Origin: an uncultured Bacteroidales bacterium
GTDB lineage: Bacteria; Bacteroidota; Bacteroidia; Bacteroidales; Muribaculaceae
Length of the DNA: 45,744 bases
NCBI GenBank assembly: GCA_902776955.1
Contig: CACYSG010000015.1
Coordinates: 1-45,744 of the forward strand
Direction: 5' to 3'
Shown here: in pieces, positions 1 through 45,744 of the stretch
Layout of the letters: every line of letters begins with the position of its first letter
How positions within the stretch are numbered: the first letter of the stretch is position 1
The notes under the pieces: model-generated
Databases searched by the model: none
Seen by the model: the letters and a program-made list of their open reading frames with translations, nothing else
What the model was told of the DNA's origin: nothing
Made by a program: the position numbers and the translations under genes

Positions 1-1
1 A

Positions 2-163
2 CACCCAATCTATGGCAAGTTTGTCAACAAGACAAAGAAGTACCACGCTCACGACGAGAACAACGAGTGCAACGTCGGTGACACCGTTCGCCTGATGGAG
101 ACCCGCCCGTTGAGCAAGACCAAGAGGTGGAGATTAGTTGAAATCATCGAAAAAGCCAAGTAA
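2..163 (+). CDS. rpsQ: 30S ribosomal protein uS17, 5'-truncated
   Basis: The window opens inside this gene; the frame starting at base 2 is open and stops at TAA 161-163, leaving 53 codons. The residues match the C-terminal half of uS17: [19 protein letters not shown], then [20 protein letters not shown]. uS17 is a primary 16S rRNA-binding protein of the small subunit. rplN begins 9 nt downstream, the usual S10-operon order (rpmC-rpsQ-rplN). The start lies outside the window. Confidence 0.95.
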
Positions 164-172
164 TTACAGATT

Positions 173-535
173 ATGATACAGACTGAAAGTAGATTGACAG
201 TTGCCGACAACAGCGGCGCCAAGGAAGTCCTCTGCATCAAGGTGCTCGGAGGCTCAGGCCGTCGTTACGCTTCGGTGGGTGACATCATCGTGGTCACCGT
301 CAAGAAGGCTATCCCCGCTTCGGAGGTGAAGAAGGGTACCGTTTCCAAGGCAGTCGTCGTTCGCACCAGCAAGGAAATCCGCCGTCAGGACGGTTCCTAC
401 ATCCGCTTCGACGATAACGCCTGTGTATTGCTCACTAATACCGGCGAGCTGCGCGGAACGCGCATCCCGCGAGCTGCGTGCTACCAACATGAAGATCGTT
501 TCCCTCGCTCCCGAGGTTCTTTAATCATCATTTAA
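173..535 (+). CDS. rplN: 50S ribosomal protein uL14, frameshifted near the C-terminus
   Basis: uL14 binds 23S rRNA and forms an intersubunit bridge; it is normally essential. Residues 1-98 are normal for Bacteroidales uL14 ([18 protein letters not shown] through GELRGTRI, ending at base 466). The family then continues [14 protein letters not shown] to a terminal SLAPEVL. Here the open frame instead reads [17 protein letters not shown] and ends at 535. The expected tail [18 protein letters not shown] is intact in the +1 frame at 468-521, with TAA at 522-524. Restoring the FGPVA codons requires 14 nt that are absent at 466/468, and the repaired protein would be 121 aa, the usual length. An assembly or sequencing error is most likely. 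Without repair, the 120-aa product carries 22 aberrant C-terminal residues. Confidence 0.9.
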
Positions 536-553
536 AATAGCAATAAACATTAT

Positions 554-883
554 ATGGCTACGTTAAAAATCAAGAAGGGCGACACCGTCTATGTTCTCGC
601 CGGTGACGACAAGGGTAAGACCGGTCGCGTGCTGAGCGTACTGCGCGAGCAGGGCAAGGCCATCGTCGAGGGTGTCAACATCGTGTCCAAGAGCACGAAG
701 CCCAATGCCAATGCCCCCCAGGGTGGCATTATCAAGAAGGAAGCCCCCATCCACCTGAGCAACCTGGCCGTTGTCGACCCCAAGAGCGGTCGCGACGCCA
801 AGCCCACCCGCGTGGGATTCAGGATGGACGAGAACGGCAAGAAAGTTCGTTATTCTAAAAAATCTGGAGAGGAGATCAAGTAA
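554..883 (+). CDS. rplX: 50S ribosomal protein uL24
   Basis: This 109-aa protein has the KOW motif at its N-terminus ([22 protein letters not shown], residues 8-29), diagnostic of uL24, an early 23S rRNA-binding assembly initiator. The central [22 protein letters not shown] is also typical. Its stop codon (TAA 881-883) shares one base with the rplE ATG (883-885), so the two are probably translationally coupled. It lies 29 nt after the native rplN stop position. Confidence 0.97.
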
Positions 884-1425
884 TGAGTACAACGCTGAAA
901 AAACAATACGACGAGAAGATTGCTCCCGCTTTGATGAAGCAATTCAACTACAGCACCCCGATGCAGATCCCGCGTCTGGTCAAGATCGTCCTCAACGAGG
1001 GACTCGGTGACGCTACCCAGGACAAGAAGATCATCGAGACCGCCATCAACGAGCTCACCGCCATCACCGGCCAGAAGGCCGTGCAGACCCTCTCGAAGAA
1101 GGATATCTCCAACTTCAAGGTCCGCAAGAAGATGCCCATCGGTGTCCGCGTGACCCTGCGCCGTGACCGCATGTACGAGTTCATGGAGCGTTTCATCCGC
1201 ATCGCCCTGCCGCGTATCCGCGACTTCAAGGGTGTCAGCGGCAAGCTTGACGGCCGTGGCAACTACACCGTCGGTGTGACCGAGCAGATCATTTTCCCCG
1301 AGATCAACATCGACAACGTGTCCAAGATGACCGGTATGAACATTACCTTCGTCACCACCGCCAAGACCGACGAGGAAGGCTATGCCCTGCTCAAGGAATT
1401 CGGTATTCCGTTTAACAACAAATAA
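883..1425 (+). CDS. rplE: 50S ribosomal protein uL5
   Basis: This 180-aa protein matches uL5, which binds 5S rRNA in the central protuberance. Family stretches seen are [49 protein letters not shown] and the C-terminal [20 protein letters not shown]. The start overlaps the rplX stop by one base. A GGAGAGGAG purine run sits just upstream, a rare strong Shine-Dalgarno-like sequence for this phylum. Confidence 0.97.
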
Positions 1426-1441
1426 TTGAAAGTTAACGACT

Positions 1442-1711
1442 ATGGCAAAAGAATCAATGAAGGCCCGCCAGGCTAAGCGTGAACGCCTCGTCGCCAAGTA
1501 TGCCGCCAAGCGCGCGCAGCTCAAGAAGGACGGTGACTATGCCGCCCTGCAGAAGCTCCCCCGCAACGCATCCCCCGTCCGCTTGCACAACATCTGCAAG
1601 ATGTCCGGTCGCCCCAAGGGCTACATGCGTCAGTTCGGCATCTCCCGCATCAACTTCCGCGAGATGGCTTCTAACGGACTCATCCCCGGCGTACGCAAGG
1701 CTAGCTGGTGA
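1442..1711 (+). CDS. rpsN: 30S ribosomal protein uS14, zinc-free form
   Basis: This 89-aa protein is the long uS14 form. [22 protein letters not shown] is followed by the rRNA-binding core [31 protein letters not shown]. It lacks the CxxC pairs of the short zinc-binding paralogue; the only Cys is in HNICKM. It binds 16S rRNA in the small-subunit head. It starts 16 nt after rplE, inside the spc operon. Confidence 0.97.
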
Positions 1712-1799
1712 TTTTCTAACACTTTTTCAATTAAAACAAAACATTTAGTATTAAATATTGTTCGACATCGCGTCGAATCAATTTAAACAAATTAAAGCA

Positions 1800-2201
1800 A
1801 TGACAGATCCTATTGCAGATTATCTGACTAGACTGAGGAATGCGATCAAGGCACAGCACCGTGTCGTTGAAATCCCTTCTTCGAAGCTCAAAAAGGAGAT
1901 CACTAAGATTCTCTTCGACCAGGGTTACATTCTGAACTACAAGTTCGTCGAGGAGGAGAACTCTCCCCGTGGCACCATCAAGATCGCGCTCAAGTATGAC
2001 AACGTCGACAACGTTAGCGCCATCAAGTGCCTCACACGCGTCTCAAGGCCCGGCCTGCGCCAGTACACTGGCTACAAGGACATGCCGCGAGTGCTCAATG
2101 GTTTAGGTATTGCCATCCTCTCAACTTCCAAGGGCGTCATGACCAACAAGGAGGCCAAGGCCCAGAAGATCGGTGGCGAAGTATTGTGTTACGTATATTA
2201 A
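1800..2201 (+). CDS. rpsH: 30S ribosomal protein uS8
   Basis: The ATG at 1800 gives a 133-aa protein starting MTDPIADYLTRLRNA, the conserved uS8 N-terminus. An in-frame upstream start at 1758 would add 14 non-homologous residues and is rejected. The C-terminal signature LSTSKGVMTNKEAKAQKIGGEVLCYVY is clear. uS8 binds 16S rRNA helix 21. In E. coli it is also the translational repressor of the spc operon; whether that holds here is not visible. Confidence 0.97.
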   Translation: MTDPIADYLTRLRNAIKAQHRVVEIPSSKLKKEITKILFDQGYILNYKFVEEENSPRGTIKIALKYDNVDNVSAIKCLTRVSRPGLRQYTGYKDMPRVLNGLGIAILSTSKGVMTNKEAKAQKIGGEVLCYVY

Positions 2202-2216
2202 TGGAGGAATTGCGCT

Positions 2217-2771
2217 ATGTCAAGAATCGGTAAATTGCACATCGCCATCCCCGCTGGCGTAACTGTTGAACAAAAGGACAACATCCTCACCGTCAAGGGC
2301 CCCAAGGGCGAGCTCAAGCAGACCCTTAACCCCAACATCACGGTGGAGGTCGAGAACAACGAGATCAAGGTGACCCGCCCCAACGACGAGCGCGAGTCAC
2401 GTGCTCAGCACGGTCTGTACCGTGCGCTGATCAACAACATGGTGGTCGGCGTGAGCCAGGGTTTCAAGAAAGAATTGGAGATCGTCGGCGTCGGTTACCG
2501 TGCCACCAGCAACGGCCAGGTGCTCGAGCTGGCACTCGGTTACTCACACGCCATCTACTTGAAGATGCCGCCCGAGGTGAAGGTTGAAGCCAAGAGTGAG
2601 CGCAACAAGAACCCGCTCATCACCCTCGAGTCGTGTGACAAGCAGCTCCTTGGCCAAATCTGCGCCAAGATCCGCTCCTTCCGCAAGCCCGAGCCTTACA
2701 AGGGTAAAGGTGTTAAGTTTGTTGGCGAAGTTATTCGCCGTAAGTCTGGTAAAACGGCAGCTGCCAAATAA
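2217..2771 (+). CDS. rplF: 50S ribosomal protein uL6
   Basis: This 184-aa protein has the two tandem uL6 domains. It begins MSRIGKLHIAIPAGVTVE and ends with EPYKGKGVKFVGEVIRRKSGK, the family signature near the sarcin-ricin loop contact. A GGAGG sequence lies about 10 nt upstream of the ATG. It sits 15 nt after rpsH and 20 nt before rplR. Confidence 0.97.
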   Translation: MSRIGKLHIAIPAGVTVEQKDNILTVKGPKGELKQTLNPNITVEVENNEIKVTRPNDERESRAQHGLYRALINNMVVGVSQGFKKELEIVGVGYRATSNGQVLELALGYSHAIYLKMPPEVKVEAKSERNKNPLITLESCDKQLLGQICAKIRSFRKPEPYKGKGVKFVGEVIRRKSGKTAAAK

Positions 2772-2791
2772 TTAAGTAGAAAGGAAACATC

Positions 2792-3133
2792 ATGATATCC
2801 AAATCTGACAGAAGAAATAAAATCAAGGCTCGCATCCGCGGTCGCATCAGCGGCACCCCGGAGCGTCCCAGGCTGTGTGTCTTCCGCAGCAACAAGCAAA
2901 TCTATGCCCAGGTCATTGACGATGTAGCAGGCAACACGCTCTGCTCGGCATCTTCCAAGGGTATCACCGAGGGCAACAAGAGTGAAATCGCCGCTAAGGT
3001 GGGCGAGGCCGTTGCCAAGAAAGCCATCGAGGCCGGTATTAACACCGTCGTGTTTGACCGCAACGGCTTCCTGTTCCATGGTAGAGTTAAATCGTTAGCC
3101 GATGGCGCACGCAAAGGCGGACTTAAATTTTAA
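2792..3133 (+). CDS. rplR: 50S ribosomal protein uL18
   Basis: This 113-aa protein has the uL18 basic N-terminus followed by the core [20 protein letters not shown] and IYAQVIDD. The C-terminus [20 protein letters not shown] is the 5S rRNA-binding part. It works with uL5 in the central protuberance. A purine-rich AGAAAGGAAA lies upstream of the ATG. Confidence 0.97.
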
Positions 3134-3141
3134 GAATCATC

Positions 3142-3660
3142 ATGCTGAAGAAAAATAATCGAGTTAAGATCGCTGCCGACGCCGAGCTCAAGGAGCGCCT
3201 GGTGGCCATCAACCGCACCACCAAGGTTACCAAGGGTGGTCGCACTTTCACCTTCGCCGCCATCGTGGTCGTTGGCGACGGCAACGGCATTATCGGCTAC
3301 GGCTTGGGTAAGGCCAATGAGGTTACCACGGCTATCCAGAAGGGTACCGAGGTCGCCAAGAAGAACCTGATCAAGGTCCCCGTTCACAGGGGAACCATCC
3401 CTCATGAGGTAGTCGCCAAGTTCGGCGGCAGCCGCATCATCATGAAGCCCGCCAGCGCCGGTACCGGTGTGAAGGCTGGTGGTGCTATGCGCGCCGTCTT
3501 CGAGACGGTCGGCGTGACCGATGTTATCTGTAAGTCCAAGGGCTCGAGCAACCCCCACAACCTGGTGAAGGCCACGCTCAAGGCCCTCGACGAGATGCGC
3601 AGCCCGGCTACCGTGGCTCACTATCGCGGCATTACTGTGGACAAGGTGTTTAACGGTTAA
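3142..3660 (+). CDS. rpsE: 30S ribosomal protein uS5
   Basis: This 172-aa protein has the dsRBD-like N-terminal half ([37 protein letters not shown]) and the C-terminal half with [20 protein letters not shown]. uS5 lies near the mRNA entry and affects decoding fidelity. It starts 8 nt after rplR, in the standard spc-operon position. Confidence 0.97.
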
Positions 3661-3677
3661 AGATTTGTTTAGCAATT

Positions 3678-3860
3678 ATGGCAAAGATTCAGATTAAACA
3701 AGTGAAAAGCCGCATCAATCGTCCGGCTCGCCAAAAGAGGACCCTCGACGCACTGGGCCTCAGGAAACTGAACCACACCGTCACCGTCGAGGCTACCCCT
3801 CAGGTGCTGGGTATGGTAAACGCTGTTCGTCATCTGGTGGAAGTCACCAATGTTGATTAA
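3678..3860 (+). CDS. rpmD: 50S ribosomal protein uL30
   Basis: This is a 60-aa protein of the compact bacterial uL30 length. It reads [23 protein letters not shown] and then [24 protein letters not shown]. It is a small late-assembly 50S protein. It lies between rpsE (17 nt before) and rplO (32 nt after). Confidence 0.96.
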
Positions 3861-3892
3861 TTCTTATCATTAAAAAAACAAGAAACAACATT

Positions 3893-4336
3893 ATGGAATT
3901 ACATGATTTAAAACCTGCTGTAGGTTCAAATAAGAAGAAAACTCGCATCGGTCGCGGTCCCGGCTCCGGCAAGGGAGGTACGTCAACCCGTGGCCACAAG
4001 GGTGCCAAGTCGCGCTCAGGTTACAAGCAGAAGGTCGGCTTCGAAGGCGGCCAGATGCCTCTGCAGCGCCGTGTGCCCAAGGGTGGTTTCAAGAACATCA
4101 ACCGCGTGGAGTACAAGGCCATCAACGTTGCTGTCCTCGAGGCACTCGCCGAGAAGAACAATCTCGATAAGATTACCGTGGCCGACCTCATGCAGGCCGG
4201 TATGGTTCGCAAAAACCAACTTGTTAAAATTTTGGGCCAGGGTCAGCTCAGCCACAAGCTTGAGGTTGAAGCCCATGCCTTCTCCAAGAAGGCCGAGGAG
4301 ATCATCACCGCCGGCGGCTCAATCGTAAAACTCTAA
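3893..4336 (+). CDS. rplO: 50S ribosomal protein uL15
   Basis: This 147-aa protein has the uL15 N-terminal Gly/Arg/Lys-rich arm ([47 protein letters not shown]). The globular C-terminal domain ends [20 protein letters not shown]. The arm threads into 23S rRNA. It is followed 7 nt later by secY, the usual coupling of ribosome and translocon genes. Confidence 0.97.
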
Positions 4337-4343
4337 CCCGACG

Positions 4344-5681
4344 ATGAAACTCATTGAAACATTAAAAAACATCTGGAAGATTGAGGACCTGCGCAATCGC
4401 CTCGTCATCACGTTCCTGTTCATCGTGATCTATCGCTTTGGCTGTCACGTGGTGCTCCCGGGTATCAACCCCGCCGACCTCGAAGCCATGCGCAAATTCA
4501 CCGACAGCGGTCTGATGCAGCTGCTCGACATGTTCTCGGGTGGCGCATTCGGCCAGGCCTCGATCTTCGCATTGGGTATCATGCCCTACATCACCGCCTC
4601 GATCGTTATCCAATTGATGGGTATGGTCGTGCCTAGCTTCCAGAAGATGCAGCGCGAGGGCGAGAGTGGACGCATGAAACTCAACCAGTACACCCGTTAC
4701 CTGACTGTGTTCATCCTCATGTTCCAGGCTCCCGCCTATCTGATGAACCTTCAGTACCAGGTAAAGGCTGCCGGCGGTTACGCCGATATGAACTGGTTTA
4801 TGACAGCTTATCTGACCATTGTTCTCACAGCGGGTGCGATGTTGATTATGTGGCTCGGTGAGAAGATCACCGACAAGGGTATTGGCAACGGTATCTCCAT
4901 CATCATCTTGGTGGGTATCCTCGCCCGTTTCCCTGGTGCCATCGTTCAAGAGTTTACCAGCCGTCTGGGCACCGCCCAGGGTGGTCTGGTGATGTTCTTG
5001 GTCGAGATCGTCATCCTGTTCGCCGTTACCGCTGGCGCAGTCATGCTCACCCAGGGTACCCGCAAGGTTCCCGTGCAGTATGCCAAGCGCATCGTCGGCA
5101 ACAAGCAGTATGGTGGTGCCCGCCAGTACATCCCTCTGAAGGTTAATGCCGCTAACGTGATGCCCATCATCTTTGCCCAGGCGCTCATGTTCATCCCCAT
5201 CACCATTGCCGGATACGGTGCCCGTCAGGACGCCTCTGGCCTCGGTGGCTGGATCTCGCGTAACTTCGGCGACATGAACAGCTTCTGGTACAATGTGGTT
5301 TACTTCCTCATGATCGTCGCCTTCACCTACTTCTACACCGCCATCACCGTGCGACCCACCCAGATGGCCGAAGAGATGAAGAAGAACAGCGGCTTCATCC
5401 CCGGCGTCAAGCCCGGCAAGAAGACCGCCGAGTATCTCGACTCGATCATGTCGCGCATCACCCTCCCGGGTTCGATTTTCCTGGGTATTGTCGCCATCCT
5501 GCCGGCCTTCGCCCGCTACTTCGGCGTCAACCAGCAGTTCGCCCAGTTCTTCGGTGGTACCTCACTGCTCATCACCGTCGGTGTCGTCCTTGACACCCTC
5601 CAGCAGATCGAGACCCACCTGATGATGCACCACTACGATGGCCTGATGAAGTCTGGTAAACTCAAGGGACGCTCGCGCTAA
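4344..5681 (+). CDS. secY: Sec translocon channel subunit SecY
   Basis: This 445-aa inner-membrane protein is the pore of the SecYEG preprotein translocase. About ten hydrophobic membrane segments can be seen, beginning with LVITFLFIVIYRFGCHVVLPG. Family motifs include GGAFGQASIFALGIMPYITASI (the TM2 region), LGEKITDKGIGNGISIII and VPVQYAKRIVG. The C-terminal cytosolic tail is HYDGLMKSGKLKGRSR. No adk follows; map comes next, as is usual in Bacteroidota. Confidence 0.97.
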   Translation: MKLIETLKNIWKIEDLRNRLVITFLFIVIYRFGCHVVLPGINPADLEAMRKFTDSGLMQLLDMFSGGAFGQASIFALGIMPYITASIVIQLMGMVVPSFQKMQREGESGRMKLNQYTRYLTVFILMFQAPAYLMNLQYQVKAAGGYADMNWFMTAYLTIVLTAGAMLIMWLGEKITDKGIGNGISIIILVGILARFPGAIVQEFTSRLGTAQGGLVMFLVEIVILFAVTAGAVMLTQGTRKVPVQYAKRIVGNKQYGGARQYIPLKVNAANVMPIIFAQALMFIPITIAGYGARQDASGLGGWISRNFGDMNSFWYNVVYFLMIVAFTYFYTAITVRPTQMAEEMKKNSGFIPGVKPGKKTAEYLDSIMSRITLPGSIFLGIVAILPAFARYFGVNQQFAQFFGGTSLLITVGVVLDTLQQIETHLMMHHYDGLMKSGKLKGRSR

Positions 5682-5722
5682 TCAGCTCTGTTGCCCACTT
5701 TAAAAGGATTTTCAATCAAGCG

Positions 5723-6508
5723 ATGATATATCTCAAGACCGACGAAGAAATCGAGCTGCTGCGCAAAGCCAACCTGGTAGTGGCACGCACCCTGGCCGAA
5801 GTGGCCAAGTGGGTCGCTCCCGGTGTGACCACGCGCAAGCTCGATCAGGTCGCCGAGGAATACATCCGTTCTCAAGGCTGCACGCCCGGCTTCAAGGGGC
5901 TGTACGGCTTTCCCGCCACGCTCTGCACCTCGGTCAACGAGGTTGTCGTGCACGGCATTCCGTCGAACTACGTTCTCGAGGATGGCGACATCGTGTCCTG
6001 TGACTGCGGCGCCGTCACCCCCGAGGGGTTCAACGGCGACAGCACCTACACCTTCTGTGTCGGTGACGTTGCCCAAGAGACCCTGCAGCTCCTGCGCGTG
6101 ACCAAGGAGTCGCTCTATGTCGGCATCGAGCACGCCGTGCCCGGCAACCGCATCGGCGACATCTCCAACGCCATCCAGCAATACTGCGAGCGCCACAACT
6201 ACGGCGTCGTACGCGAGATGTGCGGACATGGAGTGGGGCGCAAGCTGCACGAGGACCCCGAGGTGCCCAACTACGGGCGTCGCGGCACCGGACCCCTGCT
6301 GCGCAACGGTATGACCATCGCCATCGAGCCCATGATCAACATGGGAGGCAAGAACATCATCACCGAGCGCGACGGCTGGACCACCCGCACCCGCGACCGC
6401 AAGCCCAGTGCCCACTTTGAGCACTCCATTGCCATCCATCATGGCAAGCCCGACATCCTCTCCTCCTTCGACCCGATCAAGGAGGTCCTGGGTGACAGGT
6501 TCATCTGA
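5723..6508 (+). CDS. map: Methionine aminopeptidase type I
   Basis: This 261-aa cytosolic metallo-aminopeptidase removes the initiator Met from nascent proteins. The five expected metal ligands are visible: D94 and D106 (VSCDCGAVTPEGFNGDSTYT), H169 (MCGHGVGRKLHEDP), E202 (AIEPMIN) and E233 (HFEHSIAI). H78 in VVHGIP is the conserved substrate-side histidine. The protein lacks the N-terminal zinc/SH3 extension, so it is class Ia-like. It sits between secY and infA. Confidence 0.96.
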   Translation: MIYLKTDEEIELLRKANLVVARTLAEVAKWVAPGVTTRKLDQVAEEYIRSQGCTPGFKGLYGFPATLCTSVNEVVVHGIPSNYVLEDGDIVSCDCGAVTPEGFNGDSTYTFCVGDVAQETLQLLRVTKESLYVGIEHAVPGNRIGDISNAIQQYCERHNYGVVREMCGHGVGRKLHEDPEVPNYGRRGTGPLLRNGMTIAIEPMINMGGKNIITERDGWTTRTRDRKPSAHFEHSIAIHHGKPDILSSFDPIKEVLGDRFI

Positions 6509-6557
6509 TTGAGACAACATCACTTTTAAAGAACAATATCCAGCATTAAACATTTAT

Positions 6558-6776
6558 ATGGCTAAACAGACAGCAATAGAACTAGACGGCACAATCGTTG
6601 AGGCATTGTCCAACGCGATGTTCCGCGTGGAACTCGAGAACGGACACCAGATCACCGCACACATCAGTGGCAAGATGCGCATGCACTACATCAAAATCCT
6701 GCCCGGTGACAAGGTGAGAGTGGAGATGTCCCCCTACGATTTGACCAAAGGTAGAATCTCATTCCGATATAAATAA
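6558..6776 (+). CDS. infA: Translation initiation factor IF-1
   Basis: This 72-aa protein is one OB-fold S1 domain: [25 protein letters not shown], then [35 protein letters not shown]. It binds the ribosomal A site during initiation. Length and sequence match bacterial IF-1 throughout. rpmJ follows 21 nt later. Confidence 0.97.
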
Positions 6777-6797
6777 CAAAATCACAATATCATCATT

Positions 6798-6914
6798 ATG
6801 AAAGTAAGAGCATCTATTAAAAAGCGCAACGAGGACTGCAAGATTGTCCGTCGTAAGGGCCGCCTTTATGTGATTAACAAAAAAAATCCCAAGTTTAAGC
6901 AGCGTCAGGGATAA
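6798..6914 (+). CDS. rpmJ: 50S ribosomal protein bL36, zinc-ligand-depleted form
   Basis: This small gene encodes 38 aa, [20 protein letters not shown] followed by [18 protein letters not shown]. The KVR start, IVRRKGR core and KFKQRQG end identify bL36. Zinc-binding bL36 has CxxC...C...H; here only the second Cys remains (C14), with Asn, Asn and Phe at the other positions, so this is the C-minus type. It lies between infA and rpsM, the normal position. Confidence 0.95.
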
Positions 6915-6923
6915 AAAAAGTAT

Positions 6924-6932
6924 TAACTTTGC
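6924..6932 (+). promoter_or_regulatory. Candidate -7 promoter element before rpsM
   Basis: TAACTTTGC matches the Bacteroidota -7 consensus TAnnTTTGY in the 38-nt gap between rpmJ and rpsM. I see no clear TTG/TTTG at the -33 distance, so this may be a weak internal promoter for rpsM-rpsK or a chance match in AT-rich DNA. Confidence 0.35.
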
Positions 6933-6952
6933 AAAAAATTTCGATTTAATAT

Positions 6953-7333
6953 ATGGCAGTAAGAATTGTCGGGGTTGATATCCCCCAGAATAAGCGCGGC
7001 GTGATCGCCTTGACCTACATCTTTGGTATCGGGCGCAGCTCTGCCGCTACGATCCTCAAGAAGGCCGGTGTCGACGAGAACACCCGCGTGAAGGATTGGA
7101 CCGATGCCGAGGCTGCAGCCGTTCGTGAGGTCATCGGTAACGAATACAAAGTGGAAGGTGACCTGCGCAGCGAGGTCCAGATGAACATCAAGCGATTGAT
7201 GGACATCGGTTGCTATCGCGGCATCCGTCACCGCAACGGCTTGCCCGTTCGCGGTCAGAGCACCAAGAACAACGCCCGTACCCGCAAGGGCCGCAAGAAA
7301 ACTGTTGCTAACAAGAAGAAAGCTACTAAATAA
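6953..7333 (+). CDS. rpsM: 30S ribosomal protein uS13
   Basis: This 126-aa protein begins [29 protein letters not shown], the uS13 helix-two-turn-helix region. It ends with the basic tail [28 protein letters not shown], which reaches the P-site tRNA. It is the first gene of the alpha-operon block here, with rpsK 12 nt downstream. Confidence 0.97.
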
Positions 7334-7345
7334 CATTTTTGAATT

Positions 7346-7735
7346 ATGGCTAAAAAGACAGTCGCAGCTAAGAAGAGAGTCGTTCGCGTTGACGGTATCG
7401 GTCAACTGCACGTGCATTCTTCATTCAACAACATCATTGTGTGCCTCGCTAACAGTGAGGGACAGGTAATCTCCTGGTCCTCGGCTGGCAAGATGGGCTT
7501 CCGTGGTTCTAAGAAGAACACCCCCTACGCTGCCCAGATGGCTGCCGAAGACTGCGCTAAGGTCGCTTACGACCTCGGCTTGCGCAAGGTGAAGGCCTAC
7601 GTCAAGGGTCCGGGTAATGGCCGCGAATCGGCTATTCGCACCATCCATGGCGCCGGCATCGCAGTTACCGAGATCATCGACGTCACGCCGCTGCCCCACA
7701 ACGGCTGCCGTCCTCCCAAGCGCAGAAGGGTCTAA
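7346..7735 (+). CDS. rpsK: 30S ribosomal protein uS11
   Basis: This 129-aa protein shows the uS11 signatures [31 protein letters not shown] and [19 protein letters not shown], and ends [15 protein letters not shown]. It sits on the platform near the Shine-Dalgarno helix of 16S rRNA. It is followed by an unusually long 178-nt gap before rpsD. Confidence 0.97.
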
Positions 7736-7819
7736 GCGAGTTAGACGCTTCACGCTATCAACAACACCCTGTTTTAACACGTGTTTTATTAACAACTATT
7801 TTTTCGCGAATCTCTATCA

Positions 7820-7885
7820 GTGAATGGATTGCATTTTTAACGACCTCTCTGCAATCGCGGCTGCACTGTAGCGATTCCAATTCAC
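7820..7885 (+). promoter_or_regulatory. Candidate structured mRNA leader of rpsD
   Basis: The 178-nt rpsK-rpsD gap holds a nested inverted-repeat region. GTGAATGG (7820-7827) can pair with CCAATTCAC (7877-7885) with one bulged base. Inside it, ATTGCA (7828-7833) can pair with TGCAAT (7850-7855). AATCGC (7853-7858) can pair with GCGATT (7871-7876), and GCTGC (7860-7864) with GTAGC (7868-7872). The inner pairings overlap, so at least two are mutually exclusive. A separate palindrome AACACGTGTT lies at 7776-7785. uS4 autoregulates its own mRNA in E. coli and Bacillus; a similar role here is inference. Confidence 0.4.
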
Positions 7886-7913
7886 AATGTTAATTATTTT
7901 TAAGTAAAAGACT

Positions 7914-8522
7914 ATGGCTAGATACACCGGTCCTAAAAGTAAGATTGCCCGCAAACTGGGTGAGCCCATCTTCGGTGAAGACAAATACTTTGCCAAGAAG
8001 AACTATCCCCCGGGCCAGCATGGTGCCAACCGTCGCAGGAAAATGTCCGAGTATGGCACGCAGCTTCGCGAAAAACAGAAAGCTAAGTACACCTATGGCG
8101 TTCTCGAACGTCAGTTCCGCAACCTCTTCAACAAGGCTTCACGCATGAAGGGTGTTACCGGTGAGGTGCTCCTGCAGCTGCTCGAGGCTAGGCTCGACAA
8201 CATCGTTTATCGTCTGGGAATCGCTCCCACACGTGCTGCCGCACGTCAGCTCGTACTCCACCGCCACATCACCGTCGACGGTCGCGTAGTGAACATCCCG
8301 TCCTACAGCGTCAGCGAGGGTCAAGTGGTCGCTGTGCGCGAGAAGTCCAAGTCGCTCGAGGTCATTCAAGACGCACTCGCTGGGTTCAACCACAGCAAGT
8401 ACCCCTGGATTGAATGGGACGAGAACGTCAAGGGCGGCAAGCTCCTGCACATGCCCGTTCGCGAAGACATCCCTGAGAACATCAAGGAACAGTTGATCGT
8501 CGAGTTGTATTCTAAACAGTAA
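7914..8522 (+). CDS. rpsD: 30S ribosomal protein uS4
   Basis: This 202-aa protein begins [21 protein letters not shown] and contains the S4 RNA-binding domain at about residues 91-155 ([33 protein letters not shown]...[13 protein letters not shown]). uS4 is a primary 16S rRNA binder that initiates 30S assembly. In other bacteria it is the translational repressor of the alpha operon. The long structured gap upstream fits such control but does not prove it. Confidence 0.97.
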
Positions 8523-8533
8523 AATTTTTATCC

Positions 8534-9526
8534 ATGGCTATTTTAGCATTTCAGAAACCAGACAAGGTCTTAATGTTGGAAGCCGACAATTCGTTCGGCA
8601 GATTTGAGTTCCGACCCCTTGAGCCCGGCTACGGCGTCACCATCGGTAACGCACTGCGCCGTATCCTCATCTCGGGACTTGAAGGCTTCGCGATCTGCGG
8701 CATCCGCATCGACGGCGTGAAGCACGAGTTCGCCACCATCACCGGTGTGAAGGAAGATGTCACCAACATCATCCTCAACCTCAAGAAGGTGCGCCTCAAA
8801 CGCATCGTCGACGACACCGACACCGAGAAGGCCGTTGTCAAGGTTTCGGGTCAAAGCGTCTTCAAGGCTGGCGATATCGGCAAGGTGCTCAGCGCCTTCG
8901 AGGTCCTCAATCCCGACCTGGAAATCTGCCATATCGACCCCTCCTGCGGGTTCCAGTTGGAACTCTCCATCAACAAGGGCAGGGGCTACCGTTCGGCCGA
9001 GGAGAACAAGAATCCCAACGATCCCATTGACGTCATCGCCATCGACTCGATCTACACCCCCATCCTCAACGTGATGACCAAGGTCGAGAACTTCCGTGTC
9101 GAGCAGAAGACCGACTACGAGAAGCTCATCATCGAGATCACTACCGATGGCTCCATCCACCCCAAGGATGCGCTCAAGGGAGCTGCCGAGATTCTTATCC
9201 AGCACTTCCAGCTCTTCACCGACCGTGAAATCGTCCTCGACAACACCGAGGTCAACGGCAACGAGGAGTTTGACGAGGAAGTTCTCAAGATGAGACAGAT
9301 GCTCAAGACCAAACTTGTTGACATGGACCTCTCTGTCAGAGCTCTCAACTGCCTCAAGTCGGCTGAGGTTGAAACCCTGGGTGACCTCGTGGTTTTCAAC
9401 AAGACCGACCTGCTCAAGTTCCGCAACTTCGGCAAGAAGTCGCTCAGCGAGCTTGAAGAGCTCCTGGCAACGCTCAATCTGCACTTTGGCATGGATATCA
9501 CTAAATACAAATTAGAAAAAGAATAA
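8534..9526 (+). CDS. rpoA: RNA polymerase alpha subunit
   Basis: This 330-aa protein has the N-terminal assembly domain ([31 protein letters not shown], about residues 21-51). A linker near residue 240 leads to the C-terminal domain with helix-hairpin-helix motifs ([37 protein letters not shown]), which contacts UP elements and activators. It lies between rpsD and rplQ as in most bacteria, 11 nt after rpsD. Confidence 0.98.
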
Positions 9527-9532
9527 AAAACG

Positions 9533-10036
9533 ATGAGACACAATAAGAAATTCAACCACCTGAGCCGTAAGAGCGCCCACCGTGATGCCATGTTGGCCAA
9601 CATGACCATCTCCCTCATCATGCACAAGCGCGTCATCACGACCCTCGCCAAGGCTAAAGCCCTGCGCATGTACGCCGAGCCCCTGATCAACAGGACCAAG
9701 GACGACACCACCGCTTCGCGCCGACTCGTGTTCAAGCACCTCCAGAACAAGGAGGCCGTCAAGGAACTCTTCTCGACCGTCGCTGCCAAGGTGGCCGACC
9801 GTCCCGGTGGCTACACCCGCATCCTTAAGCTCGGTAACCGACTGGGTGACAACGCCAAGACCTGCTTCATTGAGCTCGTTGACTTCAATGAGGCCATGCT
9901 CGAGGCTAAGAACCAGGAGAAGAGCGCTGCCAAGAAGTCGACCCGTCGCAGCCGCAAGAAAGCTGCCCCCGTCGCAGAGAAGCCCGCTCCCTCACCCACG
10001 AATCCCGAACCCGAGGAGCCCAAGGCCGAACAGTAA
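9533..10036 (+). CDS. rplQ: 50S ribosomal protein bL17 with extended tail
   Basis: This protein is 167 aa; the conserved bL17 core covers about residues 1-118 ([24 protein letters not shown], then [28 protein letters not shown]). A low-complexity tail of about 45 residues follows: basic ([11 protein letters not shown]), then Pro/Glu-rich. Such tails are common in Bacteroidota bL17. It ends the alpha operon, and a strong terminator follows 49 nt downstream. Confidence 0.96.
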
Positions 10037-10084
10037 TCGCTACAGCACACAAAGCGCCGCGATTATTACAATAACGCTTAAGAA

Positions 10085-10120
10085 ACCCCGACACCAATCA
10101 GGCGTCGGGGTCTCTTTTTT
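10085..10120 (+). terminator. Rho-independent terminator after rplQ
   Basis: ACCCCGAC (10085-10092) pairs with GTCGGGGT (10104-10111). The stem extends inward through CC/GG around the loop AATCA, and TCTCTTTTTT follows at 10111-10120. This closes the ribosomal-protein transcription unit. Confidence 0.93.
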
Positions 10121-10159
10121 CATTGATCCCCGATAAAAGACCGATATAACTTTTCATCA

Positions 10160-10194
10160 GTGTCCTGTAAAAAACGAATTGGTGTCCGGTAAAA
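10160..10194. repeat. Short direct repeat GTGTCCkGTAAAA
   Basis: GTGTCCTGTAAAA (10160-10172) and GTGTCCGGTAAAA (10182-10194) lie 22 bp apart. Related sequence recurs next to the dispersed repeat copies: inverted as TTTTTACCGAACACCCTAAT near 10545-10565, and direct as ATTAGGGCGTCCGGTAAAAA near 33924-33943. It may be a boundary motif of the repeat family. No function is recognised. Confidence 0.5.
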
Positions 10195-10203
10195 TGCGCA
10201 AAA

Positions 10204-10466
10204 GCAGGCCGAAGGTCTGCACAAGGCCAGTAGGCCTTGACTTGAAATAACACCATGGCGCGAGGGCCGTAGGTCCTCGTGGCTTGGTGAAAGAGACGCT
10301 ATCCTCATCGGGCCCCAGAGGGGGCCACTAATGCTGGCTGTGAGTGGCCCTTAACGAGGCCCGTTCCGTTACGCACTGGTCCCCCAGGCCACACAGGCCG
10401 TCGGCCTGTGCGCCCTGGGGCTATTTCAATTCAAGGCCGTCGGCCTTGTGCAGGTCGACGACCTGC
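10204..10466. repeat. Cluster of short palindromic hairpins
   Basis: At least eight perfect or near-perfect hairpins lie within 263 bp, most with 7-8 bp stems and 3-nt loops. They are GCAGGCC-GAA-GGTCTGC (10204-10220), CAAGGCC-AGTA-GGCCTTG (10222-10239), CGAGGGCC-GTA-GGTCCTCG (10261-10279), GGCCCC-AGAG-GGGGCC (10311-10326), GGGCCACT/AGTGGCCC (10322-10350), CACAGGCC-GTC-GGCCTGTG (10392-10410, inside outer arms CCCCAGG/CCTGGGG at 10382-10420), CAAGGCC-GTC-GGCCTTG (10432-10448) and GCAGGTC-GAC-GACCTGC (10450-10466). No credible gene lies here. The elements resemble REP/BIME-type repeats. Confidence 0.85.
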
Positions 10467-10603
10467 TCGTCTGTTACGGTAAGCCTCTTAAGCCAAAATA
10501 CTCCTCAATTTAACATTGCTCAAGGGGTTACAATATATATCGGATTTTTTACCGAACACCCTAATAGTAAAAAACACCTTGGTGTACAAGCCACAGGACG
10601 TAG

Positions 10604-10726
10604 GGCCTCGCCTTGGTGTGGCCGCAATTCGTGAAATACGGCCTAATTGAAAGCGGATGCCAATTTGTTTAATTGACTTCGTCGAGCTAAAGGTTCGCGA
10701 AATTCGTAGTTTTTGATGAGGTGAAC
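10604..10726 (+). repeat. Dispersed repeat, copy A
   Basis: The copy opens with the imperfect palindrome GGCCTCGCCTTGGTGTGGCC (10604-10623) and continues GCAATTCGTGAAATACGGC...GCGGATGCCAATTTGTTTAATT. It ends CGCGAAATTCGTAG...GATGAGGTGAAC. Compared with copy B it carries about 20 extra bases (GACTTCGTCGAGCTAAAGGT region) before CGCGAAATTC. It abuts copy B head-to-tail and has no coding potential. Confidence 0.85.
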
Positions 10727-10836
10727 GGCCTCGCCTTGGCGTGGCCGCAATTCGTGTAATTTGGCGTAATTGAATGCGGATGCCAATTTGTTTAATTCGC
10801 GAAATTCGTAGTTATTGATGAGGTGAACGGCCTCGC
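10727..10836 (+). repeat. Dispersed repeat, copy B
   Basis: The copy starts with the full palindrome GGCCTCGCCTTGGCGTGGCC (10727-10746). The body (GCAATTCGTGTAATTTGGCG...GCGGATGCCAATTTG) runs to GATGAGGTGAAC at 10828. It is followed by the first 8 bp of another palindrome (GGCCTCGC, 10829-10836), so a third unit appears cut off. Copy C at 33969-34090 is the same element in reverse. Confidence 0.85.
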
Positions 10837-10875
10837 AAATGGCACATACGGTCGCATGCGAGGCGAGGAAACCAA

Positions 10876-10909
10876 AGTAGGTCAGGAAACTCGTGTTTCC
10901 CGACCTACT
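10876..10909 (-). terminator. Likely terminator of the ROK kinase-lipoprotein unit
   Basis: AGTAGGTCAGGAAAC (10876-10890) and GTTTCCCGACCTACT (10895-10909) form a 15-bp stem with one mismatch and the loop TCGT. On the - strand it is followed by TTTGGTTT. It lies about 48 nt downstream of the lipoprotein stop. Confidence 0.65.
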
Positions 10910-10956
10910 CGATTGTCTTGATGCCTCATTGCCGTCGTTCAACGGCGCGTGAAGGG

Positions 10957-11331
10957 TCAATGGGTTGAGGGCGCAATGTCTTTAAGGTTGATGACCTGGT
11001 TGCTGGGCACATCAGGCTCCAGCACCTTCTTGATCAGTTCCTCATTGGTGTTGAGGGTGTCGCCACTGGGCGAAATGACATACATCGCCTTGAACGGCTC
11101 TTCCTCCTTGCCGATGTTCTCGACAATGATCTTCTCCATGCGGTTGAAGTACTGCTTGAGCGCGTCGCTGTCATTGATAGCCTTAATCTCCTCGACTTGT
11201 TCCTTACCGTCGTTGGTCAACTTGACAAAACGGTAGCCCACAGGTTTCGGCGGCTTTTTGTTACAAGACACGAGGCAGCCGCAGCACACCACGGCGAGCA
11301 TGATGGTCGATAAAATGAATCTTTTCATCAT
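10957..11331 (-). CDS. Small hypothetical lipoprotein
   Basis: This protein is about 124 aa from the ATG at 11331; a GTG three bases earlier is possible, as is a second ATG at 11328. It has a lipoprotein signal peptide: KRF, a hydrophobic stretch (ILSTIMLAVVCCGCLV) and lipobox LVSC followed by NKKPPKP. The mature part is about 100 residues, hydrophilic, with no motif I recognise (GYRFVKLTNDGKEQVEEIK, YVISPSGDTLNTNEELIKKV). It is probably outer-membrane or periplasmic. It lies 23 nt after the ROK kinase stop and is probably cotranscribed. Function is unknown. Confidence 0.75.
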   Translation of the reverse strand: MMKRFILSTIMLAVVCCGCLVSCNKKPPKPVGYRFVKLTNDGKEQVEEIKAINDSDALKQYFNRMEKIIVENIGKEEEPFKAMYVISPSGDTLNTNEELIKKVLEPDVPSNQVINLKDIAPSTH

Positions 11332-11354
11332 CACGGGTCGATACTCTTGAGGGA

Positions 11355-12317
11355 TTACTCCTTTACCTCCCAGCCCAGAGCGCTGGCACCGAGCACGGCA
11401 GCGTCGCTCTCCTTGAGTTCGCTGATGAGGATCTTCACTTTTCCCTTGTAGATACCCAGCACGTTGCGTTCAAACGCCTCCTTGATGGGATTCATGATCA
11501 GGTCACCGCTCTTGGTCAGGCCGCCGAACAGCACAAAGGCCTCGGGGCTCGAGAAGTTGGTGAAGTCGGCCAGAGCCTCGCCCAGGATGGTTCCCGTGTA
11601 TTCAAAGATTTCCTTGGCCAGATCATCGCCGGCGATGGCGCAGTCATACACATCCTTGCTCGTGATGCTGGCAATGTCATATTCACGCAGCTTGGACGGC
11701 TCCTTGCGCAGCTCCAGGAACTCACGCGCCGTGCGTGCCACACCCGTTGCCGAGCAGTAGGCCTCCAGACAGCCCGTGCGACCGCAGCCGCACACGCGGC
11801 CATTGGTCCTCTTCACGATCACGTGACCCAGCTCACCGGCAAAGCCGTCGTGGCCGTAAACCATCTGACCATTCACCACGATACCACTGCCCACACCGGT
11901 GCCCAGCGTGATCATGATGAAATCCTTCATGCCGCGAGCCACGCCATAAGTCATCTCGCCGATGGCGGCAGCGTTAGCGTCGTTGGTGATCACACACGGG
12001 ATGCCGAATTTCTCGGTCACCATCTCGGCCAGGGGAATCGGAGTGGGCCAGGGCAGGTTCGGGGCCTGGTCGATGATTCCCGTATAATAGTTGCCGTTAG
12101 GTGCACCGATGCCGATACCCTGGATCTTGCCCTCGGCGTCATTAGCCTTGATGATGCGTGTCAACTCGGTGTGCAGCTCATCAATATAGTCATTGAAGTC
12201 ACTGTGCTTAGCGGTCTTGATAGAGTCGCTGGCGATAACGGTTCCGCGAGCGTCCACGATACCGAATACGGTGTTGGTGCCGCCCATGTCAATGCCGATT
12301 ACATAAGGTTTTGCCAT
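11355..12317 (-). CDS. ROK-family sugar kinase (glucokinase-like)
   Basis: From the ATG at 12317 the protein is 320 aa. An upstream in-frame start at 12371 would add 18 unconserved residues and overlaps the promoter. The phosphate-binding motif is near the N-terminus (VIGIDMGGTNTVFGIVD). The ROK core is LGTGVGSGIVVNGQMVYG...AGELGHVIV with the catalytic Asp region TNDANAAAIGE. The zinc motif CGCGRTGCLEAYCS follows. ROK enzymes of this type phosphorylate glucose or related hexoses with ATP in the cytosol. The exact sugar cannot be told from sequence. It could serve the nearby beta-glucan locus, but it has its own promoter. Confidence 0.9.
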   Translation of the reverse strand: MAKPYVIGIDMGGTNTVFGIVDARGTVIASDSIKTAKHSDFNDYIDELHTELTRIIKANDAEGKIQGIGIGAPNGNYYTGIIDQAPNLPWPTPIPLAEMVTEKFGIPCVITNDANAAAIGEMTYGVARGMKDFIMITLGTGVGSGIVVNGQMVYGHDGFAGELGHVIVKRTNGRVCGCGRTGCLEAYCSATGVARTAREFLELRKEPSKLREYDIASITSKDVYDCAIAGDDLAKEIFEYTGTILGEALADFTNFSSPEAFVLFGGLTKSGDLIMNPIKEAFERNVLGIYKGKVKILISELKESDAAVLGASALGWEVKE

Positions 12318-12367
12318 GATTTTGGTTCTGTTATTTATTGGTTGATAAAAGTGGTTTCTGTCAATGT

Positions 12368-12397
12368 GCAAAGATAATAAAACTTTTCAGCATCCAA
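12368..12397 (-). promoter_or_regulatory. Promoter of the ROK kinase
   Basis: On the - strand TATCTTTGC (complement of 12368-12376) matches the Bacteroidota -7 element. TTG lies 18 nt upstream (complement of about 12395-12397). This gives a leader of roughly 45 nt before the ATG at 12317. Confidence 0.7.
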
Positions 12398-12452
12398 TAA
12401 CCTGTTTTTGTTTTTTTATCGTTTTCCTATCTCCATCAGTTACCTATTGTAA

Positions 12453-12487
12453 CAAAAAAGGGGTGTGGCTTTTTTTGGACACACCCC
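12453..12487 (-). terminator. Terminator of the C10 peptidase gene
   Basis: GGGGTGTG (12460-12467) pairs with CACACCCC (12480-12487). On the - strand the stem is followed by TTTTTTG. It lies about 60 nt downstream of the peptidase stop. Confidence 0.85.
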
Positions 12488-12545
12488 ACATAATTGTTTA
12501 GAATTCTATCGTTCTAAGTATAGGCAAATGACTTGAAAGTCAGTT

Positions 12546-15497
12546 TCACTTAAGCATCAACTTGACGCTCTTCTCACGCACTCTCACAATGTAGAGGCCA
12601 CCTGCATTCACAGGAATCTTGTTGCGGCCAATCTGCAGGTTGACAGATCGAGCGCGCCCAATAGCATCACAAATCAACGCACTCTGCTCCACAGGACTCT
12701 CAATAATGATGTTCTGCCCCTCGGCATAAATCTTCACTTCCACCGCACTCTCATCCAAAGCAGTAGTAGTTGTATTACTGTCTTTCAGAGAGAGTTCAAG
12801 TTCGTTACCGTCGAGTTCATCCTCTTGCCCATCATCAGGCAATACCAAGCCAGCATAAGGTACAATGCCGCTTGCGTCAAAAGTCAGAGTAACGGTTTTG
12901 GATGCCGCACTGCCTCCGCTGATGGTGAGAGTACCGGCTGCTCGCTGTACGTGAAGGGCGACATTGCATCTCACGGTCACGGTGTAACCCGCAGCGGCTT
13001 GTGCGGCTGTAATCGTGGTGGGACTGACAGTGAAGTTAGTGTTATTCGTCCTTAAAGTCAGGCTACCAGTCAAGTTGGTGCCCTTCACCGTTAAGGTTCG
13101 AGAATCTCGGTATCCTGCAAATAATAAGGAATTCGTGTTGGTGGTAATTTCAGCGCATTTTCCGCTTAGGCTGACAGTCTTATTCGCTGCGCTACCACCC
13201 TTGATGGTGAGGGTTGCGTTATGCGTTCCTGCTACAGTCGGCTTGTAGGTCACGGTAACGGTAACACCGTTTACTGCATTAGCGGCAGTAATCGTTGTGG
13301 GACTGACGGTATAGTAAGAGCTGTTAGTCGACAGCGTTAGATTTCCGGTTAAGTTGGTGCCTTTAACAGTAAGGGTCTTGGATACCGCCTTGCTTTTAGC
13401 GGTTGTTCCGAAACTCAATGACGAGACGCTCGAAGTAATCTCAGCGCACTTTCCGCTTAGGCTGACAGTTTTGGTTACATTGCTGCCACTCTTGATGGTT
13501 AGGGTCGCATTGTGTATTCCTGCGACAGTCGGTTTGTAGGTCACTGTCACAGTATAACCGTTTGCTGCCTGTGCTCCGGTAATCGTTGTTGGGCTGACGG
13601 TAAAGTATGAGCTGTTAGTTGATAGCGTGACACTTTCACTTAAGTTGGTGCCAGTAATAGTAAAGGTCTTGGTGGCCGCCTTGTTTTTAGCGGTAGTTCC
13701 AAAATTTAATGACGAGACGCTCGAAGTAATCCCACCACATTTTCCGCTCAAGCTGACAGTCTTGTTTGCAGCGCTGCCACCCTTAATGGTCAAGGTTGCG
13801 CTGTGCGAACCTGCGGCAGTCGGTTTGTAGGTAACGGTTACGGTAACACCGTTTGCTGCATTAGCTGCGGTAATCGTTGTGGGACTGACAGTATAGTAAG
13901 AATTGTTAGTTGACAGTGTTAGACTTCCGGTTAAGTTGGTGCCTTTAACAGTCAGGGTCTTGGAGACCGCCTTGTTTTTAACGGTAGTTCCAAAACTCAA
14001 TGACGAGACGCTCGAAGTAATCTCAGCGCACTTTCCACTCAAGCTGACAGTCTTGTTTGAAGCATCGCCACCCTTGAAGGTCAGGGTTGCGCTGTGCGAT
14101 CCTGCTACAGTCGGCTTGTAGGTCACGGTTACGGTAACACCGTTTGCGGCCTGTGCTGCTGTAATCGTTGTGGGGCTGACGGTATAGTAAGAGCTGTTGG
14201 TCGACAGCGTTAGGCTTCCGGTTAGGTTGCTACCCTTAACAGTAAGGGTTTTGGAGACAGCTGTGCTTTTAGCGGTAGTTCCAAAGCTCAATGTTGACAC
14301 AGTTGGAGTGATAGTCGGCTGAGGACACAAGTGGGTAATAATGGCCTGATTATAATTATAGGTATAGTTATCCCCGTCTTTAAAAGCGTTTAATGGAAAA
14401 TAATCGTCACTATAGCCGCTTGCTCCCCAGTTGATATGGTACTTATTGGTGCTGGCATTGTAGCCATCGACGATAAAAGCATGACCAGCATAGGTGTCTT
14501 CATCAATTTTGTGATCCCCCCCAAAATAAACAGGGCGCTTAGCCGTTAATTCTGTTTGTATCAACGTTGCCCATTCTTCATCTGTTTTTAATAACTTATT
14601 TGTGATAGGATCATTCTTATTGACTACTTTTGCATTGCTGTTGTAACCGAACTTTTTTGCAGCAGAGAGAACATCATAATCGGATGCGCCGCTGCCACCA
14701 CTGATACTACTGCCATCACTAACAAGAGGGCCATAATTCATAAGTTCGGCTTGTCCCACATATCGCATAAGCCAAGCTACCGCTTCGGCTTGAGTGTCTG
14801 TATAGCTGGAACTATAAGACGTCTTCATGTTACTCCAATCTATAGTTCTGCTGTTCAGTTTACCCACAGATATTCCTGTTGCCGTTGTATATGCACTTAG
14901 GGTTGGTGCCGTAGCAGGGTATTTCCAATAATACATGATCTGAGCCAATGCCGTGGCAGCACATCCAGTGGGACATATATAATACTCTCCTTCATAAGGA
15001 AATAAAGGACAATGATTACAATAAGGGAAGAGTTGATCCCATTTTGTCGTGATTAGTATACCTACACTTGACGCCTGCAGGGATGGACTTGTCGAGATTT
15101 CTTTTTCAACCTGGAGCTTGGGATGGGAGAATAAATAATCAATCTGCTCCTTGAACATGCCCAGCATGAATTTCATGCCATCGGGGATGTTGTTTATGTC
15201 CAGTTGTCCTGAACCATAGCCTAGAATATCAACGGCGCGGTCGTCGCCCGAGACAATGACATAGCTGTCCCTGGTGTTATACACATAGTAAACCGCCTGT
15301 TTGCTATTGATGCTGCTCGGCTCGGCATGGACCAACTTAAGTTGCTGCGTTGATGATGCTGTGAACTTGTCATGTCCTGCCATCGACGTCGTGAAATTTC
15401 GGGCCACATTCAGAGCCCTGGACTCATCAATCGGTGTAGCCCAACCCTGTACGAAAACCAGGACAAGAGCAATGAGAGATAGTAGTTTCTGTTTCAT
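12546..15497 (-). CDS. Secreted C10 (streptopain-type) cysteine peptidase with five repeats
   Basis: This 983-aa protein has a Sec signal peptide (residues 1-20, cut near GWA-TP). A SpeB-like propeptide (about 21-140) precedes the peptidase domain. Catalytic Cys179 lies in CPTGCAATALAQIMYYW, His339 in YAGHAFIVDGY, and the Asn/Trp loop in YHINWG (N356-W357). Residues about 395-880 are five repeats of about 97 aa, each with SLSFGTT...KTLTVKGTNLTGSLTLSTN...YTVSPTTITAA...VTVTYKPT, an Ig-like surface-protein pattern (choice-of-anchor/HYDIN type). The last ~75 residues (VEVKIYAEGQNIII...GLYIVRVREKSVKLMLK) resemble a type IX sorting tail. It is probably surface-attached or secreted. It is a single-gene unit with its own terminator. 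Confidence 0.9.
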   Translation of the reverse strand: MKQKLLSLIALVLVFVQGWATPIDESRALNVARNFTTSMAGHDKFTASSTQQLKLVHAEPSSINSKQAVYYVYNTRDSYVIVSGDDRAVDILGYGSGQLDINNIPDGMKFMLGMFKEQIDYLFSHPKLQVEKEISTSPSLQASSVGILITTKWDQLFPYCNHCPLFPYEGEYYICPTGCAATALAQIMYYWKYPATAPTLSAYTTATGISVGKLNSRTIDWSNMKTSYSSSYTDTQAEAVAWLMRYVGQAELMNYGPLVSDGSSISGGSGASDYDVLSAAKKFGYNSNAKVVNKNDPITNKLLKTDEEWATLIQTELTAKRPVYFGGDHKIDEDTYAGHAFIVDGYNASTNKYHINWGASGYSDDYFPLNAFKDGDNYTYNYNQAIITHLCPQPTITPTVSTLSFGTTAKSTAVSKTLTVKGSNLTGSLTLSTNSSYYTVSPTTITAAQAANGVTVTVTYKPTVAGSHSATLTFKGGDASNKTVSLSGKCAEITSSVSSLSFGTTVKNKAVSKTLTVKGTNLTGSLTLSTNNSYYTVSPTTITAANAANGVTVTVTYKPTAAGSHSATLTIKGGSAANKTVSLSGKCGGITSSVSSLNFGTTAKNKAATKTFTITGTNLSESVTLSTNSSYFTVSPTTITGAQAANGYTVTVTYKPTVAGIHNATLTIKSGSNVTKTVSLSGKCAEITSSVSSLSFGTTAKSKAVSKTLTVKGTNLTGNLTLSTNSSYYTVSPTTITAANAVNGVTVTVTYKPTVAGTHNATLTIKGGSAANKTVSLSGKCAEITTNTNSLLFAGYRDSRTLTVKGTNLTGSLTLRTNNTNFTVSPTTITAAQAAAGYTVTVRCNVALHVQRAAGTLTISGGSAASKTVTLTFDASGIVPYAGLVLPDDGQEDELDGNELELSLKDSNTTTTALDESAVEVKIYAEGQNIIIESPVEQSALICDAIGRARSVNLQIGRNKIPVNAGGLYIVRVREKSVKLMLK
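12858..14315 (-). repeat. Tandem ~291-bp repeats inside the C10 peptidase gene
   Basis: Five in-frame repeats encode the 97-residue Ig-like units. Units 1-4 are close at the DNA level; for example CGAAGTAATC recurs at about 291-bp spacing near 13430, 13720 and 14010. The fifth, nearest the C-terminus, is diverged and shorter. The in-frame, near-identical copies should be prone to recombination that changes repeat number. Confidence 0.85.
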
Positions 15498-15636
15498 AAT
15501 GCAAGGGTTTTAAATTGTTAATAATTATTGGTTGCCACAAATAATTCCAATCAATATGAGGAATTTTGCTTAATATTTGCTAAGTTATGCGGTGTTTTTA
15601 TGGCCTTCAATAAAAATGTACAGCTTTTTTTAAAAA

Positions 15637-15676
15637 TGTCTAAAAATTTTACAGTAATGTGTCTAAAAATTTTACA
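15637..15676 (-). promoter_or_regulatory. Paired 17-bp direct repeat, candidate operator
   Basis: TGTCTAAAAATTTTACA occurs exactly twice, at 15637-15653 and 15660-15676, 23 bp start to start (about two helical turns). Each copy has TGT...ACA ends and an A/T core, so it is roughly dyad-symmetric. It lies 140-180 bp upstream of the C10 peptidase ATG, just behind a weak -7-like TACATTTTTA (complement of 15611-15620). The rest of 15498-15636 is AT-rich with nothing recognisable. Confidence 0.45.
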
Positions 15677-15871
15677 CATGGCTAAGTTACTTGGGAATAT
15701 TACTGTTTTTCTATGGGTAATCAGGATTGATTCTGCCGTTGGATTATTTGAGGAGTTGGAAACTGATCGCTTTGTTACTTTCTGGCATTGATGGAGGAGC
15801 TTGGGGTATCTTTGCAACAGTGACTCGGGATAGTGCATTTAACTAATCGTTCCCCCGACCTTGTTCATCTA

Positions 15872-15979
15872 GTAATGTGAGTTCGATGAAAATGTACATT
15901 AAATGTCAATGAGTTAGCCATCTGAGACCTGTAGAAACATTGAGCATCAGTACTTTAATTTCGTCGAACTCACGTTAGT
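15872..15979. repeat. Inverted-repeat element, MITE-like
   Basis: AGTAATGTGAGTTCGATGAA (from 15872) and its imperfect reverse complement ending TCGAACTCACGTTAGT (15959-15979) form about 20-bp inverted ends around a roughly 67-bp core with no coding capacity. The core of the match is GTGAGTTCGA / TCGAACTCAC. A short AGT/AGTA repeat flanks both ends and could be a target duplication. It lies between two - strand genes. It may be a MITE, an IS remnant or a long hairpin. Confidence 0.5.
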
Positions 15980-16055
15980 ATTCTTTATCTGCGGCTCTGA
16001 ATCTGATGCTGTTTCCCATTTACTTTGGCCCTCTTTGTTAGTTGGTGAGACAAAA

Positions 16056-16094
16056 AACAGGAAAGGCAGCCGTGGGATGGCTGTCTTTCCTGTT
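16056..16094 (-). terminator. Terminator of the PUL operon
   Basis: AACAGGAAAGGCAGCC (16056-16071) and GGCTGTCTTTCCTGTT (16079-16094) form a long stem with one mismatch. The - strand exit is TTTTTTG. It lies about 30 nt after the GH5-GH3 stop. Confidence 0.85.
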
Positions 16095-16124
16095 TATAAG
16101 GGGCAATAGGGTCACTCGTGCCGC

Positions 16125-19100
16125 TTAGCGGACGGTGAAGGTTGCCTTCAAGGGCAGGTTGTCGCTGGCAGTGCCCACGAGAAGCGTGCGGCGTCCCAGC
16201 GAGGTGTTCCAGTCGCCACGGGCCTCATCCCAGTACTGGAAAGCGCGTCCGCCGATGGTGATGGTCACATCGCGGCTCTCGCCGGGCTGCAGGGTCACCT
16301 TTTGGAACCCGCGCAACTCCTTGACAGGCATCTCGACGGCGGGGTTGTGGTCGCTCATGTAGAGCTGGATGACCTCGGCGCCGGCGCGGTTGCCGGTGTT
16401 CTTGACCGTCACGGTGGCCGTCACGGTGCCGTCGGTAGCGACCTCGTTCTTGTCCAGGCGCAGGTTGCTCACGGCAAAGGTCGTGTAGCTCAAGCCGTGG
16501 CCAAAGGCGAACAGCGGCTTGCGCTGCTGCTTGTCGGCCCAGCGGTAGCCCACATAGATACCCTCGCTGTATTCCTCGTCGATGATCTTGTGATCATCGC
16601 GCCAGGTGCCGGGATAGGTGTTCAGGGCATGGGCGCCCACGTCGTTGAGGCTCGCAGGCCATGTGAAGGGCAGTTTGCCCGACGGGTTCACATCGCCCAT
16701 GAGGATACTGGCAAATGCCTTGCCGGTCTCGCTGCCGATGAACCAACCCTGCACAATGGCAGCGACCTTGTCGCTCCAGGGCATGGCCACGGCATCGCCC
16801 GAGATGTTGACAAACACCACGTTCTTGTTGACCCGGGCCAACGCGTCGACCAAAGCATCCTGACCGTAGGGCATGTCCATGTTCTTGCGGTCATGGCCCT
16901 CGGCATCCTGGTAGTCGCTCTTGTTCAAGCCGCCGAAGACGATGACGTAGTCGGCACCCTTGGCCTTGGCGACGGCCTCGGTGATGAGTTCGCTGGCCGA
17001 GCGGTTGTCGGACAACGATTGCTTGGCAACAACACCGTTATACTCGCCTGTGGTATCACCCACGTAGCCGCGGGCATAGTCCACTTCGATACCGGTGCCT
17101 GCCAGGCGGTCCCTGATACCCTCAAGCGGCAGGATTTCGTGCTGCGCCTTGAGCGAGCTGCTGCCACCGCCCACGGTCATCATCTTGATGGCGTTCTCGC
17201 CGACGACGAGCACGCGCCTAGCCTTGCTGACGTCGATGGGCAGGAGGTTGCGCTTGTTCTGCAGCAGAACGATACCGTCCTGGGCAATCTTGAGCGCAGC
17301 GTCATAGTGTGCCTCGCTGCACAGGGAACCCCGTACACGGTCGTTGCTCATCGTGGTGCGGAAGAACAGTCGCAGCACGCGGCTCACCTTGTCGTCGAGC
17401 TCGCGGGTCGTGAACTTGCCTTCCTCAATCATTTTCTTATAAGGCTTGGCCATGTAGTAGGCGTCATAGGCATTGCTCGCGCCCCAAGCCAGACCGTCGG
17501 TCCAGCTGCCGAACTCCATGTCCAGGCCGTTTGTCACAGCCATCTCGGTGTCATGGACTCCACCCCAGTCGCTGACCACCACGCCGTCATACTGCCAGTC
17601 GCCCTTCAAGATACCGTTGAGCGTGTACTGGTTCTGGCAGCAGTGTTGGCCCTTATAGAGGTTGTAGGAACCCATGATGCCCCAGGTGTGGCCCTCCTTG
17701 ACGGCGGCCTCGAATGCGGGCAGGTAAATCTCGCGCAGGGCACGGTCGCTGACGCTGACGTTGACCTGATGGCGGTATTCCTCGTCATTGTTCAGGCAAT
17801 AGTGCTTCACACAGGCGGCGGTGCCGGTGCTCTGCAGACCCTGGACATAGGGGACTACCATGCGCGAGGCCAGCAACGGGTCCTCGCCCATGTACTCAAA
17901 GTTGCGGCCGTTCAACGGGTTGCGGTTGATGTTCACGCCAGGGCCAAGGATCATGTCCTTGCCACGATAGCGGGCCTCTTCACCCAGGCTGCGGCCGTAG
18001 AGCTCGGCAAGCACAGGGTTCCACGAGGCTGCCAGACAGGTCAGTGCGGGGAATGCCACACACGAGTCATTGGTCTGCCCGGCCTGTTCCCACTCGTCCC
18101 ACAGGACATCGGGGCGCACACCGTGAGGTCCATCGTCGGTCCAGAAGTCGGGAAATCCCAGGCGCTTCACACCGGGCGAGGAAAATTTGCTCTGTGCATG
18201 GATGACGGCGATTTTCTCGTCGAGTGTCATACGCGACAGGGCATCCTCGACACGCGCCTCGATGGGCGCGCTGTCATCGAGATAGAGGGGCAGGGTAGGG
18301 GTCATTCCCAACGACTGGATATAATCCAGTTGCGGCGTGCAGCGCTCGTAACGGCTGTTCTCCACATACTGCATGAGCAGCTGGCGGAAAGTCTCCTGGT
18401 CGGGACGGGCCTCGCGCAGTTCCTGATAGGTGCCGCGGGGAGCCTCGGAGTATTTCACCACGATGCTGTCCCACATCTCGGGCCTGGTGATGCCCATCAT
18501 GCACGAGCCGTCAATCTTCTTGTAGGGCCAGAAGGTGTAGCCGATGTTGGCCTTCTTCATCACGTCGACCAACTGAGCTTGCCACTCGTTGGTGTTGTGT
18601 CCCGTCTCGCCCATATACATCGGCAGACCCGTCTTGTCGCGGAAGTCGATGTAGTCCTTGATGGCCTCGGCTGTGGCGTCGCCGCCATAGCGGTGGCAGG
18701 TGTACATGATGTTGTCGTCGAACTTCCAGTCGCTGAATACATAGAAATCGGAGTTCCAGCGGGCGCCACCCAGCAGGATCACGTGGTTGGTGTCCACCTG
18801 GCGGATGGCCTGGACGGTACGCTTGTAGAGCGGCTCGAGTTTCTTGTTCAGTTCCTCCTTGTTCTCAAAGTAGTGGGCTATGGGCTCATTCATCAGTTCG
18901 TAGCCCAGAATCACCGGTTCGTCCTTGTAGCGGGCGGCGATACGCTGCCAGATATCGATAAACAACCGCTGACTCGGCTCGCTCTCAAACAGCCAGGGAT
19001 AGCCGTGGCCGTCGTCGATGTTGTCGCCGGTCTGTCCGCCAGGGCAGTCGTGCATGTCGAGAATCAGGTAGAGACCAGCGGCACGGCACCAGTTCACCAC

Positions 19101-19520
19101 CGAGTCGATGCGGGCGAACCCGTCTTGCTCACGGGAACGGCCCATATAGTCCTCGTCGGTGAATAGCCTGTAGTTGAACGGCAGGCGGATGGTGTTGGCT
19201 CCTTGCCGGGCGATGAAGTTGATGTCGGCGCGCGTGATGTAGTTGTCCTTGAATTGACGCCAAAAGTCGGCGGCAAAGTCAGGGCCCACGGCCTCCTTGA
19301 TCATCAAGTCAATCATCCACGGCGAGTTGGTCTTGCTGAAACCGAACATGTAGCCCTCGGGATTGAGCCAGTTACCCAGGTTGGTTCCCTGGATATAGAG
19401 CTTCTCGCCGTTGGGCTGCACCAGGTTGGTTCCCTCAACGCGGACAAACTTGTCTTGGGGCTTAGCGTAAAGCCCCAAGGCAAGAATAAGAGAGAGTATA
19501 ATCAACAAAGTATCTCTCAT
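16125..19520 (-). CDS. Two-enzyme fusion: GH5 glycanase + GH3 beta-glucosidase
   Basis: This 1131-aa protein starts with a signal peptide (residues 1-19). Residues about 25-400 form a GH5 TIM barrel: TNLGNWLNPEGYMFG, IRLPFNYRLF, acid/base E212 in ELMNEP and nucleophile E305 in YMGETG. Residues about 415-1131 form a GH3 enzyme: RMTLDEKIAVI, TDDGPHGVRPD, GPGVNINRNPLNGRNFEYMGEDP, KHYCLNND, nucleophile D651 in VVVSDWGG and the fibronectin-III-like end KNTGNRAGAEVIQLYMSD...ELRGFQKVTLQPGES. GH3 enzymes remove terminal beta-glucose, and the GH5 half probably trims or cuts beta-glucan chains. It is the last gene of the PUL operon, 21 nt after GH16, and probably periplasmic. The exact linkage specificity is not readable. 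Confidence 0.92.
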   Translation of the reverse strand: MRDTLLIILSLILALGLYAKPQDKFVRVEGTNLVQPNGEKLYIQGTNLGNWLNPEGYMFGFSKTNSPWMIDLMIKEAVGPDFAADFWRQFKDNYITRADINFIARQGANTIRLPFNYRLFTDEDYMGRSREQDGFARIDSVVNWCRAAGLYLILDMHDCPGGQTGDNIDDGHGYPWLFESEPSQRLFIDIWQRIAARYKDEPVILGYELMNEPIAHYFENKEELNKKLEPLYKRTVQAIRQVDTNHVILLGGARWNSDFYVFSDWKFDDNIMYTCHRYGGDATAEAIKDYIDFRDKTGLPMYMGETGHNTNEWQAQLVDVMKKANIGYTFWPYKKIDGSCMMGITRPEMWDSIVVKYSEAPRGTYQELREARPDQETFRQLLMQYVENSRYERCTPQLDYIQSLGMTPTLPLYLDDSAPIEARVEDALSRMTLDEKIAVIHAQSKFSSPGVKRLGFPDFWTDDGPHGVRPDVLWDEWEQAGQTNDSCVAFPALTCLAASWNPVLAELYGRSLGEEARYRGKDMILGPGVNINRNPLNGRNFEYMGEDPLLASRMVVPYVQGLQSTGTAACVKHYCLNNDEEYRHQVNVSVSDRALREIYLPAFEAAVKEGHTWGIMGSYNLYKGQHCCQNQYTLNGILKGDWQYDGVVVSDWGGVHDTEMAVTNGLDMEFGSWTDGLAWGASNAYDAYYMAKPYKKMIEEGKFTTRELDDKVSRVLRLFFRTTMSNDRVRGSLCSEAHYDAALKIAQDGIVLLQNKRNLLPIDVSKARRVLVVGENAIKMMTVGGGSSSLKAQHEILPLEGIRDRLAGTGIEVDYARGYVGDTTGEYNGVVAKQSLSDNRSASELITEAVAKAKGADYVIVFGGLNKSDYQDAEGHDRKNMDMPYGQDALVDALARVNKNVVFVNISGDAVAMPWSDKVAAIVQGWFIGSETGKAFASILMGDVNPSGKLPFTWPASLNDVGAHALNTYPGTWRDDHKIIDEEYSEGIYVGYRWADKQQRKPLFAFGHGLSYTTFAVSNLRLDKNEVATDGTVTATVTVKNTGNRAGAEVIQLYMSDHNPAVEMPVKELRGFQKVTLQPGESRDVTITIGGRAFQYWDEARGDWNTSLGRRTLLVGTASDNLPLKATFTVR

Positions 19521-19541
19521 AGTGTCATTTGGGTTTAGCGG

Positions 19542-20645
19542 TTATTTCTTTTGGAATACGCGCACGTAGTCCACCTCCATGGTCACGGGCAGGACGCTCT
19601 CGTCAACACCCTGGGCACCACCCCAGTCTCCACCCCAAGCGAGGTTGAAGATGATGTAGAACGGGTCGTCATAGGGCCAGTCGTCGCGGCCCAGGCCACG
19701 GTTGTCGTAGCTCAGCTGCACCTTACCGTCAACATAGGTGGTAATGTTCTGGGCCGTCCACTCGATAGCATAGGTGTGGAACTCGCCCTCGGCACCCTTG
19801 CAATACATCTCGTGGGTCACCTGTGTGCCGTTGGAGTGCACATGCGCATTGGCGTGCAGGCTCGATGACACATAGTCGGGGTGGTAACCCACCTCTTCCA
19901 TGATGTCGATCTCGCCGTCGGCAGGCCAGGAATGGAAGTTGACAGGCATCATCCAGAAGGCGGGCCAGGTACCCTTGCCCTTAGGCAGCTTGATGCTGGC
20001 CTCGATGTAGCCATATTTCCAGCCCTGTCTATCCTTGGCGTACACGCGTCCCGAGTAGATCTTGCCGTTCTCCTTGAGGGCGGTGATGCGAAGCTTGCCG
20101 TCACGAATCTCGGTAACAAGACGTCCATCGGGGGTCTTGTGGTTCACGTAGTTCTGCAACTCGTGGTTTACCCAACCACTGTTCTGAACCTCGTGCCTCC
20201 AGTCGTCGCCGTTCAACTCCGAGCCCTTGTCGAACTCGTCGTGCCAGACGAGGGTGTAGCCGTCGGGAGCATAGTAGGCCGCCTCGGCAGCAGCCTCCTG
20301 GGTGATGTTGATCGACTTGCGCGCCGAACTCGACATGATGGTGACCGTACCCGTGCGGGTATCGGTAAAGGGGTTGGCAGCGACAGAGATCTTGAGCGTG
20401 CCCGACTTGGACAGCGTGTTCTGGGCATCGATCGTGATGAAGTCCTGCTCGGTATACGCTCCCCATTCCTTGCCGGTAGTGGTGACGTTGATGGTGTATT
20501 CACCACCGCTGGCAGGGACTGCGATGCTTTCCTGCGATACCGTGATGTTTATCGCAGGTGCCGGCTCATCCTTGCCGTCTCCCCCGCAGCCCAAGAGGAC
20601 TGCGGCGAGAGATAGCAAAAGCGTATGAAGCATATAGCGTTTCAT
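19542..20645 (-). CDS. GH16 endo-beta-glucanase lipoprotein with BACON domain
   Basis: This 367-aa protein has lipoprotein signal LAAVLLGC (Cys20). A BACON-type Ig domain occupies about residues 33-117 (ITVSQESIAVPASGGEYTINV...KSINITQEA). The GH16 domain is at about 128-367. The catalytic motif GEIDIMEEVG gives nucleophile E245, D247 and acid/base E250. WHDEFDKGSELNGDDW and the C-terminal EVDYVRVFQ are typical of laminarinase/lichenase-type GH16. It should cut internal beta-1,3 or mixed beta-1,3/1,4 bonds at the cell surface. It sits 9 nt after the glycan-binding lipoprotein gene in the same operon. Confidence 0.93.
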   Translation of the reverse strand: MKRYMLHTLLLSLAAVLLGCGGDGKDEPAPAINITVSQESIAVPASGGEYTINVTTTGKEWGAYTEQDFITIDAQNTLSKSGTLKISVAANPFTDTRTGTVTIMSSSARKSINITQEAAAEAAYYAPDGYTLVWHDEFDKGSELNGDDWRHEVQNSGWVNHELQNYVNHKTPDGRLVTEIRDGKLRITALKENGKIYSGRVYAKDRQGWKYGYIEASIKLPKGKGTWPAFWMMPVNFHSWPADGEIDIMEEVGYHPDYVSSSLHANAHVHSNGTQVTHEMYCKGAEGEFHTYAIEWTAQNITTYVDGKVQLSYDNRGLGRDDWPYDDPFYIIFNLAWGGDWGGAQGVDESVLPVTMEVDYVRVFQKK

Positions 20646-20654
20646 CTTGAATGA

Positions 20655-22601
20655 TTATTGTGCTTTGTGCTTTTGGATGATGATGTTGCTCACCTTGGCC
20701 TCAAAGCCGGCGGGACATCCACCAAAGTCGAGGATGAACTTGCCCTGGTCAAACGAAATCTCATCCGGACCGTTCTTGGCAACGACGTTAACGAACTCAA
20801 GTACGTTCTCGCCGTCCTCAAGCGCGAACAGGCCATTGTAGCAAAGCGTGTTGGGGTCATTGGTCACGTCGGGATCCTTGTTGACCTTGACGGTAGCACG
20901 AGCCAATTCCATGTTGGTGGTGATGGTGACACGCACGTCATAGCCCTGACCCTTCTCGATGTGCAGGGGCACGCCGTTGATGGCGCACTGAGCCTGCCAC
21001 TCGGCCGAAGTAGCATTGTTGGCAGTGATGGTGTAGACACCGTTGGCATAGGAGAAGCCCGGGTCGGCAATCTGTGACCAACCGGCATCGGCCCACCAGA
21101 AGCTCATGGTGCCTGCGGTATTGAAACCAGCACCCAGGTTCTCGGGAGAATTCACGTCAACCCATTCAACTTCGGGCTCGTCGGGAGTAACGGGCAGCAC
21201 GGTGCCATCGTCGTTGGCATGGTCCTTGAGCACGATGTTCGCGATGTTGACAGTGGTACCAGCCTGGCAGCCACCGAAGTCGAAGAACAGGTTAACACGT
21301 TCCATATCGATACCGGGCATGTCGCTCTTCCAGAAGATGTAGTCCTCTCCTGCCTTCAGGTCAACGCGGTCGGCAAAGTAGAAGACGTTGTCATCACCAT
21401 CCATCACGAGCTTCACGGTAACACCGTTAATGTCCTTGTCGGTGGTAAGGATGCAGGAGAAGTCATAGTTCTTGTCGGCCGAGGTTGAGATGTTGGTGGT
21501 CTTGAAGGCGCACTGAGCCTGCCACTGGTCGGTAGTTGCCTCGGGCAGGAAAATGGTATAGTCAATACCATTGTCCTCAAATTCGGGATCGGCAATCTGA
21601 CTCCAGCCGGGAGCGTACCAGAAGAACATGTAGAAGTCGGCATCCTTCCACATATTGAAGTCGCTGTAGGGATCGAAACCGTCAAATTCCTTCTCCTCGG
21701 GATCGCTGGTAAAGATGAAGCGCCAGGCGATGCTGCGGTCTTTAGGCTCGTAAATGAGCACCATCTTCTTGGCAGTCAGCATCTCGATGCGGAAGCGCGG
21801 GTTCTCGTACTGCTCATTAGAGCTGATGTAGGGGAACAAGGTATTGGGGGCAAGCTGGATATAGGTCTGCTTGCTCTTGTTGCCGCTAGCATCTTCCCAG
21901 TCATACACCTCAAAGCTCCAGCTGGAGGTCTGGTCACCGATGGTGGCATCCCAGTCGTCATTGGTCGCGGGACCCCACTTGGTAGTACCCTTGTTCACAT
22001 AGGTCAGTCCATCCTCACCGCAATTATAGAGGTATTTGCCACCCTTAGCGGTCTCGGCGGTGAAATAGATGCGGTCGTCATACAGACCGAAGGCACTCTT
22101 CTCGTCAGGCTGAGCCGACCACCATCCGGTACCATCGGCTCCGGCGGGACCGCAAGCCAAGTGGGCCACTTCCTTGTGGTCGAGGCGCCAGTCCTTCTCG
22201 GCGATGCGGCGGAAGTCGTTAGTATAGTCAATCTTGGACTCGTTGAAGGTGTACTCCTTCTTGATACCGGTCTGGCTGATGCCGTTGCGGTTGCCCAGAC
22301 GCAGCTCGATGGTGTGGGTACCGGCTTCGTTGTTCTTGTAACCCACTTCCTGCAGGGTGGAGTAGGACGTTCCGTCAAGGATCCATACAGGATAGGTACC
22401 AGGCTGCGGCGTGTAGCTTGCAATCATCTGGTTGGTCTCCTGGTCAACAGAGATATTGAAATCCACACCGCTCACCGTGGGAAGGCCGTCGGGATCTGCG
22501 CCTTCAAATTGTTCGGGCGAGCAGGCCGTGAAAGCTAAAGCCAATAGACAATAACTGATAAAAGCTATTGCGCTGCTTTTTTTGTTTATCTTGGTAATCA
22601 T
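20655..22601 (-). CDS. Surface glycan-binding lipoprotein with duplicated CBM-like domains
   Basis: This 648-aa protein has lipobox LAFTAC (Cys27). A PKD/Ig-like region follows (about 40-120: VDFNISVDQETNQMIASYTPQPGTYPVWILDG). The C-terminal half contains two similar modules. Each has GWSQIADP(E/G)F, then a W-QAQCA(F/I) strand, a (T)T-(K/N)- stretch and a closing FDFGGCQAG / LDFGGCPAG strand before an IVLKDH / IIIQKH end. These look like CBM4-type beta-sandwiches that bind beta-glucans. It fits the position and build of SGBP-B proteins, after susD and before the surface GH16. No enzyme motif is seen. Confidence 0.85.
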   Translation of the reverse strand: MITKINKKSSAIAFISYCLLALAFTACSPEQFEGADPDGLPTVSGVDFNISVDQETNQMIASYTPQPGTYPVWILDGTSYSTLQEVGYKNNEAGTHTIELRLGNRNGISQTGIKKEYTFNESKIDYTNDFRRIAEKDWRLDHKEVAHLACGPAGADGTGWWSAQPDEKSAFGLYDDRIYFTAETAKGGKYLYNCGEDGLTYVNKGTTKWGPATNDDWDATIGDQTSSWSFEVYDWEDASGNKSKQTYIQLAPNTLFPYISSNEQYENPRFRIEMLTAKKMVLIYEPKDRSIAWRFIFTSDPEEKEFDGFDPYSDFNMWKDADFYMFFWYAPGWSQIADPEFEDNGIDYTIFLPEATTDQWQAQCAFKTTNISTSADKNYDFSCILTTDKDINGVTVKLVMDGDDNVFYFADRVDLKAGEDYIFWKSDMPGIDMERVNLFFDFGGCQAGTTVNIANIVLKDHANDDGTVLPVTPDEPEVEWVDVNSPENLGAGFNTAGTMSFWWADAGWSQIADPGFSYANGVYTITANNATSAEWQAQCAINGVPLHIEKGQGYDVRVTITTNMELARATVKVNKDPDVTNDPNTLCYNGLFALEDGENVLEFVNVVAKNGPDEISFDQGKFILDFGGCPAGFEAKVSNIIIQKHKAQ

Positions 22602-22627
22602 AATTTTAATCTCTAAATTACTGATTA

Positions 22628-24163
22628 TTAATAGTTGTTCTGAACCAGAGTGGGATCAGCGTCAAGCTCGCTCTGTGCCAGAGGAATATGCTTCTTGCTG
22701 GGCGTCCACGCGTGAGTGCGGTAGCCGTAGCTGTCGGGAACCAGTACGGTAGAAGCCTTCTGAGTGGCACCGGGGATACCCTCGGCGCGCACGAGGTCGA
22801 AGTAGCGCTTGCCCTCGCCGCAGAATTCCAGGTGACGCTCGGTGAAGATGTCGTCGATGGTGACGGAGGTGAGGTTGTCAAGACCTGCACGGTTGCGAAC
22901 CTGGTTCACATAGCCAGCAGCCTCGGCTGCGCTACCGCCGGTCTGGAGCAGCAGCTCGGCTGCGTTGAGCAGAGTCTCGGCATAACGGTAGATGCGCTTG
23001 TTGTTGTTATAGTTCAGGTTCTTGGAAGTCGGGCAGTCCTTGTTGTTGTCGGACTGCGGACGATACTTGCCGTGCCAGATGTGGGTGTCCTGGTAGCGCT
23101 CGGTGTAGCTGAAGCCACGAACGTCCCAGCAGGTAACGTCACGACGCTTGTCGTTCTCGGCATACATGTTGTAAGCCTCCACGCGCATCGGCAGGAAGCC
23201 CCAACCGTCGTTGCCGCTGTCCCAGCCTTCACCGCCGCCCCAGCCGTTAGGAGAGCACAGGGTGGGGAATACGGTACCACCGGCAGCCATCGAGGTGCCC
23301 CAGTCGCGCTGGGCCTGGTCGTCGTTGTAGTTGATCTCGAAGATGCTCTCGGCGCACCACTCGCCACTCTCCTGCCACAGGTCCTTGAAACTGGGGTTGA
23401 GGGCGTATTGCGAGTCGTTGATAATCTGCTTCATGTAACCCAGGGCGGTAGCATAGCGTGCATTGTCGTTCTGGTACATGACCATCTCGGCATAGAGCAT
23501 GTAGGCAAAGGCCTGGCTCACGCGTCCACTCTCGGCAGTGGGCCAGCGCATGGGCAGCACGTTGCTGGCGATGATCTCCTCGAGCTCGGGCATGAGCTTG
23601 TTGTAAATCTCGTCAGCCGAGATCTGCGGGGCGGTGTAGGGCAACGAGAGGTTCTCCAGATAGAAGGGAACGTTGCCGTAGTAGTGCCACAGGATATTAT
23701 AATAGTACACGCGCAACAGGCGGGCCTGCATCTCCATCGACAGGCGGAAGTCTAAACTGGCTTCGCTCTCCCAGGATGCATACTTGATGGCATCGTTGCA
23801 ACGCTTGATGCCGCTGTAGAAGTCGCCCCACAGGGTGGCGAGGGTGTTGTTGCCGTCGGCTTCAAAGTTGAACAGACGGTGCCAGTGCTGGTTGTCGGTG
23901 TTATCGGCACCGCCTACCCAGAAGTCGTCGCCCATGATTTCACCGTCAACGGTAAGGTCGTTGTAGGCCGTTCCGTCCCAGTCGGGCCAGTGAAGGGGAG
24001 CATAAGCGGCAGTGAGGGCCTCGTCGAGGGCATCCTCGGTGGTGTAGTATTCCTCAAGGGGCTCACCCGTCGGGTTCTTCACCTCAAGAAAATCGTCGCT
24101 GCAGGCAGTCAGCATGAGAAATGCTGCACACAGTCCTGCTATGATTGAAATATGCTTGTTCAT
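22628..24163 (-). CDS. SusD-family surface glycan-binding lipoprotein
   Basis: This 511-aa protein has lipobox LMLTAC (Cys21) followed by SDDFLEVKNPTGEPLEEYYTTEDAL, the standard SusD start. Helical TPR-like regions and the RagB/SusD C-terminal part (AETLLNAAELLLQTGGSAAEAAGYVNQVRNRAGL...FTERHLEFCGEGKRYFDLVR) are clear. SusD lids the SusC transporter and captures oligosaccharide. It lies 21 nt after susC. Confidence 0.95.
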   Translation of the reverse strand: MNKHISIIAGLCAAFLMLTACSDDFLEVKNPTGEPLEEYYTTEDALDEALTAAYAPLHWPDWDGTAYNDLTVDGEIMGDDFWVGGADNTDNQHWHRLFNFEADGNNTLATLWGDFYSGIKRCNDAIKYASWESEASLDFRLSMEMQARLLRVYYYNILWHYYGNVPFYLENLSLPYTAPQISADEIYNKLMPELEEIIASNVLPMRWPTAESGRVSQAFAYMLYAEMVMYQNDNARYATALGYMKQIINDSQYALNPSFKDLWQESGEWCAESIFEINYNDDQAQRDWGTSMAAGGTVFPTLCSPNGWGGGEGWDSGNDGWGFLPMRVEAYNMYAENDKRRDVTCWDVRGFSYTERYQDTHIWHGKYRPQSDNNKDCPTSKNLNYNNNKRIYRYAETLLNAAELLLQTGGSAAEAAGYVNQVRNRAGLDNLTSVTIDDIFTERHLEFCGEGKRYFDLVRAEGIPGATQKASTVLVPDSYGYRTHAWTPSKKHIPLAQSELDADPTLVQNNY

Positions 24164-24184
24164 ATTAGTTGTTCTTTTAGGATG

Positions 24185-27100
24185 TTAAAGTGAAATGTTA
24201 AACCCGATAGAATAGGTACGAGCCTGCGGATAAACACCGTAGTCAACACCCAGGCTGGTGGAACCGGAACCGATCTCAGGATCGAAGCCCCAATACTTGG
24301 TCCAGGTGAAGAGGTTCTCGGCGCGGCCGTAGATGCGGAAGCGGCTGATGCCGATCTTGCTGGTCAGACGGGGATTCAGGGTGTAACCCAGGGTGATGTT
24401 CTTCAAGCGCAGATAGCTGCCGTCCTGAATGTACATGTCACTGCAAACCCAGTTCTTGGAGTCGCCCAGGGTGGGAACCTTGTCACTGGTGCCCTCACCG
24501 GTCCAGCGCTGGAGTACCCAAGTGGGATAGTTACCCGAAGCGATGTCCTGGCGATAGGTGGCGTCAAAGACGTCGGCACCATGAACGCCCTGGAAGAAGA
24601 CGCCAAAGTCAAAGCCTCTCCAGTCCACATCGAAGTTCAAACCGAAGGTCCAGTCGGGCACACCGTTACCGATGTTGGTGCGGTCGTCGCTGTTGATGAC
24701 GTTGTCGGCATTGGTATCCACGAAGCGGAAGTCGCCGGGGTTGGAGTTAGTGCCGTACTTGGCATTGTAGGCCTCGGCCTCGGCCTTGGTCTGCAGGATG
24801 CCGTCGGTCTTGTAGCCGTAGAAGAAGGGGAAGGGCTGGCCGTTCTCGGCGCGCGTGCCACCGTCGCTGAACTGGCTGATGCCATAGTTCAGGAAGCCGG
24901 TGTCATTACCCAGGTTCTTAAGCTTGTTCTTCAGGTAGGAAGCGTTGCCCCTGAGAGCGAAGTGAACATCCGAAACGTTCCAGCGATAACCGAGCTCAAA
25001 CTCAACACCGCTGTTCTCCATGTCACCGACGTTGGCCAGAGGACGGGCCTCACCCACGTAGCTCGGGATGGGCATCTCGATGATCATACCGTTGGTCTTC
25101 TTGATGTAGTAATCTACGCTGAAGGTCAGCTTGTTGTTCCAGAAGCCCAAATCGAGGCCGAGGTCGGTCTGCTCGCTCTCCTCCCACTTCAGGTCTTCGT
25201 TGGCCAGGCGGTTAGCCTTAGAACCGTAAACCATAGCGGCGGTCTGTCCGAAGTAGTAGTTGCTGGTGTTACCCAGTGTGGTCATGGTCGTGTAAGCAAA
25301 GTCGCCGATGTTGTCGTTACCGTTCTTACCCCAGCTGAAACGCAGCTTCATGTTGCTCAGCCAGTCGCGCTGGTCCTCCATGAACTTCTCGTTCATGATG
25401 TTCCAACCCAGCGAGAACGACGGGAAGATACCATACCTGTGGTTGGAACCGAAGCGGCTCGAACCGTCACGACGTACGGTAGCCTGGAACATGTAGCGCT
25501 CGTCGTAGTTGTAGCTTACACGGGCGAACAGTGAAGACAGGCGATGCTCGGTGTAGGGACCACCCCAAGCACCGACGAGGCTTGTTGCACCAGTCATCTT
25601 GCCGTCGGCATCGGTCGAGATTTCCAAGTCGCCACCGACGGTGTAGTTGATGCTGGGCTTATAGGGATTAGCGAGATACCAGTGTGAACCGCCCAGCTCG
25701 TCACCCTTGAACTTCAAGGCGCTCTGACCGAGCACGATACCGATGGTGTGCTTACCGAAGGCCTTGTCATAGGTTACCGTGTTCTCGACCTGCCAGGTGG
25801 TGTTGTTACCCTTGAAGGCAACAGCCGAAGTGTGGTCGGCGTTGTTGTTACCCGAGAGGTAGTACTCCTGCAAGGTGGCGCCATTGTAGCCCCAGAAGGA
25901 GAGCTCGGCGCTGTAGGTGAAGTGATACCTCAACTCGTCGAACAGCTGCAAGTCAACCGAGAACTTGGGCATGAACTTGTGGCTCCAGTTCTTGTTGGGA
26001 TTGCCTTGCATCATGGCGATGGGGTTGTTCTGCTCCTGATAGCTGCCGATAAAGCCGGGGATGGTGTAGGGATTGCCCTCCTCATCGGTATACAGGTCAT
26101 AGGCGCTGTAGCGTTTGATCATCTCATTTGCGGCGTTACCCTTCAGCACAACGGGCAGGGTGGGAGCCAGGTAGAGGGCCGAACCCAGGGGAGAACCCCA
26201 CGTGGAGTTGGCCTCAATGCCTGTGCTGTGCACGCGCATATAAGAAAGGTTGGCGCCCAGGTCAAGCTTGTTCAGGAAGTTGCGCTCCTTGGAAGCGTCA
26301 AAGAGGTTGTACTGGTTGTTCGAGCGGATGGTCAGACGGTCGTAGTTGGACTGACCGTAATTACCGCCAACGATACCGTCCTGCTTGAAGTAACCCAGTG
26401 AGAGGTAGTAGTTCAACTTGTCGGAGGCTCCGCTGATGCTCACGTCATGCTGCATGATGGGAGCGTTGTCGTTGAAGAGGAGTTTCTGCCAGTCGGTACC
26501 GAAGCCCACAATCTTGTCGCCGTTGGCGTCAGTCAGGTTGTAGGGATCGGGGTACTGCGGAGAAAGACCGTTCTGGATGCGACGCTCGTTCTGCAGGATA
26601 GCATAGTCGGTGGCACCGGTCACCTGACGCTTTCTCCAGGCACTCTGCCAGCCATAGGAGAAGTTGTAGGTGATGTTGGCCCTACCCATTTTGCCCTTCT
26701 TGGTGGTCACGAGGATAACACCGTTGGCAGCACGGGCACCGTAGATAGCACCCGAGGCGGCATCCTTCAGCACCTCAATACTCTCGATATCATTGGGGTT
26801 CACGCTCTCCATACCATATTGGTCGGTGGGCATGCCGTCAATGATGTAAAGAGGATTGGAGTCGTTGATGGTGCCGATACCGCGGATGCGGATCATCGAC
26901 TGGGAACCGGGCTGACCCGACGAGGAGGTGACGTTCACACCGGCGGCCATACCCTTCAGGGCATCCTCGGCACGCAGGCGGGTCTTACCAGCCAGGTCCT
27001 CGGAGGAAACCTTGGCGATAGAGGCCGTCACGACGCTCTTCTTCTGCACACCGTAACCGATAACGACCACCTCGTTAAGCAACTCGGAGTCCTCGGTGAG

Positions 27101-27373
27101 GGTGATGTGCATGTTGTTACCAGCAAGCACGGTCTGCTTGCCAAAACCCACATAAGTGATTTCCAACTCGGCACCCGCGGGCGCGTTGATGGAGAAATTG
27201 CCGTCGAAGTCGGTTACTACCGTGTTCGACGTGCCCTTTTGCACGATCGTGGCACCAATCACAGGCTCACCGTTGGGATCAACGATGGTACCCGTGAAGG
27301 TCTGGTTCTGTGCAAATGCCACTATTGCCAGCATGACTGTCAACAGCAGTGAAAGTAATCTCTTTTCTTTCAT
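24185..27373 (-). CDS. SusC-family TonB-dependent outer-membrane transporter
   Basis: This 1062-aa protein has signal peptide residues 1-21. A carboxypeptidase-D-like regulatory domain follows (about 24-100: [22 protein letters not shown]). The TonB-box/plug start is [21 protein letters not shown]. The SusC signature is [12 protein letters not shown]...[32 protein letters not shown]. A 22-strand-type barrel runs to the aromatic end [12 protein letters not shown]. It imports oligosaccharides across the outer membrane using TonB energy. It is the first gene of the operon, transcribed divergently from the regulator at 27704. Confidence 0.96.
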   Translation of the reverse strand: [1062 protein letters not shown]

Positions 27374-27438
27374 GTTACATTTGTTATTGGTTGATAAAAT
27401 ATTGATTGGTTATTCATTGAATAGTCACGAGTCACATC

Positions 27439-27447
27439 GCAAAAATA
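27439..27447 (-). promoter_or_regulatory. Candidate promoter of the PUL operon
   Basis: TATTTTTGC on the - strand matches the -7 element TAnnTTTGC, 66 nt upstream of the susC ATG. The nearest TTG upstream is farther than the usual spacing, so activator dependence is plausible. Dyads in the same divergent gap, GTGGA/TCCAC (27488-27505) and ATAGT-CA-ACTAT (27526-27537), could bind the regulator. Confidence 0.5.
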
Positions 27448-27642
27448 TATATTATTAATATGTGTCGCTGAGGCCAAAAATAAAAAAGTGGACGATTTTA
27501 TCCACCGAAAATTTATAAGCCAATGATAGTCAACTATTTACAGAAACACCACAAACGTTAAAAAGTGGTTAAAATATAAGCATATAAAACTCCCTGAAAA
27601 CAACAAAAAGCGGTGATTTCATCGAAGATTTCGGGCATTTTG

Positions 27643-27674
27643 TTGGTTTTTCACTATTTTACCCGTACATTTGC
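27643..27674 (+). promoter_or_regulatory. Promoter of the PUL regulator
   Basis: TTG (27643-27645), a 20-nt spacer and TACATTTGC (27666-27674) match the Bacteroidota promoter. The start codon at 27704 is then about 30 nt from the -7 element. This argues against an upstream TTG start at 27671, which lies inside the promoter. Confidence 0.75.
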
Positions 27675-27703
27675 CCAATCAAGTGAAAAGCCGCAAGAAG
27701 CCT

Positions 27704-29350
27704 ATGAGACATCTGATGATAATAACCTTGCTGCTAGCCCTGTCGTTACAGGCTGCAGCCGACATAAACCTGGAGCAAGAATACCGCCGACTGGACCAAG
27801 CGATTGAACAGACCGAACGATATGTGCAGCAGCGCGAGAGCCGTATCCAGAATTACAAAACCGCCCTTCAAGTGACCGACGACAGTAAGGCGCGTTATGA
27901 GATGTGCCATAAACTGTACGAGGAGTATCACCCCTACATGAGCGATTCTGCCATCCATTACATCGGCAGGTGCATCACGCTGGCCGAGCAGATGCAGGAC
28001 CCCGTACGCGCCGACGAGTGCCGGCTCAAGTTGGCTTTCCAGTGCACCGAGTCGGGCATGTATCATGAGGCCATGGACGTGCTCAATTCCCTCGACGCGG
28101 CGAGAATCAATGCCTCTAACAACCGCCGTCGCTACTACAGCACGCTGGCCCACCTGTATGGTGAACTGGGCTACTACTGCAAGGTGCCGCAACTGCAGGG
28201 GAAGTATTATGCCAAGCACGACGAGTACATCAGGATGATGGGCTCTGACAGCATCCCGGTAAACGACGATGAGGCCTTGCAGATGAAGGAAGTGGAACGC
28301 TTTGCCGCAGGTGACGGTGAGGGAGCGTTGCGCTACAGCGACCTCCGCCTCAAGCAGGTCAAGGAGGGCTCGCATGAGTACGCCATCGTGGCATTTTACC
28401 GCTATTTGGACTATATGGCCCTGGGCGACTCGGTGCAGTCACGCTACTGGGTGACGCAGTCGGCCCTGAGCGACGTCAAGAATGCCGTGATGGATCAGGG
28501 CGCGATGTGGGAACTGGCCAACAAGCTCATGGCCGACGGGGACATCAACCGCGCCTACCGCTACATTCATTTTGCCTGGCAGTGCGCCAACCGCTTCAAC
28601 ACCATGAAACGCAACAATCAGATTTCGCCCGTCCTCACCGTCATCAGCGACAACTATGAGGCGTCGCTCAAGCATGCCAACCGCCTGCTGGCGGTGCTGG
28701 CAGTGGTGGCTAGCCTGTTGACGGCCTTGTTGGCGGTCATCCTGTTCTATAGCAACAGCCAGCGCAAGAAACTTGCCCGCGCCCGTAACGAGCTGAGCGA
28801 GAGCAATACACAACTGGCACAGCTGAACAGCCAGCTGTCTGATCTCAACAGCCAGCTGCATGAGACCAACATCAAGTTGGGCGACTCCAACCGCGTCAAG
28901 GATGAGTATGTGGGACGTTTTATCCATCTGTGCTCCTTCTACATCGACCGCCTGGACGAGATGCGCAAGCAGGTGAATAAGATGGTCAAGAGCAAGGACC
29001 TGAACGCCCTGCACCGCTTCACCAGCGACAGCGAGTTGCGCGACAAAAACCTTGCCGACCTCTACGAGATGTTCGACAGCACGTTCCTGCACCTGTTCCC
29101 CAACTTCGTGAACGACTTCAACGCCCTGTTGCGTCCCGAGTGCCGCATCGTCCTGCCCGACCCCAAGACGCTCAACACCGACGTGCGCATTTTTGCCCTC
29201 ATCCGCCTCGGCATCGAGGATAGCAGCCGCATCGCCGAATTCCTGCATTACTCGGTCAACACCATCTATAACTACCGCGCCAAGATCAAGAACGGCGCCC
29301 TTGGCGACCGTGATACCTTCGAGGCGCAGGTTAAGTCCATAGATATGTGA
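27704..29350 (+). CDS. SusR-like membrane-spanning PUL regulator (DUF6377-type)
   Basis: From the ATG at 27704 the protein is 548 aa. It has a signal peptide or anchor (RHLMIITLLLALSLQAAA). A helical TPR-like sensor region covers about 25-320. One membrane helix lies at about 328-349 (LLAVLAVVASLLTALLAVIL), followed by a coiled coil (about 355-400, repeated NSQL/ESNTQL/ETNIKL). The C-terminal part carries a helix-turn-helix at about 495-530 (LIRLGIEDSSRIAEFLHYSVNTIYNYRAKIK). This is the build of one-protein transmembrane regulators that sense periplasmic sugar and activate the adjacent susC operon. Its divergent position supports that. The ligand is unknown. Confidence 0.85.
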   Translation: MRHLMIITLLLALSLQAAADINLEQEYRRLDQAIEQTERYVQQRESRIQNYKTALQVTDDSKARYEMCHKLYEEYHPYMSDSAIHYIGRCITLAEQMQDPVRADECRLKLAFQCTESGMYHEAMDVLNSLDAARINASNNRRRYYSTLAHLYGELGYYCKVPQLQGKYYAKHDEYIRMMGSDSIPVNDDEALQMKEVERFAAGDGEGALRYSDLRLKQVKEGSHEYAIVAFYRYLDYMALGDSVQSRYWVTQSALSDVKNAVMDQGAMWELANKLMADGDINRAYRYIHFAWQCANRFNTMKRNNQISPVLTVISDNYEASLKHANRLLAVLAVVASLLTALLAVILFYSNSQRKKLARARNELSESNTQLAQLNSQLSDLNSQLHETNIKLGDSNRVKDEYVGRFIHLCSFYIDRLDEMRKQVNKMVKSKDLNALHRFTSDSELRDKNLADLYEMFDSTFLHLFPNFVNDFNALLRPECRIVLPDPKTLNTDVRIFALIRLGIEDSSRIAEFLHYSVNTIYNYRAKIKNGALGDRDTFEAQVKSIDM

Positions 29351-29607
29351 TTTCCAGCCGTTTGTGCGGTATGGCCTGCCATGAGGACCTTTCTTGTGGC
29401 AGTGCCGTGATAATTGCCTAAATTTTCAGAAAACAGGAATGAATATCATATTTTTTAAATAAATATTTCATCTTTATTTAGTATTTTCTTGATTTCTTGT
29501 AAAATGGATGATTGGCGCTCATTTACAAGGATGCTTACGATGTCTAAATGAGCCAAATTCCGTTATAATTTTTAATTATCTTAAATCTTAAAGATTTATG
29601 AAATAAG
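29351..29607. other. Intergenic AT-rich stretch
   Basis: Between the regulator stop and the next promoter I see no gene. CTGCCA...TGGCAG near 29376-29402 is a weak dyad without a T-run. The remainder is strongly AT-rich (around 29450-29600) and holds nothing I recognise. Confidence 0.5.
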
Positions 29608-29641
29608 TTTGTTATATTCAAGATTATTTTCCTAATTTTGC
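29608..29641 (+). promoter_or_regulatory. Promoter of the M6 peptidase gene
   Basis: TTTG (29608-29611), 21 nt, then TAATTTTGC (29633-29641) is a near-ideal Bacteroidota promoter. It implies a leader of roughly 135 nt before the ATG at 29782, long enough for post-transcriptional control; no clear structure was found in it. Confidence 0.8.
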
Positions 29642-29781
29642 ACATTAATAAATTATAAGAAGTGGTGTATTTGTGGACTTGGGAAATGTAACTATTAAAT
29701 TCCATAGGTCTATAATACTTTGAAGATTAACCGAAATAACCCGATTAACAGACTAAATATTAACCATTTATTCATTATTTT

Positions 29782-32025
29782 ATGAGAAGATTACTTGTAC
29801 TACTTGTGGTGGGATTGATGTGTCTGGTTGCGCGCGCGGTTCCTGCAGATCCTACTCCCTCGACAATCACTCAACCTGATGGAACTAAACTCACCGTGGT
29901 ATTACATGGTGACGAGTTCTTCAACTACCTGACGACTGCCGATGGCTATACCGTAGTGAAGAATGCTGCAGGTTTTTACACCTATGCTCGTCTCGACGGG
30001 AACAATTTGGTCGCTACCGACTTGATTGCCCGCGATAGCCGTACGGCTGCCGACCGTGCCTACCTCGCTGGTGTGTCCAAGGGGCTGGTCAGCAGTACCA
30101 TGAAAGATCATGGCCGACAGTTGTTAAAACAACGCAACAACGTGTTGCGCGGCATTGGTCACGGTGGTCACATGGACTACAGCAAGTTCCGTGGCTTGAT
30201 CATCCTGATCAACTACACCAACAGGAATTTTAATGATTACGTTCCCAGTAACTACAATCCTGTTGACTTCTACGAGGCTATGATCAATAGCCACGATTAT
30301 CAGGGCTTCACGCTTCCCTTCGGCACTAAGATTGACGCGATGGGCAGTGTCCGCGATTACTTCTATGATAACTCCTTCGGGCAGTTCGACCCGCACTTCG
30401 ACATCCTGGGTCCGGTGGATGTGCCCTACGCTTGCACCGACGCCCATCAGTTCGATTGCGACTCCATCTTCTTTGCCGCGCTCGAGGCGCTTGACCCCGA
30501 GGTGGACTTCAGCCAGTATGATACCGATGAAGACGGCACGGCCGACATGGTCTTCTTCCTGGTTGCCGGTCACGGCTCGGATGTCCCCGCCAATGACCGC
30601 GACCTCCTGTGGCCCCACATGAAGAATTTCACCGATTCTCCCGTTCTCGACGGTGTGAACTTCAAGCTCTATGCCTGCTCGACCAACATGACCGGCGAGG
30701 AGGATGAATACCGCATCAATTACAACAATGTTGCTGGCATTGGCACTATCTGCCACGAGTTCAGCCATTGCCTGGGTCTGCCCGACTTCTATGATGCCGA
30801 TGCCGATGGCAGCGGTGGCACTAACCGTAACTATCCCATGACCTGGTCTGTCATGGCCAGCGGCTTCAGGAGCAACAATGGCCGCAATCCTGTCGGCTAC
30901 AGCTTGTTTGAGCGCTATGCCTTGGGCTTTGCAAAGCCTACCTTGATTGAGGGCGAAGACACCATTTCGATACCGGCTCTTGAAAAGGCTAATATGGGTT
31001 ACCGCATGAACACCGCCAACGAGGATGAGTACTTCATCATCGAGAATCGCCAGCGCGTTAAGTGGGACAAGAACCTTGCCGGCCCCGGCATGCTTATCTG
31101 GCGCGTCGATTCCTCGAATGTTGAGGTTTGGGAGAACAACCTCGTCAATTCCAACCCCGAACGCTCGTACTATGAGTTGATCCGTGCCAATTTCAGCGGA
31201 ATCAGCGATAGTTACAATGACCCCTTCCCCGGCGTTTCCAATGTCACTTCGATCACTAACGTCACGACTCCCAACCTGCGCACGTGGGACGGTAAGTTGA
31301 GCCGTTATGCCTTTACTAACATTACTCAGGCCGACAGTATCATCACCTTTACCGTGGTTAGAGACAAGTCCAAGGCTTCCATGGAAGACTTCGAGGGAAT
31401 GCCTGTGGCTGCCACGCTCAACCAGCGCGGTGTTCAAGGTGTGTTCGCCAAGTGGGACTTCTACAATTGCGGCGTAGTGGACACTGCTCAAGTGGCCGAG
31501 GGACATGCTGTCGCCATGAGAAACGGCAGCTACTTTAACACGGCTGAGAACTTGAACAAGATTCCTAAGATTGTGACCCTCAAGATCTACAATCCCACTT
31601 CATCAAGCATTACCATCAGGCCCCAGTACTCCACCAACAACGGCCAGAGCTGGAAAACGCTGGATACTTACATCTATGAGTATCCCGTTGCTGCCGGCAC
31701 TTCGACCAAGGTCACGATTACCGAATTCCCCACCAACGTGCCCATCATGCTGCGCTTCAGGGAGTCATCGGGTAGCTCGTCGGAGTATTGCTTCATCGAC
31801 GACATCGAGATCAGCTACGAGAACACCTGGACGCCCGAGTTCATTCCTGGTGATGTGAACGGTGACGGCCTCGTGAACGTTGCTGACGTCACCTCGCTCA
31901 TCAATTACAATCTAAACGACGGTGGCGATATCATTGTGGAAGCTGCCGACTTGGACGGAAACACTGAAATCAACATTACTGACATTGTTCAGCTCATCTC
32001 CATGGTGTTGAACGCTGAGCAGTAA
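29782..32025 (+). CDS. Secreted M6-type metallopeptidase with dockerin-like C-terminus
   Basis: This 747-aa protein has a signal peptide (RRLLVLLVVGLMCLVARA). The M6 (immune-inhibitor-A-like) catalytic region has zinc site HEFSHCLGLPD (H325, E326, H329, D335). Supporting family stretches are GLIILINYTNRNF, MGSVRDYFYDNSFGQF and TDEDGTADMVFFLVAGHGSD. A beta-rich middle (about 500-685) precedes residues 689-747, which hold two EF-like calcium loops, GDVNGDGLVNVADV and ADLDGNTEINITDI, the layout of a type I dockerin. It is secreted. Another dockerin-bearing peptidase follows 69 nt downstream. No cohesin gene is in the window. Confidence 0.9.
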   Translation: MRRLLVLLVVGLMCLVARAVPADPTPSTITQPDGTKLTVVLHGDEFFNYLTTADGYTVVKNAAGFYTYARLDGNNLVATDLIARDSRTAADRAYLAGVSKGLVSSTMKDHGRQLLKQRNNVLRGIGHGGHMDYSKFRGLIILINYTNRNFNDYVPSNYNPVDFYEAMINSHDYQGFTLPFGTKIDAMGSVRDYFYDNSFGQFDPHFDILGPVDVPYACTDAHQFDCDSIFFAALEALDPEVDFSQYDTDEDGTADMVFFLVAGHGSDVPANDRDLLWPHMKNFTDSPVLDGVNFKLYACSTNMTGEEDEYRINYNNVAGIGTICHEFSHCLGLPDFYDADADGSGGTNRNYPMTWSVMASGFRSNNGRNPVGYSLFERYALGFAKPTLIEGEDTISIPALEKANMGYRMNTANEDEYFIIENRQRVKWDKNLAGPGMLIWRVDSSNVEVWENNLVNSNPERSYYELIRANFSGISDSYNDPFPGVSNVTSITNVTTPNLRTWDGKLSRYAFTNITQADSIITFTVVRDKSKASMEDFEGMPVAATLNQRGVQGVFAKWDFYNCGVVDTAQVAEGHAVAMRNGSYFNTAENLNKIPKIVTLKIYNPTSSSITIRPQYSTNNGQSWKTLDTYIYEYPVAAGTSTKVTITEFPTNVPIMLRFRESSGSSSEYCFIDDIEISYENTWTPEFIPGDVNGDGLVNVADVTSLINYNLNDGGDIIVEAADLDGNTEINITDIVQLISMVLNAEQ

Positions 32026-32094
32026 TGTCTTGATAAAATATTTCGGAATTATCAACTTTATTTTTTTAACTAAATCATCCATTAACTGTTTTTT

Positions 32095-33849
32095 ATGAAG
32101 AAATTTTTATTGTTAACTGCTGTTCTTGCGATGTTCTCTCAGAACATCGACGCTAAAAGCGTAACTGTTGAGCAGGCCATGGCTATCGCCCAGAGGCACT
32201 GCACAAGTACCCCCGCCATGATGAAGAGCGGAGCTAATGCCAAGATGGAATTAAACTATGTGGCTCGTGGTGCAAAAGGTACCAATGACTTCTATGTGTT
32301 TAACCGTCAGGGTAATCAGGGCTTCGTAATCGTTGCTGGTGACGACGTGTCAACCCCCATCTTGGGTTATAGCGACAAGGGTGCGTTTGATATCAACAAG
32401 GCCCCCGAGACCTTGCGCCTCTTGCTCGAGGAATATCAGAGTCAGATGGAGTGGATGCGTCACAATCCTCAGAAGGCCAATGCTCCTCGTCTCAACTACG
32501 ACTTGCAGCCCTATGGCGTAGCTCCCATCCTGGGTGATGTGCACTGGTGGCAGGGTGCTCCCTACAACAGCAATCTGCCTACCGCTTCCAACATGCCCTC
32601 TGACTGCTTAGGCCATTGCTATGCCGGTTGCGCCGCTGCTGCTCTGGCTCAGATCCTGAAGGCCTTTAGGCACCCGTATCATGGCTATGGTGAGAACTCC
32701 TACACCTGGACCGTGGACGGTCGTGAGTGGACTATGGCGTCCAACTTTGCCAACCACAATTACAGGTACAGCCAGATGAGGACTGGTTATGGTCCCACCT
32801 CGACTTCTACTGGCGTTCGTGATGTAGCTGAGCTGTTCTATGATGTAGACGTTGCCCTGAACATGAGGTTCTACGGTGATAACGGTAGTGACGCCTATAT
32901 CAGGGATATCGTTAAGGCCCTGATCGCTTACTTTGACTACAATCCTGGCATGCAGTACTTGTTGAAGAGCAACTATGCTTACAACGAGGAGGCTTGGAAT
33001 GACATGATCTACGCTGAGATCGATGGTGGCCGTCCTGTTTATTACCTTGGCTATCGCACCATTGACAACTCTGGTAATTCCTGCGAGGTAGGCCATGCCT
33101 TTGTTCTTGACGGTTATGACAGGAACGGTAAGGTTCACGTCAACTGGGGTTTCCAGCCCGAGGAGTATAACACCTACTTCGAGTTGAATATGTTGTCGCC
33201 CAGAATGTACACCGCCGAGGGTTATGGTGAGTTTGACGTTGAGAAATCTGGTTTCAACGCCAAGCAGAGCATGATCATTGGCATCTGCCCCGACACGACT
33301 GGCGTTGGTGGCGTTGTCGTTAAGAACGTTAACCTGGTTGCTGAGCAGATGCCTGCTAACGACGTGCGTGCCACTATCGAAGTTCAGGCTCTGAACGGTC
33401 CTTACAGCGGTAGCTTGAAGTATGGTATCGTTACCAAGGACGATGAGGGTTATCATAACTACTACACCTTCACCGATGAGGTATCTATCGATGAGAACGG
33501 TATTGCAACCCTTGACGTGAGCGGTTCATACGATTGGCTGTATAACGGCCGCACCTACTACATCGTAGTTTGGTCTCCCTACTTCAGCGATAGCTACAAC
33601 TGGTTCCTGGCCGAGCCCGTGCCCTTCACCATTGGTGACTGGGTAACTCCTCCCGATCCCCAGTTCATCCTGGGTGACGTCAATGGTGACGGCGTTGTGA
33701 ACATCACCGACGCAACCATGCTGATTGGTCTGATTCTCGATGGCGATCCTCTTGCCAGCGACTATCCCGCAGGTGACATGAACGAGGACGGTGTCCTGAA
33801 CGTTTCTGACGTTAACCTGCTGATTAATCAGGCTCTGACCGGTGAGTAA
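32095..33849 (+). CDS. Secreted C10 cysteine peptidase with dockerin-like C-terminus
   Basis: This 584-aa protein has a signal peptide (KKFLLLTAVLAMFSQNIDA). A C10 propeptide (about 21-140) precedes the peptidase with catalytic Cys179 (CYAGCAAAALAQIL), His334 (VGHAFVLDGY) and the VHVNWG loop (N350-W351). Residues 526-584 carry two calcium-loop repeats, GDVNGDGVVNITDA and GDMNEDGVLNVSDV, i.e. a dockerin-like domain where the other C10 enzyme here has a type IX-like tail. GGT/GTT/GCT codons are more frequent than in the housekeeping genes. It probably shares a transcript with the M6 gene, and a strong terminator follows. Confidence 0.9.
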   Translation: MKKFLLLTAVLAMFSQNIDAKSVTVEQAMAIAQRHCTSTPAMMKSGANAKMELNYVARGAKGTNDFYVFNRQGNQGFVIVAGDDVSTPILGYSDKGAFDINKAPETLRLLLEEYQSQMEWMRHNPQKANAPRLNYDLQPYGVAPILGDVHWWQGAPYNSNLPTASNMPSDCLGHCYAGCAAAALAQILKAFRHPYHGYGENSYTWTVDGREWTMASNFANHNYRYSQMRTGYGPTSTSTGVRDVAELFYDVDVALNMRFYGDNGSDAYIRDIVKALIAYFDYNPGMQYLLKSNYAYNEEAWNDMIYAEIDGGRPVYYLGYRTIDNSGNSCEVGHAFVLDGYDRNGKVHVNWGFQPEEYNTYFELNMLSPRMYTAEGYGEFDVEKSGFNAKQSMIIGICPDTTGVGGVVVKNVNLVAEQMPANDVRATIEVQALNGPYSGSLKYGIVTKDDEGYHNYYTFTDEVSIDENGIATLDVSGSYDWLYNGRTYYIVVWSPYFSDSYNWFLAEPVPFTIGDWVTPPDPQFILGDVNGDGVVNITDATMLIGLILDGDPLASDYPAGDMNEDGVLNVSDVNLLINQALTGE

Positions 33850-33883
33850 TCTCCAGGCTTAGATTCACAGTAAAACCTTTTCT

Positions 33884-33925
33884 GGTGGCGACAGTGCATC
33901 ACGACTGTCGCCACCACTGTTTTTA
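33884..33925 (+). terminator. Terminator after the dockerin C10 peptidase
   Basis: GGTGGCGACAGT (33884-33895) and ACTGTCGCCACC (33904-33915) make a perfect 12-bp stem. ACTGTTTTTATT follows. It lies 34 nt after the stop codon. Confidence 0.92.
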
Positions 33926-33968
33926 TTAGGGCGTCCGGTAAAAACGCATTGATGTAGCCAGCATGTAG

Positions 33969-34090
33969 GGCCTCGCCTTGGCGTGGCCGTTCGCCAAAAA
34001 ATAAACTACGAATTTCGCGAATTTTACAAATTGGCATCCGCATTCAATTACGCCATATTTAACGAATTGCGGCCACGCCAAGGCGAGGCC
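33969..34090 (-). repeat. Dispersed repeat, copy C (inverted relative to A and B)
   Basis: Both ends carry the 20-bp imperfect palindrome: GGCCTCGCCTTGGCGTGGCC at 33969-33988 and its complement GGCCACGCCAAGGCGAGGCC at 34071-34090. Between them ACTACGAATTTCGCGAATTT...TTGGCATCCGCATTCAATTACGCC is the reverse complement of copies A/B at 10604-10836. This copy therefore shows the complete unit with palindromes at both ends, about 122 bp. Confidence 0.88.
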
Positions 34091-34142
34091 CTGCCCGCCA
34101 GCGACCGGGGACCTGTTATAATTCAATGTGATGGAACTATAA

Positions 34143-34247
34143 CCGCCCGTTGGGCGGGACATTAAGCAAATTTTTAAATTAAAATTATTATACTGAATTT
34201 TTAATATTAATTTGTTTAATTTCCCGTGCGTCAGCACGGTTAAATTA
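34143..34247. repeat. Short intergenic hairpins
   Basis: CCGCCC-GTT-GGGCGG (34143-34157) and CCGTGC-GTCA-GCACGG (34224-34239), the latter with an outer A/T stem TAATTT/AAATTA (34217-34247), are built like the hairpins at 10204-10466. No gene overlaps them. The DNA between is AT-rich. Confidence 0.7.
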
Positions 34248-34305
34248 CCAGGTCGGATTAATGGCACATCCTCCCGCCGGTAGGCGTTACCATTATGCGG
34301 ACCTT

Positions 34306-34327
34306 GAGACGCAAAATTTTGCGTCTC
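34306..34327. repeat. 22-bp perfect palindrome
   Basis: GAGACGCAAAA at 34306-34316 is followed directly by its reverse complement TTTTGCGTCTC at 34317-34327. It lies 31 bp beyond the rnc stop codon. There is no T-run on either side, so it is not a simple terminator. Palindromes of this kind recur as intergenic repeats in Bacteroidota genomes (general knowledge, not checked). Confidence 0.8.
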
Positions 34328-34358
34328 TACATAGGGGGAAGAATGATATCGCAATGTG

Positions 34359-35132
34359 TTAATTGAGGGCGGTTGACAGGACTTGCTCGCAGAATTGCTG
34401 GTCCTGCTTGAGGCGGTCAAGGGCCTTCTTGGATGCGCTCTGGTGGGACTCCTTCTTGCTGTAGCCCTCGGCGTCGCTGGCATAGATGCCGCCCAGGATA
34501 ACGGCGGTGCGGAACACCGGATTCTTGTCGGCGTCGGTGTAGGAATCGACGAGTTCAAACTCGATGGTCACCCTGTACCGCTGGGTCCACTCGATGAGTC
34601 GCGACTTGAAGTTCTGGTCGGTCTTGACCAGGTCATTCAGGTCGAAGTGTTTTTTTATCAGGCGGTTGATGATGAACTTGCGGCAGCGCTTATAGCCTTG
34701 GTCCAGATAGACGGCTCCGACGAGCGCCTCGAGGGCATTGCCGCAAAGGTAGCTGTTATGGGAGGTGTTGTGGGACAGCGCGCGCACGTGTATGTCGAGA
34801 TGCAAGGTGTTGCCGATGCGGTTCAGGCTCTCGCGTTGCACGATCTTGGCGCGTGTCGAGGTGAGGAATCCCTCGTGCTTGCCGGGGTAGGTGGTATAAA
34901 GGAAATCGGCCACGACGTTGTCAAGCACCGCGTCGCCCAGGAACTCCAGCCGCTCGTTGTTGGCCCAGCGTCCGTCGGGCAGTTTCAACGGCTTGGAGCG
35001 GTGTATCATCGCCAGCTCATAGAGCTTGATGTCGCGGGGATAATAGCCCGTGATGCGGTGAATAAAAACATAAAGCTCCTTATCCTTGACGAAAAGGAGC
35101 TTTATGAGTGATATGGCGTTGCTCAGCAGCAT
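34359..35132 (-). CDS. rnc: Ribonuclease III
   Basis: This 257-aa protein has the catalytic signature NERLEFLGDAVLDNVV (E63, D67 metal-site region), a second acidic cluster GNALEALVGAVYLDQGY, and a C-terminal dsRNA-binding domain (about 180-250, KSRLIEWTQRYRVTIEFEL...SKKESHQSASKKALDRL). It processes rRNA precursors and double-stranded RNA. The N-terminal LLFVKDKELYVFIHRITGYYP resembles other Bacteroidales RNase III proteins as I recall them, supporting the start at 35132, 18 nt after fabF. A terminator-like hairpin lies inside codons 9-22. Confidence 0.94.
   Translation of the reverse strand: MLLSNAISLIKLLFVKDKELYVFIHRITGYYPRDIKLYELAMIHRSKPLKLPDGRWANNERLEFLGDAVLDNVVADFLYTTYPGKHEGFLTSTRAKIVQRESLNRIGNTLHLDIHVRALSHNTSHNSYLCGNALEALVGAVYLDQGYKRCRKFIINRLIKKHFDLNDLVKTDQNFKSRLIEWTQRYRVTIEFELVDSYTDADKNPVFRTAVILGGIYASDAEGYSKKESHQSASKKALDRLKQDQQFCEQVLSTALN
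35069..35106 (-). terminator. Terminator-like hairpin inside the rnc 5' coding region
   Basis: CATAAAGCTCCTT (35069-35081) and AAGGAGCTTTATG (35094-35106) are perfect 13-bp inverted arms with a 12-nt loop. On the - strand the stem is followed by TTTTTATT. It lies 26-63 nt downstream of the rnc ATG, within conserved coding sequence. It could attenuate fabF-rnc transcription or be an RNase III target for self-control. Confidence 0.55.
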
Positions 35133-35150
35133 CGGCTCTATCCCAGCTGA

Positions 35151-36434
35151 TTATTTCTGGTACTTCTTGACGATGATGCTCGCGTTGTGTCCGCCGAAAC
35201 CAAACGTGTTGGAAAGTGCAATGTTTACTGTTCGCTTCTGGGCCTTGTTGAAGGTGAAGTTCATCTTGTAGTCGATGTTCTCGTCCTCATCACCGTCGGC
35301 ATGGTTGATGGTGGGAGGAACGATGTCGTCGCGGCATGCCAGCAGGCAGAAGACTGCCTCCATGGCGCCCGTGGCACCCAGCATGTGGCCGGTCATCGAC
35401 TTGGTGCTGCTCACGTTGAGCTTGAAGGCGTGCTCGCCGAACACGTCTTTCACAGCCTGGGCCTCGCTCAGGTCGCCCACCGGGGTGGACGTGCCGTGGG
35501 CGTTGACATAGTCAATATCCTCGGGCTTGATGCCGGCGTCCTCGATGGCACGCTGCATCACGAGCTTGGCGCCCAAGCCCTCGGGATGGCTGGCAGTGAT
35601 ATGATAGGCATCGGCACTCATGCCGCCGCCGATAACTTCACCGTAAATCTTGGCACCGCGTGCCAGCGCATGCTCTAGTTCCTCAAACACGAGGCACACG
35701 CCGCCCTCGCCCATGACGAAACCGTCGCGCGAGCCGCTGAAGGGACGTGAGGCGCCCTCAGGGTCGTCGTTGCGCAGCGAGATGGCTTTCATGGCATTGA
35801 ATCCGCCAACGCCGGCAGGGAACAAGGGGGCCTCGCTACCACCGGTAACGATGGCTTTGGCCTTGCCCAGGCGCACGTAGTTGAAAGCGTCGATGAGCGC
35901 GTTGGTCGAGGTTGCACACGCTGATACAATACCGAAGTTGGGACCGCGGAAGCCGTACTTGATGGAAATCTGGCCTGCAGCGATATCGGCAATCATCGTG
36001 GGAATGAAGAACGGGCTGTACATCGGGCCACGCTCGGGATTCCTGGCGTAATCGCCTGATTGCTCCTCAAAGGTGTGAAGGCCACCGATACCTGACGAGA
36101 AAATCACGCCCACCTCGTCGCGGTTGATGCCGTCGGCAAGCAGGTTGGCGTCCTCAACGGCTTGCTTGGCGCAGGCCAACGCGTACTGGGTGTACAGGTC
36201 GTTGCGCTTGAAGTCTTTCACCTCGCGGCGGTCGTTGGGGTCGGTCACGTAGTTCAGCGGATCAAAGCCCTTGATTTCGCAAGCAAACTTGGTCTTGAAC
36301 AGTGTCGTGTCAAAATGAGTAATAGGTCCTGCGCCGCTAACTCCCTTAAGAGCGTTGTTCCATGTGGTTTCAACGTCCATTCCGATGGGAGTGATGGCAC
36401 CCAGACCTGTTACCACTACTCTCTTTAATTCCAT
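35151..36434 (-). CDS. fabF: Beta-ketoacyl-ACP synthase II
   Basis: This 427-aa condensing enzyme of type II fatty-acid synthesis elongates acyl-ACP with malonyl-ACP. The catalytic triad is visible: Cys173 (IVSACATSTNAL), His313 (NAHGTSTPVGD) and His350 (STKSMTGHMLGATGA), with Lys345. It begins MELKRVVVTGLGAITPIG. It is downstream of acpP and upstream of rnc, the usual acpP-fabF-rnc order. A hairpin separates it from acpP. Confidence 0.96.
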   Translation of the reverse strand: MELKRVVVTGLGAITPIGMDVETTWNNALKGVSGAGPITHFDTTLFKTKFACEIKGFDPLNYVTDPNDRREVKDFKRNDLYTQYALACAKQAVEDANLLADGINRDEVGVIFSSGIGGLHTFEEQSGDYARNPERGPMYSPFFIPTMIADIAAGQISIKYGFRGPNFGIVSACATSTNALIDAFNYVRLGKAKAIVTGGSEAPLFPAGVGGFNAMKAISLRNDDPEGASRPFSGSRDGFVMGEGGVCLVFEELEHALARGAKIYGEVIGGGMSADAYHITASHPEGLGAKLVMQRAIEDAGIKPEDIDYVNAHGTSTPVGDLSEAQAVKDVFGEHAFKLNVSSTKSMTGHMLGATGAMEAVFCLLACRDDIVPPTINHADGDEDENIDYKMNFTFNKAQKRTVNIALSNTFGFGGHNASIIVKKYQK

Positions 36435-36458
36435 GTGGTAGTTTGGAAAGTTATAAAA

Positions 36459-36525
36459 AGGTGGATGCCATGAGAATCTTCCCCTCGTGAGGGCGAGTCA
36501 TGGTATCCACCTATAAGTTTTTTTT
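36459..36525. terminator. Long hairpin between acpP and fabF
   Basis: AGGTGGATGCCATGA (36459-36473) and TCATGGTATCCACCT (36498-36512) form a 15-bp stem with one mismatch. The nested CCCTC-GT-GAGGG (about 36482-36493) adds an apical hairpin. On the - strand (the gene direction) TTTTTATAAC follows; on the + strand a T8 run follows at 36518-36525. It looks bidirectional and could partly stop acpP transcripts before fabF. Confidence 0.75.
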
Positions 36526-36766
36526 ATTCAGCGGCCTTTGCCTCTTCGATGAACTTGATGGCGTCGCCTACGTTCTGGATGGTCTCAGACTTGTCATCGG
36601 GGATCTTGATGTCGAACTGCTTCTCAAATTCCATGATCAGCTCAACGGTATCAAGACTATCTGCACCCAGGTCCTGGCTGAAAGTAGCCTCGGGCGTAAC
36701 CTCCGACTCGCTAACACCTAACTTGTCAACGATGATCTGTTTTACTCTTTCTTCAATTTCTGACAT
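36524..36766 (-). CDS. acpP: Acyl carrier protein
   Basis: This 80-aa acidic protein has the phosphopantetheine site [15 protein letters not shown] (Ser37). It begins [18 protein letters not shown] and ends FIEEAKAAE. It carries acyl chains for fatty-acid synthesis. It is the first gene of acpP-fabF-rnc. Upstream on the - strand TTCCTTTGC (complement of about 36888-36896) is a near match to the -7 promoter element. Confidence 0.97.
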
Positions 36767-37175
36767 AGTCGTAAATATTAAAAAAATAATTGTTAATAAT
36801 GTTTTGTACTCTTTTTTGATTGAACTTGGCCGTGTCTTAAGCCATCGATGTGGACATCATGGCACAACTTGCCCTAGTTTTGAGACTGCAAAGGAAATAC
36901 AATTTCTTCAAATAATAAAGAAAAATTTACTTAATTTGAGCCCCATTCGCTAATTTTTAGACTTTATGTCGGTGAATGACAATTTTTTACACAATTTTTC
37001 AAAGTTTTTACTTGAAAAGTCTGTTAAAATGTGTAATAATTGCCCGTTTTGCGCCTTTGTGCCGTCCCTTAAAATGGCCTTCCCGGCGCAAAAATCACCC
37101 ATTGGACTGCACCCGTCCACTAAGGTTTAATGCCCGATAAAAAAAGTTTTCACCACCCCCGTTTCACGCTAATCC
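36767..37175. other. Intergenic region between rnz and acpP
   Basis: This stretch of about 409 bp has no credible gene. The part next to acpP is AT-rich and should hold the acpP promoter; only a partial -7 match was found. The part next to the rnz stop (37030-37170) is less AT-rich and shows no convincing terminator or repeat. Confidence 0.5.
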
Positions 37176-38102
37176 CTAGCTTCCTAACTCGTTGAGGTCG
37201 ATGACGAGGCCTTCGTTGGCCAGGCGGGTGGCGGGGAATATTGTTTGCGCTTCGTGCAGCAGCAGGGTGTCGTCGAGGTAGCGCTTGGAGAAGTGGCCCA
37301 GGATGAGCTGCTTCACTCCGGCCTCGCGGGCAACGGTGGCGGCTTCCAGCGATGTGCTGTGGTAGCGCTTGTGGGCCTTGATGCGCAGGCTGTCGTCGTA
37401 GGTCGCCTCGTGATACAGCCAGTCAACGCCCTCGACGTTCTTGATGACGCGGCGCGAGAACTTGGTGTCGCTGCAGTAGGCGTAGGAAATGGCAGGGTCG
37501 GGGGGTGTGGTGAGCTGGTCGTTGGGAACGACAAGGCCTTCGGGGGTGACCCAGTCCTGACCCTCGCGTATCGAGTTCATGGCATAGTGGGGGATGCCCA
37601 GCCGCTCTGCCTCCTCGCCGATGATGTGGCGCAGCTTGGGCTTCTCGGCAATGATGAATCCCACGGCGGGAACGCGGTGCAGCAGCGGGAAGGTCGTCAC
37701 GGTCACAGCGTTGTCCTCGTGGATGACGCGCCGGTGGGTGTCGATAACGTTGAAGCGCACCTCGAACGGGCGCTCGCGGCAAAAGTAGTCCAGCATCCTC
37801 GAGAACAGGTCCACCCCGTCCTTGAAGGTGTGAATCGTCAGCGAATTGCTGCGGTTGAGCAGGGCCATCGTCGAGACCAGGCCCGGCAGCCCGAAACAGT
37901 GGTCGCCGTGCAGGTGGCTGATGAAAATGTGGTTGAGGCGCATCAGCTTGAGCTTCGTGCGGCGCACGCCCAACTGGGCACCCTCGCCGCAGTCGATCAT
38001 CATCAGGTTGTCGCGCACGTTCAGCACTTGGCACGAGGGCTGGTGGCGCATCGTCATCGTCGCGCTCCCGCATCCCAGTATGTTCAATTCCAGTCGTGTC
38101 AT
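37176..38102 (-). CDS. rnz: Ribonuclease Z (tRNA 3'-processing)
   Basis: This 308-aa metallo-beta-lactamase-fold nuclease has zinc motif HLHGDH (H63, H65, D67, H68), the N-terminal LNILGCGSATMT...MMIDCGEGAQ, the substrate-side PLLHRVPAVGFII, and the later ligands in YCSDTKF and ILGHFSKRY. RNase Z cuts the 3' trailer from pre-tRNAs. Length and motif order fit the short RNase Z class. It is transcribed divergently from holB. Confidence 0.94.
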   Translation of the reverse strand: MTRLELNILGCGSATMTMRHQPSCQVLNVRDNLMMIDCGEGAQLGVRRTKLKLMRLNHIFISHLHGDHCFGLPGLVSTMALLNRSNSLTIHTFKDGVDLFSRMLDYFCRERPFEVRFNVIDTHRRVIHEDNAVTVTTFPLLHRVPAVGFIIAEKPKLRHIIGEEAERLGIPHYAMNSIREGQDWVTPEGLVVPNDQLTTPPDPAISYAYCSDTKFSRRVIKNVEGVDWLYHEATYDDSLRIKAHKRYHSTSLEAATVAREAGVKQLILGHFSKRYLDDTLLLHEAQTIFPATRLANEGLVIDLNELGS

Positions 38103-38173
38103 GGGTGAATGAGATATGCCGGTGAGGCCGTGAGCGGCTCGGTAGCCGTCAGGGCCTTGCCTGGCTCAGTTGT

Positions 38174-38182
38174 GCAAAGGTA
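38174..38182 (-). promoter_or_regulatory. Candidate rnz promoter (-7 element)
   Basis: TACCTTTGC on the - strand (complement of 38174-38182) matches TAnnTTTGC, 72 nt upstream of the rnz ATG. The -33 region is T-rich without a clear TTG. Confidence 0.5.
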
Positions 38183-38236
38183 CAAATTTTTTGGGAGAAA
38201 AAGCTACATGCGTTAGGTGGAATGGATAAAATGTCG

Positions 38237-38245
38237 TATCTTTAC
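38237..38245 (+). promoter_or_regulatory. Candidate holB promoter (-7 element)
   Basis: TATCTTTAC differs from TAnnTTTGC by one base and lies 26 nt before the holB ATG. It would be back-to-back with the rnz promoter. Confidence 0.4.
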
Positions 38246-38270
38246 ACTCCGAAAAATATTCGAGTAAGAG

Positions 38271-39401
38271 ATGAGATTCAGCGAAGTTTTAGGCAACGAG
38301 CAGGCGATAGAGCAGATACGTCGGATGATAGATGCCGACCGCTTGCCCCATGCCCTGTTGCTGCATGGCGAGCCCGGTGTCCCCAAACTGGGGCTGGCAA
38401 TGGCCGCGGCCCAGTACCTGCACTGCAGGAATCATGTTGACGGGGACTCCTGCGGCACGTGCCCGATGTGCCGTCAGCACCAGTCGTTCAACCAGGTGGA
38501 TACCCACTACAGTTACCCGTACACCAACCGCAAGGGCGACAGCAACAACCCCTGTGACGCCGACGACTACATCGACGAGTGGCGGGAGTTTGTCACCAAG
38601 TATCCCGTCGAGGACTATCAGGCCTGGTTAGGGCTGCTCAAGAACGAGAACGCTCAACCGCAAATCTTTGTGCGTGAGGCCGACAGCATCATGCGCAAGA
38701 TGACCTTGAGCGCCTATACCGCCAAGTACAAGGTGCTCATCCTGTGGCTCCCCGAGAAGCTGAAGGACGAGGCCGCCAACAAGCTGTTGAAACTCATTGA
38801 GGAACCCTATGACGACTGCAAGTTCATCCTCGTGAGCGACAACGAGAAGGGCATCCTCGAGACCATCCTGTCGCGTTGCCAGCGCATCGAGTTGCGCAAG
38901 CCGTCCACCGACATGATCGCGCACTACCTGAGCCACCGTTATGGCATGGATATGCAGGACGCTCTGTCGATTGCCGCTCCTGCCGACGGCAATGTCACCA
39001 TGGCCGAGCGCATGGTGCAGACGGGCAGCGAGTTCCATGAGTTTCGCGAGCTCTTCATTGACTTGATGCGTTTGTCCTATCAGCACGACTTGGCCAAGTT
39101 GAAGGCGTGGAGCGAGGTCATCGCCGACATGAAACGTGAAAAATCGCGCCGTTTTCTGGACTACGCCGTGCGTCAGGTGCGTGAGAACTTCATCTACAAC
39201 CTGCACAATCCCCAACTCAATTACCTCACGCGAGAGGAGGAGGCTTTCTCCACCCGGTTCTCTCCCTTCATCAACGAGCGTAATGTCGAGAGCATCGTCG
39301 CCGAGTTGGAGCGCGCCAGCGCCGATATCGCCGGCAACGCCAACAGCAAGCTGGTCTTGTTCGACTTGACCATCCGCATGTCGATTCTCATCAGGAAATA
39401 A
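38271..39401 (+). CDS. holB: DNA polymerase III delta' subunit (clamp loader)
   Basis: This 376-aa AAA+ clamp-loader protein begins with FSEVLGNEQAIEQIRRMIDADRLPHALLLHG. The P-loop is degenerate (GEPGVPKLG), as expected for the non-ATP-binding delta' subunit. A zinc module follows: C52, C61, C64, C67 (Cx8CxxCxxC). The SRC box is in ILSRCQRIELR. It helps load the sliding clamp. addB starts 47 nt downstream on the same strand. Confidence 0.9.
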   Translation: MRFSEVLGNEQAIEQIRRMIDADRLPHALLLHGEPGVPKLGLAMAAAQYLHCRNHVDGDSCGTCPMCRQHQSFNQVDTHYSYPYTNRKGDSNNPCDADDYIDEWREFVTKYPVEDYQAWLGLLKNENAQPQIFVREADSIMRKMTLSAYTAKYKVLILWLPEKLKDEAANKLLKLIEEPYDDCKFILVSDNEKGILETILSRCQRIELRKPSTDMIAHYLSHRYGMDMQDALSIAAPADGNVTMAERMVQTGSEFHEFRELFIDLMRLSYQHDLAKLKAWSEVIADMKREKSRRFLDYAVRQVRENFIYNLHNPQLNYLTREEEAFSTRFSPFINERNVESIVAELERASADIAGNANSKLVLFDLTIRMSILIRK

Positions 39402-39448
39402 CCTGTCGAGCCGTCTAACGGCACTAATCATCCCCCTTAGAAAATAGA

Positions 39449-42400
39449 ATGAATACACCCTTCCTGCAGCAAGTCGCCAGACACTACCTCAACGCCGAGG
39501 GCCTTGAGGACTACTGCTTTATTTTCCCCAACCGCCGCAGCGGCCAGTTCTTCTCCCATTATCTGCAGCATGAGTTTTTCGCTCCTGCCCGCGGCGTCAG
39601 GCCGCGTCTCATGCCTCGTGTGACGTCGATCAACGAATTTGTCGCCGACTGGACACGAACGGTCGCCGCGACCGATATCGAGCAGATGTTCGCCCTGTAT
39701 GACGCCTACTGTGCCGCGATGGGCGACCGGGCACAGGAGTTTGACAAGTTTATCTACTGGGCGCAGCTCATCATCAGCGATTTCAACGACATTGACCGCT
39801 CGCTGGCCGATGCCGGCGAGGTTTACCGTAACCTCAAGGACCTGCATGACTTGAGCAGCAACTACCTGTCGGACGAGGTCAAGGAAAAGGTGAGGAAAAT
39901 CTTTGGCGACAACCTGTTCACGGCATTCTTTGACACCGATGCCGATGCCAACCTGTGGCGCCTGTTCACGCGCCAGCAGGAAGATGGGGAAGGCAATGAC
40001 GAGGGCGAGGTGAGCCGGGAGTTTTTCGATCTGTGGAACGCTCTGGAGACGATTTTCGGCACCTTCCATCAAGTGTTGGAGTCCAAAGGGGTCGTGACTG
40101 CAGGCCGGCAGTTGCGTCTGGCGGCCGAGGGTTCCCAGGAGCAGCCTCGTTATGCGAGGGTCGTTTTTGTGGGCTTCGGTGTGCTGTCGGCTGCCGAGGT
40201 GAAGCTTTTTGACCGCTTTAAGGCTGCAGGAAAGGCCGACTTCTGGTGGGACAATGCCGGTATCGGGCAGATTCTCGAGAAAGCGCCGCATGACCCTGGC
40301 GCCCTGCTCATCGACGGTTATTGCAAGCGTTTCGGAGCCATGCCTCTTGAACCGCTCGAGACGGCCGTGCCGACGCTTCGCGTGGTTTCGGTCCCCTCGA
40401 CCGTCGGGCAGGCCAAACAGGCATTCAACGAGGTTTCGCGCATGATGCAGCACGAGCAAGGAGGCCGTGTCCCCGGAATCGAGACGGCGGTAGTGCTGCC
40501 CGACGAGGGGCTTCTCGTGCCCTTGCTGCACTCGGTGCATGACGTGGCCAACCTGAATGTGACGTTGGGCTACCCCCTGCGCAGCTCGGGCATCGTTTCG
40601 CTGATGCATATCGTGGCGCGTCTTCACCATCAGGCAACTAAGGATCATGATGTGTGGACCTACTACCGCGAGGACATCAACGACATCCTGTCCCATCCGC
40701 TGATAAAGACCTACTTCACGACCGAGGCACTGGACAAAGCCACCGACCTGGCGCGCACTAACCGTTTCCGTGTCCCGTCGGCCGAACTCGTTACGCTGAG
40801 TTTCGGCGACTTGTTTATCCCGGCGATGGATAGTGAGGAAAAGAAAAAGGAGGGCGACCTCCATGCCGATTACATCGACCACCTGCTCTCGTTCTGTAAC
40901 CTGTTGATGGAGAAGATGATAGCCGCTGTGTCTAGTGCGGAGGACGAAGACGAAGATAATCTCGACTCGGCCACGGCTGGCGATGGTGTGCCGATGACCT
41001 TGCAGCAGGCTTTCCTGGACAGTTATATTGATGTGCTCAACCAGCTCAAGCGCGCACTTGCCGAGTGTGGACAGAACATCCACAGTAACACTGTCTTTTA
41101 TTTGATTGACAGGCTTTCGGCAGCAGCCATCGTCCCGTTCACGGGCGAACCCCTGCGCGGACTGCAGGTGATGGGTCTGCTTGAGACCCGCAGCCTGGAC
41201 TTCGAGCGTGTGGTGATTCTGTCGATGAACGAGCGCGTGTTCCCCCGTCGTCGTGGCATCAACTCGTTTATCCCCAACTACATCCGTCGTGCCTATGGCA
41301 TGTCCACCATCGAGCAGCAGGAGGCGATCGTGGCCTTTAATTTCTATCGGTTGCTCAACCGGTCGGCCCAGGTAACGCTCATCTATGACTCCAGTGCCCA
41401 GAGCATGGGTTCCAGTGAGCCCTCGCGTTACATCACCCAGCTGGAGAAAATCTATGGGCTCCCCATCGAGTTCATTGAGTTGAATGCCGAGGTCGAGACT
41501 TCGTCGGCCATAGGCATCCAGGTGCCCAACGAGGGCCTTGACCTCGAGGCGCGTTATACCCGTGACCCGTTTAACGAGGACGGCAAGTACCTGTCGGCCA
41601 GCGCTATCAACAAGTACATTAACTGCCCGCTGATGTTCTACATGCACTATATCCAGGGTCTGAACGATGATAACGAGGTGAGCGACTTCATGGATTACGG
41701 CACGTTTGGCACAATCATCCACGACACGCTCAGCGACTGCTATGACAGTCCGATGGTGCGTGACCGCAAGGGATTGATTGACGAGGGATATCTCATGGAT
41801 TTCAAGAAAAAGCGGCTTGAAGCGGCCGTCGTGCGCAATATCAAGAAGACCTACTTGCATGTGCCCGAGGAAAACCTGGCCACCGACACCCAGCCGCTCA
41901 AGGGTGAGCCCTATATGCTCGTCGAGATCATCAAGAGCTATGTTGAATTTGTCATCAAGCACGACCTGGAGCTGATTGCCGACAAGGGGCCGTTTACCAT
42001 CCTGGAGTGCGAGCAGACCCATAACATGACGCCTCTTGAAATCGGTGGCGAGCGGTTCAACTTCACCTATAAACCCGACCGCATCGACAGGCTGGCCGAC
42101 GGCACGGTGCGCATCGTGGATTACAAGACCGGAAAAGATGAAACCACCTTTGCCGGCACGCCCGAATTAGATGACCTGTTCGACAGCACCAAGGGCACCC
42201 GCCGCAAGGCGATTCTGCAGCTGTTCCTCTACAGTTGTGCCTATCTGGCCGAACACCATGGCAAGGTGGCGAGCGTGATGCCCGTCATCTACAAGTTGCC
42301 GGCGATGAACGAGAGTGGTGTGTGGATGAAGGGTAGCGGCCGTGGGGCGCAGCCTACCCAATGTGTGTTCTCGATGGACTCGGATGTGGCGCGTAACTTC

Positions 42401-42535
42401 TTGTCCAGGATGGCATTAACCATCCATGCGCTGTATCACGATGACTTCGTCCAGGCTCCCGAAGGGGCTAAATCGTGCGACTACTGCCGGTTTATCGACA
42501 TGTGCCGCCGCGCCCCCTCCAAGTCCTGGTCTTGA
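39449..42535 (+). CDS. AddB-like PD-(D/E)XK exonuclease with Fe-S cluster
   Basis: This 1028-aa protein has an N-terminal helicase-like region without an intact Walker A (CFIFPNRRSGQFFSHYL). The middle resembles UvrD/AddB folds (LLETRSLDFERVVILSMNERVFPRR). A C-terminal PD-(D/E)XK nuclease contains D891/K893 in RIVDYKTGK. Four cysteines fit the AddB iron-sulfur pattern: C726 (INCPLMFYM) and C1010, C1013, C1019 (SCDYCRFIDMC). AddAB enzymes process double-strand breaks for recombination. The partner addA is not in the window. Confidence 0.85.
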   Translation: MNTPFLQQVARHYLNAEGLEDYCFIFPNRRSGQFFSHYLQHEFFAPARGVRPRLMPRVTSINEFVADWTRTVAATDIEQMFALYDAYCAAMGDRAQEFDKFIYWAQLIISDFNDIDRSLADAGEVYRNLKDLHDLSSNYLSDEVKEKVRKIFGDNLFTAFFDTDADANLWRLFTRQQEDGEGNDEGEVSREFFDLWNALETIFGTFHQVLESKGVVTAGRQLRLAAEGSQEQPRYARVVFVGFGVLSAAEVKLFDRFKAAGKADFWWDNAGIGQILEKAPHDPGALLIDGYCKRFGAMPLEPLETAVPTLRVVSVPSTVGQAKQAFNEVSRMMQHEQGGRVPGIETAVVLPDEGLLVPLLHSVHDVANLNVTLGYPLRSSGIVSLMHIVARLHHQATKDHDVWTYYREDINDILSHPLIKTYFTTEALDKATDLARTNRFRVPSAELVTLSFGDLFIPAMDSEEKKKEGDLHADYIDHLLSFCNLLMEKMIAAVSSAEDEDEDNLDSATAGDGVPMTLQQAFLDSYIDVLNQLKRALAECGQNIHSNTVFYLIDRLSAAAIVPFTGEPLRGLQVMGLLETRSLDFERVVILSMNERVFPRRRGINSFIPNYIRRAYGMSTIEQQEAIVAFNFYRLLNRSAQVTLIYDSSAQSMGSSEPSRYITQLEKIYGLPIEFIELNAEVETSSAIGIQVPNEGLDLEARYTRDPFNEDGKYLSASAINKYINCPLMFYMHYIQGLNDDNEVSDFMDYGTFGTIIHDTLSDCYDSPMVRDRKGLIDEGYLMDFKKKRLEAAVVRNIKKTYLHVPEENLATDTQPLKGEPYMLVEIIKSYVEFVIKHDLELIADKGPFTILECEQTHNMTPLEIGGERFNFTYKPDRIDRLADGTVRIVDYKTGKDETTFAGTPELDDLFDSTKGTRRKAILQLFLYSCAYLAEHHGKVASVMPVIYKLPAMNESGVWMKGSGRGAQPTQCVFSMDSDVARNFLSRMALTIHALYHDDFVQAPEGAKSCDYCRFIDMCRRAPSKSWS

Positions 42536-42546
42536 TTTACTACTTT

Positions 42547-43062
42547 TCAACTATCTTTTGCTTCCTGGTTGCGACGGGCGATGTCCTCGTTGAGACGCGC
42601 TTCGTCCTCGGCGGTCCACAGGGGGTTGTCCTCCTCGTCCCAGTCGAATGCGTCGTCCAGCGGTGACGGGTCGTCAAACCCGAAGTATGCGCTGTCGGTG
42701 AAATCCTGCAGCTCGCGGCCCTCCTTCTTGGTGGGGCGTCCCATGCCTCGCTGGCGGTTGACAAAACCGTCAATCTTCACCATCTCGAGCAGGCGCAACT
42801 GGTCGGGATGGGTCACGTTCTTGAGATAGAGCGGCACCAACTTGGCGCCCACGCGGTTATTGAGCAGGCCAATGACTTCAAAGGAATAGGTTACGGGAGG
42901 CTTGCGCACGTCGATGCGGTCACCCACCTTGATGCCGTGCGACGGCTTGACTGTCATGCCGCCGATGGTCACTCGTCCCAGTTTGCACGCGTTGGTGGCG
43001 ATGGTGCGAGTCTTGAACACGCGCGTGGCCCACAGCCACTTGTCTATCCTCACTTCTTTCAT
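42547..43062 (-). CDS. hslR: S4-domain RNA-binding heat-shock protein Hsp15
   Basis: This 171-aa protein has an N-terminal S4 domain (EVRIDKWLWATRVFKTRTIATNACKLGRVTIGG) followed by KPSHGIKVGDRIDVRKPP. This matches Hsp15, which recycles stalled 50S subunits carrying nascent chains. The acidic C-terminal extension (FDDPSPLDDAFDWDEEDNP...EDEARLNEDIARRNQE) is typical of Bacteroidota versions. It is the last gene of rplY-pth-hslR. A heptamer repeat tract starts 3 nt before its ATG. It converges with addB, 11 nt apart. Confidence 0.9.
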   Translation of the reverse strand: MKEVRIDKWLWATRVFKTRTIATNACKLGRVTIGGMTVKPSHGIKVGDRIDVRKPPVTYSFEVIGLLNNRVGAKLVPLYLKNVTHPDQLRLLEMVKIDGFVNRQRGMGRPTKKEGRELQDFTDSAYFGFDDPSPLDDAFDWDEEDNPLWTAEDEARLNEDIARRNQEAKDS

Positions 43063-43065
43063 ATT

Positions 43066-43184
43066 TTTAGTCTTTAGTCGTTAGTCGTTAGCCATTAGCC
43101 ATTAGCCATTAGCTGTTAGCCGTCAGCCTTTAACCTTTAACCTTTAACCTTTAACCTTTAACCTTTAACCTTTAACCTTTAACC
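43066..43184. repeat. Heptanucleotide tandem repeat upstream of hslR
   Basis: Seventeen consecutive 7-bp units in one register: nine of the type NTTAGYC with small variants (TTTAGTC, GTTAGTC, GTTAGCC, ATTAGCC and so on; 43066-43128), then eight perfect TTTAACC units (43129-43184). A slipped unit and degenerate CTAAACY-like units continue to about 43225. The whole pth-hslR gap consists of it. It is the only sequence between the pth stop and the hslR start. Confidence 0.93.
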
Positions 43185-43231
43185 TTCCTTTAACCTCTAA
43201 ACTCTATCCTCTCTAAACCCTAAACTCTAAA

Positions 43232-43795
43232 CTACTTATTATTGTAGTTGTTCATTGCGAACGTAACCCCTGACAGGCAGAAAGCCTTGATGGCGTCGAT
43301 GGCGACCTTGGCGCGGGCCGGTAGGGCAGCGAGTTCCTCGGGGGTGGGGTAGCCCAGGACGTAGTCCACTTGGGCGCCCGGCGGGAAGTCGTTGCCGATG
43401 CCGAAGCGCAGCCGTGCCCACTGCTGGCTCTGCAGCATCTCGTTGATGCTTTTCAGACCGTTGTGACCACCGTCGGCACCCTTGGGACGGATGCGTATCT
43501 GCCCGAAGGGTAGCGCGATGTCGTCAACGATGACCAGCAGGTGATCCAGGTCGATGTGCTCCTTGATCATCCAGTAGCGCACGGCCTCACCGCTCAGGTT
43601 CATGTAGGTCGAGGGCTTGAGCAGCAGCAGTTGCTGGTTCTTGACACGCATCTCGGCCACGGCCCCGTAGCGCTGGGTCGTGAAAACAATATTGGATGCC
43701 TCGGCGAGTGCATCCAATATTGTGAATCCTATGTTGTGGCGGGTCCCCTGGTACTCTGCACCAATGTTCCCCAGGCCGACAATGAGATATTTCAT
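43232..43795 (-). CDS. pth: Peptidyl-tRNA hydrolase
   Basis: This 187-aa protein carries the Pth active-site features: N10 in GLGNIG, catalytic H20 in TRHNIGF, N68 region in [11 protein letters not shown]93 region in VDDIALPFG, and the GGHNGLKSI loop. It frees tRNA from peptidyl-tRNA that drops off ribosomes. It lies 50 nt after rplY. Codons 24-37 contain a perfect 14-bp inverted repeat. Confidence 0.96.
43686..43723 (-). repeat. Perfect 14-bp inverted repeat inside pth
   Basis: ACAATATTGGATGC (43686-43699) and GCATCCAATATTGT (43710-43723) flank a 10-nt loop within the pth coding sequence, at the codons for [13 protein letters not shown]. In mRNA it would form a stable hairpin about 75-110 nt after the pth start. 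No T-run follows. Confidence 0.75.
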
Positions 43796-43845
43796 AGGGG
43801 TGGGTTGTTATGCCGCGGCGATGAGCGTCGCGACAGTAGGGAACG

Positions 43846-44541
43846 TTACTCGGCAGCCTCGCCTTCGGCAGCCTCGCCTTCCTCGCTCTCGGCAGCAGCG
43901 TTGGCAGCAGCACGGGTGGTGCGTACACCAGCGATTACCAGGTCGGCAGCGCTTACGAGCTCGATGTTGTCGAACTTGCAGTCGCGAACCTTGATGGTCT
44001 TGCCGATCTCCAGACTGTCCACGTTGAGGATGATGGTCTCGGGAATGTCCTTGTACAGACCTTTCACCTTCACCTTCTTCATGCTCAGGTAGAGCTTACC
44101 ACCGGCCTTAACACCGACAGCGTGACCCTCGAGGTGCACGGGAATCTCAACGACAACGGGCTTGTCCTCGGTAACCTCCAGGAGGTCGATGTGGAGAACA
44201 GCGTCGCTAACGGGGTGGAACTGGAGGTCCTTCAGGACAGCCTTGCGGGTCTGGCCGTCATAGGTCAAGTCGATAACGCACACGTCGGTGCTGTAGATGA
44301 GCTTGCGAACATCGGCGAAGTTCACTACCAGGTCGGTGGTGATGATGCCCTTGCCGTCACGGCCAATGGGGACAACCTTCTCACCAGCGAGCAGCTTGCC
44401 GTTGTACTTACCGTCCTTGTCAAGGTCTACGAGCTTGCCACCATTCAGGACTACGGGAATTTTGTTCTCCTTGCGGAGGGCCTTTGCGGCCTTCTTGCCG
44501 AGGTCAGTGCGAGCCTCTGCGTTCAATTGATAAGTCTTCAT
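43846..44541 (-). CDS. rplY: 50S ribosomal protein bL25 / general stress protein Ctc
   Basis: This 231-aa two-domain Ctc-type bL25 has a 5S rRNA-binding N-terminal domain (about 1-90, NAEARTDLGKKAAKALRKENKIPVVLNGG) and a C-terminal beta domain (about 95-185, IDLLEVTEDKPVVVEIPVHLEGHAVGVKAGG). The acidic tail EEGEAAEGEAAE ends in a short duplication. It is the first gene of rplY-pth-hslR. Confidence 0.94.
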   Translation of the reverse strand: MKTYQLNAEARTDLGKKAAKALRKENKIPVVLNGGKLVDLDKDGKYNGKLLAGEKVVPIGRDGKGIITTDLVVNFADVRKLIYSTDVCVIDLTYDGQTRKAVLKDLQFHPVSDAVLHIDLLEVTEDKPVVVEIPVHLEGHAVGVKAGGKLYLSMKKVKVKGLYKDIPETIILNVDSLEIGKTIKVRDCKFDNIELVSAADLVIAGVRTTRAAANAAAESEEGEAAEGEAAE

Positions 44542-44635
44542 TTTTAATTGGTTGTGTTACTCAAAATTAAAGTAATTGGTTTATAAAAACGCTTCCTTTA
44601 ATTTCCCATCACACTGGAAAGTTCAAAAAAGCGCG

Positions 44636-44666
44636 GCAAAGATACAACAATTTTCCCAATCAGCAA
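44636..44666 (-). promoter_or_regulatory. Promoter of rplY-pth-hslR
   Basis: On the - strand TTG (complement of 44664-44666), 19 nt, then TATCTTTGC (complement of 44636-44644) is a full match to the Bacteroidota promoter. The leader before the rplY ATG is about 90 nt. Confidence 0.8.
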
Positions 44667-44704
44667 TACAATTATCGCGAAAATTACTCCTTGCCAGATA
44701 AAAT

Positions 44705-44731
44705 GAGTGCCAGCGGAACCCGCTGGCACTC
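44705..44731 (-). terminator. Terminator after tsf
   Basis: GAGTGCCAGCGG (44705-44716) and CCGCTGGCACTC (44720-44731) form a perfect 12-bp stem with a 3-nt loop. ATTTTAT follows on the - strand. It lies about 25 nt after the tsf stop. Confidence 0.88.
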
Positions 44732-44756
44732 AATCGGTGATATCTCGTTGATGAGA

Positions 44757-45743
44757 TTAGTCAACGTTGAGGTTGACACGCTTCAGGTCGATGGCCTTGA
44801 GGTCCTTGTCGGCGGCAGCGAGGAACTGTGCAACAGTCTCCTTGTTCTCGCCGGCCTCGTAAACCTGCTCCATCAGGACGTTCTCCTGATAGAACTTGTT
44901 GAGGCGACCCTGAGCGATGTTCTGAATCATCTGCTCGGGCATGTTGGCCTCCTTCTGCTTGGCGGTCTCGTCCATAAGCTTCAATGCCTCGGCAACCTGT
45001 TCCTCGGTCATGTAACCCTTGCGGATGGCCTCGTCGCGGTGCTCCTCGGTAGCGCAGTAGTAGGGGTTGAAACCGGCCTTCTTCAGGGCGTTCTCAACAG
45101 CCTTGCTAACCTGCTCGGCCTTGGTCTTGTCGATAGCCATGCGCAGCTCCTCGTCGATAACCTCCTGAGAGATCTGGTCGCGAGTGGCCTTGATGGGGTT
45201 CATCGAGGCAACCTGCATAGCGATAGCCTTGGCAACATCCTCGGCAACGTTCTCCTGGTTGAAGGCAACAGCTGCCGACAGCATACCGTTGAAGTGGTTG
45301 TAAACCACGGTCGAGGGGGCGTTCAGGCACTCATAGACACCCAATTCCATCTTCTCGCCGGTGATACCGCTCAGGGCGGTGATCTGCTCGCTCACGGCCT
45401 TGCCGTCCATCTGGAGGGCGTTGAGCTCGTCGAGGTTAGCAGGCTTCTGAGCCATTGCGAGGTCCAGGATAGCCTTGGCGAGGTTGACAAACTTCTCGTT
45501 CTTGGCAACGAAGTCGGTCTCACACTTGAGGGCGATGATAGCAGCGAACTTGCCGTCGGTCTTGCCGATAGCGATACCCTGAGCTGCCTGACGGTCTTCA
45601 CGCTTGGCGGCGATGGCCTGACCGCGCTTGCGGATCAGCTCCATGGCCTTGGTGATGTCGTTGTCGCTCTCGATGAGCGCCTTCTTGCAGTCGCTCAAGC
45701 CTGCGCCGGTCATGTCGCGCAGTTTCTTGATGTCATTGATGGT
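44757..45743 (-). CDS. tsf: Translation elongation factor Ts, 5'-truncated
   Basis: The frame is open to the window edge; the residues before the internal Met at 45713 read TINDIKKLRD, the standard EF-Ts start, so only a few N-terminal residues are missing. Signatures are MTGAGLSDCKKALIESDNDITKAMELIRKRG and KTDGKFAAIIALKCETDFVAKNEKF. EF-Ts recycles EF-Tu by GDP release. The Met at 45713 is internal and not the true start. rpsB is expected just outside. Confidence 0.95.
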   Translation of the reverse strand, partial: TINDIKKLRDMTGAGLSDCKKALIESDNDITKAMELIRKRGQAIAAKREDRQAAQGIAIGKTDGKFAAIIALKCETDFVAKNEKFVNLAKAILDLAMAQKPANLDELNALQMDGKAVSEQITALSGITGEKMELGVYECLNAPSTVVYNHFNGMLSAAVAFNQENVAEDVAKAIAMQVASMNPIKATRDQISQEVIDEELRMAIDKTKAEQVSKAVENALKKAGFNPYYCATEEHRDEAIRKGYMTEEQVAEALKLMDETAKQKEANMPEQMIQNIAQGRLNKFYQENVLMEQVYEAGENKETVAQFLAAADKDLKAIDLKRVNLNVD

Positions 45744-45744
45744 T

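Follow-up and report, generated by a model that had tools for sequence, protein, structure and literature searches.

A putative cohesin–dockerin network with peptidases among its cargo in a gut Bacteroidales lineage

A peptidase pair with C-terminal dockerins

The window analysed here, a stretch of 45,744 nucleotides from an uncultured Bacteroidales bacterium, carries two adjacent forward-strand genes for predicted secreted peptidases. The upstream gene (29782..32025), identified from its ORF and from Pfam and NCBIfam matches, encodes an M6 metallopeptidase of 747 aa with a signal peptide and a C-terminal dockerin. Its catalytic domain (TIGR03296, aa 143-441, 30208..31104) was found with NCBIfam at E 2.5e-43, and the protein also matches PF05547 in Pfam (E 3.3e-10). 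The sequence HEFSHCLGLPD at aa 325 (30754-30786) fits HExxHxxGxxD, which we take to be the zinc motif. The downstream gene (32095..33849) begins 69 bases downstream of the M6 stop codon and encodes a C10 (streptopain/interpain-type) cysteine peptidase of 584 aa, in which a signal peptide is followed by a Spi-type propeptide inhibitor (PF13734, aa 20-117, 32152..32445), the catalytic domain (PF01640, aa 151-362, 32545..33180) and a C-terminal dockerin. Residues C179 and H334, presumably the C10 catalytic pair, are invariant in an alignment of 27 rows (27 of the 30 C10 loci; L183, L188 and L195 were left out). Signal peptides on both enzymes, as on the other dockerin ORFs described below, were called by a crude rule.

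The M6-C10 neighbourhood recurs in 18 of 29 other loci. Directly 3′ of the pair, a terminator-like hairpin of 13 pairs (33883..33916, forward strand) is followed by CTGTTTTTAT; it has the longest stem among the seven terminator-like sites found in 5.1 kb, where 4.4 were expected. The promoter scan was uninformative (7 sites found versus 6.6 expected), and the plasmid collection searched gave no match to the M6-C10 stretch.

That both enzymes end in a two-loop dockerin, as the preliminary description had it, is confirmed: Pfam assigns each a type I dockerin above the curated PF00404 cut-off of 22.9 bits. The M6 dockerin (aa 689-742, 31846..32010) scores 35.3 bits in Pfam and 41.4 bits in the genome search, with calcium loops GDVNGDGLVNVAD (aa 690) and ADLDGNTEINITD (aa 722); the C10 dockerin (aa 526-579, 33670..33831) scores 43.0 and 47.2 bits, with loops GDVNGDGVVNITD (aa 527) and GDMNEDGVLNVSD (aa 560). 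Searched against PDB sequences, the C10 dockerin matches the solved dockerins 2ccl (E 1.8e-6) and 1ohz (E 2.2e-5), and the M6 dockerin gives a weak match, 1daq being the best (E 0.0013). Of 26 close C10 relatives, 25 retain the dockerin. We rejected chance or a repeat artefact as the source of these domains, since both exceed the curated cut-off and relatives keep them. The M6 and C10 dockerins are more similar to each other within genomes than between genomes (0.644 versus 0.561; 18 pairs, 0 of 20000 permutations); the excess persists at calcium/core positions (0.715 versus 0.647), so that part of it could stem from gene conversion or base composition.

For comparison, the window holds a second C10 peptidase on the reverse strand (12546..15497), with Ig-like choice_anch_D repeats and without a dockerin match in Pfam. 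As to the type IX-like tail attributed to this enzyme at the outset, its C-terminal sequence, '...AGGLYIVRVREKSVKLMLK', resembles such a tail by eye, judged by what we take to be the T9SS tail motif, but TIGR04183 was not listed for it in the NCBIfam scan at E <= 0.1.

Cohesin-like partners in the genome, the genus and the order

The proposal that the dockerins have cohesin-like partners in the same genome stands up to a genome search, which found such domains along with at least 154 dockerin matches; dockerin ORFs number 150, and dockerins exceed cohesins about tenfold. The Pfam Cohesin family (PF00963) gives eight matches at E <= 10, five of them over the cut-off. A nine-row cohesin profile, A3, gives 19 matches at E <= 1, 17 at E <= 1.2e-4 and 15 at E <= 4e-17, nine of these 15 being the profile's own rows and six being others.

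The cohesin-like domains occur in three kinds of protein. A scaffoldin-like gene on C12 encodes five cohesins and a dockerin and has a frame break within the repeats; its pieces score 78.9 and 54.5 bits against Pfam Cohesin (cut-off 24.1). No carbohydrate- or cellulose-binding module was listed for the pieces at E <= 0.1; because the gene is broken, part of it may be missing. In another genome, G301, four cohesins and a dockerin stand in one frame, whose 5′ end has no visible signal peptide. The second kind are small cohesin-dockerin proteins, and the third are leucine-rich-repeat (LRR) cohesin proteins with T9SS-like tails. Among ten proteins scanned, Pfam lists Cohesin for four, including the LRR protein of C35 (25.9 bits) and, under the cut-off, C65 (19.2 bits). 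It lists none for two small adaptors, the C19 LRR protein and the C31 proteins, so that the cohesin calls on C19, C31 and the small adaptors rest on profile A3.

Structural support for the cohesin-like domains is weak. Profile A1, searched against PDB sequences, gives E 5e-4 for its first two matches, the only ones below 0.01, the rest of the best eight being at 0.039 or worse. Five of the best eight are named as cohesin, cellulosomal scaffolding or anchoring proteins (6kgc, 6kg8, 2xdh, 4dh2 and 3ul4); the others are 5nrm_A and 5nrk_A, dockerin-paired chains named endoglucanase, and one NagJ.

Of 101 genomes in the genus, 98 have profile matches to cohesin-like domains, as do all 48 of good quality; across the order (32 members tested), PF00963 is found in 12 of 14 dockerin-rich genomes versus 1 of 16 dockerin-poor ones (Fisher p 1.7e-5), the genus figure coming from the nine-row profile and the order comparison from PF00963, two different probes. 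As a query against genome contigs the scaffoldin found no relative. The cohesin-dockerin-cohesin alignment yielded 81 relatives, of which 80 were kept; these lie in MAG records labelled Bacteroidales, Muribaculaceae, Prevotellaceae, Bacteroidaceae, Prevotella and similar names, with ruminants as the source of many and horse as that of some.

Cargo, export and competing explanations

In ungapped rows of the 150 dockerins, which are built of two calcium loop-helix repeats, the Asp that opens loop 1 is invariant, as is the last Asp of the loop in each repeat. Terminal dockerins fall into classes shared by their two calcium repeats. At loop position 14, N occupies the first repeat in 37 dockerins, the second in 33 and both in 29, out of 146 dockerins (Fisher p 3.6e-19).

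Cargo domains were scanned in 147 of the 150 dockerin ORFs, taken in two sets, with 25 of 59 families listed for the first set and 25 of 49 for the second. The suggestion of a proteolytic cohesin-like complex survives as far as cohesin partners go, a multi-cohesin scaffoldin-like gene included; the system is not proteolytic as such. Peptidases account for 24 matches (15 Peptidase_C10, six M6 and three S8) against 34 ORFs with BspA-type LRR_5, and CotH, amylase, GH53, endonuclease I and FGE-sulfatase domains occur as well. The cargo is thus broad (repeat proteins, peptidases, amylases, nucleases) and not specifically proteolytic. Nor is it dominated by cellulases among the families listed, whose scope means that an unlisted cellulase family has at most one member in the first set and at most two in the second. 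Lipoprotein anchoring of the cargo was rejected: a crude lipobox rule flagged 11 of 142 ORFs, most of which look by eye as if they had ordinary signal peptides with an incidental Cys.

We consider it fairly likely that both peptidases are cargo of a cohesin-dockerin network in this gut Bacteroidales lineage, their dockerins plugging into the bacterium's own cohesins. This reading is drawn from what the sequences hold: the dockerins, the cohesin-like domains, their presence throughout the genus and co-occurrence in the order, conservation and the within-genome dockerin similarity. The M6 and C10 enzymes would leave the cytoplasm via Sec, and their C-terminal dockerins would bind cohesins in a calcium-dependent manner. 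The cohesins would be offered by the multi-cohesin scaffoldin, which ends in a dockerin of its own, by the small cohesin-dockerin adaptors, and by the LRR proteins, whose cohesin-dockerin-cohesin modules and T9SS-like tails make them candidate surface anchors that probably hold the assembly at the cell. The cell surface is the probable site of the network, in which peptidases would be one class of cargo among several. From these features we infer binding, surface location and the order of assembly, and the peptidases would digest proteins outside the cell.

The C-terminal dockerin could instead itself direct sorting or retention, being recognised by the T9SS or by some other outer-membrane pathway, an explanation we regard as unlikely. 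It would fit the position of the dockerin, which ends the protein in 128 of the 143 ORFs whose 3′ end is complete, and the signal peptides called in 136 of 142. It would also fit the state of the T9SS in the source genome: the core component SprA is present (a 2489-residue open frame matches SprA_N with E 8.9e-189), yet TIGR04183 tails number only nine. By coordinate comparison just five dockerin ORFs match the lineage's tail profile, and all five are rows of that profile. Yet cohesins track dockerins across the order and the genus, and some dockerins lie near the N-terminus, starting 23-35 residues from it and followed by a long region (four of 143 ORFs, and five of the seven cut at the 3′ end). 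Moreover, T9SS tails number from 75 to at least 128 in the 13 other genomes that have ten or more dockerins. Because these genomes keep many tails, dockerins do not generally replace them, and a role as general tail substitute was rejected. Three dockerin-poor family members also have few tails (6, 8 and 34). It is improbable, in our estimate, that the dockerin serves as a second export address, by which tail-less Sec-exported enzymes would bind T9SS-tailed cohesin carriers in the periplasm and cross the outer membrane as their passengers; were it so, a few tailed cohesin proteins would put more than 100 tail-less proteins on the surface.

We likewise doubt that the dockerin serves solely for calcium-dependent folding or stability and that the cohesin-like domains are structural beta-sandwiches. 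In three LRR proteins a dockerin whose consensus differs from the others is flanked by two cohesin-like domains, the arrangement expected of an intramolecular clasp, and two genomes of one genus (G075 and G179), with 11 and 10 dockerins, give no PF00963 match. Against this stand the matching classes of the two repeats in terminal dockerins, the tandem multi-cohesin repeats and the co-occurrence in the order. Very improbable is attachment to cohesins supplied by other gut bacteria, such as those of clostridial scaffoldins, although the dockerins far outnumber the genome's own cohesins and the solved dockerins they match derive from cellulosomal proteins: nearly all genomes of the genus have cohesin-like domains of their own, and the M6 and C10 dockerins tend to be genome-specific.

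Earlier reports and known systems

Dockerins and cohesins in Bacteroidetes MAGs are already in print; the statements that follow hold for the available parts of the papers cited. Rumen Prevotella such as UBA3846 may form cellulosomes, having both domains, and a Muribaculaceae genus has dockerins and no cohesin (PMC9863278). Bacteroidetes bin 136 is dockerin-rich and has tandem cohesins (PMC6071333), and 78 Bacteroidetes MAGs with both domains were flagged as needing investigation in a 2026 paper according to which all cellulosome systems described so far are from Firmicutes (PMC12997984). Another study found no recognisable cohesin in its own Bacteroidetes MAGs and called the role of their dockerins unclear (PMC7260996). 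In their available parts the reports of both domains together give domain counts, not architecture, anchors, conservation or peptidase cargo, and we found there no description of the present architecture.

Our analysis suggests a plug-and-socket, cellulosome-like system in a group of gut bacteria from which hardly any such system is known. Rumen surveys had not settled what Bacteroidetes dockerins do; with partners, architecture and candidate anchors named for one genus, the question becomes testable. If the proposed network is real, cohesin-dockerin assembly would take place on a Gram-negative envelope, and how tail-less dockerin proteins pass the outer membrane would become a question.

Secreted surface peptidases of Bacteroidales are known as T9SS cargo with a C-terminal domain (gingipain type). 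The M6 and C10 enzymes resemble these as peptidases predicted to be secreted to the surface in Bacteroidales, but end in a dockerin in place of that domain, with no PF18962 or TIGR04183 match listed for either. With the cellulosomes of clostridia and Ruminococcus the system would share a scaffoldin that combines several cohesins with a dockerin, proteins resembling adaptors and anchors, and many dockerin-bearing secreted proteins, the likeness being known from sequences and not from an isolated complex. It differs in its Bacteroidales host, in candidate anchors with LRR domains and T9SS-like tails instead of SLH or sortase signals, in scaffoldin pieces with no carbohydrate-binding module listed, and in LRR proteins and peptidases as the commonest cargo; CotH-domain proteins, for their part, are reported from cellulosomes too (PMC12484212, available part). 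The large dockerin excess, together with some amylase cargo, recalls the many-dockerin/few-cohesin pattern of the Ruminococcus albus / R. bromii type (PMC6118326, available part), from which phylum, candidate anchors and most cargo set the present system apart. Secreted peptidases held by a dockerin have clostridial counterparts in the R. flavefaciens cysteine peptidase on ScaE and the C. thermocellum S8 double dockerin; here, unlike there, C10, M6 and S8 enzymes occur in numbers and the M6-C10 neighbourhood is recurrent. The Limousia mucinolysome, as described in the available part of PMC12997984, is likewise a cohesin-dockerin system with peptidases among its cargo and a scaffoldin of five cohesins and a C-terminal dockerin, but its host is a Firmicute, its main cargo is mucin glycosidases and its scaffoldin is sortase-anchored.

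The M6-C10 peptidase pair and its surroundings

The two adjacent peptidase ORFs with C-terminal dockerins noted in the preliminary description were borne out, since both carry a Dockerin_1 domain (PF00404) over the Pfam cut-off of 22.9 bits. The M6 peptidase (29782-32025; 35.3 bits) has an intact HExxHxxGxxD motif, while the C10 peptidase (32095-33849; 43.0 bits) consists of a Spi propeptide, the C10 domain and the dockerin; the signal peptides of both were classed as ordinary by a crude rule. The two genes are probably cotranscribed, because they are only 69 bases apart and the pair is followed by a terminator-like hairpin of 13 pairs (7 terminator-like sites were found in the 5.1 kb searched vs 4.4 in shuffled sequences). 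A second C10 gene (12546-15497) was confirmed to be without a dockerin; the type IX-like tail previously ascribed to it is recognizable by eye only.

A SusC/SusD locus (PUL) occupies 16125-27373 on the minus strand. It encodes SusC (24185-27373) and SusD (22628-24163), whose names follow from their sequence and position. Its other products are a fused GH5-GH3-Fn3 protein (16125-19520), a GH16-BACON protein and a 648-aa lipoprotein-like protein with no significant Pfam match. No dockerin was found in its SusC, SusD, GH16 and GH5-GH3 proteins (Pfam scan for the enzymes; C-termini read). A plus-strand gene for a DUF6377 protein (27671-29350; PF19904, E 1.9e-84), at a guess regulator-like, separates the PUL from the two peptidase genes.

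With the whole C10 protein as query, matches at E ≤ 1e-20 were obtained in 83 of 101 relatives. We examined 29 C10 loci besides the window's own, a sample that favours dockerin-keeping proteins because the query included the dockerin and the best-scoring loci were fetched; in it a dockerin ends 25 of the 26 proteins with identity ≥45% (by eye, last 62 residues), the lone exception, at locus L183, ending early. Three distant C10 proteins (34-36%) are likewise dockerin-ended, and at L188 there is a stop inside the C10 gene. A dockerin-ended M6 ORF accompanies the C10 gene at 18 of the 29 loci and shares its strand at 17; with flanks of at most 1,500 bases, a missing M6 ORF is not informative.

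Dockerins and cohesin-like domains of the genome

The preliminary description, which considered a proteolytic cohesin-like complex or a distinct surface anchor possible, proposed counting dockerins and searching for cohesins. The genome of the window (3.23 Mb, 123 contigs, 89.7% complete) yielded at least 154 PF00404 matches at E ≤ 10, a lower bound, as scoring covered 150 of the 282 first-look candidates; the 150 matches listed are all over the cut-off and spread over 150 ORFs. Nine of 14 control genomes had some match in this search, two of them over the cut-off. The dockerin lies ≤13 residues from the stop in 128 of the 143 ORFs complete at the 3′ end, within 80 residues in two and further in in 13. 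In nine of the 150 ORFs (four of the 143, and five of the seven cut at the 3′ end by the fetched stretch or contig) the dockerin sits near the N-terminus, at a distance of 23-35 residues, and a long region follows it. In L054 (14209-15216), L114 (2467-3336) and L042 (17073-18059), fetched stretches, a signal peptide is followed immediately by a dockerin and then by about 210-250 residues. By the crude rule, 136 of the 142 dockerin ORFs complete at the 5′ end have a signal peptide.

The cargo was assessed by a Pfam scan (E ≤ 0.001) of 147 of the 150 ORFs, in sets of 99 and 48 with the three longest left out. The matches, among the 25 families listed per set, include leucine-rich repeats (LRR_5, 20 + 14; LRR_8, 10 + 19), peptidases (Peptidase_C10, 5 + 10; Peptidase_M6, 4 + 2; Peptidase_S8, 1 + 2), CotH (at least 8), FGE-sulfatase (3 + 2, five of the 147), Alpha-amylase (2 + 3), GH53 (at least 2) and Endonuclease_1 (2, plus that of L068). 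Provided that each protein is counted once, 24 of the 147 ORFs, about a sixth, encode peptidases.

Cohesin-like domains were found as well. PF00963 (Cohesin) gave eight matches at E ≤ 10, five over the cut-off, and profile A3, made of nine cohesin-like domains, all from this genome, gave 19 at E ≤ 1; of these, 17 reach E ≤ 1.2e-4 and 15 reach E ≤ 4e-17, the last group comprising its nine own rows and six others. A scaffoldin-like gene on contig C12 (L039, 7601-9870) encodes five cohesins followed by a dockerin. Its reading frame breaks between cohesins two and three, a likely, though not proven, assembly collapse. In a relative (G301) four cohesins and a dockerin share one open frame, with no signal peptide in that frame. 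The repeats flanking the C12 break are near-identical.

Besides the C12 gene, the 15 strongest A3 matches fall in two small cohesin-dockerin proteins (contigs C19 and C35), three LRR proteins with a cohesin-dockerin-cohesin arrangement and a tail (C19, C35 and C65) and two LRR proteins of dockerin-cohesin-tail type (C31). Pfam Cohesin was detected in four of ten proteins scanned (both scaffoldin pieces, the C35 LRR protein and, under the cut-off, the C65 LRR protein), the remaining cohesins being recognised through A3. In the LRR proteins, the paired cohesin-like domains are homologous to each other (hhalign probability 98.6). Searched against PDB sequences, profile A1 of cohesin-like domains had as its eight best matches five named cohesin, scaffolding or anchoring proteins, two chains paired with dockerin and NagJ (best E 5e-4; 0.039 or worse from the third onward). 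In L041 (8126-11194), L040 (7113-8993) and L042 (3776-5971) the dockerin flanked by two cohesin-like domains follows a separate consensus, TAxY...NPxPF, which sets it apart from terminal dockerins; possibly such a dockerin is an intramolecular clasp or has a different partner.

Distribution in the genus and the order

Of 101 genomes in the genus, the window's own among them, 98 have an A3 match (E ≤ 1e-5), including all 48 with completeness ≥90% and contamination ≤5%; the three without a match are 61 to 82% complete. This search covered genus genomes, the dockerin-poor genomes lying outside it. Across the order, with up to 25 candidates scored per genome, a dockerin match (E ≤ 0.001) was found in 88 of 247 sampled genomes, and ten or more in 14. 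PF00963 was searched in 32 order genomes: the 14 dockerin-rich ones, two of the three with 5-6 dockerins (G039 left out) and 16 with 0-1, hand-picked among the rows listed. Cohesins (E ≤ 0.01) were found in 12 of the 14, both of the two and one of the 16 (12/14 vs 1/16, Fisher p 1.7e-5). The exceptions to co-occurrence are G075 and G179, from one genus with 11 and 10 dockerins, and G005. In three genomes from the same family but from other genera, dockerins number 0-1 and no cohesin was found.

Export, a possible shared partner and the overall reading

The presence of SprA makes a type IX secretion system (T9SS) likely in the genome of the window. A second, partial SprA_N match lies on another contig (C78, 12045-12596; 183.5 bits). 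Sorting tails are few, numbering nine by TIGR04183 (E ≤ 0.01) and one over the cut-off by PF18962; a lineage tail profile gave 41 matches (35 at E ≤ 3.5e-4), five being its own rows, and by coordinate comparison these five are the only dockerin ORFs it matched. Pfam and NCBIfam scans recognised no T9SS tail on the window's M6 and C10 peptidases. Replacement of tails by dockerins across the order is ruled out: the 13 other genomes with ≥10 dockerins have from 75 to at least 128 tails. Elsewhere the tails number 8 in G111, 48 in G146, and 6, 8 and 34 in three members of the family that have 0-1 dockerins. SprA, found in 31 of 32 order genomes, does not therefore separate dockerin-rich from dockerin-poor groups.

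Two features of the dockerin sequences may be signs of a shared partner. Over the two repeats, an M6 dockerin resembles the C10 dockerin of its own genome more closely than those of other genomes (identity 0.644 vs 0.561; 18 pairs, none of 20000 permutations), the within-genome value being above the row mean in 15 of 18 pairs and above between-genome C10-C10 (0.607) and M6-M6 (0.578) identity. The result holds with two near-duplicate genomes dropped (16 pairs) and with L183 included (19 pairs, p 5e-5). At the putative recognition positions, which we assigned by the clostridial numbering, identity is 0.639 within vs 0.521 between genomes; the gap is smaller at calcium/core positions (0.715 vs 0.647). 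Since it appears at both kinds of position, gene conversion or base composition could also underlie the likeness. The other sign is that the genome's dockerins form classes on which their two repeats agree: for 146 dockerins, of which 29 have N at loop position 14 of both repeats, the association has a Fisher p of 3.6e-19, and across 150 dockerins it stands in neither repeat in 109, in both in 29 and in one in 12. Common descent can add to this association. In the window, C10 has N in the second repeat only and M6 in neither.

Dockerins of rumen Bacteroidetes are already published (PMC7480376, PMC6071333), as far as the accessible parts of these and the following sources go. PMC7260996 calls their role unclear, with cohesins missing; PMC5831590 reports neither domain in its rumen Bacteroidetes. 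PMC9863278 describes a Muribaculaceae genus with dockerins and without cohesin, and raises the possibility of cellulosomes in rumen Prevotella (UBA3846, for example) on the strength of their dockerins and cohesins. PMC6071333 reports cohesins in certain Bacteroidetes, its bin 136 having abundant dockerins and being also among the tandem-cohesin bins, and PMC12997984 counts 78 Bacteroidetes MAGs with both domains while stating that cellulosome systems have been described in Firmicutes only. Full novelty is weakened by the joint occurrence of the domains in the last three papers; a literature search, with subscription journals mostly outside it, found no published description of this architecture in the text accessible.

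On balance we favour, with reasonable though far from complete confidence, a Bacteroidales cohesin-dockerin network that counts the M6-C10 pair among its cargo. We do not class it as a cellulosome, since no cellulose-binding module was found on the scaffoldin pieces of this genome and no cellulase-dominated cargo was found among the scanned dockerin ORFs; as predicted, it would nonetheless work in the way that a cellulosome does.
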